From Pyropia yezoensis (taxonomy: Eukaryota > Rhodophyta > Bangiophyceae > Bangiales > Bangiaceae): a stretch of 64,000 nucleotides of DNA. Positions 1 to 64,000 of the stretch are shown here, piece by piece. The DNA lies in assembly GCA_009829735.1 (NCBI GenBank), contig CM020619.1, forward strand, positions 28,732,063 through 28,796,062, given 5' to 3'. The notes beneath the pieces are model-generated. The model was not told where the DNA came from. It searched no databases and saw only the letters and a program-made list of their open reading frames with translations. The first letter of the stretch is position 1; each line of letters begins with the position of its first letter. Position numbers and translations under genes: made by a program.

Positions 1-112
1 TGTCGCGACGGGGCGCAAAGCCCCACCGACGGGTAAACAGTCACGCGACCCACTTACATTCGGTAACCCGAATGCAACTCGACCGAGGACGGGCCGAATC
101 TAAGGGGGGATA
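1..112 (+). repeat. End of Element 1 internal region (array unit 0)
   Basis: This stretch matches 3870-3984 and about 14746-14862, which lie just before the 3'-type LTRs C and E. It ends in a purine tract (about 101-110) followed by TA and the LTR start. It is therefore the tail of an Element 1 copy whose body lies left of the window. Confidence 0.85.
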
Positions 113-473
113 TGTAGCAATATGGTTGTCCGTATTGTGACCCTAATATTAGGGGGGCTACTTCTAATCCTTAACTTCAATTTGAGAGTCCGAGCTGGTC
201 ACGGTATCTATAAGTTACGTATGACCAGAGGGACTTGCATCTTGGGGTGGAGGGTAGTTAGTAGTGTCTCCGAGGGTTTATAACGTGGGGGCCGGCGGCG
301 AATCCACCGCCGGCCAAGGTAGAACAACAAACCCCTCCCATTTGGGCTCCATCTTGGTCCCGTGGCTTGCGCTCCAAGGACAGCAACCTTGGCCTCCCGG
401 TGACGTTGGTGCCGATCCCCCTTGGTGAGTGTTCCCTGAGAGTGGACGTGCGACGGATCCCTATTGTGCTACA
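113..473 (+). repeat. LTR A of Element 1 (3'-type)
   Basis: The 361-bp LTR starts TGTAGCAATATGG and ends CTATTGTGCTACA, so the ends form a TGTAGCA/TGCTACA inverted repeat. It is nearly identical to LTRs C and E. It shares with them the GGCGGCG and GATCCCT variants that separate this class from LTRs D and F. It follows a polypurine tract, as a 3' LTR should. A TATA-like TTTATAA lies at 277-283. Confidence 0.92.
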
Positions 474-532
474 CCCACGCTGGGGAGGCCACCCGTATAC
501 CCACGATCCGAGTCCCCTCAACTCGAGGCGGG
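474..532. repeat. Inter-LTR spacer, copy 1
   Basis: This 59-bp non-LTR sequence lies between LTR A and LTR B. It starts CCCACGCTGGGG and ends CTCGAGGCGGG. Nearly the same spacer recurs at 4347-4406 and 15225-15284, so it was copied with the array unit. It is probably Element 2 target DNA trapped between two Element 1 insertions. Confidence 0.85.
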
Positions 533-628
533 TGTAGCAATATGGTTGTCCGTATTGTGACCCTAATATCAGGGGGCTACTTCTAATCCTTAACTTCAAT
601 TTGAGAGTCCGAGCTGGTCACGGTATCT
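533..628 (+). repeat. LTR B of Element 1, cut by assembly gap
   Basis: These are the first 96 bp of an LTR starting TGTAGCAATATGG. It carries TATCAGGGG, shared with LTRs D and F rather than A, C and E. The rest lies in the N gap. By comparison with 4407 onward it should be the 5' LTR of array unit 1. Confidence 0.88.
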
Positions 629-1128
629 NNNNNNNNNNNNNNNNNNNNNNNNNNNNNNNNNNNNNNNNNNNNNNNNNNNNNNNNNNNNNNNNNNNNNNNN
701 NNNNNNNNNNNNNNNNNNNNNNNNNNNNNNNNNNNNNNNNNNNNNNNNNNNNNNNNNNNNNNNNNNNNNNNNNNNNNNNNNNNNNNNNNNNNNNNNNNNN
801 NNNNNNNNNNNNNNNNNNNNNNNNNNNNNNNNNNNNNNNNNNNNNNNNNNNNNNNNNNNNNNNNNNNNNNNNNNNNNNNNNNNNNNNNNNNNNNNNNNNN
901 NNNNNNNNNNNNNNNNNNNNNNNNNNNNNNNNNNNNNNNNNNNNNNNNNNNNNNNNNNNNNNNNNNNNNNNNNNNNNNNNNNNNNNNNNNNNNNNNNNNN
1001 NNNNNNNNNNNNNNNNNNNNNNNNNNNNNNNNNNNNNNNNNNNNNNNNNNNNNNNNNNNNNNNNNNNNNNNNNNNNNNNNNNNNNNNNNNNNNNNNNNNN
1101 NNNNNNNNNNNNNNNNNNNNNNNNNNNN
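629..1128. other. Assembly gap (exactly 500 N)
   Basis: Exactly 500 N is typical of a placeholder for unknown size. The left edge matches about 4503 and the right edge about 11922 of the complete unit. If array unit 1 is full length, about 7.4-7.5 kb is missing here (the rest of LTR B, gag, pol and the end of the aORF). Open frames drawn through the N run mean nothing. Confidence 0.97.
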
Positions 1129-3400
1129 TCACCCGAGTTACCTCGGTGCATAGCTGGACGAGGGTGCTGCGGCCAGCCTCCACGTCCTCCAGAGCTTTCT
1201 GGAGGCGGTCAAGCACGCCACCGAAGCAACGCGCTGACCCAACTAGCGCGGCACCTGGGGGGATATCCCCCAGCTAACAGAGAGACCCTCCCGCATTGCG
1301 CGGGTAACAAGGGCGTCAACGCCCTCATACCAGAGACGGGGACCCCCGTCTTGTATGACAGGGGCGGGAGCGGACACTGGCGCAGCCAGAGGAGCCAGAG
1401 GAGCCGACACGGCTACCACAGGAGCCGGTGGCACCTGATACGAGGCTCGGTAGGACCCTACCGAAGGGCTCCACCGTAACCCCGGCGGGGCTCCGCCCGA
1501 CGACGGGACACCTCACGCTCCCCCCCGCAGAGCCCCACTCTCGGGGACGACGGCCAACCGCCGCCGGTATCGGGTTACCGAACCACGGGGCAAGGACCTG
1601 AAGAGGGTCATGGATAACCATGGGAATACCCAGGTCAGCAACAGCCTCGGTGGACGCCCACCCATGGCAACTAGGCTCACCCGGCTGAGTACGCCGGATA
1701 CGCAACGAGTGACGAGGCAAGGGGGTAGCCCCAGCCTGCGGGTCCCGGTACGGGGGAAGGGCCAACACCCCAGCCCAGTTCACGGCATCGTGAACAGCCA
1801 GCAGGGCCTCGAACTCCCGGGCCAACCCGGTCTTGGCAGCTATCAGGTCCACGCCCAACTGCGCGATGTGCCGACGGACACCCGTCGGAAGATGAAACAG
1901 ACGACCCTGCCGGCGGACGGACAGCAAGAAGGAGGACGCCTGCCCGAGGGTAACCTCAAGGGTGAAGGTACCTTGCAACGGGTGGACCGGCCGGGAGGCC
2001 AACACACTCCCGAAGTATCGGAGACAGGAGCCGGTGTCAAACCGGAAAGCAGGGGGGTTCCCACCCCTCTGCCACAGAGGCGGGCGCACGGGAGTGTATA
2101 CCGGCGCACGACCGTTGCCGGTCTGCAACGCACACGTTATATCGGTGCGGAACGCATCCGCCATGACACCATGGTTACGTCGCCAGCTCGACGCCGACTT
2201 CAAACCCCGCCATAGGCGGGTAGGGAGCAGCCAACGACAGATACGGGGGTACCCCCGGGTAGTAGTCAAAGTCGGGATACCGACCGGTATCGCCCACCGT
2301 CTCCCCAACGCAACCGGCTCCGCCGCCGCCGCAATCCCCCGAGCACTAGCCGGGTAGTCAACCTCCCGCGGCAACGCGGGAGCAATCAGGTCGCATACCC
2401 CGAAGGCGGGGTCGAGGTAGACCTCACCTCGTCCCACCCGAGTACGCCAGAGCTGCGCATGCCGGTCGTCCGGCTGACTCAGGATCCAATGGTGTTCCAC
2501 CCGGACCGCGTTCGGCTGGTTGACCAGCCGCACCAGCTCCCGCTCCCAACTCGGGTCCACCTTGACGCGCCGGGAGGACTCTCCACGGGGATGGGGCAGG
2601 TGGAAGTCCACCCGCATCCGCCCATCGGACTCCATTGACTATTGCACAGTCAGGCCTCGAACCCGAGCCACCAAGTCGAACATCGACATGGCGGGTTGAC
2701 CCGCCGCCACGGCGACGCCGCCACCCAACGGGGCAACCCGGGCAGGACCAGGAAGAATAGGGGGCGCCAGGGGATGCCCCACCGGAAGAGGGGCCGGCGC
2801 CGGAGTCGCACGCGGCCGAGCAGGAAGAAGAAGGGCGGGCGCCCGCCCGGAGTAACTACCGGAGTCCACTGCCATCGGTGTAGACCCACCTTGACCGCCA
2901 GACGCCCGCGGCACCGCGGGCAGAGCAACGCCGCCACCCGAGCCCGACGGGGGCACCTCGGGGGCAGCAGGGGTAGACCCGCCACCCGCCGCCGCGGATG
3001 AACCACCCGGGCGGGCACCCGCGCCGTCTTGACCCGCCGTCCCGGTCGGGGTGCCACCATAACCGCCCGACACGCCGGCGACGCCGTCTTGAGGTTGAGC
3101 CGCGCCGGCACCGGCGACAGAAGCCATCCGGGCCGCCGGAGGAGTAGGGGTAGACGCAGCAGCTACCCGCGGTTGCCCGCCACCCGACGGAGCCGTCGTG
3201 CCGCTGCACACGGACGACAAACCGCCCGGAGCACCGTCCGGGGCCACACGAACGGTCACCCGGTCGTCCTCGTCCTCCGACGAGCTCGCTAGGAAGCACT
3301 CGGCGGCGGTGGCGGAGACGGGAACGTCGTCCACCATCACCTCTTCCCCCTCTTCAGGCAGGAGGTCGTCCTCGCCCCTGGGTACCTGGGGGTCGGACAT
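1129..3400 (-). pseudogene. Antisense ORF (aORF) of array unit 1, broken copy
   Basis: This is the partial counterpart of the intact aORF at 14277-11830. The start MSDPQV at 3400 matches MSYPQV of the intact copy. The N-terminal 254 codons stay open despite many substitutions and indels against the intact copy. A TAG at 2641-2639 replaces a Glu codon just before MESDGRMRVDF. Downstream, the frame shifts and recovers around 2220-2330 and shifts again near 1540. The C-terminal part runs into the N gap. Outside the N-terminal module the nucleotide match to 11923-13436 is very high. Product unknown. The copy is non-functional as read unless the assembly is wrong at several places. Confidence 0.8.
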
Positions 3401-3984
3401 GGTGCAACCGGGGTGGCAGGGGCGCCCCTTGCAGAAAAGCCGAGGCCGGCTCGACCCGGTACAGAGAACGCTCGCACGGACGAGCCATGGAAGCGCGGGC
3501 ACCCGCGCTTATGACCACACAGCTGGGCACGAGCGATACGGCAGCGCGGGACGACCCGCGCCAGCCGAGCTACGGGGGCGCTCCACCCAGGCACCTGGAC
3601 CGGAGCCACGCCCCCCCACACGGGGTAAGCAAGGGGGGTCACCCCCAACCGCCCCGCGCAACGCGGGCAGTTCCCGCCCCCACTCAATCGTCCACACGAG
3701 AGGGGCCCCCCTACCACCAGGCACCTGGTGGCGGATCTGCTTGCACCACCCCTCGGAAAGGGGGGTCGTGAACAGAACCCGCATCGGGAATTTAACGGTC
3801 CGGAAAACGGATCGTGTGTGTACCACACAAAGGGGGGCACCCCCCTCAGACAACCTCGAAAAGGGGTGTCTGTCGCGACGGGGCGCAAAGCCCCACCCGA
3901 CGGGTAAACAGTCACGCGACCCACTTACATTCGGTAACCCGAATGCAACTCGACCCGAGGACGGGCCGAATCTAAGGGGGGATA
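3401..3984 (+). other. Non-coding tail of Element 1, unit 1, with PPT
   Basis: This lies between the aORF start and LTR C and holds no convincing gene. It is nearly tiled with short inverted repeats, for example GCGCGGGCACCCGCGC, CCACCAGGCACCTGGTGG and GGGGCGCAAAGCCCC. It ends in a purine tract (3974-3982) plus TA directly before the LTR, the expected plus-strand primer. It matches 14278-14862. Confidence 0.7.
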
Positions 3985-4346
3985 TGTAGCAATATGGTTG
4001 TCCGTATTGTGACCCTAATATTAGGGGGGCTACTTCTAATCCTTGGCTTTCAAGTTGATAGTCCGTACTGGTCACGGTATCTATAAGTTACGTATGACCA
4101 GAGGACTTGCATCTTGGGGTGGAGGGTAGTTAGTAGTGTCTCCGAGGGTTTATAACGTGGGGGCCGGCGGCGAATCCACCGCCGGCCAAGGTAGAACAAC
4201 AAACCCCTCCCATTTGGGCTCCCATCTTGGTCCCGTGGCTTGCGCTCCAAGGACAGCAACCTTGGCCTCCCGGTGACGTTGGTGCCGATCCCCCTTGGTG
4301 AGTGTTCCCTGAGAGTGGACGTGCGACGGATCCCTATTGTGCTACA
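3985..4346 (+). repeat. LTR C of Element 1 (3'-type, unit 1)
   Basis: 362-bp LTR with the standard TGTAGCA/TGCTACA ends, preceded by a purine tract. It is of the A/C/E class. A block at about 4044-4069 carries a cluster of substitutions not seen in any other LTR copy. The remainder is close to identical. Confidence 0.92.
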
Positions 4347-4406
4347 CCCACGCTGGGGAGGCCACCCGTATACCCACGATCCGAGTCCCCCTCAACTCGA
4401 GGCGGG
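4347..4406. repeat. Inter-LTR spacer, copy 2
   Basis: 60-bp spacer between LTR C and LTR D, matching 474-532 and 15225-15284. It ends in GCGGG directly before LTR D. GCGGG also follows LTR F at the right end of the array. Confidence 0.85.
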
Positions 4407-4768
4407 TGTAGCAATATGGTTGTCCGTATTGTGACCCTAATATCAGGGGGGCTACTTCTAATCCTTAACTTCAATTTGAGAGTCCGAGCTGGTCACGGTA
4501 TCTATAAGTTACGTATGACCAGAGGGACTTGCATCTTGGGGTGGAGGGTAGTTAGTAGTGTCTCCGAGGGTTTATAACGAGGGGGCCGGTGGCGAATCCA
4601 CCGCCGGCCAAGGTAGAACAACAAACCCCTCCCATTTGGGCTCCCATCTTGGTCCCGTGGCTTGCGCTCCAAGGACAGCAACCTTGGCCTCCCGGTGACG
4701 TTGGTGCCGATCCCCCTTGGTGAGTGTTCCCTGAGAGTGGACGTGCGACGGATTCCTATTGTGCTACA
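4407..4768 (+). repeat. LTR D of Element 1 (5' LTR of the complete unit)
   Basis: 362-bp LTR, TGTAGCA...TGCTACA, with a PBS starting 2 bp after its end. By eye it differs from LTR F at one position (AACGAGG versus AACGTGG), but from its own 3' partner LTR E at about four. That is the wrong way round for a simple element and fits array duplication. Confidence 0.93.
4571..4577 (+). promoter_or_regulatory. TATA-like box in LTR D
   Basis: TTTATAA lies 164 bp into the LTR and is present in every complete Element 1 LTR. It is the likely core promoter for the retroviral transcript. Inferred from sequence and position only. Confidence 0.45.
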
Positions 4769-4769
4769 T

Positions 4770-4787
4770 TGGTGGAGCAGCAGGGGA
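4770..4787 (+). promoter_or_regulatory. Primer binding site (PBS), Element 1
   Basis: TGGTGGAGCAGCAGGGGA begins 2 bp after the LTR. TGG at the start pairs with the CCA end of a tRNA. Element 2 has nearly the same 18-mer in the same place, which supports the assignment. The tRNA species was not identified. Confidence 0.8.
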
Positions 4788-4993
4788 CGGGTTTCCGTCA
4801 CCCTTGTGGTGACGCCGTCTTCGGCCCTGGCACACGGATAGGGATCCGGTCCTTTTCTTGTACTCGTGGTGTTGCGACCTGATCGATTGTGTTGAGCTCT
4901 TACCTGTGACTGTGATCTACTGTTACTCTCCCCAATCTACCCCCTCGCTCTCTTATTCGTGGTGATCGTTGCGTCGGTGGACTGATTGTGACT

Positions 4994-7176
4994 ATGTCTA
5001 CCCAAGAGACGGGGAACGTTCAAGATGACGGATCGGCGTCGACGCCGACTCCGGAGGTGACTACGGGAACCGGGATCGGTAACCCGATCGATAACATTGA
5101 GACGCCAATGCTTTCCGGTGCCGGATCGACGTTTGGCACGGCTCGGACGGCAGGAGGCGGGGGCCCGCCTCAACTGTCGTCGACCGACCTCACTCCGCCG
5201 CCTCCTTCACCAGGGGATTCCCTGATGGCATCATTGGCCCGCATCGAGGCCCGGTTTTCCGGGCTCGACGCCCGTCAAGATCGGACGGAGGACGCAATGG
5301 CAGTGTTGATGTCAACACGGCACACGACGGGACCCCGTCGTGTTCCTCCCACACCGGTACGGTTCGAACCGGCCGGACTACTTTCGGAGTCCACCAGGGT
5401 CAACCCCGGTGTTGCTACTCCTGGACAACCCCCGGACACAATGGGATATGGGTCCGACTCGTCGGCAGAGTTGGAACGGAGTCACACGGAGCGATACGCT
5501 CGGAGCACCCGAAGCGGACTCCGCGGACACGACCCGGCGGATACGTACGCCGGGGGAGAGTCGGTTATTGGGGGAGGGGGTACCCTCTCGCAGTACCCCA
5601 CGACGAAGGAGCCCTGGCAACTCGGGTTCCCGAGGTGCCGACGCCTGAAGTACCATCTTCAGTGGTGGAAGCTATGACCGCGCAGGTAACTGCGAGCCTA
5701 CTGAAGCGGATGGAGTCCGATGAGTTCGCTCATCAACTGGCTAAGCGACTGGATATCCAGGACGCTGACACGGAGATCGTCAACGAGGTCTTCCGGTCGG
5801 TCCTTACTCCGGAACGTTATCGTTTGGAGGACCGCTCTACCACCGTATCGGAATCGATGCGTAATACGTCGCATCGGGCGATCCGCTCTATGCAGACCCT
5901 TATGAAGGGAGTCCCTATGTTCGGGGGGCCGAACGGACGCCCGTTGGCAGTCATCGGCTTCTTGACTAGCTTCAAGGCAGCCGCAGACAAGGCGCTCGTT
6001 AACGAGGGGCTGGCCCTGGAGATCCTCCCGTTCTTTGTTGATGAACGGGTGCGAGGCATTCTTCGCCAGGCATCCCCGATGCCGGGAATGAGGGTCGCGG
6101 CCACCCCCATGGATTACCGTGGGATATTGAAGGAGCTGCTGAGCAGCTACCTCAGTGAGAACAAGTGCGAGGACCACTATCGGGCCCTTCGCACTGCCAC
6201 CGCCCAGTCCTGGGAGGATGAGGACATGTTTGGACGCCGGATCCAAAAGCTCGACTACGAGCTGGGGAAGCTCCTCGGAGAAGGGGAGCTACGGGCCATC
6301 CTGTTCGCAGGAGTACCCAACTACGTGCGGATATCCGCACGGGGCGCCAACACGGCACGGACGAACTTCAGTCGACTGATGCATATGTGCAAGTCCCTAG
6401 GGGACGCCTACCGGGTTCTACACCCGGAGTGTGCCTTGGCCCCGAAGCCCAAGGGTGAGGGAGGCAAGCCCAGTCTTACCCCGGTACCGAGGCAAGAGAA
6501 GGTGGAACGTAAAGCCGCACCAGTACTGGTGGCGACCGAACATACCCCTATTGGTGAGGATGACCCTCTAGTCGACCAACAGGGCCACCTGTTGCTACCG
6601 GCGACGCCGGTGATTGATGAGCACGGTACGGTAGCGTACATCGCCCCGGCTGGGACCCAGTTCCAGGTCAACGAGGTAGCGGGACGGCGCGTCCCGTATG
6701 TGCGGACGACGGGGTATGCCCCGGTTACGGGTAACCCCCACCAGCCCCTGCCTACATGGGCAGTACGTACGGAGGCACCTCCGCAGATTGCGGGCCGACC
6801 CAACCGGTTGGGGGAGTCCATGTTCCGGTTGACCCAAGGACCCAAGGCCTACCAGGGAGCAGGCACTCGGGCGCCCGAGGGAGGCAACCGCAGCTACGGG
6901 GCTACCCCGATGCGAACTCAAGGAGGGACCGGCACGTCCGGATGTATGTTGTGTGGGAATCCCCAGCACTGGATGTCTTCCTGCCCACTCATCCCCGAGG
7001 AGTCTCGGCGGGCAGCGGCGCAACGCAAGGCATCCACCGGGGGGTATCCCGCCCGAGCACCCGGACCCGCACCGGGTAGGCAGCCAGCTCCAGGTGGAGT
7101 ACTGGCCGTCGAGGGGGCACCTCCTCAGCCGGATGTCCCGGCGGACAGCACCCTACCAAGGGCGGGAAACGAGTAA
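4994..7176 (+). pseudogene. gag: Gag polyprotein, Element 1 (one frameshift)
   Basis: Gag forms the particle and binds the genomic RNA. The ATG at 4994 (MSTQETG...) opens a frame running to about 5640. The rest, from about 5635 to the TAA at 7174-7176, is in another frame. The two overlap, and both stay open across the GGGGGAGGGGG run at 5570-5580, so a single-base indel there is a likely cause. A programmed shift cannot be excluded. The N-terminal 200 residues are Pro/Thr/Gly-rich. The middle (about 5700-6420) is the conserved capsid-like part. A CCHC zinc knuckle, CMLCGNPQHWMSSC, lies near 6950-6985. Gag ends AGNE-stop, exactly as in Element 2, and pol starts 8 bp later. Confidence 0.85.
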
Positions 7177-7184
7177 GAGGAAGG

Positions 7185-10100
7185 ATGACCGGGGGGCGCT
7201 GGGGTTACCCAAGCAAGCCACCCCGGAGTACCGCGGGGAAAGCCCCACGGAGAGCGCGGTTGAGCCGACGCCGCATCAACCCCCGGGTACACCTTCCGGC
7301 CCCGACGACACGGCGTCAGGGGATTGATGACCAACCTCCAAGGTTGGGAGGAGAGGACGGGAAGCCCCGTCACGTTGAACCAGACAAGGGCCCTGTTCAG
7401 GATGCCCGAGCTACACCGGATATCGGTGTAGGACATGTGTTGTTTACCTTGGAGAACTTCAAGGTATCAGCCACACTGGGGGTTGACCCCCAGTCGACAC
7501 GATCGTACTACCCTGTACTGGATACAGGGGCTGGACCCAACCTTATCCGGAAGGATACCCTCCCGGACAAGTGGCTTCCACGAGTCAGAGTGACTCGGGG
7601 ACCCACCATCAAGGACGCGAATGGTCGACTCATTCGTACGACCGCAGCGATGTCGCTGCAGGTTACCATCGGGGATCTCACCACGGAAGTTGACTTCCTG
7701 GTATGTGAAACGCTATCGGTGCCCTGCATACTGGGGTGCACCTTCATCAACGCTCACGTTGATGCAATCCGGCCAGGCCGGAGGACCGTCGAGCTTCAAG
7801 AAGCCGACGGGACGAAGCGAGGACACACGGCTATCGTCAGGGACCTGACGCTACAAGGAAGCCACGTTAACGTGGCTGAGGTGTACGCAAGCGTCGAGCC
7901 GAAGACACTTCGGGTGGCCAAGCGAACTCGCTTTGAGCCGTTGTCAGGGACAGTCCTCCCGGTTAACTGCGACCTCGCAGGCATCTGCAGAGTCCAGTCC
8001 AACTTGCGGACGTACAAGCGCCATGGGTTGACCATGGCCAACGGTCTCATAGACCTCCCAGCAGGAGGGTCGTCCCTCCTAGTGATGGCGAACTACCGCC
8101 GTAAGGCAGTCACCCTCCCGAAGGGAACTATCCTCGGGATTGCCGAACTCTACGAAGGAGATATCCTTACCCCTGATAAGGAAGGTCAAGTGGAACCACT
8201 TGAAGTACTGGCGGTCGCCGAGACCACCGAGCGACAGCAACCCGATGACGGGAAGCCTAACCCATCGGCGGCTCCGGCGGACCTGCCGCCAAAGGACCAA
8301 GAGGCCTTGAAGGCACTGGCCGAGGCTGACCTCGACCACCTTCCCCCTTCGGTAGCCGAAGGGGTACGACGGATGCTAAGAAAGCATGACGTTATGTGGA
8401 CAGGCGGGGCCTTGGGGACCATTGGGGCAACCCAACATCGTATAGACCTGGTACCAGGCGCACGACCCGCCCGCTCACAACCGCACCGAGCGGGACCTAG
8501 GCAACGAGAGATCGTTGATGGAGAAGTGAAGAGGATGAGTGAAGCTAAGGTGATCCGACCTTCGATGTCGGAATGGGGTGCCCCAGTCGTTATTGTGCCG
8601 AAGAAGGATCAAACCCCTCGGTTTTGCATCGATTATCGACGCCTCAACTTGGTTACCAAGAAGGACTCATACCCTTTACCAAGGATGGATGAATGCATCG
8701 ACTTCTGGGGGAGGCTACGGTGTTTACCACCATCGACTGCAATGCCGGATACTGGCAGATCCCGGTGGCGGACGAGGATATCCCCAAGACGGCATTCGTC
8801 TGTCACAGTGGAGTGTACGAGTTCCTAAGGATGCCCTTCGGATTGTCCAACGCCCCCGCTACATTCCAGCGGGCTATCGACATCATACTGTCGGGGGTGA
8901 AGTGGCGTAACTGCCTAGTGTACCTCGATGACGTCATCGTCTTCTCGCGTAACATGGATGACCATGTACAACATGTTGACGAGGTACTCACCCTCTTGAG
9001 GAACGCCGGGGTAACCCTGCGTCTGAAGAAGTGCGCCTTCTTCCAACAGACGGTCGAGTATCTGGGCCACCAGATAACCCCTGGTAAACTAGGGGTACTC
9101 GAAGCCAATACCCGGGCACTCCGGGATGCCCGGTTCCCTAACACCCAGACGCAGCTCAAGAGCTTCCTGGGAATGTGCAATGTATACCGACGGTTCGTCA
9201 AGGACTTCGCTCGGATAGCTAAACCGTTAACGGTTCTTACGAGCAGTACCTTACCCAAGGTACTCCAACCCCCTTCGCCTAGCGAAGAGGAGGCATTCGA
9301 GTCGCTGAAGCGAGCCCTACTAGCCCCCCCCGTCCTTGCGTTACCGCATAGACGGGGTACCTTCGTCATCGATGTCGATGCGTGTGATACACAAGTGGGA
9401 TGCACCCTGTTACAGGGAGAGACGTTGATAGGTACCGACAACGTTACCCCGGACCTACGTCCGGTAGGGTACTTCAGCCGGACACTCAACCCGGCTGAGC
9501 GGAACTATAGTGCCACCGAGCGTGAATGCCTCGGAGTTATATGGGCAGTACAACTGCTCCGTCCATACCTGGAGGGCTCCAGGTTCATCGTGAGGTCCGA
9601 CCACGAACCCCTACGATGGCTCCTCAACCTTGGTGACAAGGATTCCGATAGCCATGGGAGGCTAGCCCGATGGAGGCTGAAGATGGCCGAGCACGACTAC
9701 CGCACGGTGTATAAGGCTGGGTCAACCCACCACCTCGGAGACGCATTGTCTCGACTCGACACCCCGAGCGGAAATACCCGCCCGGTGGACGAGGACATCC
9801 CGGTAGTACCGGTGTGCATGGTGGGTAATGCTACCCAGGGTATGGCTGACCATACCATGGCACACCTTGCGTGCCCATTGACCCTCGCGGACTTCCGCGA
9901 GGCACAGGCCAACGACGATGACTGTAGTAGTCATCGTGCTAACCTCCTGGCTGGTACGGCCGGCATCTTCTCCGAGAACGAAGACGGACTCATATACCGG
10001 CGGGCACCCGCCGATGGACGACATCAAGTCGTGGTTCCCGTGTCCTTACGGCAAGCCGTCATGAAACGAGAACATGCGAACCCTACAGCCGGACACCCGG

Positions 10101-11350
10101 GGGGTTCACGTATGTTCGCAGCAATGCGAAGGTTCTTCTACTGGCCAGCAATGGCCGTCGACGTGGTCGACCACGTAAGGGGATGCCACCCCTGTGCACG
10201 TAACCGCATGAGTCTACATAGGCGGGCGTCTGCCATGAAGCTATTCCCACCTGATGGGCCCAACGAGCAGGTCGCTATCGACATACTCGGGCCACTTCCG
10301 ATAACGGAAGAAGGGAACAGGTACATCCTGGTCATGTCTGACCGCTTCACTAAGCTGTCAAGAGCGGCAGCCATCCCGAATGATACGGCATACAAGATCA
10401 TGAACGCAGTGGTTGACCACTGGATCAGTGCATACGGAGTCATGAAGCAACTCCTCTCCGATAACGGAACAAACCTTACGTCGGCATTCTGCACTAAGGT
10501 CCTGGGCATGTTCGGTATCGAACCACGTCGGGCATCCGACTACCATCCGCAGTCCAACGGACAGGTGGAGCGGTTCAACCGCACCATCGTAAAGATGCTA
10601 CAGTGCTACGTGGCCGAGCACACGAACACTTGGGACAGGCTTCTGTCCGTACTCACCCTGGCATACAATGCCAGGCCACATCGGAGCACAAACATTGCTC
10701 CGCTGGAGTGGGTCATGCCACTAGGCGTCGGTAACTTGACGCTGCCACCCGGCAGGTGCACTCGGTATGATACACCGAAGGGCCGACCCGCCGAACGCAT
10801 CCACCTAGCTTGGTTGGCCAAGCTATCGTGGATGATTCCTAAGCTCAAGGGTGCCCTTGACAGAACACAACTTCGGTATAAGAAGAACTTCGACGCCCGA
10901 CTACGGGTGCGCAACGCAACCCTGGTAACAGGTGACTGGGTCTATATCAGACACCAGAAGCTCCGAGGGAACAAGCTTATGCAACCGGTCAAGGGACCGT
11001 ACCAGATCCTCCACAGAGATGACCACTCTGTTATCTTGCACTCCGATACGGAGATTCAACGCATCAACCTCAATGATGTGACACCTGCTCCGATGCCGGA
11101 ACAGCCTCAGCCGGTACCGGCTGGGTTGCTACATGAAGCTTTTACAACCCACCGGTCAGATGACCCGGTGGGACCGGATGGGATTCCATACCAAGTAGAG
11201 AGCGTGGTCGGACACACCGACCCGGACCTACCAGGACCCTGGTACGTCAAGGTTATGTGGGTCGGATACGACTCACCCACCTGGGAACAGGCGGCAAATA
11301 TACCCCGCCAACTCCTCATGCCGTACATGAGGCGACGACGCCTACTGTAA
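7185..11350 (+). pseudogene. pol: Pol polyprotein with chromodomain, Element 1 (one frameshift in RT)
   Basis: Order along the ORF: aspartic protease (DTGAG, about 7520); RT with FCIDYRRLN (about 8625) and catalytic YLDD (about 8920); RNase H (FVIDVDACD, about 9363); integrase with an HHCC zinc finger (about 10070-10200) and the D,D,E core (DILGPLP, LLSDNG, SNGQVERFN); and a C-terminal chromodomain (VKVMWVGYDSPTWE, about 11245-11290). The frame changes at about 8703-8712, between PRMDECID and [12 protein letters not shown]. Element 2 reads straight through this point, so one base is missing here. The start ATG at 7185 follows the gag stop, so expression probably depends on reinitiation or a shift at the junction. 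The chromodomain is expected to steer integration to marked chromatin. Confidence 0.93.
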
Positions 11351-11829
11351 CAACCCAACCGACACCGACTTCGGCTGTTGGGGGGTGAGGCTTATACCTA
11401 CTAAGTAGGGTGTGACGTGGTTACGGCAGACTTAGGTTTCTAAGTCAAATCAGACTTAGGTTTCTAAGTCGAACCAAGCTTAGGTAACTAAGTAGAGCTA
11501 AGCTTAGGTAACTAAGTAAAACCTGAACCTTAATAAGTTAACTTTAAGGTAAAGGCTAACTCCGATAATATCGAAGTAACTAGGGAGCTTACACGGGAGG
11601 ATGACCTCCCCAAGCCAAGACACCAAGTGAGGGAGGATTACCTCCCCAAGCATGAACCTACCGGAAGAAGTTGGACGGGAGGCAAGGCACCACTGAGCCA
11701 GAAGGGGTACTCCCCAGGGCAGCAAACAGAGGCAAGCAATGCCCCCAAAAGGGGATGAGTTTATACTCACTACTACCCGGCTACCATAAGGGTTGCCGGG
11801 GCCCTCTCCCGCACAAACAATAGCACTCC
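11351..11829. other. Intergenic region between convergent pol and aORF
   Basis: There is no gene in this 479 bp. It is AT-richer than its surroundings and full of small hairpins: four tandem 24-bp palindromic units (11429-11517) and two GGGAGGAT(T/G)ACCTCCC hairpins (about 11595 and 11633). It probably holds the 3' ends of both converging transcripts. Confidence 0.6.
11429..11517. repeat. 24-bp tandem palindromic repeat x4
   Basis: Four units start at 11429, 11453, 11477 and 11501. The period is exactly 24 bp. The core of units 1 and 2 is GACTTAGGTTTCTAAGTC. Units 3 and 4 carry AGCTTAGGTAACTAAGT. Each unit is its own inverted repeat (CTTAG/CTAAG arms). The location between the pol and aORF stops suggests a two-way terminator or an RNA structure. 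Confidence 0.85.
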
Positions 11830-14277
11830 TCAGTGGGTAGACCCACTGCCCGAGGGAGGCCACTCACGCGTAAGCGCGTAGACCTCCGTGCTCCACCTGT
11901 CGGCAACGTCACGACGGTCGACCACCCGAGTTACCTCGGTGCATAGCTGGACGAGGGTGCTGCGGCCAGCCTCCACGTCCTCCAGAGCTTTCTGGAGGCG
12001 GTCCAGCACGCCACCGAAGCAACGCGCTGACCCAACCAGCGCAGCACCTGGGGGGATATCCCCCCAGCTAACAGAGAGACCCCCACGCATTGCGCGGGTA
12101 ACAAGGGCGTCAACGCCATCATACCAGAGACGGGGACCCCCGTCTTGTATGACAGGGGCGGGAGCTGACACTGGCGCAGCCAGAGGAGCCACAGGAGCCG
12201 ACACGGCTACCACCGGAGCCGGTGGCACCTGATACGAGGCCCGGTAGGACCCTACCGAAGGGGCTCCACCGTAACCACGGCGGTACTCCGCCCGACGACG
12301 GGACACCTCACGCTCCCCACCCACAGAGCCCCACTCTCGGGGACGACGGCCAACCGCCGCCGGCATCGGATTACCGAACCACGGAGCAAGGACCTGAAGA
12401 GGGTCATGGATAACCATGGGAATACCCAGGTCAGCAACAGCCTCGGTGGATGCCCACCCATGGCAACTGGGCTCACCCGGCTGAGTACGCCGGACACGCA
12501 ACGAGTGACGAGGCAAGGGGGAAGCCCCAGCCTGCGGGTCCCGGTACGGGGGAAGGGCCAACACCCCAGTCCAGTTCACGGCATCGTGAACAGCCAGCAG
12601 GGCTTCGAACTCCCGGGCCAACCCGGTCTTGGCGGCTATCAGATCCACGCCCAACTGCGCGATGTGCCGACGGACACCCGTCGGAAGATGAAACAGACGA
12701 CCCTGCCGGCGGACGGACAGCAAGAAGGATGAAGCCTGCCCGAGGGTAACCTCAAGGGTGAAGGTACCCTGCAACGGGTGGACCGGTCGCGAGGCCAACA
12801 CACTCCCGAAGTAGCGAAGACAGGAGCCGGTGTCAAACCGGAAAGCAGGGGCGGGTTCCCACCCCTCCTGCCATAGCGGCGGGCGCACGGGAGTGTGTAC
12901 CGGAGCACGACCGTTGCCGGTCTGCAACGCACACGTTATATCCGTGCGGAACGCATCCGCCATGACACCATGGTTACGTCGCCAACTCGACGCCGACTTC
13001 AACCCCGCCATGGGCGGGTAGGGAGCCGTCAACGACAGATACGGGGGTACCCCCGGGTAGTAGTCAAAGTCGGGATACCGACCGGTACTGCCCACCGTCT
13101 CCCCAAACGCAACCGGCTCCGCCGCCGCCGCAATCCCCCGAGCACTAGCCGGGTAGTCAATCTCCCGCGGCAACGCGGGGGCAATCAGGTCGCAGACCCC
13201 GAAGTTGGGGTCGAGGTAGACCTCACCCCGTCCCACCCGTGTGCGCCAGAGCTGCGCATGCCGGTCGTCCGGCTGACTCAGGATCCAATGATGTTCCACC
13301 CGGACCGCGTTCGGCTGGTTGACCAGCCGCACCAACTCCCGCTCCCAGCTCGGGTCCACCTTAACGCGGCGGGAGGACGCTCCACGGGGATGCACCAGGT
13401 GGAAGTCCACCCGCATACGCCCATCGGACTCCATCGACTCTTGCACCGTGAGGCCTCGAACCCGAGCCACCAAGTCGGACACCGCCATGGCGGGTTGACC
13501 CGCCGCCACGGCGACGCCGCCACCCAACGGGGCAACCCGGGCAGGACCAGGAAGAATCGGGGGCGCCGGGGGACGCACCACCGGCAGAGGGGCCGACGTC
13601 GGAGATGGACGAGGCCGAGGAGGAAGAAGAAGGGCGGGCGCCCGCCCGGAGTAACTCCCGGTGTCAACCGCCATGGGAGAAGGAGCGTCTTGACCGCTCG
13701 ACACCCGCGGCACCGCAGGTCTGGTACCGGCGCCGGCACCACCCGTCGGCGTAGCCCCCGCCTCGGAAGGGGAAGGCACTTGGACAGCCTCCGGAGCCGG
13801 AGCCCCGGCCGTGCGGACACCCGCACCGTCTTGACCCGCCGCACCGGGTGTCGCACCGCCACCACCACCCGCGTCAACGTCGGGACCGCCTCGAGGAGTC
13901 ACCGCCCGGACACCCGGACCACCTTGACCAGCCGGAGTCGGCTGCGGGTCGCCACCTCCGCCGCAGGGCGGACCATCTTGGGGTAGCTGCGGTGAGCCGG
14001 CACCGGCACCAGGCTCCATCCGGGCAGCCGTCAGAGGGGGGGTAGAAGCCGCCACGCGCGGTTGACCGCCGGGTTGACCTCCGGCCGACGGCACCGTCGT
14101 GCCGCTGCACACGGACGACAGTCCTCCGGCCGACAGACGGACGGACACAGCAGGCGCGTCGTCGTCAGACGAGCTCACCCCGTAACGCGCGGCGTCGGGA
14201 CCGACAGGCGCGTCGTCCTCCATCTCCTCCCCGATCAGGAGGTCTTCCTCCTCTTCAAGCACCTGGGGATAGGACAT
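11830..14277 (-). CDS. Antisense ORF protein (aORF1) of Element 1, unknown function
   Basis: This uninterrupted 815-codon ORF runs against gag-pol, between pol and the 3' LTR. The ATG at 14277 (MSYPQV) is chosen because the diverged unit-1 copy has MSDPQV in the same place. Residues 1 to about 280 are an acidic start followed by Pro/Gly/Ala/Thr-rich, probably disordered sequence. Residues about 282-640 are a conserved core with PPYL, FGSV, RRQGRLFHLP and VHDAVNW. The C-terminal part has a helical stretch (DRLQKALEDVEAGRSTLVQL). No signal peptide, membrane segment or known enzyme motif is visible. Element 2 has an ORF in the same place and orientation with these motifs at matching spacing. Antisense ORFs are known in some plant Ty3/gypsy elements. 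I recognise no family here. Confidence 0.8.
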   Translation of the reverse strand: MSYPQVLEEEEDLLIGEEMEDDAPVGPDAARYGVSSSDDDAPAVSVRLSAGGLSSVCSGTTVPSAGGQPGGQPRVAASTPPLTAARMEPGAGAGSPQLPQDGPPCGGGGDPQPTPAGQGGPGVRAVTPRGGPDVDAGGGGGATPGAAGQDGAGVRTAGAPAPEAVQVPSPSEAGATPTGGAGAGTRPAVPRVSSGQDAPSPMAVDTGSYSGRAPALLLPPRPRPSPTSAPLPVVRPPAPPILPGPARVAPLGGGVAVAAGQPAMAVSDLVARVRGLTVQESMESDGRMRVDFHLVHPRGASSRRVKVDPSWERELVRLVNQPNAVRVEHHWILSQPDDRHAQLWRTRVGRGEVYLDPNFGVCDLIAPALPREIDYPASARGIAAAAEPVAFGETVGSTGRYPDFDYYPGVPPYLSLTAPYPPMAGLKSASSWRRNHGVMADAFRTDITCALQTGNGRAPVHTPVRPPLWQEGWEPAPAFRFDTGSCLRYFGSVLASRPVHPLQGTFTLEVTLGQASSFLLSVRRQGRLFHLPTGVRRHIAQLGVDLIAAKTGLAREFEALLAVHDAVNWTGVLALPPYRDPQAGASPLPRHSLRVRRTQPGEPSCHGWASTEAVADLGIPMVIHDPLQVLAPWFGNPMPAAVGRRPREWGSVGGEREVSRRRAEYRRGYGGAPSVGSYRASYQVPPAPVVAVSAPVAPLAAPVSAPAPVIQDGGPRLWYDGVDALVTRAMRGGLSVSWGDIPPGAALVGSARCFGGVLDRLQKALEDVEAGRSTLVQLCTEVTRVVDRRDVADRWSTEVYALTREWPPSGSGSTH

Positions 14278-14862
14278 GATAACGGGTGCGGAGTCCCCCG
14301 CGCCCACAAGCCGTCGACGGCTACGACCCGGTACGGTGGGTTAACCGGGACGAGCCAGGGAAGCGCGGGCACCCGCGCTTATGACCACAAACGGCCACGA
14401 GAAGCGCCGCAGGCACGCGGGTCGACCCGCGCCCCACGGGGCTACGACCGCGCTCCACCCAGGCACCTGGGCGGGACGGGGCCACACCCACACACAGGGT
14501 AAGCAAGGGGGGTCACCCCCAACCGCCCCCACGCAACGCGGGCAGCCCCCGCCCCCCACTCAATCGTCCACACGAGAGGGACCCCCCTACCACCAGGCAC
14601 CTGGTGGCGGATCCGCTTGCACCACCCCTCGGAAAGGGGGGTCGTGAACAAAAACCCGCATCGGGAAATTAACGGTCCGGAAAACGGATCGTGTGTGTAC
14701 CACACAAAGGGGGGCACCCCCCTCGGACAACCTCGTAAAGGGGTGTCTGTCGCGACGGGGCGCAAAGCCCCACCCGACGGGTAAACAGTCACGCGACCCA
14801 CTTACATTCGGTAACCCGAATGCAACTCGACCCGAGGACGGGCCGAATCTAAGGGGGGGATA
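14278..14862 (+). other. Non-coding tail of Element 1 with PPT
   Basis: No gene is supported in this 585 bp between the aORF start and LTR E. Dense inverted repeats include CGCGGGTCGACCCGCG (14416-14431) and CCACCAGGCACCTGGTGG (14590-14607). The purine tract AAGGGGGGGA (14851-14860) plus TA abuts the LTR and is the likely polypurine tract. The aORF promoter, if any, should lie here. Confidence 0.7.
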
Positions 14863-15224
14863 TGTAGCAATATGGTTGTCCGTATTGTGACCCTAATATT
14901 AGGGGGGCTACTTCTAATCCTTAACTTCAATTTGAGAGTCCGAGCTGGTCACGGTATCTATAAGTTACGTATGACCAGAGGGACTTGCATCTTGGGGTGG
15001 AGGGTAGTTAGTAGTGTCTCCGAGGGTTTATAACGTGGGGGCCGGCGGCGAATCCACCGCCGGCCAAGGTAGAACAACAAACCCCTCCCATTTGGGCTCC
15101 CATCTTGGTCCCGTGGCTTGCGCTCCAAGGACAGCAACCTTGGCCTCCCGGTGACGTTGGTGCCGATCCCCCTTGGTGAGTGTTCCCTGAGAGTGGACGT
15201 GCGACGGATCCCTATTGTGCTACA
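14863..15224 (+). repeat. LTR E of Element 1 (3' LTR of the complete unit)
   Basis: 362-bp LTR with TGTAGCA...TGCTACA ends directly after the polypurine tract. It carries the A/C/E-class variants. It is followed by CCCAC, which does not match the left flank of LTR D. Confidence 0.93.
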
Positions 15225-15284
15225 CCCACGCTGGGGAGGCCACCCGTATACCCACGATCCGAGTCCCCCTCAACTCGAGGCGGG
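15225..15284. repeat. Inter-LTR spacer, copy 3
   Basis: 60-bp spacer matching 474-532 and 4347-4406. It ends GCGGG at 15280-15284. This copy is likely to be the original, still joined through LTR F to Element 2 sequence. Confidence 0.85.
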
Positions 15285-15646
15285 TGTAGCAATATGGTTG
15301 TCCGTATTGTGACCCTAATATCAGGGGGGCTACTTCTAATCCTTAACTTCAATTTGAGAGTCCGAGCTGGTCACGGTATCTATAAGTTACGTATGACCAG
15401 AGGGACTTGCATCTTGGGGTGGAGGGTAGTTAGTAGTGTCTCCGAGGGTTTATAACGTGGGGGCCGGTGGCGAATCCACCGCCGGCCAAGGTAGAACAAC
15501 AAACCCCTCCCATTTGGGCTCCCATCTTGGTCCCGTGGCTTGCGCTCCAAGGACAGCAACCTTGGCCTCCCGGTGACGTTGGTGCCGATCCCCCTTGGTG
15601 AGTGTTCCCTGAGAGTGGACGTGCGACGGATTCCTATTGTGCTACA
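15285..15646 (+). repeat. LTR F of Element 1 (solo-like, right end of array)
   Basis: 362-bp LTR flanked on both sides by GCGGG (15280-15284 and 15647-15651), a 5-bp direct repeat. That is the signature of a solo LTR with its target-site duplication. No PBS follows it. It closes the array against Element 2. Confidence 0.9.
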
Positions 15647-15699
15647 GCGGGTCTCGTGCCGCGATAGCCAGAGCGTCTCTCCCCAACTTGGGGAGAGCC

Positions 15700-17643
15700 A
15701 TGGCGACTCCGGGAGTGGAGACGGACTCTCTTGACGAGCGCATGGAGGACACCTCCTACGGTGCAGCACCCGCCGGGACTTCCGGCGGGGGCTCCGCGAT
15801 CGCTCCGGGGGACGGGACTCCCGCGTCACCCGGCTTTGGGTTGACGGCGGGGTCTCCCCCGGAGGCGGGACAAGTTGTCCCGCGTGAGGCCTTGGGGCGG
15901 TGGTTTTACCCCGCTTGGCCTCTCTATGAGGAGGGGCTGACTGTTCTTCGCTGTGGCCGACTTGGCGCAGCGATGGGCCGGGTATGGGACCGCCTACGGG
16001 AGAAGTATCCCCGTAGGGTCGGGTTCCCTGCCGGCTTCAGGACGGACCAGTTTGCCTTCCTGGACGATGAGGAGGTTGAGGACGTTCAGCGGGCCAAGGC
16101 CATGGAGGACCGCGGGGGAACTATCCCGGGTCCCGGCGACTTGCCGACCTTCACGTGGGACGCTGTGGCAACTCGCCCGCCGTACCTCCACGAGGCCGAT
16201 CCGCACACTCATCACTTTGATGTGCGGATGGAGAAAGACTTTCGGCGAGGTCCCTACTTGGTGACCTCGGCTCAACTTGAGTTTCCTCAACAGTCTGCTG
16301 CCAGTAAGGAGCAGTACTATCCGAAGAAGCCCGAGTGGTGGCCTCAAGGTGAGGTCCCCTACGGGTTCCCGGCGTTGTTGCCACGGTTGCTTGACCACTT
16401 CGGCTCCGTCATGTTGACGGCTTCCCCTGATCACCTGGTGTGGGCCATGCTGGCCACCCAGTGGCTCCTCGAGGTCATGTCGACCTGGGTGTCCTGTGTT
16501 CAGCGGCGGGGGATGCTCTGGCATCTCCCCCTCCGGCTCATCCAAGGTTTGGAACAGCTCACCCTTCAGCTAGTTGCTGAGGGGTGCTCATCAGGACAAC
16601 TCACTCTACTTGAGGAGATGCTCCGGCTCCATAAGTTTATCGAGTGGGAGAGCATTGAGCACAAGTTGCGCCGCCCCACTCGTGGGCCTAAGGACGATGG
16701 CGCACTTCGCCAGTTCGTGTGGGTCGCTCGTGAACTTCACGACGGCCGTGTGGTCCTACGAGAGGGGTTGGGCATCGGGGACTACCCGTATGCCCCGGGG
16801 GTGGATCGCCACACTGCGCCACCCCCGGACAAGCCCATAGTTATGGCTGTGCCCTCATATGATGACCATGTGACTCAACCTACTGCGGGGGCCCCAAGTC
16901 GGGGTCGCAGTTACACCCGGGTACCGCCACCTCGGCGGGCCCCTCCGCTTCCTCCTGTTCCTTTCCAACCTCACGGGAACATCCCGATCAGAGTGGCCGT
17001 GGAGTCTTCCACCCCGGTGTCCCCCAACTTGGGGGCCACCCTCCTGACGGTATACCCCAAGTTGGTGTTGCCGCCCACGCCTCTAACCTCAGAGATGATG
17101 ATCACCACGTTGGTGCGCACCATTTCCTGGTTGGCCGCGTCGACCGCAACCCTACAGAGTTCCGAGACTCCTCAACTTGAGGAGCGCGTTCGTACTGCAG
17201 TGGCGACCGCGAGTTGCGAGTCGGTGGCGGAGTTTATGACAGCCGAGTTGGCTCGCATTGGGGCTATTATGCCCCAGCCAGCCCCACTTGGGCGTGGCAA
17301 ACGTCGCGCGAGCCGGGCATACTCGCCTCCTCGCCGTCGTCGCCGACACTCGCGGCGCTCTCCTTCCGTATCGGAAAACGAGTTGTCTTACTCCGTTTCG
17401 GAGTCCTCTACCCCGTCGGAGACGGCGTCTGTCCAGCGTCTGCGTCGCAAACTTGCGCGCAAGACCAGGCAGAAGAGTGGCCACGGTCGGCGCCACTTGC
17501 GCGACCGTGAGGGGCGCGACGGTTCCGACTTGGAGCCGACGCCCCCTCCAACGAGTGGAGACCGTTATCGGCGTGGGTCTCGCCGCTCGCCTCCACGTGA
17601 GGGCGAGGGCCGTGGAGTGGGAGAGTCTAGCATGCGTGCCTAG
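15700..17643 (+). CDS. Antisense ORF protein (aORF2) of Element 2, unknown function
   Basis: This is an intact 647-codon ORF on the strand opposite gag-pol, between the pol end and the expected 3' LTR. The ATG at 15700 (MATPGVETDS) is the first ATG; an upstream TTG lies in LTR F and is not used here. The N-terminal 65 residues are low-complexity. The core (about 65-350) has PPYL, then FGSV (about residue 234), RRGMLWHLP (about 268-276) and LHKFIEW. PPYL to FGSV is 74 residues (79 in aORF1). FGSV to HLP is 41 (40 in aORF1). HLP to the Trp is 41 (39 in aORF1). The C-terminus is an Arg/Ser-rich tail that aORF1 lacks. The stop is 111 bp from the pol stop. The first element's insertion sits just upstream and may have removed its promoter. 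Confidence 0.78.
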   Translation: MATPGVETDSLDERMEDTSYGAAPAGTSGGGSAIAPGDGTPASPGFGLTAGSPPEAGQVVPREALGRWFYPAWPLYEEGLTVLRCGRLGAAMGRVWDRLREKYPRRVGFPAGFRTDQFAFLDDEEVEDVQRAKAMEDRGGTIPGPGDLPTFTWDAVATRPPYLHEADPHTHHFDVRMEKDFRRGPYLVTSAQLEFPQQSAASKEQYYPKKPEWWPQGEVPYGFPALLPRLLDHFGSVMLTASPDHLVWAMLATQWLLEVMSTWVSCVQRRGMLWHLPLRLIQGLEQLTLQLVAEGCSSGQLTLLEEMLRLHKFIEWESIEHKLRRPTRGPKDDGALRQFVWVARELHDGRVVLREGLGIGDYPYAPGVDRHTAPPPDKPIVMAVPSYDDHVTQPTAGAPSRGRSYTRVPPPRRAPPLPPVPFQPHGNIPIRVAVESSTPVSPNLGATLLTVYPKLVLPPTPLTSEMMITTLVRTISWLAASTATLQSSETPQLEERVRTAVATASCESVAEFMTAELARIGAIMPQPAPLGRGKRRASRAYSPPRRRRRHSRRSPSVSENELSYSVSESSTPSETASVQRLRRKLARKTRQKSGHGRRHLRDREGRDGSDLEPTPPPTSGDRYRRGSRRSPPREGEGRGVGESSMRA

Positions 17644-17754
17644 TTGGCAGCTGCCTTTGTTGTGAGAGTGTGAGGGTTAGGGCTGTAGTTAAAAGCCACT
17701 CTGCGTACCACTTCGACTTGAAGCACTCTCTTGGCACTGTTGCTCGGCCTTCCC

Positions 17755-19182
17755 TCACGTTGAGGGAGGGCTGTTAGGGTCTATCTCATTCCGGGCACAG
17801 TGCGCCCGGACGTTCTCAGCGGGAAGGTCCTCCACATACTCCCACGTATCATCCTTGGCTTTGTAGCCAAACCAACGCACCCTCAACATGAGGCGGTCAG
17901 TGTCTTCATCCCATCCGTGGTCGATGAACTTATCGAACACGTACTCCTGCGGGCCCTGCTTGGCCGCAGGCAGTGAGGGGAGGCGCCACGATTCCAACGC
18001 ACGCGCCCAAGCTGGGTCGCCTGCAGGCGGTGGTGCAACTTTGACCACGTCCTGTCCGTTCACTGTGCGGACCCCATCGTCACTTTCGATGGTGAAGCGC
18101 CGCCCATCAGTACGAAGGACCTGGTACGGTCCCTTCGTCTGGAATACCAGCTTACCCCCAGTTGGGGTGTGCGAGTGTACCAGCACCCAGTCACCCTGCT
18201 CGGGGACATGTTTAGCATTGCGCACCTTTTTGTCAAAGGTACGCTTGTAGCGCTTTTGTGCTTTGTCCATCTCAGCCCTGACTTTAGGGATGAGGTTTTC
18301 AAGCCTAGCGGCGAACTCCGCCTTACTCTCAGTAGGAGTAGGCGTACTGCCACCATCCTCCCTAGTTGGGAGCGACCGCCGCACGGCAATAGACCGCACG
18401 CGACGGGGGGTCACAAAAGCGAGGGGTACTTCCCCTGTAGATGAGTGAACCTGCGAATTGTAGGCAGTAGTAAGGATAGAAATGTATTGGTCCCACGTCT
18501 TCACGTGCTCACTCACATAGTGGCGCAGCTGCCTAACAATAGTTTTGTTGAAGCGCTCCACCTGCCCATTAGTTTGTGGGTGGTAGGGGGTGGCATAGTT
18601 TGCCTTAACCCCCAACATATCCAGCACTCCCTGAAACAGTACAGACGCAAATTGCGGTCCATTGTCCGATAGTGTACTATCCGGAATGCCATACGCGGCA
18701 ACCCAGTGATCTAGGAAGGCTGACACGACCGACATGGCCGTGATCTCCGCCAGGGGGATCGCTCGCGTAAGTTTCGTGAAGCGGTCACAGATGACCAGGA
18801 GGTACTGGTTGCCCTCCTCGGTCACTGGCAGTGGCCCAAGGATGTCCATGGCCAACGCGGCGAAGGGCTCCTTGGCCGGGAACAATAGCATAGCCGTACT
18901 AGGCCGCCGTTCCATCAGACAGTTCTGTGCACAACTTGTGCAGGCAGCCACCCAACTGTAGATGTCCACCACCATGGACGGCCAGTAGTACCTGGTCCTC
19001 AGGGTCTGGTACAGTTTACTAGACCCCAGGTGTCCACCCGTGGGAGCGTTGTGCTCCCTCTCAAGGATACTGTCCTTGAGGGATGCGGGGACGACAAGTT
19101 GTTCAGTCCCCTGGAATACCCCCCTCCTCATGAGGAGGCCATCGTCTCCCAGAAAGAAGCGCGTCTCAACCACCGTATCCAA
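17755..19182 (-). pseudogene. pol: Pol part 3, Element 2: integrase and chromodomain
   Basis: This segment has an integrase HHCC zinc finger (HNAPTGGHLG ... CTSCAQ), the D,D,E core (DILGPLP, LSDNGPQF, TNGQVERFN) and a C-terminal chromodomain (LRVRWFGYKAKDDTWEYV). It is separated from RT-RNaseH by a frame change in the 17-bp overlap 19166-19182, so the polyprotein is broken as read. The stop at 17755-17757 faces the aORF2 stop with 111 bp between. Confidence 0.9.
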
Positions 19183-21142
19183 TGTATCCCTCTGCGACTT
19201 GCAGATAGGGATCCTCGGCCTGGGCCTTCACCACCTCTTCCAGGGACAGGGGCAAGTACTTCTTGTTCCCTGGCGCCTCGGGGTTCAACGCCTGACCCGA
19301 GCGCGTGACTACCCCCACGATGGGGATGTCCTCATCGACTGGGTTAGTGTCCAGCCCCTCGGTGGGTACCCGAGAGAGGCCGTCGGCAAGGGCATGTTGC
19401 CTGCCAGGTCGGTACTCAATGTCAAAGTTGAAGGGTGCCAGTCGCACCCTCCACCGGTTGAGACGAGTGTTCGTACAGTCCGTCTTGAAGATAAACTGCA
19501 ACGCGCGGTGGTCACAGCGGATGAGGAACTTCTCACCCTCTAGGTAGTGACGAAGTGACGTCACCGCCCACACCACTGCGAGTCCTTCCAACTCGGTGAC
19601 TCCGTAGTTCTTCTCGGCCGAGTTCAGCCCCTTACTGAAGTATCCCACCGGCAAGTACTCCTTGTCCGGCTGCTGCTGAAGCAACACACAACCAAGTTGG
19701 TCGTAGCTAGCGTCCACATCCAGGATGTAGTGGCCTCTCAACCTGGGAATAGCCAAGATGGGGGGCTTCAGCAGAAGGTCCCGAAGAGTCTCAAAGGATT
19801 CCTGCTCCACCCGACTTGGGGGAGGCAGTTTCTTCGGTAGCGTTGAGCTCACTAGCTCATTCAACGGCTTCGCCACCTTGGCGAAGCCCTTGGTGAAACG
19901 TCGGTACACGTTACACATCCCGAGGAAGCTCCTCATCTGGGTCTGGGTCCGGGGGTACTGAGCCTTACGAATGGCCCTCAAGTTCTTCTCGTTAACAGTG
20001 AGTCGCCCCGGACGGACAACATGTCCCAAGTACTCCACCTCTTGAGTGAAGAGGTGGCACTTACTCGCCTTCAGTGACACACCGGCGTCAGCAAGTAGCT
20101 TGAACACCTGGCCAAGATGGCCAATGTGTTCCTCCGGACTTCGGGAGAACACAATGATATCGTCTAGGTACACAAGACAGATCTGCCACCGTACTCCGGC
20201 CAGAATCATGTCCATAGTGCGCTGGAAAGTTGCCGGCGCGTTACACAGACCAAACGGTAGACGCTTGCACTGGTAGGTACCACAGTGACAGGTAAAGGTA
20301 GTTTTGTGCCTGTCCTCCGGGGCAATGGGAATTTGCCAGTACCCCGCGTTACAGTCCAGGGTAGAGAACACGTTTGCCTCCCCCAGAGAGTCCAGACAGT
20401 CATCCATCCTAGGTAGGGGATAACTGTCCTTCACCGTGCTCTCGTTGAGCTTACGGTAGTCGATACAAAACCGGGGGGTCCCATCAACTTTGGGGACGAT
20501 AACCACCGGACTCGCCCACTCGGCGTTGCTGGCCTCGATCACATCGAGGGCCTCCATGCGAGCAACTTGCTCCTTAACGAGGGCCCTTGAACGGGGTCCT
20601 CCCCTATACGGTTGTTGGCGTATAGGGGGTGCACCGGGCTTCAACTCGATCCGGTGTTGGGTAGCTCTCATGAGTCCCAATTGACCATCCCACAACTTGT
20701 GATATTGGTCCAAGAGGCGTTCAACTTGAACCCTCAACCTGGGTGGAACACCCTCCATGTTCACATGGGGCCGAGGAGAGGCGGCCGACTTGGCTTGATG
20801 CTTCTCCTTTCCGGACTTCGGGTCGCTACTTGCGCCCGCGTTGAGGGTGACCGCTACTACCGGTCCCTCGTGTTGGTCGATATAGCCGAACTTGGCTCCG
20901 GACTTGAAGTACTTGGGCGTCGGGCTCAGGTTCATCACCTGGATCCTCCACGGGACTCCGGCTTTGGAGTCCATCGTGCCAAGGGCAACATGCACTTGGT
21001 GCTTGCGAGCAAGACGGGGGTTAGGGTGCACCAACCCGTTCCCCGTATAATCAGTTACAACATCCACGTGCGCCACCGAGTTGGGGGGCAACGTGACTTT
21101 ACGGGCTAGACGCAGGGTAGCAGTAAACCCTTCCCTCACAGA
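19166..21142 (-). pseudogene. pol: Pol part 2, Element 2: reverse transcriptase and RNase H
   Basis: RT motifs include FCIDYRKLN, the continuous LDSLGEANVFSTLDCNAG segment that is broken in Element 1, and catalytic YLDD. RNase H follows (YILDVDASYDQLG, RCDHRALQFI). The segment is in the same frame as the protease part but separated from it by one TGA at 21145-21143. A frame change at about 19166-19182 cuts it from the integrase part. Confidence 0.92.
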
Positions 21143-21739
21143 TCAAACAGGCTTCGACTGTGAGACTGTCACAGGAGCCACAGACTTTCCCTTACCAAGA
21201 ATGGGGATAGTCTCCCCATTCATCAACTTGACCCAGTACTCAGGGCCACAAATCAAAGGCACTTGTGTAACGACATAAGGGGTACCCAGAAGCAGGGGTA
21301 CCGATATATTCTCAACTACACCATAGGTCACGTCGACCTCATGGGTCCCCAACCTAGTTGGTAGGGTCACGGCACCAACGATGGGAAGTACCCCACCATT
21401 GATGTCAATCATATGGTCAGCCTTGGACCTCCAGCGTTGGAGCTTCACCTCCTTTGGTAATAGCGACTTGCGTATCAAGGAGGCTCCTGACCCGGTATCA
21501 AGTACGATACGGGCACAACAGGCGCGGCCGGGGGCAAGTTGCACCCGTCCAGCCACCTGGAAGTTCTCACCCGTCAGCACCGCGATGACCCGACGTGGGT
21601 TTACGTTCTTGGGGAGTCCTACCCGAGGTGGGCGGACTCCCTTAGGTCGCCGCAGTATCCGGCACGGTTGGTTCGTCCTCCTGGCCCACTTGGCCGAGGC
21701 TGCCGTTGTGAGCTTCGGACGACCAGCCCCAACGGTCAT
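21143..21739 (-). pseudogene. pol: Pol part 1, Element 2: aspartic protease
   Basis: The 198-codon segment has the retropepsin motif IVLDTGSGASLI, then LLLGTPYV. The start ATG overlaps the gag stop as ATGA (21739-21736). The segment ends at TGA 21145-21143, after which the same frame continues into RT. That stop is most likely a nonsense mutation, since Element 1 is open at this point. Confidence 0.88.
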
Positions 21740-23682
21740 TCGTTTCCCGCCGACTTGGCGTCCGAATCTGAGGGCGGGGAGGAAGACGACGAGTCCGAGG
21801 ACGACGTGTCCGCCTCCTCCGCCGAGGGTGTGGCGACCGCGACGACCGGTCGAGACCCACCCTCGCGGCGTGAACGTACTTCGTTCGTAGCCGACTTCTT
21901 ACTCGCATTCCTAACAAGTTGTTGGATGCGTTTACTCAACTTGGGGCAATCATATGCCCAGTGTCCATCGGAGTTGCAGTTCCAACACCGATGGTCTGTT
22001 CCGGGAGGGATCTTCCCAACTGGGGAAGACGAAGGGATACCCTGGGAAGTTCCCACGGCAGCTACCACCCTCTCCTTGCGGATTCGGCGTGCCTCTCTCA
22101 ACTCTCTGGCCTGGCGCGCCTCCTCTCGTTCCTTGGCCAACTCGGCCTGACGCTTCTGGCGTTGTTCCTCCCGCAACTTGCGGTAGGCCTCACCTCTGCG
22201 GTAAGCGAACCTGGCCAACTCGGCCAGGGTCGCCCGGGCAGTGTTATGCTCCCGGGTCTCCATCCGGACTGACCAACGGAGTCCCTCCACAAACCGACTC
22301 TTCACCACAGCTTGTGGATGAAGAAACCCACAAAGATTGTTGAGCTTACGGACTCGCTCCGCAAAGGACAACTCGTCCTCCGCCTCTTCCTGATGGGCAT
22401 GCGTAAACTCCTTGACTTGAGAAGCCAACGCTGCCTCATCAACCATGGCTCTCAACAACCAGTTGACGAGCTCCAAATAGGACGTCACCTCCCCAGCGCC
22501 TCCACTTGAGGAGCTGGGCATGACGGACATAAGTTCTGTCCGCAGGTCGCCCTTGGTAAACTCCTGTAGCATGTAAAAAGCCATACCTTCACTTATGGCA
22601 TTGTCGTCACAGGCTTTTGTGAAACGACGTAGGAACTCAAAGACACGGAGGGGGGGAGTTCCATCCCACTCCGCTTTGTGCCCAAAAGAATGAAGTGCAT
22701 TCTTCTTGGCACGGCCCATGGCTCGGGCCTGGTCAGGACCATACGCCACCGACTTGTTGTGGAGGGCGTAGGTCTCACAGTCAAAGATCTTCTGGTAGAC
22801 CGGGTTGGCTACCTGGATCTTGGGCGGCACCTCACGTTGAGGGACCAGCCGCTGTGGCACTGGGGTAAGTTCACCCTCAGTGCCTGTAGTCCGGCGCGGC
22901 GCGCTTGGTGTAGCCGCCGGCGTTTCCGGGGGGAACTCCCCCGTGAAGGGCGTACGCCCCACCGAGAATGGTGCGGCTCCCACGTTGGGAGTCACAGGGG
23001 TCCCCCCCTGTTCGGGGCGACCCGGAATAGGCGTCAGGAGAGATTCCCCCTGCGCCTGCGGGCTCGAAAGCCCCAGTCCGGTCTGGACATTAAGGCCATC
23101 TGGCAAACTCGCCACAATCTGATTCAAAATAGTATTCGTCATCGTGACCACCAGGTCCGGCAAAGTCTGCCGCAACACATTGGTCGCCTCCCGACGGACA
23201 GTTTCCGCGAGGAGTGGATTGACGACTCCAGTTGAGTCTCGGTCCGCCTCCGGGAGTCCACCTGAGGGGTAACCACGTTCCTCAGGGGTCTCAACCGGGG
23301 GCATGGGCGCGAGCCCATCGCCGACCAACGGAGGTCCGCCGTCCTCCGAAAGCCTAGTTGGCGACGGCTCCAAGCCAAAGTTGGCTCCAACCCGAGTGGA
23401 ACCCGCGGGGACAGTCCTCACCCCTTGGGACGTTCCCGTTGAGTATACCACGCGGTGGCCAGACTTCGGCCCACCCACATCAGAAGTGTCACCCGAGTGA
23501 ACTCCCGACTAAGTCGGGGTGGCCTGTTGCCCGCCCATACTTCCATTCCTGCTGGCTTGAGGGACCTCTAGTCCCTCTGCGACCCCAGGTAAACCCACCT
23601 GTGTCTCACCAGTATTCAAAGGCACTGAAGTACGTGCGTCACCCGTGTACTCCCCGGACGACGGGGGGTCCGAACTAGCCAT
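21736..23682 (-). pseudogene. gag: Gag polyprotein, Element 2 (one in-frame TAG)
   Basis: The ATG at 23682 (MASSDPPSSG) opens a frame of 57 codons, a TAG at 23511-23509, and then the same frame open for about 590 codons. The middle is the capsid-like region, with a coiled, Arg/Glu-rich stretch (about 22090-22200) before a CCHC zinc knuckle, CWNCNSDGHWAYDC (about 21950-21990). It ends AGNE-stop, as does Element 1 gag. The TAG lies inside a perfect palindrome (CCCGACTAAGTCGGG). It is probably a nonsense mutation. Readthrough, or initiation downstream of it, is possible. Confidence 0.85.
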
Positions 23683-23781
23683 GTTGGCTGACGATCCGTA
23701 TGACACGGTCCAAGTCCACCGTTCCTCTGAGACAGAGGGCCCCCTACACCCGGGTGCACCCGGAGGTAAAGTTTACCTCTG

Positions 23782-23799
23782 TCTCCTGCTGCTCCACCA
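23782..23799 (-). promoter_or_regulatory. Primer binding site (PBS), Element 2
   Basis: Read on the - strand, TGGTGGAGCAGCAGGAGA lies 2 bp after the LTR. It matches the Element 1 PBS at 17 of 18 positions, so both elements probably prime from the same tRNA. Confidence 0.82.
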
Positions 23800-23801
23800 A
23801 A

Positions 23802-24274
23802 TGTGGCAAAAACCACAAGCACACACGGCACCCAAGTTTGGGCGGTGTGCTAGGGCTGCCTCCCGTGTCGGGGGAACCGGAAGAAGTGCAAGTCGCACAC
23901 ACTCTGTCCCTGTTGTGGGGCAAACCCCCCACGGACAAACAAGAGGATGGTGTGTGGTCCAACAGTTTCTTGGTCGGGACGGGGACGCAGGGCCAAGCCC
24001 CGCTGTCCCTCCCCTTATCCCCCCAGGGTCCACTCAGAATCTCGCCACTCAGAATCTCCCACCCCAGCACCTGCCCACCGGGCCACACGAAAATTCAAGA
24101 CGATAAATGCAGAAAACCCTCAAATCCAAGTTGGATTTACTACTAAGCTAACTATCCCAAACTTAGGGAATATGGACCCAAATGCAGGGGGAGGAACGGA
24201 TCAGGCTAGTGGCCTGCCGCCCCTTGCATGGCACGTGTTGCCCCCCCCCCTACCTGGGGGTCAATACTGCCACA
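23802..24274 (-). repeat. 5' LTR of Element 2
   Basis: This 473-bp segment starts TGTGGCA and ends TGCCACA, a perfect 7-bp terminal inverted repeat with TG...CA ends like Element 1. It lies directly next to the PBS. The second LTR copy is not in the window, so the outer edge rests on the inverted repeat alone. Short ORFs inside it are not supported. Confidence 0.72.
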
Positions 24275-26196
24275 CCCGCCTCTGTGCTTCAGTCGCTTGG
24301 CGAGTCGCTATAGGCATGCGGTAAGAGGAGGGAGGGTCAGGAAGAAACAAGGTACGATCTCCGTGTGCGAGAGAGTTACAGAGCGATGCGCTCGCAAGTA
24401 TCACCAATCATCTACAATCGTTGTGCATTTGGTTCATTCTCGGCATTGAATTCTACCCAAAAAGCTAGATTCAATGGTTGACATCTGTTTCATCGGGCAT
24501 AAAACCCATGGTGGCCCCCTGGAATTGTGGTCCGTCTTCCATCTGGGCTGCAGGAGACAGGTCCTCTCGCGGTCGTTTACCTCTGGCCAAGCGGGGTGTG
24601 TTGAGCCCGATCTGCCATCCCTCCGTCCTCATCCCGCGTCGCGCGTCTTTTTCCACTCCGAGGCGCCGCGACCACAGCTCCAGAGACGCAGCACTGCAGC
24701 AAGTCGGCCGTCTATTGCCCGAGTTCATGGACCACGTTTTCGTCGCGACCGCGAGCACGGCCGACCTGGTGAGGGGCGCCTAGCACCTCTGCAGCAGCGA
24801 GGGTGATCACCAATGTGCCGGATGTAACGCCACCTCTCCGTGTCGTCGGGATGATCCGGTCGCTGTCTTACGTTGTGTCCGCGCTGGCGACATGCCGCCA
24901 CATGGTCGTCTCTAGCGGTGGCTGATAGTGTCTCCCGTTGGTGGACCTCAACATGATTGCGTGGGAGGGGGGCGACAAGGAGGTGGGAGTGTGATGGTAG
25001 TGTGGCGCGTGGGGGGTCGGCGGGGCGGAGGAGCGCAGTTTTGACGAGGGTAAGAGGGACGAACGAGGCGGCTGGAAGAAGGTCGGGAGCGAGGTGGAGC
25101 GGGGGCACGACAGGTGAGCGACGGGACTTTTACGGCAATACTTGCTCAACACGCGAAGCAGCTGCTAGCCGATGGGGCGGCAGCCAGCGTGGCCTCCGTC
25201 TCCTGCTGCATGCGTTGCTGCTGCCACATCCGTGCCGCCCGGGGGCCTTCATACCGATACCTCAACCGTCGGCCCACCAGCGTCTTCTCGCCGCCACCCT
25301 CGCCGCCGGCCGACCCCCCTCACCCCTCCCCCCTCCACCAAGTCACACCCGCAGCAGCGACGCCACGCCGACCCGCCGCCTCACCCCCACCGCCGACGTC
25401 CGTCGCCGGCACCCGAAAAACAGCCAGCGGCTCACCTTACTCCGCACCGACCGGCCCCTGCCACTCCCATCCCCACCCCCACCCCCACCACCACCGCCAC
25501 CACCCCCACCCCCACCCCCGCCACGACCACCCCCCTCGGCACCCCCCCCAATGATGCCATGCCACTACCGCCGCCACCCCCGCCGCGGCCGCCACCCCCC
25601 CGCGGCCCGACGCCCCCCAGCGCGTGCCGGAGAGGCGGCCACGGCGGCCGCGGCTGGCCGCCGTCGCGGTCGTCGTAACGGGCGACACAACCTCGCCTCC
25701 CCCCCCCCCAGGCGTACACCCCCCTCCCCCTCCCATCACCGTCGACGCAAAGCTCTCTGCCCGCCGCACCGGCGGCGCGCCAACCCCACCGGCAGCCACG
25801 CCAGCGACCCCTCCCTCCACCCCCCGCCCACCTCGCGGCGCCCCCCCCCCCCCCCTTCCCGTCGGTGGCCCGAGCAGCACGTCCTTCAGCCCCCCGCCGA
25901 GCGACAGCGTCGGCGCGTCGCCGTCTGGCGCCCCCCCCCCCCCCGCCCCCCCCCCCGGCCGCCCCTCCCACCGCAACGACGGCGCAGCCGCGGAGAGGGC
26001 GCTCGCCGACCGCTCGGGCGGCGGCGGCACCGCCGCCGCCGCCGCCGAGGTGCTCGCCGACCGCGACGGCGACGGCGGCGGCGCCACCGCCGAGTACGTG
26101 CTGCCCGACCGCGACGGCGGCGCGGGGGGTAGGCCCGCCGACCACGACCTACGGCAGCAAAGAATAAAAGAGCACCTACACCAATGCAGGGCCATG
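24275..26196. other. Gene-free stretch, C-rich low complexity
   Basis: 24275-25280 is mixed-composition sequence with no supported gene. 25290-26130 is strongly C-biased on the + strand, with many CCACC/CCCCC runs and homopolymer C. Long ORFs on both strands there give Pro/His/Arg or Gly/Val/Ala strings and are composition artefacts. Confidence 0.7.
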
Positions 26197-29100
26197 TCAC
26201 GCCCCATCGGCACCCATCGAGTCCCCGGCACCACTCTCCTCGGCTCTCCCCTCCCCACTCAATGAGCTCACGCTCGTAGACGCGGATATATCTCCAGACA
26301 CAGTGGCATAGTCAGGATCACTCCCACTCGCGCGCTCACAATCACGCTCACGCTCACCCTCGCCCTCGTCCAACTGCATTGCCCTGTTGTCTTCTGGCAC
26401 GATCTCATCTACGTCATCGGCGGAAGACTTGGAGTCGGTGATGGCGTCTGCCGCCGGATCGGGCTCGTCGCAGCACCAGCAAGGATAGAGCGTGAAGAAT
26501 CGACCGGCAAGGTCGCAGTCGTCAGGTAGACGTTCCACCTTCAAAGCCCACTTGGTTTGTGCCTCGTGGTTCAGAATGGCCGTCTGGTACGCCAAGAGGT
26601 TGGTGTAGGGCCCTACGCCCATGCCCTGGAGCGTAGTCTGGATGCGACGGATGGGTGCATTACGCTGCTCTGGAGCCCCCGAGTCCACTCCGTCCAGCTT
26701 GGCATACGAACGCGGGTCGAATGCGTCCGAGCACAGATGATTGAAGATATGGAACCGGTCCGACACCACGGTGCAGTCCAGCAGAAGCCAGGCCAGCTTC
26801 CCGAGCGCCACACGGAAAGCGCCACAAGAGAAGTCGTAGATGAGGAACCGCGGCAGGCGCGCAAAACGGGAGAGCAGCATGTTGAGCAGAACCTGAGGCG
26901 CCTCCTTGAGGTCCAGGACGGAGAAGGCGATAATGAGAGGGTGCTTGCACCCGCAACAGAACGTCATGGCGCCCGGCGAGAACTTGTGTGCCTTGGCGTA
27001 GTGCTTCGAGCACATGCCGGTGGACAACACTTCCTTCCAAAGAAACGGCTCGGGGCGACACTGAGGTAGAGAAGGTGCGCAGGTACCGGTTCGTTCATGG
27101 CTTCTAGCAGCGGATGGGTATGCCGCGCGAAAATCGCGAGCCATGTCCGCCTGCGAGCGCCCGCCGCCCTCCCACTTGCTCTGGTACCGGGTTGACCCTT
27201 CCGGTCCGTTGCGCCACTCCGCCACAAATTGGTCAATCGACGCCGCAACGCACCGCAGACCGTTGGCAAGAGTTGACGACAGCCCAGCGTGCGCCTCAAA
27301 CATGCACGAGAAAGAGCGCAGACCCAACTGCACGAAGCGCAGCTCGCGCAGTAAGATGACGATGGGCGCATGGTCGTCATCGTCCTTAGGGTCTGCGTCC
27401 CACGTCGACCGAGCCAGCAGATCCGCCACGACCGCTCCGTGGTTCACTTGGTCTAAAAGCGTGGCCAGCTGGCGCAACACCTCTGCATGGCCAGGGCGGA
27501 ACGGGAGGACGACGCTGTCAATGGTGATTGCAGTCAAAAAAGACAACAGCTCCCGCCGCTGGTCCTTGTCGAGCGCCACTACCGCCGGACGAAGAAATGG
27601 GGAGTCCGCTTCCACGTCACCCTTCCCGGCTTTGAACGGCTTGCGACCACAATCTGGCTGACGGGGGGGCGCCTGTCGCCCACGTGCAACAGAAACGCCG
27701 TTGGTATCTCCTTGCAGCTGGGCAGCAGGAGTGGTCAGAGAGAGCGGTGCAGCGCCAGTGTCACGTGCGTGCTGAGCGGCCCGATAAGCAGGCGTCTTCA
27801 CAGCAGCTGCCGGCGGGTTCTTCAAAGGACTGAGCCGTTGTGATGAGCGGTCAGTAGGAGGAGCCAGCAAAGTACCTTGTGCTGGAATGTGCTTGGAGGA
27901 GGGCGGTGGCGCGTCCAGGCCGGCTACATTGTCGCCAGCAGGCTGCGCTGAACTTCGCATCACGCCTTGTGGAAGAGTCGTCGTAGGTGCGCCCGCAACT
28001 TGCTGGTCTGCGGCATCTGTAGGCTGGGAGGGCTTCTGCTTGCCAGACTTGCGTGAGTTGATGTATGCCGCCAGGTGCTGGCAGGCCTCCGTGCGCCTGG
28101 CCGCCTCGACGCGACTGCGGGTCTTGTACTTGGCCAGCCCCGTGTGCAGCGCCGTCAACAGCTTCGCTGCTGCTGCGTTCATGTCAAAGATGGATCCCAG
28201 CACCCCGGCAATCGCCTTCTCTCCCGCCGTCTGGGAAACTCTGCCATCGATGGGAACGGCATCGGGCAACAACACGCCAACAGCCAGTTGAGCAGGCTTC
28301 ACAGCCCGAGACAGCAGCTTCAGATCCTTCTTTGGCTTCATGACGTCGCGCACAATCCGCCGGACGCTTTCGCCACGAATGAGGTAGGCGGCCCTGATCG
28401 CACGTCGATTCTCAGGTACAGCCTCCACGACGTGGTCAAACTGCACGTGGTCTGCACCACTGCCAAAGCCCACCCAGATCGAGTCAGCAGACACCCACTT
28501 GTACCTGCCGTCGTTGTCCATGCAGTGCACACAAGTAAACAGCTCGGGGGGCAGATCTGCTGCCATCAGCTTCAGGCCGACTACGACAATGTTGCGCAAG
28601 ATGCGGCCGCTGCGCGTTGGGTTGGTGGATGGAAGGACGCCAGCTACCGTTTCTCTGCGCACGGCTCTGATCCACTTCTTAGTGCTTGTCGTCAGTGCTG
28701 CCCCATCCGCAGCGTCGTGCGCCATGGACCTCATCCACGTCACAGTGGCAGCGGATGTCATCGTGAGGAGAACGATATGCTCCTCTCGACCGTCGCGGCA
28801 CACCCACTGCTCGCATGACGAGCACTTGGCCACGTGCACCACCATCTTGCAGAAGCCGCGAGTGCAGGCGATAGCCCCTGTTCTTGTCGACGGCAAGATG
28901 AGCTGGTGAGGCCTCCCCCGTGCAGCGCAAAAGTGGCAGCGCTTTGGAGCAGGGACGACGAACTCCCCGCCAGAAACCGTCTTGGCCGACACCTCCGCAT
29001 TAAGGCGTATGGCAGCAACACAGTTGTGCAAGGGGATACGAAGTCGGGATATAGCGGACACCTCCAGTGAGGGAGCGGCTCTCTGCGCCGATGTCCGATG

Positions 29101-30198
29101 CGCGTGGTGAGGAGCGCCGCACTCTTGCGCAACAATGACGTGGGAGCAGGTCTTCGTCCGAGCGCCGGGGCAAAGAGAGCAAGATGACCTCGTGTGCGTC
29201 AGGTAGAGTGGAACTAGAAGAGCACCAAAAGCCGACGAGCAAACAGCAACGTACAAAGCTCCCTTGACGTGGAAGCAGGTATTGTCCATGGCCGCATGTT
29301 CACCTCCTGGTCCTGGCCCTGAATGGAACCTCTTGTACAGGTGGTGTCGAACACGCTCAGGTTGCAAGCCAACGGCCGCCGAGAGCTCGTCAAGGGTGGC
29401 ACCGAGGGTAGCAGCGTGCTTGCAGGTTGTTGCTCTGTCGTACACGTTGTTGTCACGATGAGTGTTCGACCCCACGCACGTACAACGACACCGCCCGTTC
29501 GCAGCAAGCCACACGCAAACGCTCGCGTGGTCCCCAGTGCCATCCCGCTTCCACTCGCCCCATCGCGCGACGACACCAAGCATGCCTGGCAGGAGCCACA
29601 CCTCTTCGTTGCCAGGTGCCTTGGCCCTGGCACTCAACAGCTCAATCGTGGTGACCCCCGCTTCCGCCGAGATGCCGCAATTGGACGAGAGCGTGGCCGC
29701 TGGTACCTTGCACAGGTACGCACCAACGACTCGGCGCACAGCGGTACCAAAGTTCTTCTTGGTGTGGCGGTCTGACCCCAGCTTCCTCCCTCCGCGGCCG
29801 TGCTTTGTTCCCGGTCTACCCTGTCCGTACGTGCGGTCGCCCCTGACAGTGTGCGGCGCAACAGCTGCGGGAACAGGCGCATCACCATCTGCCTCACATT
29901 GATCACCACCAGCAGGCTGTTCAAGACTGGCGACCGGCTGTAGCTCTGGTGCGTCCGCGTCCCCACTTCCCCTGTCTTCGTCAACAACAATATCGGAAGC
30001 ACTGGGCTGGCGGTCACTGTTGACGATGTCGCGAGCAGACCCAACAGAGCTACATCCGGCCAGGTTCACCACAGACGGCACGCTCTCACTCGGCCGTGCG
30101 GATTCAACCGACGGCGGAGCGGAAGCCACGAATATGGGGTCGGAGTCCATTGACGACGCACTTCCGCTCGACGACCCCATCCACATGGTGTCATCCAT
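26197..30198 (-). CDS. KDZ/Zisupton-like transposase with SWIM-like zinc finger
   Basis: A single 1333-codon ORF. The ATG at 30198 (MDDTMWMGSS) is the first in frame. N-terminal residues 1-110 are acidic and Ser-rich. At about 225-270, CRCTC...TTCKH resembles a SWIM zinc finger. Cys/His-rich clusters follow (about 310-480: CSLCPGARTKTCSH, CHFCAARG, CSSCEQWVC). The C-terminal catalytic-like region has YDFSC (about 1121-1125), SDRFHIFNHLC (about 1146) and a Glu in APEQRNAPIRRIQ (about 1177), the D...H..C...E pattern of KDZ (Kyakuja-Dileera-Zisupton) transposases. SWIM fingers are known in Zisupton. A C-terminal acidic tail follows. No TIRs were identified. It may be an intact element or a domesticated gene. 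Confidence 0.75.
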   Translation of the reverse strand: MDDTMWMGSSSGSASSMDSDPIFVASAPPSVESARPSESVPSVVNLAGCSSVGSARDIVNSDRQPSASDIVVDEDRGSGDADAPELQPVASLEQPAGGDQCEADGDAPVPAAVAPHTVRGDRTYGQGRPGTKHGRGGRKLGSDRHTKKNFGTAVRRVVGAYLCKVPAATLSSNCGISAEAGVTTIELLSARAKAPGNEEVWLLPGMLGVVARWGEWKRDGTGDHASVCVWLAANGRCRCTCVGSNTHRDNNVYDRATTCKHAATLGATLDELSAAVGLQPERVRHHLYKRFHSGPGPGGEHAAMDNTCFHVKGALYVAVCSSAFGALLVPLYLTHTRSSCSLCPGARTKTCSHVIVAQECGAPHHAHRTSAQRAAPSLEVSAISRLRIPLHNCVAAIRLNAEVSAKTVSGGEFVVPAPKRCHFCAARGRPHQLILPSTRTGAIACTRGFCKMVVHVAKCSSCEQWVCRDGREEHIVLLTMTSAATVTWMRSMAHDAADGAALTTSTKKWIRAVRRETVAGVLPSTNPTRSGRILRNIVVVGLKLMAADLPPELFTCVHCMDNDGRYKWVSADSIWVGFGSGADHVQFDHVVEAVPENRRAIRAAYLIRGESVRRIVRDVMKPKKDLKLLSRAVKPAQLAVGVLLPDAVPIDGRVSQTAGEKAIAGVLGSIFDMNAAAAKLLTALHTGLAKYKTRSRVEAARRTEACQHLAAYINSRKSGKQKPSQPTDAADQQVAGAPTTTLPQGVMRSSAQPAGDNVAGLDAPPPSSKHIPAQGTLLAPPTDRSSQRLSPLKNPPAAAVKTPAYRAAQHARDTGAAPLSLTTPAAQLQGDTNGVSVARGRQAPPRQPDCGRKPFKAGKGDVEADSPFLRPAVVALDKDQRRELLSFLTAITIDSVVLPFRPGHAEVLRQLATLLDQVNHGAVVADLLARSTWDADPKDDDDHAPIVILLRELRFVQLGLRSFSCMFEAHAGLSSTLANGLRCVAASIDQFVAEWRNGPEGSTRYQSKWEGGGRSQADMARDFRAAYPSAARSHERTGTCAPSLPQCRPEPFLWKEVLSTGMCSKHYAKAHKFSPGAMTFCCGCKHPLIIAFSVLDLKEAPQVLLNMLLSRFARLPRFLIYDFSCGAFRVALGKLAWLLLDCTVVSDRFHIFNHLCSDAFDPRSYAKLDGVDSGAPEQRNAPIRRIQTTLQGMGVGPYTNLLAYQTAILNHEAQTKWALKVERLPDDCDLAGRFFTLYPCWCCDEPDPAADAITDSKSSADDVDEIVPEDNRAMQLDEGEGERERDCERASGSDPDYATVSGDISASTSVSSLSGEGRAEESGAGDSMGADGA

Positions 30199-30500
30199 TT
30201 CAGCAGGATCGTGAAGCCAGATCTTCTCACTGGTACCTCGCGCTGCACCGTCAGGCAGTCAGCAAACAAGACCGCGGTTCAAGCTCGCCCTAGGCAGAAT
30301 GCTGCTGCAGCAACGCATCGATGACCCAGCAACAGACACCGGGTACCGCTCGCCGCAGGCGTAAAACTGCTCCGGCTGCACTGCCGATCCGCTCGAATCT
30401 AAAAGGCAAGTCACCCCGGAATGCAAGCGAAAGCTGTCCAGACCGGCCTGCCGACCCGCCGACCAGCCCTACGGCACCTGCAGCGGCGGCGCGTTCAGTG
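30199..30500. other. Upstream region of KDZ-like gene
   Basis: About 300 bp with no supported gene. It probably contains the promoter of the KDZ-like gene. No clear box or terminal inverted repeat was found. Confidence 0.4.
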
Positions 30501-30699
30501 GTGAAGAAGAACAGCACCGGCACACAGGCAACCCGACGGCCAGCCGACGGGCAGACAGCGATGGATACGACGGAAACAACCGAACCGAAGCGGGTAGTCC
30601 CCCTCGATGCACAGCCACCCGAGGCTCGTTGCCGTCCCAGCAGCACAGCCGCGGCAGCAGCGCAGTACCTCAAGCCGAGCAGCAGCCACAACCGAGCAG

Positions 30700-31240
30700 T
30701 CTCCACACCCGCGCAGCCGTGCAGCCGCCCCACCCGCGTAGCTAACGCACACGCTCAGCCGGCCCGCCCGCGCAGCTGAACCGCACGCGCAGCAGCCCCA
30801 ACTCAGCAGCCGCCGCACCCGAGTAGCCGCGCAAGCGCCGCACACGCGCACCCAGCCTGGCCGCGCAGCAGGCACAATCGAGCAGCCGATCCACACGCGC
30901 AGCAGCCACAACCGAGCAGCCGCCTCACCCGCGTAGCCGCGCAGCCGCCCCACCCGCGCAGCCGACGCACCCACGCAGCCGACCCGCCCGCGCAGCCGTT
31001 CAACCCTCGTAGCCGCCCCACTCGCGCAGCGGGCACCACTGAGCAGCCGCGCAGCAGCCCCACCCGCGCAGCCGACCCACCCGCGCAGCAGCCACAACCG
31101 AGAAGCCACGGCGCCGCGCGGCCACGCAGCCACGGTACCACCGCAGTAGCCCCAACCGCGCAGCAGCGCCGCAGCCCAACCCGAGCAGCAGCCCCACCCA
31201 CGCAGCCACACCACGCCCGCAACCACCGAACTGGCGCAGC
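30700..31240. repeat. Degenerate CAGCCG-rich short tandem repeat
   Basis: Many imperfect copies of a CGCAGCCGCCCCACCCG-type motif recur at about 12- and 24-bp steps. Because 24 is a multiple of three, the - strand reads as Arg/Gly/Cys/Leu repeats (GRLRGWVGCA-like) over long open frames. I treat these ORFs as repeat artefacts. Confidence 0.7.
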
Positions 31241-31278
31241 CGCCACACCGGCGCTGCCGACCGAACAGCAACGCGGGC

Positions 31279-32080
31279 GACGGGGAGCACCGCGTACACG
31301 CGGCCGCCTACAACAGAGCGCCGACCGAGCGCAGCGAGAGCGGCTGTGCAGCTGCCCCAGTGGCGCACCCGCACAAGCCAAGCAAGCGCCCCACCCACAC
31401 ACGCGCTCCACCCACGCAGCCGACCAGCCCAGAGCGGTGCAAATTGACAGCACCGGCTGCGGGCGGCCAGCAAGCGGCCGACGCCGGCCCCACGCAGCAA
31501 GGCACGCCAGCCGCACCGCCGATCCGCCCGCTACGGCGGCGACGGGGAGCACACGGTTCAGGCGGCTGGCTAGCAGACAACGCCGCCCCCACGCGGCCAG
31601 CCGCCCCAACCACAGCGCCGATCCGCCTGCAACATGCGACGGGGAGCACCCGGTACACGTGGCCGGCCAGCAGCCAACGCCGGCCCCACGCGGCCAGGCA
31701 CGCCAGCTACACCGCCGATCTGCTTGCAAGAAGCCACGAAGAGCACCCGCTACAGGCTGCCGGCAAGCACGCAACGCCGCCCCCACGCGGCCAGCCGCCC
31801 CAACCGCAGCGCCGACCCGCCTGCGACGTCGGCGACGGGGAGCACCAGCTACGAGCGGCCGGCCAGCAGCCAACGCCGGTCCCACGCGGCCACCCGCCCC
31901 ACCCACGCAACCGAAGAGCCCAGAGCGGCGCCGATTGACGGACCGGCTTCAGGCGGCCAGGAAGCGGTCACCGCCGGGCCCACGCGGCCAGGCACGCCAG
32001 CCGCACCGCCGATCCACCCGGAACGGCGACGACGGGGCGCACCGGCTGCAGCCGGGCAGCCGGCCGTCCCGCGCACCCTC
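31279..32080. repeat. ~98-bp minisatellite, about 8 degenerate units
   Basis: A marker motif GACGGGGAGC (or a variant) recurs at 31279, 31541, 31638, about 31736, 31834, about 31932 and 32031, giving a period of 97-98 bp. Units at about 31346 and 31443 are more degenerate. Each unit also carries CCCACGCGGCCA and CACCGCCGATCC. The period is not a multiple of three, so the ORFs through it are not evidence of a gene. Confidence 0.75.
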
Positions 32081-32832
32081 ACCCGCCCAAGCCGCGCAGC
32101 CGACCGACCGGCAACAAACGAGACAGAAGCACCGTCTGCTGGGCGCGAGCCGACGGGGGGCGCCGCCGCATACGTGCAGCGGCCTCAGCCGCGACCTCTA
32201 CCCAACCAATCCGGGCGGGAAGGAAGCACCTGCCACAGCTGCGCAAGCGCCCAAGCCGTGCTGCCGATCGTGGGCGCCTGGCACCGACAGCGGCAGGCGG
32301 GCAACCGCCGCACCAGTGTCCGCGATCCGCCGCCACACCGGGTAGCGCCCGCAGACGATGGTAGCACGCACTACAGGGGGAGCCGCGCATCAGCGAGCAG
32401 TACGCCGCCGACGGGTATCCGTGGACGAGGGCGACGAGCAGCGCCAATACGGGAGGGCAGCCGACGCAGCAGCACCACCGATCCGCTGCCTCGTAGCGCG
32501 CCACAACCAGCAGGAGCAGCAGGGGGCGGAAAGCAGAGGGAGCGCGAACGGCGAGAAGGTGCGCGGCTCGTTCGCCGAGGAAGGAGGTCGCGGCCGACGA
32601 CGACGGGGGGGTGGGGAGGGGCGCGGCGCGGTGCACGTCACAGGAGCATCGAGGGGGGCGGTACACGGGTCCCGGGAGGGGGCCGACGAGCATGGCTGTC
32701 GCGGGGCCAGCCACGTGGTGTGCCACGTTTCCGCCTTGTGATTGGTGCATATGCCTTCGTTCTAGTGTGGAGCCTTCGATCTATTGCAGCAGCGGATCGA
32801 AGGCTGTGGTTTCCCTGGTTGGTGACAACATG
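32081..32832. other. Unannotated GC-rich stretch
   Basis: About 750 bp between two repeat arrays. ORFs on both strands are Arg/Pro/Ala-rich and overlap each other. I see no gene, RNA or element here. Confidence 0.5.
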
Positions 32833-33257
32833 GGTTTTGACGGCACCGGGGTTTTGTCGGCACAAGGGTTTTGACGCTACAGGGGTTTTGACTGCACCAG
32901 TGTTTTAACGGCACCGAGGTTTTGACGCTACATGGGTTTTGACGCTACAGGGGTCTTGACGGCACCTGGGTTTTGAGGCTTCAGGGGTTTTGACGGCACC
33001 GGTACTTTGACGGCACCGGTGTTTTGACGCTACATGGGTTTTGACGGCACCTGTGTTTTGACATTACATGGGTTTTGACGGCACAGGCGTTTTCACGCTA
33101 CATGAGTTTTGACGCTACAGGGGTTCTGACGGCACCGGGATTTTGACGCTAAATGGGTTTTAACGGCACCGGGGTTTTGACGGCACCGGGGTTTTGAGGC
33201 TACAGGGGTTTTGACGGCACCGGGGTTTTGACGCTACATGGGCTTTGACGGCACCGG
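32833..33257. repeat. 17-bp minisatellite, exactly 25 units
   Basis: The array is 425 bp, 25 x 17, with no length variation. Two main unit types are interleaved: GGTTTTGACGGCACCGG and GGTTTTGACGCTACATG/AGG. Occasional point variants occur (for example TACTTTGACGGCACCGG). It lies about 300 bp upstream of the kinase-like gene start. Confidence 0.93.
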
Positions 33258-33557
33258 TACGACGTTCGAGCTGCTACCGTCGGGTAGCTGGAGTGGTTGC
33301 TGTCCGCCTACTTCTTTCGCGACGGGCAGCTGGCGTCGCTGCAGCTCGACCCGCTGTCACGCGCGCCTTGATTCCGCCGACCGGCCGGCTGTCGCCGGCG
33401 CTACTACTCACCACTCTCATTCGCTTAAAACCTCCCATCGACGGGCGCTCTGTGTTGCTGCTGCCCTTGCAGGTGCGCACCGTGTCCCAGGTTGCGCTGT
33501 TGTGCGTGTCTCTTGCTCAGTTTGGAACGGGCATCCCTGTACTTGGGAAGCATCTTC

Positions 33558-35378
33558 ATGGCTCCAAGAAGGGTGGGGTCCCGCGCCTTACGACCGAACT
33601 CATCAAGTGAAGGCTCTACAGGACGTGCGACATCTACCGAAGTCATGGCACCACCGAATCTCGGGGATGCTCGTAAGGATGAGTTGTGCTATGAGGCTGA
33701 GGTTGCCGAAATACGAAGCGAATTGCGGCAGCTCAACCTCGACGGCAAAGCTCCACACCATGAGCTGATTCACGGCCTGGAGATGGCCAAGGCCTCTCTC
33801 GAGGAGGCTCGCTGTCGTCGTCGACTTGCAGTGGCGCACGAGGAGATGCCAGGCGCACCTGTTATCAAGAACCTTGAGGAGGCTTGGGCGTCTAGACTAG
33901 CCATCCTCAATCAGGTGCTGAAGGCTGTTGTGGCAGGCCCTCTGCCTACGTCGGATGTAAGCCGCCCGAGGCTGGTCTTTGACTCATCTTCGGCCTCCGA
34001 CCAGACGGCGGACAAGAAAGGCAAAGGACCCACCGCACTCCCGTCGTCTTTCTTCGATCCAACCCCTGACAACCGGCTGTACGACGCGCTGGTCCCAACG
34101 CCTGAAGAGCTCGGCCAGCACAAACGGAGCTGGCCATTTTCATCCTCGGTCGTTTTCAAGCTGGACATGCATCATGACGAGGAGGTGAAGCTCCAGGAGC
34201 AGTTGTCAAAGGTTAACCTCCCCACCGTCGTTTCTACTGATTCTTCCAAGCCTGATTGCCTCGGCGGCGTCACTGTGCACGGCGTGTATGTGCCCTTGCG
34301 AGTGCGGGAGTACAAGGCCTCGACTGTTGCGTGCAGCAATGCTCTCCCTCAGGCGCTAGCGCTTGGCACGAGCGTGGCCGTGGGCCTGCTGCACCGGGGA
34401 CTGCCCCCGGCCAAGATTATTGTGCCGGTGGACGTAACCAACGGCCGGTCGATTCAGTTTGCAGCGGTCTACATTGCTGGGGGCTCGGTGCCTCTGTCCT
34501 GGACTCTCTCCCCAGAGCTTGACCTGTGGGAGCCTGAGCACGCTAACATGGCAGATGGATACCTCCGGAAGACGCAGCACCACATGGGTGAGATGATGCA
34601 GCTTGTCCGGTCGTTCCCGACCACGCGGATCGCTGGCGACACCGTCATATCCTCCATCAACGTGCCCCCCTCCATCCACATCAAGAACGGCTGTCTCTCC
34701 CACCTGGTTTACCCTGATGATTTTGACTCGTCGCTGGCTCACGTCGTGTCCGTGCTCCGAGTTCTCAGCAAGGCCGGGTTGCGCAAGACGCTGTGTTATC
34801 CGATGGGCTTTGGGCTAGTCCGCCCCGGTAGTTTTACAACCGCCAAGTCGGACACGTGGTGCGCGTTCTTCCCCAACCTGGCGGCGACGGGTCCTGAGAA
34901 CCCCGGACCACCTTTTCAGGCTTTTGTCCCTGATGGGCAGCTTGCGGGACCGTTTGTGGACGCATGCGAGGCTGCGGTGCGTGAGCTTCATGACAGTGGG
35001 GTTGTCCACGGAGATCTGTACACGTCTAACATCATGCATCGAGTGGATACTGACGGGGTCGTCCACGTCAAGATCATTGACATGGACACCTGTTTCCTGT
35101 TGGAAGATGGCGTTCCGGACGAGTGGCGCCTGCAGTGGGAGACGCGGCCCAAATGGCAGGGGCGCTTCCAGGTCGACAAGGACGCTAGAGAGCTGGATTT
35201 GTTCATGGTGCGGGTTATGCGGTGGGCTTCGAGCGCGTCTTCGGACCAACAGCCGCGCAAGCTCTGGTGTTCTGTTGCTTGCGCCTCATCCATTGCCCAG
35301 TCCAACGTCGCCTTCCGCAAGTTGCAGGACATGTACATAGAGAGCTGCATGGATATCGAGCTGGGTCATGGTGCTTGA
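33558..35378 (+). CDS. Protein-kinase-like domain protein
   Basis: The 606-codon ORF has a possible start at 33558 (MAPRRVGS). A later ATG at 33645 (MAPPNLGD) and an earlier in-frame one at 33492 are alternatives. The N-terminal part is predicted helical and charged (about 40-120), then low-complexity. The C-terminal part has a kinase-type catalytic loop HGDLYTSN (about 484-491) and IDMD (about 507-510), placed like HRDxxxxN and DFG of protein-kinase-like folds. A normal glycine loop and VAIK lysine are not obvious, so it may be an atypical kinase or a pseudokinase. The family was not identified. It is followed by a 90-bp triple repeat. Confidence 0.6.
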   Translation: MAPRRVGSRALRPNSSSEGSTGRATSTEVMAPPNLGDARKDELCYEAEVAEIRSELRQLNLDGKAPHHELIHGLEMAKASLEEARCRRRLAVAHEEMPGAPVIKNLEEAWASRLAILNQVLKAVVAGPLPTSDVSRPRLVFDSSSASDQTADKKGKGPTALPSSFFDPTPDNRLYDALVPTPEELGQHKRSWPFSSSVVFKLDMHHDEEVKLQEQLSKVNLPTVVSTDSSKPDCLGGVTVHGVYVPLRVREYKASTVACSNALPQALALGTSVAVGLLHRGLPPAKIIVPVDVTNGRSIQFAAVYIAGGSVPLSWTLSPELDLWEPEHANMADGYLRKTQHHMGEMMQLVRSFPTTRIAGDTVISSINVPPSIHIKNGCLSHLVYPDDFDSSLAHVVSVLRVLSKAGLRKTLCYPMGFGLVRPGSFTTAKSDTWCAFFPNLAATGPENPGPPFQAFVPDGQLAGPFVDACEAAVRELHDSGVVHGDLYTSNIMHRVDTDGVVHVKIIDMDTCFLLEDGVPDEWRLQWETRPKWQGRFQVDKDARELDLFMVRVMRWASSASSDQQPRKLWCSVACASSIAQSNVAFRKLQDMYIESCMDIELGHGA

Positions 35379-35450
35379 TCGTTTTCTGGGTGGTGGGCGC
35401 GGATGCGCGGTCGGAGGGTTGGTAGCTTTGGCGGAGGCGCCAGTCCCCGA

Positions 35451-35720
35451 GCCGGCGGTGGTGTCTGTCTTCCTCTTTTTGTGGGCGGCGCCCTCTTCCC
35501 GCCGGGCGCCGCCCACTTCGCCGGCGGTGTCGTGCCTGCCGCCGGCGGTGGTGTGTGTCTTCCTCTTTTTGTGGGCGGCGCCCTCCTCCCGCCGGGCGCC
35601 GCCCACTCCGCCGGAGGTGTCGTGCCTGCCGCCAGCGGTGGTGTGTGTCTTCCTCTTTTTGTGGGCGGCGCCCTCCTCCCGCCGGGCGCCGCCCACTCCG
35701 CCGGCGGTGTCGTGCACTCT
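35451..35720. repeat. 90-bp tandem repeat x3 with internal hairpin
   Basis: Three nearly identical 90-bp units are marked by TTCCTCTTTTTGTGGGCGGC, with unit anchors at 35461, 35551 and 35641. Each unit holds a perfect 11-bp inverted repeat (GGGCGGCGCCC / GGGCGCCGCCC) round a 10-nt loop. The repeat begins about 70 bp after the kinase-like stop codon. 90 bp is 30 codons, so both strands stay open and give repeat-peptide ORFs that are not supported as genes. Confidence 0.9.
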
Positions 35721-36779
35721 GTTGAACGCACCGGCGCGCGCAGGCGCGCAGATGCGCGCGTGTGCCCATCCAGCGCATCACTTGGCCCGAGGGGGATGTG
35801 CCCATCGGGTGAGGCGGGCGTGAAGAACGCACTTGTGGAAGCCTGTGGAAAAGTCCTTCGGCTCGGGAGAGCACACAGTCACAGTCCCGCTGCAGCCCGA
35901 AAACGTCGCTGCTACGCCGGAGGCAGCTCGCGCGGGGGTGGGGGTGGGGGGGGCCGGGGGGGCGCTTAACGGTGTGGCCTACGGAGACGGCGGCTGCGAT
36001 GGCGGACGCCGTCGCCGCCGCCGCCACCGCCGCATCACCCGGTGCGGGGCGGCGGCAGGGAGGAGGGCGAGGCGCAGCGGTGTGGTCGACCACAGCAGCG
36101 GGGACGGCAGGGAGCCCCCACCCAACAGCAGCGTCTGCGGCCGTACCGCGCTCCGCCTGGGCTGTTGGGCTTGCCTGCCTTTGGCGCCTGGGCGTGTTGC
36201 CGCGCCCGCCGCCGCGCCCGCCGCCGCCGTTCCCGCCGGGTGGCCCCCGCGGGTGGTCTGCCGCGGCCGCTACGAGGATGGGACGGGGCGGGGCAGGTGG
36301 GGGAGGGAGCAGCAAGGCGGGAGCGCCGCTGCCAAACCAGTCGGGGGTCGGAGCAGGAGGGGGGAGGGCCGTGGCTCACGCGCTCGTGGGGACGCCCCCG
36401 CGCCATCGTTGTCTTTGCCACCGGGGGGGCTGGGCGTGCCTACGGTCATCGCAGGTTCCGCCGGGGGCCGCCGCCAGCGCCACTGGCTGTCGGGTGGCGG
36501 CCGGCGACCCGCCGCGGCGGCCGCCCCCGCACCCGTCGCCCCCCCCGCCGCCGCCGTGCGCGGCGCTGGCAGCAGCGGTTGGCCACCAAGCGACCATGGC
36601 GCTGGGCGTCACAGAGGGAGCTGGGGGGAAGAGGGTGAGCGTGGGGGACGGGGGATTGGGGGCGGTGGGCCGACAAGGAGGGGGCGGTGGGGGGGGGGAG
36701 ACGCGCGTCTGCGAATCGATCGCGGCGGAAGGGAGGAGAGGGGGGGGTGGCGACGCCGTCCCGTCGACACGGCCACCGC

Positions 36780-36787
<8 letters not shown>

Positions 36788-36842
<55 letters not shown>
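36788..36842. repeat. (CCG)n microsatellite
   Basis: About 18 uninterrupted CCG trinucleotides. Depending on frame this reads as poly-Pro, poly-Arg or poly-Ala, which produces several spurious ORFs. Confidence 0.92.
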
Positions 36843-36849
<7 letters not shown>

Positions 36850-36882
36850 GCTGCTGCCGCCTCTGCCACAGCCACTGTACGT

Positions 36883-36978
36883 CACGGCCGCTCAGAGGTG
36901 CGCCCCCGTGTCGCCACGGCCGCTCAGAGGTGCGCCCCCGTGTCGCCACGGCCGCTCAGAGGTGCGCCCCCGTGTCGC
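36883..36978. repeat. 32-bp tandem repeat x3
   Basis: Three copies of a 32-bp unit (CACGGCCGCTCAGAGGTGCG...) start at 36883, 36915 and 36947. The first two are identical, and the third differs near its end. Confidence 0.92.
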
Positions 36979-38441
36979 TACGGCGCGGCCACGCCCACCC
37001 GTCAGCCGGCCAGGGGGGGGGGGGGTCAAGCAAGAGTCGCTGTCGAGCTCCTTGGCCTATCCCTCTGTGCGGCCCCTACGCTTGCATACGGCGCCGCTTC
37101 CACCAGCCCTCCCACCGGTCCCCCGCCCGCGCACAAACGCACCTCTGCCCGCCGAGGTCATCGCGCTCCGCTCGGGGAGCGGCGGCTGCATGGCGGCGGC
37201 ACGGCTGGTCCGCCCGCGTGGCTGGGGGCGGGGGGGCTCGTCGGATAGGCGGGGGGGCGGAGATGGGGTGGGACGGCCGCCAGGGGGGCGTGTTGAGCAA
37301 GGTCGAGGACCCCCAGCGCACGCCGCCGCGGGCACAGGACCAGCGCCCCCCCCCCTCCCCACCGTCAAGTCCACAGCTCACGGCGTGGACGGCATGCACA
37401 GACTCACACACGCGCAGCTGTGCGCGCAACCGCGCTCCCCCTTGCCACCGCCGCGGCGGAAGGAAGCAAGCACGGGCGCCCCCCCCCCCCCCCCTGCCCC
37501 ATTTCCGTCGGCTAATACGATGGACACGGGCGCCCCCGACCGATCCCCCCCCAACCCCCCCAGCATCTCCCGTACCGCCCGAAAACACCGCCACCATAGA
37601 CGCGGCCATGACGGCGTTGGGAGTCCCCGCCTTGAGCCCCGTCCCGCAGGGGCGTCCACCCCCCCCCACCCCCCCCCCACCCCCCCATCCCCGGTACGTA
37701 CACACACGCAACGTCCCGTGGCGTCCAAAGGCCAGGAAAATAACCTCTCCCCCACCGCCACGGCCACCTGCCGTGTCCGGGGCGGCTGTCATTGCCACCG
37801 CACCTGCGCCAGCCGATCCCACAGCACCAGCGGGGGGCGCACCAGCCGCCGGGGAAGCAGCGTCGGCGGCGGCAGCGGCGGCAGCGGCGGCTGCAGTCGC
37901 AGCGGCGGTGGCGGAGGCGGATGCGGCGGTGGTGGCATGCCGGCGGCATTGGCGGCGATTACAGAGCAGCGGCCGCCGCAGCGCCGGCGGCCGAGCCGCC
38001 AGTGAGGGCGGGGGGGGGGGGGGGGGGGGGTGGGTGCCCTGCGCCGCCGCCGCCGCCGCCGCCACCGCCCGCGGCTGGCGCGCCGGCAGCGTGGCCGCCG
38101 CCGCTGGACACGCGGCCAGCGGGGAGGGGCCACCCGGGTCCCGGCGGTGAGCCACCGCCCCGCCCCTGCCGTTGGCAGCTGCGGCGGCGGCGCCGGGCGG
38201 GACGCTGGCGGGTGGGGGGATGACCCCCTCCGTGGGGTGCCGGCGCCTGTGCCGCTGCTGCTGCTGCCGCTGCTGTTCCCGCTGCCGTCGCCGCCGAGGG
38301 GGCCACGCGGCGGGGGTGCCCCCCCCCCCCCCCCCGGACTCCACCCGCAGGGGAGGCAGTCGCGGGGTGGGGGGCGCCGCTCCCGCCACCAATGCCACCG
38401 CTGTCGCCGCTGCCGCCGCCGCCACCGCCGCTGTCACAGCT

Positions 38442-38474
<33 letters not shown>

Positions 38475-39230
38475 ATCACCGCCGCCGCCGCGCTGCAAGA
38501 AGGGGTGGCGCCTCCGCGCGCGGGTGCGGGGTCCGCTCCATCTCGTCGCTCCCCGGCGGATGCTGCCACCCCCCGCCGCGCCGGCAACGGCGAGCGAGCG
38601 CACCCGGTGCGACCCCCCCCCCTCCCCCTCACCGGTCGCGCGCCGCGCTCCGCCCCGCGCTGTCTGCATGCGGGTACCGGCCGCTCGCCCCGCTCCCATC
38701 CCTCCGTCACCGACGGCAGGGGCGCCCGGCGAGCGTGGACGGCCGCTGTAGAGGTACGGCTGCTTGGTTTCCTACCCCCCCCCCCCCGGGCTCCCCTCTA
38801 CCGCCGCCAACGGCGCCCCCACGGGCGCTCCACCCCCACCGCTGACGGCGCCCACGCGGCACACCCCCAGCCGCGGTGGTTGCCGACGCGGCAGCGGCGG
38901 CGGCGGCGGCGGCCGCCGCGCCCACTCGGCGGCCGCCCATGCCGAGCAGCCGCACGGGTGGTGAGGGGCACTGGCGACCGCCGCCGCGTCGTCGCTGCCG
39001 CCATCACAGCGGCGGCAATGGCCTCTGCGGCGGTCGGTACTGTACGGCTGGCACGGCTACACGGGGGTGCCTTGGCCTCCACCGCCAGCGCCACTGCCGC
39101 CGCGGCGGCGGCTGCTGCGGCGGGGGTTCCCCTCGCAAGGGTGAGCAGGGCCTGCAGCTGCTATGTGGGTGGGTCGTCTGCCCGTAGGCCATCGACGCTG
39201 AGTGCACCGACGCAGGACTACGAAGGCACG

Positions 39231-40576
39231 CAGTGTCTGAGTCGGTGAAAGCCCATGGAACAAGGGTTGAAGACTTTATCGACTTCGTCAACCTGCACTT
39301 TCACGAAAAGCTGACAACAGGTCCCTATCTTCAGGAAGCCAGCAGAAGTCGCCCCCCGTTTTCGCCAAGAATAACTTCTTTCCTGGAAACCAATTCTTAC
39401 ACAATCCTCCAGTTGATCCGAAAGGCAATTCAATGGATCTGCTCACTGGCGAGCCCGCTTCGACCCTTGATCAACGTCGTCGTCCACCCGTCCTCCTATG
39501 CCGCAATGCGCCGCCTCTTGCTCCACATGTCCGGCGGCGTCGCTTCCATATCGCGACTTCTCGTGCCGCTCTTGGCTGATACCGCTCCCTCATCCAGCTC
39601 TTCTTCCACCTCTGCCCCGGTACCCCTTCACGGTGAGAGGTATGTATGGACCCTTCGGTGCCCCCCCCCCCCCCCCCCCCCCCTCCGCCATTGACCCTAC
39701 TGCCCCTGCCTCTCTCCCCATCCCCCCACCGGGCCCCGTTCTTCTTGCAGTGATGATATAGGAATTTCTCTACGGACTAGAGTTTCCGATCTCCCTATCA
39801 ATATCTTCTTTTGGGAGCAGTGACGAGAGTTTTTTTCCTTGGCTGTCTGACGCAAGACGACGTGGGCGCAGCCGCTGTCGCGGCTGCGGCGAGGGATGTG
39901 GGTGGGGGGCGGCTGGAGCTCGAGGCGGCCTGGACCGCTGCGTCTCTTGTCTTGGGGGAGAGGAACTCACCTGTTCACTCTTGCGCCCGCCCTCGACACG
40001 TTTGTCCCGTCGCTTTGGTACCTGTGACCTGCTTGGCCCTGCGCACCTGCTTGACTCGACCGACAGGTCTTGTGGTTGGGCATGAGGCGTCCACTGTTCC
40101 GCGCGCGCAGCGCTTTCCATCGACTGGAGGGGCTTGGAGGGTTTGTGACGACCAGCAGGGCTCGTGGGGTGTGCGCACTCACGTCGATAAAAGTTCCGAC
40201 CTCTATATGCTTGCGCTCGGCTATTCGACTTGTCGGCATGGCCCTCGTCAGACGCCTGGGCTTCCCGCCACATCAAGCGCAGAGGCAAGCGAACAAGGAA
40301 CGATGATTCGACCGCGTGAATGCTTGGGCTGCCACAAGACCTCTCGACCAGCGTCACGTTACAGCCCGTCACTTGCAGGGCGCCCCCGCCGCATCGTAAG
40401 CGGCAATGAGCGTGCTGGCCCCGGGAAAGGGTGTATGCTCGTGCGTAGGCCCTCGACTTTTGTGCTTGCGTCCCCCCTACACTAAATTTTAGTGTGCGCT
40501 CCGTATCACGCAACTGCCCTCATATACAAAGCCTCCTGCCGCGTCAGGAGCGGATGAAAGCCCAAGCCCCCCCCCC
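39231..40576. other. Gene-free stretch with 23-bp poly-C
   Basis: This is mixed sequence with a pure C run at 39661-39683. ORFs on both strands (39811-40485 + and 40513-39770 -) overlap and show no domain, so neither is called. It includes the region downstream of the transporter gene. Confidence 0.5.
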
Positions 40577-42238
40577 TCAGATCTGCTCCATGTCCCCACT
40601 CGACGAGCCCGCCCGGTGCGCCTCTCCCATCCGGTCCTTGCCGTCGTAGAACACCTCATCCTCAAGCCAGTAGTTCATGCTCATCTGGTTGTGCCACCGC
40701 ATGGCAGGCGGGTCAGCCGCGGCTGCCGTGCCCTCCCCTTCGCCCCCGTTGCCCCCGCTCCCCCCCTCCTGCCGCCGCCGCCGCCGCTGCTGCACCGCCG
40801 CCGCCGCCCGCTGCAGCAGCACGTTGGCGTTGGTCGGCACGCCGCTCACCCGTGCGAGCGGTGGAAAGGCCCCCACACACGCGGCCGCGACGGCTGCAAG
40901 ACAGCACGCGCCCGCCGACAGGGCCATGACGTCGCGGAACCCTTCGTCCCGCCGTGCGGAGAGCATCCCCCCCAGAAGTGCACCCGCCAGCAGCCCCACC
41001 TGCGTCGTGGCCGTCCGCATGGCGGTGGTTGGCGCCCGCAAAGACGGGTGCACCGATGCGGCGGCCACCACCGTGGAGTAGTAGGCATGAGAAGAAGTGA
41101 CGATGCCGTGGAGGCCCAACATGGCTACCGCCAGGTCTGCCGACTCGGCAACGGCGAGGCCCGCAAAGAGGCCCCCACCGCCAAGGAGCGACAGTGGCCA
41201 CAACCACCGGTTGTGGGAGGGGACGAGGTCGGCCAGCGACGGCACCGCTGCGTCAACACCGATGCCAACCGCCCACGCAATGAGGAAGCCCTTGGCCGTC
41301 CACTCCAGCGCCTCGGACGAGCCGACCGGCTGCATAAAGATAACCTCTGCCAGGTAAGGGGCCGTCACAGCCGCCAGTTGCCCGTATGCTACCCCGTAGA
41401 GACTGCCCGTCAGGTAGATGGCGTAGAGGCCTGGGGGGGTGTTGACGAGCGCCCCCTTTACATCCGCCTTGACCTTGGCGAACACCGTCGTCGGCGGCGG
41501 CAGGTCCTCATCGCGGTCGACATTGGGGTCCACGTCGGCCGGTGGCGACGGCGGCGGCGGTGGCGGCCGCTGCAGCGTCATGGCACTGACGCTCAGGGTG
41601 AGGAGTCCCGCCGCGGCCGCGGCGGCCACGAACGGCAGCGCCCGCTCCCGGTCCGTCACGCACAGGATGACAATGCCGCCGATGAGCACGCCCGCCCTGC
41701 CAGTGACGTACAAGGTGGCGAGCGCCGCGTCGCGGCGGACAGGAAAGGGCGCCGGCGGGCCGACCATGGCGTGCTCAATGGTGGCCCCCACCGCGGGCGC
41801 CGCCAGCGTCAGCGCCCGGTACGCGGTGGCGAGCAGCACCGCCGCGACGAGGCGGGGCTTGGACGCCCGCGCGGCCTCGGTCGACGGCCGGAACTTGCCA
41901 ACAACCCCCGCAAAGGCGCCCGCACACACAAACGCAACGGCGAGCATTGCCACCACCGCAGGGCGGCGGCCGCCCATCCGCACGTCCGAGGTGGCGGCGG
42001 CAAACGGCGCGAGCAGCAGACCCAGGCCGGCGCCCGCGGCGAGCGCGCCCAGACCCAGCAGGTTGGTGCCGCCCAGTCCGATGATGGAGCCAACGAGGTA
42101 GGTGTAGAAGAGGGCGTCTGTGAGCCCCACGCCGGCACCAAAGAGGACGGGCAGAACTGGCAACCGGGCACGCGAGGAGGGAAGGGGGAGGGGGGGGGAG
42201 GGGTCCCCGCCCAGGTCCCCCGACCCGCCGACCGCCAT
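40577..42238 (-). CDS. MFS-like multi-pass membrane transporter
   Basis: The start is set at 42238 (MAVGGSGDLG). The frame continues upstream, but only through G/C-homopolymer sequence. The 553-residue protein has about 12 hydrophobic segments in two halves. The first half runs from LPVLPVLFGAGVGLTDALFY to about residue 340. A loop follows with poly-Pro and acidic DVDPNVDRDED, then the second half (GLYAIYLTGSLYGVAYGQLA onward). A basic QQRRRRRQ stretch and a soluble C-terminal tail end it. Length and 6+6 layout fit the major facilitator superfamily. The substrate is unknown. It is transcribed divergently from the trigger factor gene. Confidence 0.7.
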   Translation of the reverse strand: MAVGGSGDLGGDPSPPLPLPSSRARLPVLPVLFGAGVGLTDALFYTYLVGSIIGLGGTNLLGLGALAAGAGLGLLLAPFAAATSDVRMGGRRPAVVAMLAVAFVCAGAFAGVVGKFRPSTEAARASKPRLVAAVLLATAYRALTLAAPAVGATIEHAMVGPPAPFPVRRDAALATLYVTGRAGVLIGGIVILCVTDRERALPFVAAAAAAGLLTLSVSAMTLQRPPPPPPSPPADVDPNVDRDEDLPPPTTVFAKVKADVKGALVNTPPGLYAIYLTGSLYGVAYGQLAAVTAPYLAEVIFMQPVGSSEALEWTAKGFLIAWAVGIGVDAAVPSLADLVPSHNRWLWPLSLLGGGGLFAGLAVAESADLAVAMLGLHGIVTSSHAYYSTVVAAASVHPSLRAPTTAMRTATTQVGLLAGALLGGMLSARRDEGFRDVMALSAGACCLAAVAAACVGAFPPLARVSGVPTNANVLLQRAAAAVQQRRRRRQEGGSGGNGGEGEGTAAAADPPAMRWHNQMSMNYWLEDEVFYDGKDRMGEAHRAGSSSGDMEQI

Positions 42239-44574
42239 GATGCCGCCGTCACTGACGCCACCGCCAGCACCAGCACCAGGACCACCTCCACCTCCTAGGG
42301 GCCACGGCCGGGACCACCACCACTCTTGAGGTGGAATGCACAGGGGGGGGGGAGGGGGGAGGGTCGCAACCGCCCGCCGACCAGTCTCGCCGCGGGCGCC
42401 ACCCCCGGTGTGGATCCCACCGGCGCGCCCGCCCGCGGCCTCCTCCACCCCGACCCCCCACTCCCCACACTCACCGCCGCCGCCACAGCCGTGCAGACGC
42501 AGCTGCCACGGCGGCGGCACCAAGAGGCGTGGCAGGTGCAGCCGCGAGTCGCTCACGCGGTGGCGCTCCTCCCTCTCGTCGTCGCAGCGAGCGCACCCAT
42601 TCAACTCGGGTGCGGGGGTGGGGGGTGGGGGGGGGACGCTGTAGTTTCGACGCTCCACCGACACCGCATCCTTCCCCCCCCCCGCCAGCTGGTGTAGCGC
42701 TGCGCACACTGTTGGTTGCGGGGGAGGGGGGGGGGGGGGGGCTGGCTGGCTGGCCGGCTGGCCAGCCGGCTGGCTGTCCCGCACCAGAGCGGAGCCCCCC
42801 ACTCGCGCTCTTGGGGCGCTGTGAGAGGGGGGGCCTCGCGATGCTGGGGAGGGTGGCCTGCGGGCCGGTCACTGCTGGGGGGGGCGGCGGCCCCCGGCCG
42901 CCGCCGGCTCGTGATCCCAATCCGAGCCGCCCTGTTTGGGGCCCCGTGGCGGGTGTGTCAGTGGGGCCACCGCATCGGCCACGGGGAGGGCCCGCCATCC
43001 ATACATAGCAGCCGGGGGTATCGGTGAGATCATCTGCCACTCGTTTGTGGAGCGGGGCCCCGTTCCTCGCGCTGCCGCTGGTGGAGGGAGACCGCTCGGC
43101 GGCCCGCTACGGGCGAAACGCGGTGGGTCCCGCCCGATGCTCGTCCCCGCACGACGTGACACCAACGTTCCGCACGGGGGGCCACCACCTGGCGTCTGTC
43201 CGCTCCGCCGTGCTCCGCCCCCTCCGCGCCTCGCAATGCGATGTGGATCGCATCCCCAACGACGGGCGGGCGGTCTACGACCGCGCGCCACCCCTCGCCC
43301 CTGTCGGCGGTCTGCGCGCTCGGCCCCAGCCCTCGACTGTTGAGGGGATGCTGACAAATCCAGGAGGGATTCGCGGGAGCGTTTGGGGTGGTGGGCGGAC
43401 AGACACTCTGTGGCCTCCAAACCATGCGCAGATACTGTACCCACACTGACGGGCGCCAGGGGAAGGTAGGGTTACGGAGGGGGACCGGCGTGTTGGGTGG
43501 GTGGCCACGTTCTCCTCATCTGCCCTCATAGGCCCCGCCGCTGGGGGTTTACGATGCAGCCGTGACGACGATCGCCCCAACCCCGCCGACCTCCCGCCCC
43601 TGTTCAGTTCTCCGGCCGATGCCACGACGAAGCCGCCGCCGGACGTCCATGGTCACGCCCAACCTCGACGACGGCCAAGCAGCCCCGAGTGGAGACGCTG
43701 CTGGCCTTGAGGCTGGTGGAAGGGAGCCGGCCGAGGGGGATGGACAATGGAGGTTGGGATGTGCTTCGTGCGTCGAGCGCGCTCGGGGGGATCGGCTCCT
43801 CCTGTGCAGGGGCTGTAGCGCCACGAAGCAGCCTCTCATCTCTCAGTATGTCCACAGAAGGAAAAGGAAAACAGCGAGAACATCGCCACGTTGTCTGAGT
43901 CATCCTCATTGGGCTTGGACGACAACAGAGGAGCATCAACGACGGTGGGTGCTACAGCAGAAGCCTGGGCTGTCAAGACGCCCCCAACTTTGTTTCCAAA
44001 GAGCGGCCGTGCTGCCGCTCGCGCCGGGCGTGCGGGTGTGTCTCTTCTTCAGCCTCCGTCCCTCTGCAATCAGAGCAAGAGAAGCGGCCGAAGAAGAGCG
44101 AAAAACGGAAGAGCCGCTTTTCTACGGCAACTACAAAGGAGCCCACTTTTCACTGGTCACTTGTAAAGAAAGTTCTGCTGTTAATTGGTAGACTTGAGAC
44201 ACAGAACAAATACGTTCGCGCCGTATCTCGTGTGTTGCAGACAGTTTTCCGCTTGCAACCTGTACACGACCGAAAATTCTGGGCTCAACGTCGGTCAAGG
44301 CTGGCACCGGCGGGGCCGCAGCTCAAACTCGGCCGATGCGGCGTGCACCCTGCCCGCCGAGCTCTACCTCCCAGCCCCCGAGTGCCCGCTGCTCCACCGC
44401 CGTCGCCGTCGCAGCCGAACAAGTCGCTACGTCCCCCCCCCCATCCTGCCCGTCTACCCGCCTGGGGCTGTTTTGTGAACCGTGTCCTTCGCCACGCGTC
44501 GCGCACGGCCTCCTCCAGCGTTTTTGACCCCCCCCGCTCCCCCCCCCCGACTTCCAACCACACCAATCATCACC
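42239..44574. other. 2.3-kb intergenic region with G/C homopolymers
   Basis: This lies between two divergent genes. It contains a 16-bp G run (42726-42741) followed by GCTGGCTGGC short repeats, and other C/G runs. A 209-codon ORF at 43562-44191 (+) has two CxxC pairs (CASC, CRGC) but no convincing domain and a composition like its surroundings, so I leave it uncalled. The promoters of both neighbours should be at the two ends. Confidence 0.5.
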
Positions 44575-46587
44575 ATGGCTCCCGCCGCGTTTATCACGCC
44601 CGTGGCCGCGACCACCACGCGCTCGTCGGCGTCGGCCTTTGCCGCTGGTGGCGCGCGGGTTGGTGGCCGGCCCGCTGCCGCTGCGTCTGTACTGCCAGTG
44701 GTTGCGGCGGGCGGCCGCCGGGGACGGGCGGCTCGGCAGCTGGCCATGAAGGTGACCATTGAGGAGTCGCCGCTTCCCAACTCGATGCGCGGCGTCACGA
44801 TTCACGTGTCGGCTGATGAGGTGGCGCTGTGCTACAACAAGGTACGCACGGCTGGGCTGCTGGGCAGATGGGGGGGCGGGGGGGCAGGCGAGTTGGAAGA
44901 ACGAGGGAGAGGGAGAGACTTGGGACGTGCTGGTGCCTGGTGCTCCCGCTGCCGCCATGGAAGGGAGTACCACGTTCAGCTGGGACGTTGAGCTGGTCAG
45001 TGGCCTGGGTCCCTGTGGCGCTTGCCGCCAGGTACCGCTGCCGTGCTGGTGAGGTTGTTTTTGACACAGAGTACGGACCGCTTCATGAGCTGTGCCCGAA
45101 CTTGACGCAGCTCGCTGACACAATGGTTTCTGCTGCTCGGCTTTGGGTCTTTGGTACTCCTTTCCTCTGTGCCGTGTCGTCCTTTCTTTTTTGTGCTCCT
45201 ACTCCCCTGTTGCTCCTGTTCCATCGTGGTTTGCCCTCCCTTTCCCGCTCCCCAGGTGGTCAAAGACTTGCAGAAGCGCGCCGCCATCCCAGGCTTCCGC
45301 ACCGGCAAGGTGCCGAAGAAAGTGATCCTGAACCACTTTGGCAAGGCCACCGTCACCGCCTCGGCGGTGGAGGAGGTCATCCAGCATACTGTGCAGCAGG
45401 CGCTCTCCTCCCTCAGCGTGTCGGCCATTGGCCAGGCCCAGCTGGCTGACGATGTGCAGGACATTGTGGCCAAGTTTGAGCCCAACTCGGAGCTGAGCTT
45501 TGCCATCAAGGTGGACGTGTGGCCTGAGGCCAACCTGACCGCCGACTACAAGGGCCTTGTCGTCAGCGCAGAGGAGACAGCGTTTGACGAGTCCATTGTG
45601 GACGATGCGCTGGAGCAGGCGCGTCAACGTGAAGCGTTTACGGTCCTGTCGCCGGCGGACGCTGTGGCGGAGATTGGCCGCGTCGCGGTCGGCTCTCTCG
45701 TCGGGTTTTACCGCAACGAGGATGGCAGCCGCGGAGACCCGCTGCCCGACATTGCGTCGGGCGAGTCGGTGGAGATCAAGCTCCGCATGGGCCAGTACAT
45801 GGCTGGCTTTGTGGAGGGCATCCTTGGCATGAAGGCTGGGGATGTGCGGGACGTGCCCGTTGAATTCCCCGCGGAGAGCGCGCGGCCAGAGCTGCGCGGC
45901 GTCAAGGCCATTTTTGAGGTGACCGTGTCGGCCCTCAAGGACGAGGTGCTCCCCGAGCTCAACGATGACTTTGCTCGGTCGGCCACGGAGCACGACACCC
46001 TGGAAGCGCTGCGCGCGGACATTCGCCAGCGGCTGGGCGAGGAGACCGACGGCGCCAACGATGCGGCCGTCTCCAAGGCGCTCGAGGCGGCGCTCGCTGA
46101 GATCACCGAGGTCGAGCTCCCCGAGACGCTCATTGACGAGCAGGCCAAGACTAAGTTTGCAACCATGATGTCGGACTTTAAGACCAAGGGCAACATGTCG
46201 GACGAACAGATCAAGTCGATGATCACCCAGGACAGCTACCAGGCGTACAGGAAGAGCGCACAGAAGAATATCGTCAAGAGCCTGACGGCCAACTTGGCCA
46301 TCACCAAGATTGCCCAGCTGGAAGGCATCGAGGCGGAGCCCGCCGAGGTGGAGGAGCAGATGTCGCTCATCAAGGCTGAGATGAAGGGCAAGCCCCTCGA
46401 CGACGAGGCGTCAGTCCGGGACAAGGTGGTTGGGCAGGTGCTGCGGCAAAAGGTGCTGGCACTTCTCAAGGAGAGCGCCGTCGTGACGCTGACGGCCAAG
46501 CCAACCGAAGCTGAGGCGGCGGCCGCCGCCGCGGCCGCCGAGGCCGACGCGGCCAAGGAACCCGTCGCTGCCGCGGGAGAAGCGTAG
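44575..46587 (+). CDS. tig: Trigger factor (plastid-targeted chaperone), two exons
   Basis: Exon 1 is 44575-44841. The intron is 44842-45255 (GTACGC...CCCAG, 414 bp). Exon 2 is 45256-46587. The product is 532 aa. Splicing joins VALCYNK to VVKDLQKRA and restores the ribosome-binding domain with its GFRTGK signature (about 102-107). The first 56 residues (MAPAAFITPV, then Ala/Ser/Thr/Arg-rich) look like a transit peptide; Phe near the N-terminus is typical of red-algal plastid leaders. The FKBP-type PPIase domain lies at about 225-305 (GQYMAGFVEGILGMKAGD), followed by the helical C-terminal arms and an Ala-rich tail. It is expected to assist nascent chains at plastid ribosomes. Convergent with the WD40 gene. 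Confidence 0.9.
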
Positions 46588-46975
46588 GAAGGCATTGGGC
46601 GGGGTGGCGGGGGCCGGTTGTCGAGGAGCGGGGGGGAAGGGGGAGAGGGGGGGCAGGTGAGCTGCATGGGTGGCCAACCGCGTGGTCGGTTTAAAAGAAA
46701 ATCCTTTTTTGTTTCTTGCGGACAGACGTCCGCGGATGACAGGCGCCGTGCTCTGGTCGAGCGAAACAGGAGCCCGTTGCAGTCGGATGGGGGTGGAGAC
46801 TTGCCCAGAAGAACGGGGTGCTGGGTCTCGCATCCCGACCAGAACGGAGGGCGCACCGCCAGTGTGCAAGGAAATGCATACATACACAATACACGGGTCC
46901 CCACCATCGCTCCCACCAGCACCCCTCCACCCTCTTCCCCCCGCCGCCAGTCAAGAACCCCCCTTCCTGCCCCCC

Positions 46976-48418
46976 TCACACCCCTCCCCGTAACCGCATG
47001 TCCCACACCCGTACGGTGCCATCGTCCGACGCCGAGTAGGCCATTTCCCCGCCCGCCCCCCCCCATGCCACGTCAAGCACCGCCTTGGTGTGCCCCCGCC
47101 ACACCCCCACCGCCCGCCCGCCCGCCCGAGCGTCCCACACCCGCACCGTCCGGTCGAGCCCCCCACTCAGCAGCATCCCCCGCTCCGTCGGGTGCCACGC
47201 CACCGCCGTCACGCCCGCGTCGTGGGCGGCGGCGCCCCGCTCTGCGCTGACCGCCACGTCCCATACGCGAAGGGTGCCGTCGAGGGCAGCGGCGGCGAGG
47301 TGCTCCCCGCCTGCTGGTGAAAACGCAACCGCCTCGACCGACTCGGCGTGCGGCGGCACCTTTGTCAGCACCTTGCCCGTCGCGGTGCTCCACAGGTAGA
47401 CGCTCCCATCGTCGCCGCCCGACGCGCCGACGGGCGTGTCGGCCGACGGGTGGAGGGCGAGCGCCACCACCCCCACCCCCGCCGGATGGTAGTCGCCCCG
47501 CTCGTTGGACACACTCACCGCCACGGTCGTCGCCTTGGGGTCCCACACCCGCACCACCCCGTCCGCCGCGCCCGTCACGGCGGTGCGACCGTCGGGCGAC
47601 CAGCCCCCACACGTGACCGCCCCGCCGTGGCCCGCAAAGACGGCCATAAACGACGACGTTGCCGCGTTGACCATCCACCCAGTGCCGTCCGCGTCGCCCG
47701 CCAGGACGACCGGCCCGCGGGGGTGGAACGCGACAAAGTGAATCGCGGCGGTGGCCTCCTCAAAGAGCGTCACCCCCTGGGCCGTGTCGCCGCGGACGCC
47801 CCGCACCGCGACCACCCCATTCTCCGCCCCGTACGCTGCGTATGCGCCGTCGGCCGACAGGGCCACGGCAGAGACCGACTCGCCCAGGCTGGACGTGTGG
47901 GCCAGCGGGAAGAGCGTCCCCGCAGGGGGGGGGGAGGACGTACCCGCCGCCGCCGCCGCCGCCGCCACCGCCGCTGCGCCCGCCACGGCGGGGTCGGGCG
48001 TCAGCAGCGCGCCCGTGTCGTCGCCGCTGCCGGTGGCGAGAATGGCGCCGACGGCAGCAACGGCGTAGACAGGGCCGGAATGGACGGTGCAGACGGTAAT
48101 GGCGTCATCCCGAACGGGGGGGGTGTCGTCCACGCCTAGGTTTTCCAGGTCCAGCTCTGGTTCGGGCTCGTCCTCCCCCTCGCCGGTGCCGTCGCCGTCG
48201 CCGTCCGAGTCGCCCATCGCGTCATCGCCGCCACCGTCCATGGTATGGTCGCCACCACCGTTGGCGCCCTCATCTCCACCGTCAGGCGGCCGGGCGGAGG
48301 GGTCGTCTTCCACCTCCACGCCCAGAAAGGTGTCGGCTTCCGCACCGTCACCGCCGTCCATGACGGGGGGGGACAGTGGCGCGGACAATGCCGCCGTCTG
48401 CGACTGGCTGCACTCCAC
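46976..48418 (-). CDS. WD40-repeat protein, AAMP/Sqt1-like
   Basis: The 480-codon ORF (ATG 48418; MDGGDG at 48361 is an alternative) has an acidic Asp/Glu/Gly-rich N-terminus (about 20-95). About seven WD40 blades follow, several ending WD (GAADGVVRVWD, AALDGTLRVWD, SGGLDRTVRVWD, SASDDGTVRVWD). An acidic leader followed by a single seven-blade propeller, with ITVCTVHSGPVYAVA at its start, resembles AAMP/Sqt1, a dedicated chaperone of ribosomal protein uL16. That identity is inferred from architecture and not certain. Single exon, divergent from the MBOAT gene. Confidence 0.75.
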   Translation of the reverse strand: MECSQSQTAALSAPLSPPVMDGGDGAEADTFLGVEVEDDPSARPPDGGDEGANGGGDHTMDGGGDDAMGDSDGDGDGTGEGEDEPEPELDLENLGVDDTPPVRDDAITVCTVHSGPVYAVAAVGAILATGSGDDTGALLTPDPAVAGAAAVAAAAAAAGTSSPPPAGTLFPLAHTSSLGESVSAVALSADGAYAAYGAENGVVAVRGVRGDTAQGVTLFEEATAAIHFVAFHPRGPVVLAGDADGTGWMVNAATSSFMAVFAGHGGAVTCGGWSPDGRTAVTGAADGVVRVWDPKATTVAVSVSNERGDYHPAGVGVVALALHPSADTPVGASGGDDGSVYLWSTATGKVLTKVPPHAESVEAVAFSPAGGEHLAAAALDGTLRVWDVAVSAERGAAAHDAGVTAVAWHPTERGMLLSGGLDRTVRVWDARAGGRAVGVWRGHTKAVLDVAWGGAGGEMAYSASDDGTVRVWDMRLRGGV

Positions 48419-49140
48419 AGGCGTGGGGGCAGCTGTGAGGGCCGAGGAGCGGAGGGGGCGGGCCGTGTGGAAGGCTCAAGCCCACCGTCGACCCCGCCAC
48501 GGGCACGACCAGCTGCTGTCGGCGTCGCTTCCCGTGACGAACCAGGACCAGGGCCTTGCCAGTGATGCCTTCCCCGCGGGCGTCGACGTGCGGTCGACGC
48601 CCCGCGAAAAGAGCCGCGTAATTCGGCGCCGGTCGACAAGGATCCGTCACCCAAATTGATCCCAAAGCTCACAGCGTGCAACTTGGTCGGACCCCTCCCG
48701 AGACTGCGGTCCACCCATTCGCCGCCGTCGGGCCGCCCCCCCGCTCCCCGACTGAGAGCCACACCCCCCAGGTCATCAGATGCCATCTCCGGCGGCGGGC
48801 GGCGGGCGTGTGCGGGGGTGATCCGCGTCCGCCCCCCGCGTTTCCCCCTCTGCCCCGCCCCCGCCGTGGCGCACTTGGCCGCGGTCGCTTTTGCAACCTC
48901 TGCCCCCCCATTCCGGGCACCACGTGCTCGCGTTGCCGCCGCTGTTGCTGCTCCGTCGCCGCCACCACCGCCCGCTGTGCCGTCGTCCGGGCTTGGTGAC
49001 GGAATCGGTCGCGCGGGGGGCGGGAGGGGACAGGGCGGTGAAGGGGGGCGGGGGGGCGGGGGGTGGGGGGGGGGCTGGGCAGATAGGTGGTGGGAGGTAG
49101 CGCCCGGCGGCACGGTGACTCTTTTCAGTCCATCGCCGCC
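48419..49140. promoter_or_regulatory. Divergent intergenic region, WD40 / MBOAT
   Basis: About 720 bp between two head-to-head genes, so it should hold both promoters. The middle is GC-rich with G runs near 49040-49075. No TATA or other box is clear. Confidence 0.5.
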
Positions 49141-51093
49141 ATGACAGTAGCCGCTGAGGGGTTGTCGGCGGTGGACGGCCTGGTTGCGCGGGTTGCTGAG
49201 GTGGCCGGTACGTATCCGTGGGGAGGGTACGAGGTCAGGGGCTTGGTGCCGGGGTCCGCAGGCCGTGAGGGTGGGGGAAGGTGGTAATACTAATCAAAGG
49301 GGAAGGGGGAGGGAGGGGATTGGGGAGGAGGGCAGTCCTGAAGCCGTTTTGCCTCCACACTACGCGGGAGTGGAAGCTACTTGGGAGGGGGAGGGGGTGC
49401 GCGAGTCCCAAGCTGCTCGCCACCGGTAGGTGTGGCGCGTGGCTGGCGGTCTGGCGGAGGTGGGCTGGTGGCTGGCGCGGCCCCTGCTGAAGCTTCTCGC
49501 GATCTCGCGCCGTCCCTTGGCGGGTGCGTGTAGAGGGTGGTCATCTCACCAACGAGCCGCGTCTTTCTCCCCCTTTTTTTTCTTTCTTTGCTTCTTTTTT
49601 GTCTCCCTTTCATCGTCGTCGCGCGTGCCTGCTGGCGCGATGCTGCTGATTCCCGCCCCACAGCCCCCGCTACGGAGGCATGGGCGCGTCTGGCCGCGGC
49701 TGTGGATGACAATCTGCAGCCCGCGGCGCTGACGGCGGGCATCGAGTCGCTGAGCGACGCGTCTGGGGTGGGGGTGGGGGAGGTGAAGCTCTTCCTCTGC
49801 CTCCTCGCCGCCTACCCTCTGGCGCTGGTGTGGCGTAAGCTCCCGTCTGCAACGACCAGGCACCTTTTCTCTGTCACCGTCGGCCTCTGGATGCTGCAGT
49901 TTGTCATTGGCTACCAGTGGCTCCACATTGTGGTTTCCTCCACCATCGTGTATGTGATCCTCCTCGTGGGCGGGCCCCGCGCCCGCGTCGTGGCCGCCAC
50001 CGTCGCGATGCTGTACCTGTCGGGCGGCCACATTTATCGCCAGTACACGGACTTTTTGGGATGGACGCTGGACTGGACGATGCAGCAGATGATTGTCACA
50101 CAAAAGCTCCACGCGCTCGCATTCAACTATTGGGACGGCTCGCCAGTCGCCAACCCGACGCCCGATCAAAAGGCGCGGTCGGTGGCGACTCTGCCCAACC
50201 CACTCGAGTTCTTCTCCTTCCTTCTCTTCCCCGCCAATGTGGCGATTGGGCCCACCTTTGAAGTGTCTGACTACCTGGCGTTTGCCAATGGCACTGTCGT
50301 GGCACCGTCGGGGGTGGTGCCAGCGCTGGTGCGGCTGGGCCAGGGCCTCTTCCTCCTCGTGACCCACCAGGCCATCAACGCGCTGTATCCCACGTTTGGG
50401 TTGCTTGGGGACAAGTCCTTCCGTTCCTCGTACAACGTGTTTATCCGCTACGCCATCATCTGGCTGTCCCTGATTGGCGTCCGCTGCAAGTATTACTTTG
50501 GGTGGAAGATTGCGGAAGGCGCCGCGTGTCTCGCTGGCCTCGGCTACGCGGGCACCGACAAGACGACGGGGGCGGCGCTGTGGAACCGGCTGGAGAACAT
50601 TGACGTCATTGCCTACGAGACGTCCCAGTCGCTCCGGAATGCGTCGTCCAACTGGAACAAGACCACCAATCTGTGGCTCCGCCGCTACGTCTACGAGCGG
50701 GTGGCGGCACCGTCCAACCTGTACGTCTCCTATTTTGTGAGCGCCTTTTGGCACGGCTTCTACCCGGGCTACTACATGTTCTTTCTCTCGGTGGCGGTGG
50801 CCACCAGCGTTCACCGCAACGTGCGGAGGTGCATCCGGCCCCGCTTCCTTGCCGCCGACGGCAAGAGCGATGGGCCGGGCAAGGGCGCCTACGACGTGGC
50901 GTCATTCCTCGCCACCACCCTCACGCTGAATTATTTCATCATGAGCTTTGTCATGTTGTCGTGGGAGCTGTCGCTGGCTACCTTCCGCTCCTTTTACTTT
51001 GCGGGCCACATCGCGGTGGTCATTGCTTTGCTCGTCTTCCAACTGGGGCTCATCCGGCCACCGCCCAAGAAGTTGGCGGCCAAGACCTCCTAG
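49141..51093 (+). CDS. MBOAT lysophospholipid acyltransferase, two exons
   Basis: Exon 1 is 49141-49207. The intron is 49208-49663 (GTACGT...CCACAG, 456 bp). Exon 2 is 49664-51093. The product is 498 aa. The join gives VARVAEVAAPATEAWARL. About ten hydrophobic segments are visible. MBOAT hallmarks are the Asn region WNKTTNLWLRRYVYERV (about 350-370) and the invariant His in SAFWHGFYPGYY (about 386). This matches the Ale1/LPCAT/MBOAT1-2 branch, which reacylates lysophospholipids with acyl-CoA in the ER. An acyl-CoA synthetase gene lies 3 kb away. Convergent with the MSP-domain gene. Confidence 0.9.
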
Positions 51094-52035
51094 TAGTTGG
51101 TGGCGGTGTGTGCCCGTGCGGGTGTGTCTTCTTTTTGAATGCCTTCATTTTGTTCCAAGGCTGGCCGGCCGAGAACGGGCCAGACGGCTTGGGTTTTTAT
51201 CATGTCTTTTTGTTATCGTTTTGTTCCTTGTTTTGTCTATCTGGGTCGCGAGTGGGGACGTTGCCAAGAGCGGACGGCGGGATTGCGGCCTCCTGCGTCT
51301 TTTAGGGCCGTGCGCTTGCCTTTCCCTGGGAGGGCTGAGGGGGGGAGGCGTTGGAATGTGGGGCACTTGGCACTCATCCATTTCTCTATGTCTGTGCTTC
51401 GTGTTGGCCGCTGGAGTCGAACAGAGGTTCGAGGATGATGAAGCGCAATGACCGACATGGACAGTCCGTCGCCGCCTCGGCCATAGGCAAGGAGACGCAG
51501 GGCGTGCATCACCAGGCTGTCGCCTTTAATGCACGACGTCGACGCAGGCCCGCTTGAAGTATCATGGTGCGCGCTGCGCTGCCTCCGCCGCCGCCACTGC
51601 CGCCGCCGCCTCCGCCGCAACTAACGCCGCCACTGCCGCCGCCGACACCGTCACCGCCGCTTCCACCGTCGCCGCCCTCATCAGCCCAGAACGGCGCCGC
51701 GCGCCTCTCGCGGGACAGGGAGGGGTTGCGGCCACGAGCGCGGGGGGAGCAACCGCCATAAAGAGCCTCCCAGCCCCCCACTGGCCCTCGTTGATGGGCA
51801 GGCAACCACACCAATCTCCCCAATAGTGACGCCAGTCGACACGAAAGGGAATAAAAAAGTACACAGACACCCCTCGCAGCCCCCCCACCACTCTCACCAT
51901 CGCCCACCATCCCTGCAACCAGTCCGCCATTTGCCAGCAGTCATTATCGTGGCCAAATGCCGCTTACCCTCTGCACCCCCCCACCCCAATAAAGTCTCGC
52001 TAACCCCTTCCCTGCCCGCCCGTATCGGCGGCAGC
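51094..52035. other. Convergent intergenic region, MBOAT / VAP-like
   Basis: About 940 bp with no supported gene. The first part is T-rich (TTCTTTTTGAATG, 51128 on) and probably the MBOAT 3' UTR. 51565-51760 is CCG-rich. AATAAA occurs near 51849 and CAATAAAG near 51989. Confidence 0.5.
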
Positions 52036-53145
52036 TCACCACACGAGCTTGGTCAGCACCGCGGCGGCGGCGACCATCAGTCCCACCCCTGCGACGCTCA
52101 CCCCCCCGTACGCATCCGACGCAAGCACGTGGGTGGCGAGCGGTGCCTTGGGCGCCTCCTCCAAGATGGTCTCGGCCGCCGCGACCGTCTCCTCAACCGC
52201 CGTCCGCAGGCGCGCCGCTTCGGCGCGGGACGCGTCAAGGGCGCGGCCCACCTCCCGCGCCCGCTCCACCGCCTCATCGTGACGCCCGGGTGCCAGTAGT
52301 GCCCCGTACTCGGTCGCGAGCGCCGCGTCGCCTGGGCGCGCGCCCGCCACCCCAGCGGGGGGAAGGCCATCCTTATCGGCCACGTCGGTCAGGGCCGGGG
52401 CGGGAGTAGCCACGCCCGCCACAGTCCCAGTCGCGGGAATAGCGGCGGCCGCCGCGCCAAAGCGGCCGGCGCGACCAGTGGGTGGCAGAGGCGAGCCCGC
52501 CGCGGTCGACCCCGCCTGCAGCTGCGCCACGTGCGCGGCGACGCTGGTGGCGGCCAGCCCCCCGGCGGACACGCCCGGCCGGCCTGGTGCCGGCGGTGGG
52601 CTGCTCGCCACACCGTCGCGCACGCCCGATGACGCAGACGCGTACGACGGCGGGCGGGAGGGCGGGCGGCGGCCAGGAGACGGCGGGGTCGACGCGGGGA
52701 CGCTGCCCCCTCCGACCCCCCCACCCGCGGCGGCGGCCGACTCCACAGAGTACCCTTCAACCGCGACGGTGAGCTTGGTGCGGCTGAAGGCGGCGCCCCC
52801 CCAAAATGCATCGTCGATAGCCATCCCGGGGAGCACCGCCCCCGCCTGTACCAGGAACTTATCCCGGCATAGTGCGGCAGGCGGCGGCACCGCCGCGCCC
52901 GGGGTCAGGCTAATCTCTACCGCCGCCGCCACCCCTGGCGGCAGCACCCCCGCGTTGGGCCTCACCACATACCGTGCCGGGCGGGTGGTCTTGATCTTGA
53001 ACGCGACAGGCGCGGCGGGCACCGCCCCACTGGGGACCGTGCCAATAGCGATGGTGGCGGTGGGGGGGGGAGCGGGGGGGGGGGCGTGGGGGGCGCCCGG
53101 GAAGACCACCTGGGGGGGGGAGATGCGCAGCTGGGGGGGGTCCAT
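52036..53145 (-). CDS. VAP-like MSP-domain protein, tail-anchored
   Basis: The start at 53145 (MDPPQLRISPPQVVF) is chosen because the MSP domain begins there; the open frame upstream is low-complexity. The product is 369 aa. Residues about 4-125 resemble the MSP/VAP fold, with a VAFKIKTTRPARYVVRPNAG core and a KFLVQ strand. A Pro/Gly/Ala-rich linker follows. Residues about 285-335 form a heptad-like coiled coil (AVERAREVGRALDASRAEAARL). The last about 20 residues are a hydrophobic tail anchor (VAGVGLMVAAAAVLTKLVW). This is the layout of VAMP-associated proteins at ER contact sites. The linker is longer than in animal VAPs. Confidence 0.8.
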   Translation of the reverse strand: MDPPQLRISPPQVVFPGAPHAPPPAPPPTATIAIGTVPSGAVPAAPVAFKIKTTRPARYVVRPNAGVLPPGVAAAVEISLTPGAAVPPPAALCRDKFLVQAGAVLPGMAIDDAFWGGAAFSRTKLTVAVEGYSVESAAAAGGGVGGGSVPASTPPSPGRRPPSRPPSYASASSGVRDGVASSPPPAPGRPGVSAGGLAATSVAAHVAQLQAGSTAAGSPLPPTGRAGRFGAAAAAIPATGTVAGVATPAPALTDVADKDGLPPAGVAGARPGDAALATEYGALLAPGRHDEAVERAREVGRALDASRAEAARLRTAVEETVAAAETILEEAPKAPLATHVLASDAYGGVSVAGVGLMVAAAAVLTKLVW

Positions 53146-54205
53146 GCTGGTCGAGCGCGTTGGAGAGGGTGGGGCGGATTGAGCGGGGCAGCGCAGAGGA
53201 GACTGGCCGGTGACGACCGCGGTAACGGACAGGATGCGGGGGGGAGGAGGAAGGCGAAAGGGGGAGAGTGGCGGAACGAGTGAGCAACGACCTCGAAGAG
53301 ATGGCGAATGGCGGCCGCAAGGTGCGGCGGAGCAAACCGGGGCGGGTGGGCGAGACAAGGGGGGGGAGGGAGCGAACAGTATGGCGGGCGACACCGGCTC
53401 AGGGCGCGTGGCGCGGGGTGGGGGGGGAGGAGGGCTGTAGGAGAGCGGGGCTCCGAGCATCTTCAGGTGCCGGGGGGGGGTGCTGGGAGGGGGGTGCCGG
53501 CTCCAGCCAATGGCGGGGCTGCTGGGAAGGAGAGGGGCCGGGGGGGTGCTGGGAGGGGGGTGCCGGCCGCAGCCAATGGCGGGGCTGCTGGGAAGGAGCC
53601 CGCCTGTCGCATACGGAGTGAGCACCAGTATGTGGTTGTAAGTAAGCAAGAGTCAGGTACAAAGCTGACTGAAAGCACATTTGAGAAGAATGCCATCGCA
53701 AGTGCGCCACACTTGGGCCCACCCGTGGCAACGATTCTTACTAAAACTGTACAACTGGCGCAAAGGTAAGTATCATGCCTTCTCCGAATGTATATATAAG
53801 TAACATGTGTGTACTGTATTCCCGATCTGACTGTTGTCGCAGCTTGACATCCTGCGTGCAAAGCCGACTGCGAGTAAGGACAGAACCTACACAGCTGTAC
53901 AAACGTTTGTGTACAAGCATCTTGTCTCGGGAGGGGGGGCACCGGGTTCAAGCACAACAACTGCCACGGTCAGACCGTCTGAGTGCTGTCGCTGCGGAAG
54001 TCGCGCGTTGCAACGCCAACGTTGGTGCTTGTGTGAATTCGTACCTCGTCGCGTTCCGCTCCCGGCCCCGCCCGTGTCTGGGGGTCTTGGTGCGTCCGGT
54101 CGCGGCAGCGTGTATCGTCGCCCGTGATCGGCGCTTGTCCTGTCCCGGCGAGACCCCGTTCCCCCCCTGCCCCCATCAACACTCTCTCCCCCCCCGCTTG
54201 GCGTC
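53146..54205. promoter_or_regulatory. Divergent intergenic region, VAP-like / acyl-CoA synthetase
   Basis: About 1.06 kb between head-to-head genes. It contains a 66-bp direct repeat in two copies with a CCAAT box in each (see separate entry) and an AT-richer stretch at 53600-53900. No other gene is supported. Confidence 0.5.
53473..53600. repeat. 66-bp tandem repeat x2 with CCAAT motifs
   Basis: Two nearly identical units are 66 bp apart (TGCTGGGAGGGGGGTGCCGG at 53481 and 53547). Each contains AGCCAATGGCGGGG, a CCAAT-like box, at about 53506 and 53572. They lie in a divergent promoter region and could be duplicated regulatory elements. Confidence 0.75.
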
Positions 54206-56221
54206 ATGGCAACGACGGAGCCCCCTCCGAAGGTCGTCCCTTGGGTCACTGCCATTGACGCGGAGCGCCCCGTTACGGGCACAGACCTGGACAAGTACCC
54301 CCCCAGGACGGTTGGCGATGTGCTCGCGCGGGCGGAAGCGGCGTGGCCGTCCGAACCGATGCTCGTCCCCGCCGACCCTGCCGAGGCGACGCTGACATTT
54401 GGCGGCTTTGCCACGGCCGCCCGCCGCACCGCCCGCGCGATGCTGGCGGCCGGCCTCGGCCGCTTTGACGGCGTCGCCATCCTCGGCTTCAACGCCATCC
54501 CGTGGCACACGGCGGCGGTTGGGGGTATCCTCGCTGGGGGGGTGATTGCGGGCATGTACCCGACCAACAGCCCCGCCGTGTGTGCACATATTCTTGGCGA
54601 CGCGCGGGTGCGGCTGGCGTTTGTAGACTCGGTGGCGGCAGCGGAGAAGCTGGCAGAGGCGCGCGCCCTGGCCGCCGATGAGCCGGGCGCATCGGGACCG
54701 GGGCTGACCAAGATTGTTGTGTGGGGTGTGCCCGCCGCTGACTTGGCAGGTGCCCCTGGCCTCGCGGCAGTGCGTGACGTGGTCACCACGTGGGAGGAGT
54801 TCCTTGCCGCCGGTGACGCGAGCGCAGTGGACGACGCGGCGCTCGCGGCGGTGATGGCCACCCAAAAGCCCGGCCACTGTTGCTGCCTGGTTTACACGTC
54901 GGGCACGACGGGGCCGCCCAAGGGCGTCATGATCTCCCACGACAACTGCAACTGGACGGTGTCGGTGACGCAGACGACGGTGCGGCTGGGTCCGGGCGAC
55001 CGGGGGGTTTCGTACCTGCCGCTTTCGCACGTGGCGGCCACGATGATTGACATCCACGGGTGCCTGGGCATTGGCTTCTCCATGCACTTTGCGCGGCCCG
55101 ACGCGCTGAAGGGCAGCCTCGGCGAGACCCTCAAGGCCGTCCGCCCCACGTTTTTCCTCGCCATTCCCCGCGTGTGGGAAAAGATGACCGAGGCGATGCT
55201 TGGCGTCCGCGCGCGCGGCTCCCGCATCCAAAATGCGATCTCAGACGCTGCGCAGGCGATTGGTCGCTCCGCGTCCGACGCGGACGAGTTTGGCGGGCCG
55301 GGCGAGGCGGGCCACCCGTGGGGCTACGCCGTTGCCAACCTGGCCGTCTTCCGCAACGTGCGCCGGGCAATGGGCCTGGACCAGTGCAAGGTGCTGGTCA
55401 ACGCCGCGGCGCCGCTGCCGCGCGCTGCACTCGAATACCTGCGGGGCTTCCATATGGTGCTCGGGGACATTTACGGCCAGTCAGAGTGTTCGGGCCCCGC
55501 CACCGTCAACCGACCGTGGCACTATAAGATGGGCTCGTCAGGCACCGCCGCGGAGGGGGTGGAAGTCAAGATCCTGGACGTGGCCGCGGCCGCGGCGGGC
55601 GAGAAGGGCGTTGACGTAGCCGCTGGGGAAGGGGAGGGAGAGATCTGCAGCCGTGGCCGCAACACGTTCCTGGGATACCTCAACAATGAAGAGGCGACTA
55701 GGGAAGTGCTGGACGACGAAGGGTGGCTCCATTCGGGCGACCTCGGCCGCCTTGACACGGACGGCTTCCTCTGGATTACAGGCCGCCTCAAGGAGCTGAT
55801 CATCACGGCCGGGGGAGAGAATGTGGCGCCCACGCCCATCGAGGCGGCGATTGTGGAGCGGGCGCCTGCGGTGGAGCGTGCGTTTGTGGTGGGCGACCGC
55901 CGCAAGTTCCTGTCCGTCCTGCTGGTGGTCAAGGCCAAGGCGGACGGCACTCTCACGGGGCCGGCCAAGGAGGTGGACGCCGCGGTGACCACCACCGAGG
56001 AGGTGGCGGCAGGCGGCAGCGAGGCGTGGAAGGCGATGTTGGACAAGGCGGTGGTTGCGGCGAATGAGGTGAGCCACAGCCGCGCGTCGCGGGTGCAGAA
56101 GTGGGCGGTGCTGCCACGGGACTTCAGCGAGGAAGAGGGGGAACTGACGCCGACGCTCAAGGTCAAGCGGAAGAACGTGGTCAAGAACTTTGCGTCGGTC
56201 ATTGAAGGGCTGTATGCCTGA
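54206..56221 (+). CDS. Long-chain acyl-CoA synthetase, ACSBG (bubblegum)-like
   Basis: The product is 671 aa, one exon, ATG at 54206 (MATTEPPPK). It activates fatty acids to acyl-CoA through an acyl-AMP. Motifs of the ANL superfamily in order: P-loop YTSGTTGPPKGVM (about 229-241), LPLSHVAA, YGQSE (about 422-426), GWLHSGDLG (about 511-519), GRLKELIITAGGENVAP (about 530-546) and the C-terminal lysine region TPTLKVKRKNV. Length and the motif IYGQSECSGP are closest to the bubblegum group. There is no signal peptide, and the C-terminus (GLYA) is not a peroxisomal PTS1. It may supply acyl-CoA for the nearby MBOAT. Confidence 0.92.
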   Translation: MATTEPPPKVVPWVTAIDAERPVTGTDLDKYPPRTVGDVLARAEAAWPSEPMLVPADPAEATLTFGGFATAARRTARAMLAAGLGRFDGVAILGFNAIPWHTAAVGGILAGGVIAGMYPTNSPAVCAHILGDARVRLAFVDSVAAAEKLAEARALAADEPGASGPGLTKIVVWGVPAADLAGAPGLAAVRDVVTTWEEFLAAGDASAVDDAALAAVMATQKPGHCCCLVYTSGTTGPPKGVMISHDNCNWTVSVTQTTVRLGPGDRGVSYLPLSHVAATMIDIHGCLGIGFSMHFARPDALKGSLGETLKAVRPTFFLAIPRVWEKMTEAMLGVRARGSRIQNAISDAAQAIGRSASDADEFGGPGEAGHPWGYAVANLAVFRNVRRAMGLDQCKVLVNAAAPLPRAALEYLRGFHMVLGDIYGQSECSGPATVNRPWHYKMGSSGTAAEGVEVKILDVAAAAAGEKGVDVAAGEGEGEICSRGRNTFLGYLNNEEATREVLDDEGWLHSGDLGRLDTDGFLWITGRLKELIITAGGENVAPTPIEAAIVERAPAVERAFVVGDRRKFLSVLLVVKAKADGTLTGPAKEVDAAVTTTEEVAAGGSEAWKAMLDKAVVAANEVSHSRASRVQKWAVLPRDFSEEEGELTPTLKVKRKNVVKNFASVIEGLYA

Positions 56222-57771
56222 GGTGGCGTGCGCGCTGTCTTGTGAATGTGGTCCACGAGTGTGAGCGGAGGAGACCCTGGGATGAAACGGTGGGTCGTTG
56301 TGGGGGCGGCGCTGCTGGGGCAAGTGCGTGCTTGCTCAGGCGGGAGCAGTCTGTGAAGTCCAGGCGGACCCAGTCCGGGGAGCAGCGGACTGGAAGCTGG
56401 ACAGCGCCGGGGGGGTGCTGAACCTGGTGATGGTTGTTATCGTGGGAAGGCAGGTGGTGGCGCCATTGGCGCGGCTGTGGCTGTGGTCGATGAGCACTGG
56501 GACCAGGTCGGTGGTGGCACCGCGGAGGTCATCTGTGTATGTTGTATTGTGTGTTATGCACGTTGGTTCACGCAGGTGGAAGTGTATGTTTTGTATGGGC
56601 TGTATATGGTGGGGGGGGGGGAGGGACGGTGCGGGTGCATCCAGGTACTGTACATCCATGATCGCGCAGTACACGCCAGCCTTTTGCTTGTTCGTCAGCC
56701 GAGGCCGCCTCGCATTACGCGCTCCTTGGAAACTGCGCCATAAGGCATATGCTCGGCCATATGCTACTGCAAGGCTGTGCAGTGGGACCGTTGTCAGTTT
56801 GCACGAATAGAGCGGTGATGACGACGTGCATCGTCGCTGTGGCCCCCATTTGTCAACTCAGCGCCTACCATGATCCTGTCGATGAGAATCATGTCGATGA
56901 GAGTCAAACGACTAACAGGTTACATGGGCCTTCTTTTGCTAACACTACGCACGACGAAGCGAGAAAGTCACAGCAACGAAACAAGCCCAGTACGCAATAC
57001 ATGTCGTGCTCCGACGTCTACAGATACAGCTGCAACAAAGATGCCAATTCCATCGCAGCAAGTGACGACCACGCGAAAAGCCACATCAAGAGGTCATGTC
57101 AACGAGGCTGATCATGTACATCAAGGCCAGCACCCAAGCGGGAAAAGGAACCAGGCATGCGTTGACCGACGAGTGGCTCGAGCAGCGGCAAGGTGCATCA
57201 GACATCCAAGGAAAAGCGCTCATGGATCTCGACACCCCGGCGAAGAGGTGGAGATCTTGCGTTTGTACTGCGAATGGAAAGTTTGTTTCATCATACGCAC
57301 ATACCGCCACGCCAAGTAGCGCGGCAAAGGGCAACAGGAGTAGGAAGGGGATCGGCGTTGCCCCCAAAATAACGAGAGGTAGGCATCATGATGATGCAAA
57401 CGTACAAGTCGATAAAGAGCCGGCGGCGCAGTAAGCACCACACTCGGCCGCACAGAACCGCTGCTTGGCATGCAGGGTAGACAACCTCGGCAGCTTGGCT
57501 ACGTTCGTCACAGATGTCGTTGAAGCTCGTCTGGCGCGCACGTGCTGTGATCTTCAACAATCAGTGCACACGTCCGTATGCGGGATCCCTTTGATCAGTT
57601 CGACTAAGCTGTGTGAGCTGAAACGAGGACGGATTGGATCAAGCACTTTCTCTTTCCATATTCAACCAAAATTCTTAAAGACAACTGCTGTGGAGAGACG
57701 TTTGGCGATCGCCGCGAAAACGTACCACTGTTACTGGGGTACTGTATACTGCGGGATCCTCGTGGTTGGTA
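56222..57771. other. Gene-free stretch of lower GC
   Basis: About 1.55 kb with no supported gene. Composition is closer to 50% GC than the host block, with several GTACTGTACA-like short palindromes. It is probably intergenic, with the acyl-CoA synthetase 3' UTR at the left. Confidence 0.5.
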
Positions 57772-59053
57772 CTGTACAGTCGGTAAGCAGAAATCATTGC
57801 CCCATTGGATCCCCCGCTCAGTATTTGGTCCCCATCCCCTTGGCGGCAATCACACACGGCACTCGAATCTACCAGACGGGCAAAAAAGGCGTCAGGGATG
57901 GTCTCCCTCTCCTCACACAGGGCCTTATAGAGGTCCTCCTTGTTCTCGGGATTCTCCTCCCGGGCCGCCAGACGGCGCTTGAGCTCGTCCCATGCATTCT
58001 CAATCGGGTTGAGGTCTGGGCTCTGGCCTCCCTAGGGAAGGCACTTGAACCCAAGCTGGGCCTTGACGTCGCGGCTGTACTTGGATGCGTGGCACGGGGC
58101 AAGGTCCTTCTGCAGCCAGGCAGCGTCAGGCGCCCCAAAATAGGCCATAATGTGGTGCAAGATAGAGTCGCCCAAGACCCCCTCATACTGGGTCGAATTC
58201 ATGGAGCCCTTGACGAGCACCAGGGGGGTGCGACCACGCACCGAGAAGCCCCCCCACACCATGATGGACTGCCGGCCGCTAATGAAGGTAGGCTGGAGAC
58301 AGGCGGGGGTAAAGCGCTCCCCGGCGCGCCGCCAGACACGAGCGCGCTTGTTGAAGGTGCGCACTTCAAAACTGCTCTCGTCGGTCCAGAGAACCGCCTC
58401 CCACTCGGCCCCTCAGTGCTTTTGGGTGCGGGCCCACGCCCGACGCTTGGCTTGTTTCTTGTCTTACACGAAGGGCTTGCGCGCGGGGATGGTGGACTTG
58501 AAGCCCTGCGCGCGCAGGGCGCGCCGCACCGTCCAGCGTGAGACGGGCACGGGGCGCCCACGGTTGAACAACCGAGTCAGCGCGGCGGCCGACAAACAAC
58601 GGTTGGCGTTGGTCAGCCGCACAAGAGCGCGCACATCATGGGGGCCCAGAAGAGCCGGGCGCCACCGCGTCTCTGGCTGCTTGGCCATACCGTCCTTGCG
58701 CGCCTTGGCAGCAAGCCAGGAGACACGGGTGACAGGGATGTGGAGGGCGACGGCGATGGCTCTGTTGGAATAACGCTTGGTGGCGAGCTCGAAAATGGTG
58801 GCGCTCTGACTGAGGGTGACATTCGTGCGTTGAGCGACCATCGTGCCTGTCGGGAGGTAGACCAGTGGAGCAGGGACCCTGTAATAGGACTTTATAGCGG
58901 CCGGAAGGGCAGAAGTGGCGCTTCACTGGTCAAAAGTCACCCCCCTCGTGATACAGGATTCGCCGCTCTATGCGTGTGCTGCGGCGAAGTCGGGCCGCCG
59001 ACAGGCTCGTTTCCGGATCGGGCAATGCTTTTTGCTTACCGGCTGTACACATG
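57772..59053 (-). mobile_element. Tc1-like DNA transposon, decayed
   Basis: Inverted terminal repeats: 57773-57802 pairs with 59020-59049 at about 26 of 30 positions (TGTACAGTCGGTAAGCA type). TA dinucleotides at 57770-57771 and 59054-59055 fit Tc1/mariner target duplication, though the right edge is uncertain by a few bases. The length of about 1.28 kb is typical. The single internal gene is a Tc1 transposase with nonsense mutations. Confidence 0.82.
57818..58841 (-). pseudogene. Tc1-like transposase with three in-frame stops
   Basis: One frame of about 340 codons from ATG 58841 holds an N-terminal double HTH (ATKRYSNRAIAVALHIPVTRV), then WTDESSF (first Asp), KDLAPCH (second Asp) and SPDLNPIE (Glu). 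The last two are 34 residues apart, giving DD34E. In-frame stops are TAA at 58466-58464, TGA at 58415-58413 and TAG at 58034-58032. A single-base frame change just before the end restores the canonical TKY-stop at 57818. Everything else is in one frame, so decay is recent or the copy was mutated in an odd way. Confidence 0.88.
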
Positions 59054-59055
59054 TA

Positions 59056-59828
59056 CCACACACCACCCCAGATTGGGCTGAAATGGTCTAAGATGGGCCC
59101 AGTACAAATATTCGCGGACGCGAATCTCGAGAACGGCGTGCACTGGAGGTAGATTCCATATATTGCAGTACCCCGAAGTTTGTCTCGTGGCGACAATAAC
59201 AACAACAGGGCTAGAACAGGCCAACGGCGTGCCTCAGATGGCGCACCACTGGCCAATGAATGCTCCGCGTTAGGGTGGAAACAGTGCGATCTGAGACTTT
59301 CGCAAAATTTTTGCCCACATCGAAGAGGGAACAGCCATGGCAGGAACCATCTGCGACCTCTCTCAGTGCTCTTGAGTGGATCGGGCCGAGATAGAGAGAA
59401 ATCCGCCGAGATCGTGAGAGAACACAACAGCCATCTGACCAACCAGCGTTCGGTATCAGATCCGCCGCGACTGCAGCCAATCATCGCCTGATCAAAAGGA
59501 AAGTCCCACGGCACGCTATTTGTCCGCTGCGAGGTCCCAGCACGCGGTTGGCTCATGGCCTTGTTGTCACGCTGTTGCTCTTGTCTCCATGAGACAAAAT
59601 GCGGGGAACTGCAATAGCTAGGCCGGTCAGAAAAGCAGCATAGAACTGTCGCTAATGATCGTATCGAGCTGAAACTTTGCCACAGTACTCCTTGGTGTGT
59701 CTCGGGTCTGTGCTGCTAAAGACGGCTCTTGAAAATGTCATGAAGCGCTGGGATGGCAGCCGTATTGCGCTTCGTGTGTTTCCTCTCATTGCAGCGGCTC
59801 GGAATACGGCCATCCGCCTCCCGAGTCG
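59056..59828. other. Stretch between two DNA transposons
   Basis: About 770 bp with no supported gene. A sequence at about 59166-59176 (AGTACCCCGAAG) partly mirrors 57735 left of the Tc1 element. I make no feature of it. Confidence 0.4.
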
Positions 59829-60012
59829 CATGACATTGAGGCCCGTTCGCAGTTCGCGTACCGTCTCATGTGACGACGGTATATACCTGCGAAAGGAACG
59901 GGAGAGGGGAGTCCGGTCGGTATACCAAATACATAAGTTTTGAACAACTCATCATGACTCTTTTTGAAGTATCACAAACACTGGAGTGTGACTTGAAGAG
60001 TGGGGTGTGCAG

Positions 60013-61257
60013 ATGGTCCGCCCTGCTCGAGCGCCACCAAAGCCCGTTCATATCGCCGCCTACAGCATCATGGACCCCACTCCTATCTGGCGGGCGGGTG
60101 CGTTCATGACGTCTGTGGCTGGAGCCTTGCATGCCCACCGTGGTTTGTTCTCTGACCCCTTTCAATACACATCTGTTTCTGTACCCTTTTCCGACGTCCG
60201 GGCACGCTACGGCGCCCTATTCCCTCGCGCTATGCGCATGTCCGATGGCGCCTTTGATGGCCTGGTGGCACTCTTGCGCCCTCTCTTGCCCCGTCGTGGC
60301 CTCTCTGCGGAGACGCGTACTGCTTTGGCGCTGCGCTATTTGGGAGGCGGTAGCTACGTGGACATTTGCGCGGCGTTTGGGGTACACCCGGCCTCATTGT
60401 ACCGCGCAGTGTGGGAGGTCGTGGACGCTGTTAACTCTACCTCTGCACTGGCTCTGGACTTCCAGGTAGGGAACAGTACTCGTCGACTCGCGTACGCTGC
60501 TGGCTTCCAAGCGGGGCGGAATTCCCCGTTCTCCAACGTCATCGGAGCGCTCGATGGCGTGGCGATTGAGCAGGAGCAGCCCCTACCATCGGATGTTACG
60601 TGCGTGGCCGACTACTACTCTCGGAAGGGCTTCTACGCTTTCAATGTGCAGGCCATTTGTGACGCTTCGTACAAGTTTCGATGGATGTCCTGCATGAGTC
60701 CTGGGTCTTCTCACGACTCGACGGCGTTTTCTTGTACATTGCTCGGGCAGGCGCTCCTGAGGCCGGAGGACCCCATAACAGCGGCGCTGATTAGGGATGG
60801 CCACTGTATTGCGGCAGACGATGCGTACGCTGCAAGCGAGGCATTGGCCGTCCCGTGGCCAGGTGGTGGCAGGGGTGATCGCTGGCGGGACTCTTACAAC
60901 TTCCATCTCTCATCCCTCCGTATTCACATTGAGCAGGCTTTTGGGATGCTTGTGTGGCGGTGGGGGGTCTTCTGGCGACCTCTTCGTGTGCCCTTTTCGA
61001 AGCGGCCAGCTTTGATTCGAGCGTGCTTTCGTCTGCATAACTATTGCTGTGACGAGTCCGAGAGCGGTACGGACCGCTTGGCACCGTTCGCCAACGACCG
61101 CGCTGGAGGGAATGTTTACTTGGCGCCGAATGACACCGTGAGTGCCGACCAGCGTGGTCGACGTCGCGACCGCGAGCGCTCCTTGTTGAGGGTGAAAATG
61201 ACTCGTCGGGTGGAAGAGCTTGGATTGCTGCGCCCGGGGGTACCTCCCATGTACTGA
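60013..61257 (+). CDS. PIF/Harbinger transposase (HARBI1-like, DDE_Tnp_4)
   Basis: The ATG at 60013 gives 414 aa; MDPTPIW at 60070 is a plausible alternative. An HTH-like region is at about 95-130 (ALRYLGGGSYVDICAAFGVHPASLYRAVWEV is the visible span, shortened here to its position). The catalytic domain has GALDGVAIE (first Asp), YYSRKGFYAFNVQ, PGSSHDS (second Asp), AADDAYA and IHIEQAFG (Glu). There is no stop or frameshift. In this family the transposase is brought to DNA by a Myb-like partner, which here is the convergent gene 156 bp downstream. Confidence 0.9.
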   Translation: MVRPARAPPKPVHIAAYSIMDPTPIWRAGAFMTSVAGALHAHRGLFSDPFQYTSVSVPFSDVRARYGALFPRAMRMSDGAFDGLVALLRPLLPRRGLSAETRTALALRYLGGGSYVDICAAFGVHPASLYRAVWEVVDAVNSTSALALDFQVGNSTRRLAYAAGFQAGRNSPFSNVIGALDGVAIEQEQPLPSDVTCVADYYSRKGFYAFNVQAICDASYKFRWMSCMSPGSSHDSTAFSCTLLGQALLRPEDPITAALIRDGHCIAADDAYAASEALAVPWPGGGRGDRWRDSYNFHLSSLRIHIEQAFGMLVWRWGVFWRPLRVPFSKRPALIRACFRLHNYCCDESESGTDRLAPFANDRAGGNVYLAPNDTVSADQRGRRRDRERSLLRVKMTRRVEELGLLRPGVPPMY

Positions 61258-61413
61258 ATCAAGTGTGTGCACAAGACATTGTTCTTCCTACGTGCGCCAT
61301 GTGCACCGCCCACCGCGTTCAAGAAGCCCATGTGTACCGTGGTGCCCTCGCATTACAATCGGACGCAGAATGAACAGCTCTCTAAACGACACAGGCAATC
61401 CCTTGAAAAACCC

Positions 61414-62785
61414 TCACGCCTCCTCCTCGTCCACGGATGGGTCAACCGGACGGGGCTGAGAGGAGCCAGCCACGGGGCCGGCAGTATCATCTTGACCACG
61501 CCCGCCGCCGCCGACCGCTGCGACCGGCTCTGGTTCCGCTGCAGTCTCGAGAGGCTCTTGGCCGACGGAGGACTGCAGAGCACTTTCCAATCGCGTCGTG
61601 AGGGCCAGCACAATCCCAGACGGTAGGCCAGCGTCCTGCGCATTCTTGAGGGTAGTGGACAGAGCAACGAGCTCTGCCAGGCGCGCTTGCTTTGCGGCCG
61701 ACGCTGCGATGCTGGCAGAGCTGTCGATCAGCGACTGAATTCCGGCCTCCACCGGACGCCTACGCTTGGCTCGAGAGGTCGCGGCTCCCACCGTGGTCAG
61801 CCCAGGCACGTCGCCCTCTACGCCCGCGGGCCCCACTTCAGGGTTCATGAGCTCCAGAACAATCTCCTTGTCTTTCAGCAACACGAACAAATAGTCCAAC
61901 AGCGTGTCCCCTTGCGAGAAGTTTGACCACAAGTTCGGATCGTTCTGGCCTGAGCTGGAGTAGCGCTTATGCACGCGCCAAAAACCAGAAGCAATCTGCA
62001 CACAGAGAGTGATACACACGAATGAAATGATGCCGGGGCGTCAGACAACCGCTACGGCGGCGGAGAAGCGCAGAAAGATCCCTCCAATACAACCCTCACC
62101 GCAGCACTTAAGCGGGCCCGATAAATAGATCGCGCTGAGAACATACCTCTGTCCACTTTGCACGCAAGAACTGACCCGTGCGCCGAACTGTGTGAAGGTT
62201 GGGGTCTATTGCTGCGTCTGCGCACGCGGCGGGAACAGTGAAGACCTCTGGGCCGTTGAACACCTCCGCCACGACCACTGGCCAGACCTCCGTACGACTC
62301 GACCTCGAGTCCACCTGTTGGCGGGACATCGGGCCGCGAGACACGATGACACCAGCAGCGACCTCGCCATGGCACATCACATGCGCGAGACGCGCTCTCT
62401 CGTGCTTGGTAAACGGAGGCTGTCGGTCTGGGCTCGGTTGGATGGCTGCCGTGCCACCGCTCTCGGCAGACACTTGTCCAGGGGTTGCCGCAGCAGGGAC
62501 GGTCGCGTCAGGATCGCTTGGCGCTCCGCTCTGTCCTGCGGGTGTGCGCCGAGGAGGGGAGGGGCGAGGCTCGTCGGGCGCAGGGGAACCAGGATTCGAC
62601 GGGGGAGGGAGAGCGCCCGACCGAGCACCCGAGGTAGATCCATCCGTCCCGGTGATAGCCGGCCCAGCACACGAGACCCCATTCTGTCGGCACCGGTCCG
62701 CGAGCATCTGCTTCGTCCCGTGAATGGGGAGCCCCCGACGCTTCAGTTCGGCTCGCATCTGCTTAACAGTTACACGGGAAGCCAT
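61414..62785 (-). CDS. Harbinger accessory protein: SAP domain plus Myb/SANT-like domain
   Basis: Exon 1 is 62785-62147. The intron is 62146-61996 (GTATGT...GTGCAG, 151 bp). Exon 2 is 61995-61414. The product is 406 aa. The ATG at 62785 (MASRVTVKQMRAELKRRG) begins a SAP-like DNA-binding motif (about 1-35). A Pro/Ser-rich linker follows. Splicing joins KWTE to IASGFWRVHKRYSSSGQND, which completes a Myb/SANT-like module. The C-terminal part is helical with an acidic end. It is likely to recognise the terminal repeats and carry the transposase to DNA and the nucleus. The intron is needed to rebuild the domain, which supports the model. Confidence 0.82.
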
Positions 62786-63078
62786 ACTGGTCCGATCCGA
62801 CGCAACAACAGGTAGGAAGAAGGCGTGAGGCTCTGGTCCGGAAGCGTGTGTGTGGATGTGCGGGTTGGCGTCTCGAGTGGTTCCGGGGGCGGGGTCGCTT
62901 TTGCATTGCCGCCAGTGCGTGTCCAATGTTGTGGGTCTTCTTCCCGGCGCCTCTGCCCGCCAATGGACTTTGTCCAACGACACCCCTCGAACCTGTGAGT
63001 TGTCTCTGGCAACTCCAAACTTGGTCTCAATTCGATCGTCAAGTCTTGATCTCTGCAGTGTACGCCGCGGTATACCGT

Positions 63079-63119
63079 CGGTATAGACATACGCGGGCGC
63101 CCCGCGTATGTCTATACCG
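63079..63119. repeat. Perfect 19-bp hairpin inside the Harbinger right end
   Basis: Arm 63079-63097 (CGGTATAGACATACGCGGG) is the exact reverse complement of 63101-63119, with a 3-nt CGC loop. Copies of GCGGTATACCGTCGG flank it on both sides as direct repeats. It is subterminal to the right inverted repeat and may be a transposase or Myb-protein binding array. Confidence 0.93.
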
Positions 63120-63216
63120 CGGTATACCGTCGGGATGGGCACAGCCAATCAGATCGGCGTTACGCGTATATACCGTCACGCCGATTGCAACTGCGAACGG
63201 GCCTGAGAATGTCATG

Positions 63217-63606
63217 ACAGTCAAAGGGGGGCTACTAAATCAATGGCCTGCGCGACTTTCTGAGATTCGAATAGACGGGGGTGGGGGGGGGGCGGGATCT
63301 CGCGGCGATTGCAGCTGTCGGGGGGGTGAGGGGGGGCGGCGGGGGGGGTGGGGGTGCACCTGCGGCGATCTGTGGCGGGGACCGAAATAGTGGGGGGGCG
63401 CAACACCTGTGGCGCCCTGCTGCCATGGTGAAGGGTGGGAGGCGGGTACCAGGGCGCGTCCGTGGCAGAGCGGGGGGTCGGGGGGATAGCCCCCGTGGCT
63501 TTGCTGAGCATGAAAATGGGAGCGTGCATGCACAGACTGGCATAGGAGGGGGGGCGAGGGAACGGAGTGACGAGCGAAAATGAGAAGAAACTACCGGAAA
63601 CCTCTA
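63217..63606. other. G-rich stretch, no gene
   Basis: About 390 bp with G runs (63280-63400). Overlapping ORFs on both strands are low-complexity and unsupported. Confidence 0.5.
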
Positions 63607-63999
63607 TCAGCCCTCCTCTTCGTCCTCCATTCCCTCCGAGCCTTCATCACTAGCCTCCCCATCCCCACACTCGGAGCCCTCCGAGACGGAATTCTCATCG
63701 TCCGCCTCCACACTCTCAAGCTCCCGCAGAGGCCCCTCAAGCTCCCCTTCCACCGCATCCCTAGCGGCAGCCAGACCGCGATAGAAGCCCTCCATCTTGT
63801 CTGCGTGGTCCTTGTACTGAGACCACACCTCTGGCGTGATCTTGTCAAACTCCTTCTCCACGAGCTCTCTCAGTGACGACAGTGTAAAGCTCGTGTTGCT
63901 GCGCTTCAGGGCCATCTTCACTGTCCCGCACACCATCTCAATTGGGTTAAGATCGGGGTGGGCTACGGGGGAGATGAGCACTGAAAATCCAAACTTAGC
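63607..63999 (-). CDS. C-terminal part of a Tc1-like (DDE_3) transposase, cut by window edge
   Basis: The frame is open to the right edge (64000), so the N-terminal part lies outside. It starts with KFGFSVLISPVAHPDLNPIE, the last catalytic segment of Tc1/mariner DDE enzymes, here with HPDLNPIE in place of SPDLNPIE. About 100 more residues end in a long acidic Glu/Asp/Ser tail. It is not the same family member as the 58-kb element. The acidic tail is unusual for Tc1. Confidence 0.8.
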   Translation of the reverse strand, partial: AKFGFSVLISPVAHPDLNPIEMVCGTVKMALKRSNTSFTLSSLRELVEKEFDKITPEVWSQYKDHADKMEGFYRGLAAARDAVEGELEGPLRELESVEADDENSVSEGSECGDGEASDEGSEGMEDEEEG

Positions 64000-64000
64000 C

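Follow-up and report, generated by a model that had tools for sequence, protein, structure and literature searches.

An antisense third gene between pol and the 3′ LTR in three diverged Ty3/gypsy element families of a bangialean red alga

The antisense open reading frames (aORFs) of Ty3/gypsy elements in Pyropia yezoensis are an old, selected, protein-coding third gene, and they form a new family of the known antisense accessory ORF kind. Two of them, aORF1 and aORF2, lie in the 64,000-nt stretch of genomic DNA that we analysed (hereafter the window), and a third, aORF3, was found at another locus. We observed homology between aORF1 and aORF2 and between aORF2 and aORF3, a fixed position on the opposed strand, after pol and before the 3′ LTR, and selection on aORF1 and aORF2. 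Our preferred reading, to which we give a probability of roughly 0.6, is that aORF1, aORF2 and aORF3 represent one antisense accessory gene family that descends from a common ancestor, was inherited with the elements and acts in trans in the nucleus. The common ancestor of at least three Ty3/gypsy lineages of a bangialean red alga probably carried the gene already, and it would have been passed on along with the elements from then on.

Two nested elements with opposed third genes

Element 1 begins with a 362-bp 5′ LTR (4407–4768, + strand; TGTAGC..GCTACA), followed by the PBS-like TTGGTGGAGCAGCAG and by a gag of 513 aa (5635–7176, +) with one CCHC-like knuckle recognized by eye (Pfam zf-CCHC_2 only at E 0.15). 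In this copy, pol is divided between two overlapping frames, the first with the protease and the start of RT (7185–8828, +) and the second with RT, RNase H, integrase and a weak chromodomain (8693–11350, +); the overlap at 8693–8828 may reflect programmed frameshifting or decay. On the opposite strand lies aORF1 (11830–14277, −; 815 aa), whose conserved core, residues 285–690 (12208–13425, −), was used in profile searches. The 3′ LTR of element 1 is at 14863–15224 (+), and a leader of 585 nt (14278–14862, −) stretches from it to the aORF1 ATG.

Element 2 has its 5′ LTR at 23802–24274 (−; TGTGGCA..TGCCACA), a gag with a CCHC zinc knuckle at 21736–23478 (−), a protease region at 21143–21739 (−; Asp_protease_2 at E 0.0044, below cut-off), RT and RNase H at 19166–21139 (−), and an integrase with a weak chromodomain at 17755–19182 (−). 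Its antisense gene is aORF2 (15700–17643, +; 647 aa), with a conserved core of residues 55–440 (15862–17019, +). As the first-pass annotation of this DNA had described, aORF1 and aORF2 both lie 3′ of pol and are opposed to the gag-pol of their own element. A 21-nt palindrome, CTCTCCCCAACTTGGGGAGAG (10-bp arms, 15677–15697), ends 2 nt before the aORF2 ATG and is present too at loci L004, L053 and L056. In L041, a diverged relative of element 2, the stretches 2231–5006 and 8089–10000 hold parts that are repeated in inverted orientation within 10 kb.

Element 1 is nested inside element 2, where it lies a short way upstream of the start codon of aORF2 without interrupting that ORF. The tandem array of element 1 ends in an LTR (15285–15646, +) inserted in element 2. 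This LTR is separated from the preceding one by a 60-nt spacer (15225–15284), which is element-2 sequence and ends in the 5-bp target duplication GCGGG, found again at 15647–15651. The insertion site (60 nt at the matching place) was uninterrupted in all 19 other aORF2 loci fetched, and the matching 3′ LTR of element 2, displaced in the window by the element-1 array, was found upstream of aORF2 in 18 of the 19. Window positions 1–15646 and locus L042 cover an element-1 tandem array inside element 2, with units parted by the identical 60 nt of element 2. The array extends leftward, the 10 kb preceding the window being 99.9% identical to 4744–14747, an identity that points to very recent unequal recombination or to assembly duplication. 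The window has an N gap at 629–1128.

The two elements are diverged relatives, as indicated by the similarity of their gag, RT/RH and INT. RT/RH was 53% identical and INT 38% identical between them, and the two gag proteins, which had been thought unrelated by eye, aligned over 220 aa with 25% identity (E 1e-18). The LTRs, by comparison, were indeed unrelated, the best match being only 24 nt (E 0.25), and the PBS-like TTGGTGGAGCAGCAG stands beside the 5′ LTR in both elements (4769 and 23801). Both elements have the PR-RT-RH-INT order of Ty3/gypsy chromoviruses. Chromo matches at the C terminus of pol reached 22.7, 15.7 and 22.5 bits in elements 2, 1 and 3, respectively, all below the Pfam cut-off of 25.1. 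The host elements of the aORF family are probably Ty3/gypsy elements of chromovirus lineages.

Homology, copy number and placement of the antisense genes

Direct comparison of aORF1 and aORF2 by BLASTP gave 53.5 bits (E 2e-11, 24% over 230 aa). The controls remained far lower: the highest score among 1000 local shuffles was 28.5 bits, with any match in 527 of the 1000, the reversed protein gave 25.8 bits, and none of the other five frames exceeded 20.8 bits. Alignment of the two families with hhalign was likewise significant (probability 89%, E 2.1e-6). The shared motifs lie in the same order, at residues 411 and 160 (PPYL), 490 and 234 (FGSV), 524 and 269 (R[QR]GxLxHLP), 541 and 286 (QLxxxL[IV]A), and 569 and 316 (the final W) of aORF1 and aORF2, respectively, and these measured positions bear out the motif spacings of 79/74, 40/41 and 39/41 residues reported earlier. 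Judged by their sequences, aORF1 and aORF2 are real and homologous.

A third family was found by reading downstream of two RT places without the aORF1/2 motif, L057 and L058. At L057, a chromodomain-like pol end (22.5 bits) is followed on the opposite strand by an open frame of 844 codons, aORF3, of which a second copy (L059) was 98.8% identical. Downstream of the RT of L058, neither an integrase nor an antisense ORF was seen, and this locus is uninformative. aORF3 matched aORF2 with 43.5 bits (E 6e-8, 23% over 166 aa), compared to 31.6 bits for the best of 1000 shuffles, and profile A8 gave a modest match to aORF3 in the same core (probability 56%, E 1e-4). The direct match between aORF1 and aORF3 was not significant (23.5 bits, with shuffles reaching 28.9). 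These sequence matches indicate that a third diverged element family carries an aORF homolog.

The genome searched comprised 107.5 Mb in 11 contigs, in which the window occupies C2:28732063–28796062. Protein searches, ranked by score, found at least 66 places for aORF2 and at least 55 for aORF1, with a stop present in 4 of the 66 and 4 of the 55 places so scored. The genome contains 1754 matches to a degenerate pattern for R[QR]GxLxHLP, compared to a single match for its reversed control; the aORF3 motif pattern has 303 matches (controls, 0), and a YLDDxxVFS-type RT pattern has 2571 (control, 0). Placement was counted from the first 100 listed places per pattern, over the stretch common to both lists (C1:1–2,882,940). 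In this stretch, 37 of 62 aORF1/2 motifs had an opposed RT motif 3501–3763 nt away in the element layout, compared to 2, 3 and 3 of 62 in the wrong-strand and wrong-side controls, and 11 of 17 aORF3 motifs were linked to an RT motif at 3770–3784 nt (controls 0, 0 and 1). The other 25 aORF1/2 motifs and 6 aORF3 motifs were without an RT motif in place. Only 48 of the 100 listed RT motifs had an aORF motif partner (any of aORF1–3), which implies that in many Ty3 copies the gene is absent, its motif has been lost or it has diverged too far to be seen.

A search with the core alignment, in which 8000 candidates were scored, matched 24 proteins, and the eight with names all belong to Pyropia vietnamensis (MMPV_009242, 008948, 008454, 009449, 001347, 008444, 006872 and 010020; E 1e-28 to 1e-163 as homologs of aORF1). 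They are clear aORF1 relatives (~44–64% identity) and are annotated as hypothetical proteins.

Selection on the protein and explanations of its role

Selection was measured against 12 relatives hand-picked for variant codons from the 100 listed motif places and against L041, which was found via flanking sequence. The sample held seven aORF1 relatives, whose best stretches showed 66–82% aa identity, and six aORF2 relatives, five at ~88–96% aa identity and L041 at ~64%. The dN/dS ratio was 0.19–0.49 overall and below 0.5 in all 13 subfamily comparisons, with values of 0.14–0.42 in the core and 0.21–0.63 outside it, the 0.63 being reached in aORF1. Pooled values, well away from 1, were 0.37 for aORF1 (7 pairs; 8 stops in 4417 codons) and 0.24 for aORF2 (6 pairs; 6 stops in 3135 codons). 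The five other frames, pooled in the same way, gave 0.36–1.9 and 77–186 stops, or 1.16–1.9 without the mirror frame, whose lowish dN/dS arises because its third positions are common to those of the aORF. For aORF2 and L041, dN/dS was 0.29 over 576 codons, and the integrase of that pair gave 0.335 over 462 codons.

Copy-level variation was examined in 20 copies of each gene. Among variants common to several copies, synonymous and nonsynonymous changes numbered 72 and 8 in aORF2 and 11 and 6 in aORF1; among singletons they numbered 29 and 44 in aORF2 and 66 and 83 in aORF1. These sets were picked by protein score, which lowers the nonsynonymous counts and affects the contrast between shared and singleton variants less. 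Purifying selection maintains the aORF1 and aORF2 proteins, as read from these codon comparisons. The first-pass annotation had called the gene an ancient, selected third gene of algal chromoviruses. Its "ancient" and "selected" hold, the former because a third element family has a homolog and because P. vietnamensis has relatives at ~44–64% identity; "algal" amounts to Pyropia and close kin in our search, and "chromoviruses" goes with Chromo matches below the Pfam cut-off in all three elements.

No Pfam family was found at cut-off in the 26 aORF family members scanned, and a PDB sequence search with the family gave nothing significant. The AlphaFold model of aORF1 had a mean pLDDT of 44.9 and was mostly of low confidence; core residues 484–566 were predicted helical with low to middling confidence, and a C-terminal helical domain was predicted for residues 741–800 (11878–12057, −; block pLDDT 84–97). 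The likely layout is an acidic N terminus, a stretch rich in arginine (aORF1 and aORF2), a low-complexity linker, the conserved core and, in aORF1, the C-terminal helical domain. A PUR/Whirly nucleic-acid-binding fold for aORF1 residues 266–326 is a lead only. No TATA[AT] or CCAAT box was present upstream of the aORF1 or aORF2 ATG.

By analogy with Grande gene23 and the Retand TRP28 proteins, the aORFs may be transcribed from an antisense promoter of their own in the ~330–590 nt that lead from the 3′ LTR to the ATG, for which the leader at 14278–14862 is the candidate region in element 1, or from the 3′ LTR. The protein would then probably return to the nucleus and act in trans on DNA or RNA of the element that encodes it, either as a regulator or as a cofactor of silencing escape or integration.

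Instead of a nuclear regulator, the product could be a structural protein, namely an env-like or second capsid-like particle component made from a convergent transcript. The third gene does sit where env would be expected, after pol and ahead of the 3′ LTR, and the helical prediction for the aORF1 core would suit such a role. However, the antisense orientation would require a separate transcript, searches of Pfam and PDB gave no significant relative, and Arg-rich stretches and so long a low-complexity linker do not suggest a shell protein. We consider a structural role unlikely.

The two elements are also rich in short hairpins, defined here as perfect inverted repeats with arms of at least 6 and loops of at most 6. 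Positions 4001–24000 held 169 hairpins compared to 34.4 expected, an approximately fivefold excess that runs throughout both retroelements, while the host DNA of the window (24001–64000) held 100 compared to 94.9 expected, which is no excess. Element 1 (4769–14862) had 55 G[N4]C hairpins with five further pairs and 3 of the C[N4]G type, compared to 8 and 18, respectively, in host DNA at 26–64 kb. In element 2 (23801–15647), the hairpins were mostly odd-centred (39 of 58), often CAASTTG. The hairpin type was kept in relatives, the places often were not, and the arms differed: stems were kept in place in 1 of 20 cases in L055, 2 of 21 in L041 and 14 of 20 in L046, a closer relative, and compensatory double changes were clearly above expectation only in L047 (4 vs 0.64; 7 vs 1.69). 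One-mismatch stems, summed over both elements on the sense strand, comprised 29 A.C, 14 G.T and 60 other mismatches, and were above expectation in gag-pol too. Since A.C was commoner than G.T on the sense strand, sense-strand RNA pairing is not favoured. The dispersed hairpins may come from selection for dispersed signals or from a templated mutation process, and their excess is perhaps a greater novelty than the antisense ORFs. The aORF family could be a new class of nucleic-acid-binding factor evolving in step with its element: the aORF protein, or Gag with it, would read the family-specific hairpins and so tell the element's RNA or DNA apart from that of competing families. We regard this as a long shot; the element-3 loci L057 and L059 showed no hairpin excess, which counts against an obligatory link between aORFs and hairpins.

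The aORF might also be a separate mobile unit that lands in elements, or a host gene captured recently and independently in each family. No relative with a known function was found, in keeping with an origin by capture, and the aORF copies read, which bear on the separate-unit version, are a small part of the total. Nevertheless, the distance to RT is fixed in three families, and the divergence between aORF1 and aORF2 (24%) is like that of gag (25%), as expected under shared descent. We give either version very little credence. Still less credible is the idea that the antisense RNA is what counts, through dsRNA control of the element, with the ORF incidental: antisense RNA control has been discussed for plant elements (excerpts of PMC7264820), but frame-specific purifying selection and an excess of third-position changes strongly counter it, as does the protein similarity retained between element families. 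Finally, although the region has 62–68% GC, its mirror frames are long and the pooled mirror-frame dN/dS is lowish (0.50 for aORF1, 0.36 for aORF2), the notion that the aORFs are mirror-frame artefacts of GC-rich coding bias is already refuted by 161 and 141 pooled stops in the mirror frame compared to 8 and 6 in the aORF frame, and the strand opposite the aORFs showed no known domain there.

Comparison with known antisense genes of retroelements

LTR retrotransposons with an antisense third gene have been described in flowering plants and in a fungus. The plant genes are the aORF-3R of Tat/Retand elements, among them maize Grande gene23, rice RIRE2 and Silene Retand, with the TRP28 domain (PF04195) (excerpts of PMC7264820 and PMC11963269). 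According to these excerpts, aORF-3R is antisense, lies between pol and the 3′ LTR, and is found in most Retand copies and across diverged families. The genes described here resemble it: aORF1, aORF2 and aORF3 all run against gag-pol in the stretch from pol to the 3′ LTR, and the gene, present in many copies and under selection in aORF1 and aORF2, is not a one-off capture, though only 48 of 100 listed RT motifs were partnered. Unlike aORF-3R, the 26 members scanned had no match to TRP28 (up to E 0.1; up to E 1 for aORF3) or, at cut-off, to any other Pfam family. The host is a red alga, and its elements have weak chromodomain matches, whereas Retand is a non-chromovirus lineage. Grande gene23 is likened to the aORFs by placement.

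Outside plants, the gene brtn of the Boty-like elements of Botrytis is an antisense third gene in the same place, to which the aORFs are likened by position alone (excerpts of PMC7264820). HBZ of HTLV-1 is an antisense accessory gene of a retroelement as well; HTLV is a retrovirus and serves as an analogy only. Its antisense promoter lies inside the 3′ LTR (excerpts of PMC7264820 and PMC11963269).

In the titles and abstract openings of the literature surveyed, the protein family, the red-algal host group and the spread over three element families are not described. With many copies in one well-assembled genome, the gene is amenable to evolutionary and biochemical testing. In the single pair for which both were measured (aORF2 and L041), the aORF was about as constrained as integrase. 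With this constraint, a protein family that has no recognized domain and takes up one position in the elements of three diverged families is unlikely to be a dispensable by-product, and its occurrence suggests more than one origin of antisense accessory genes among retroelements.
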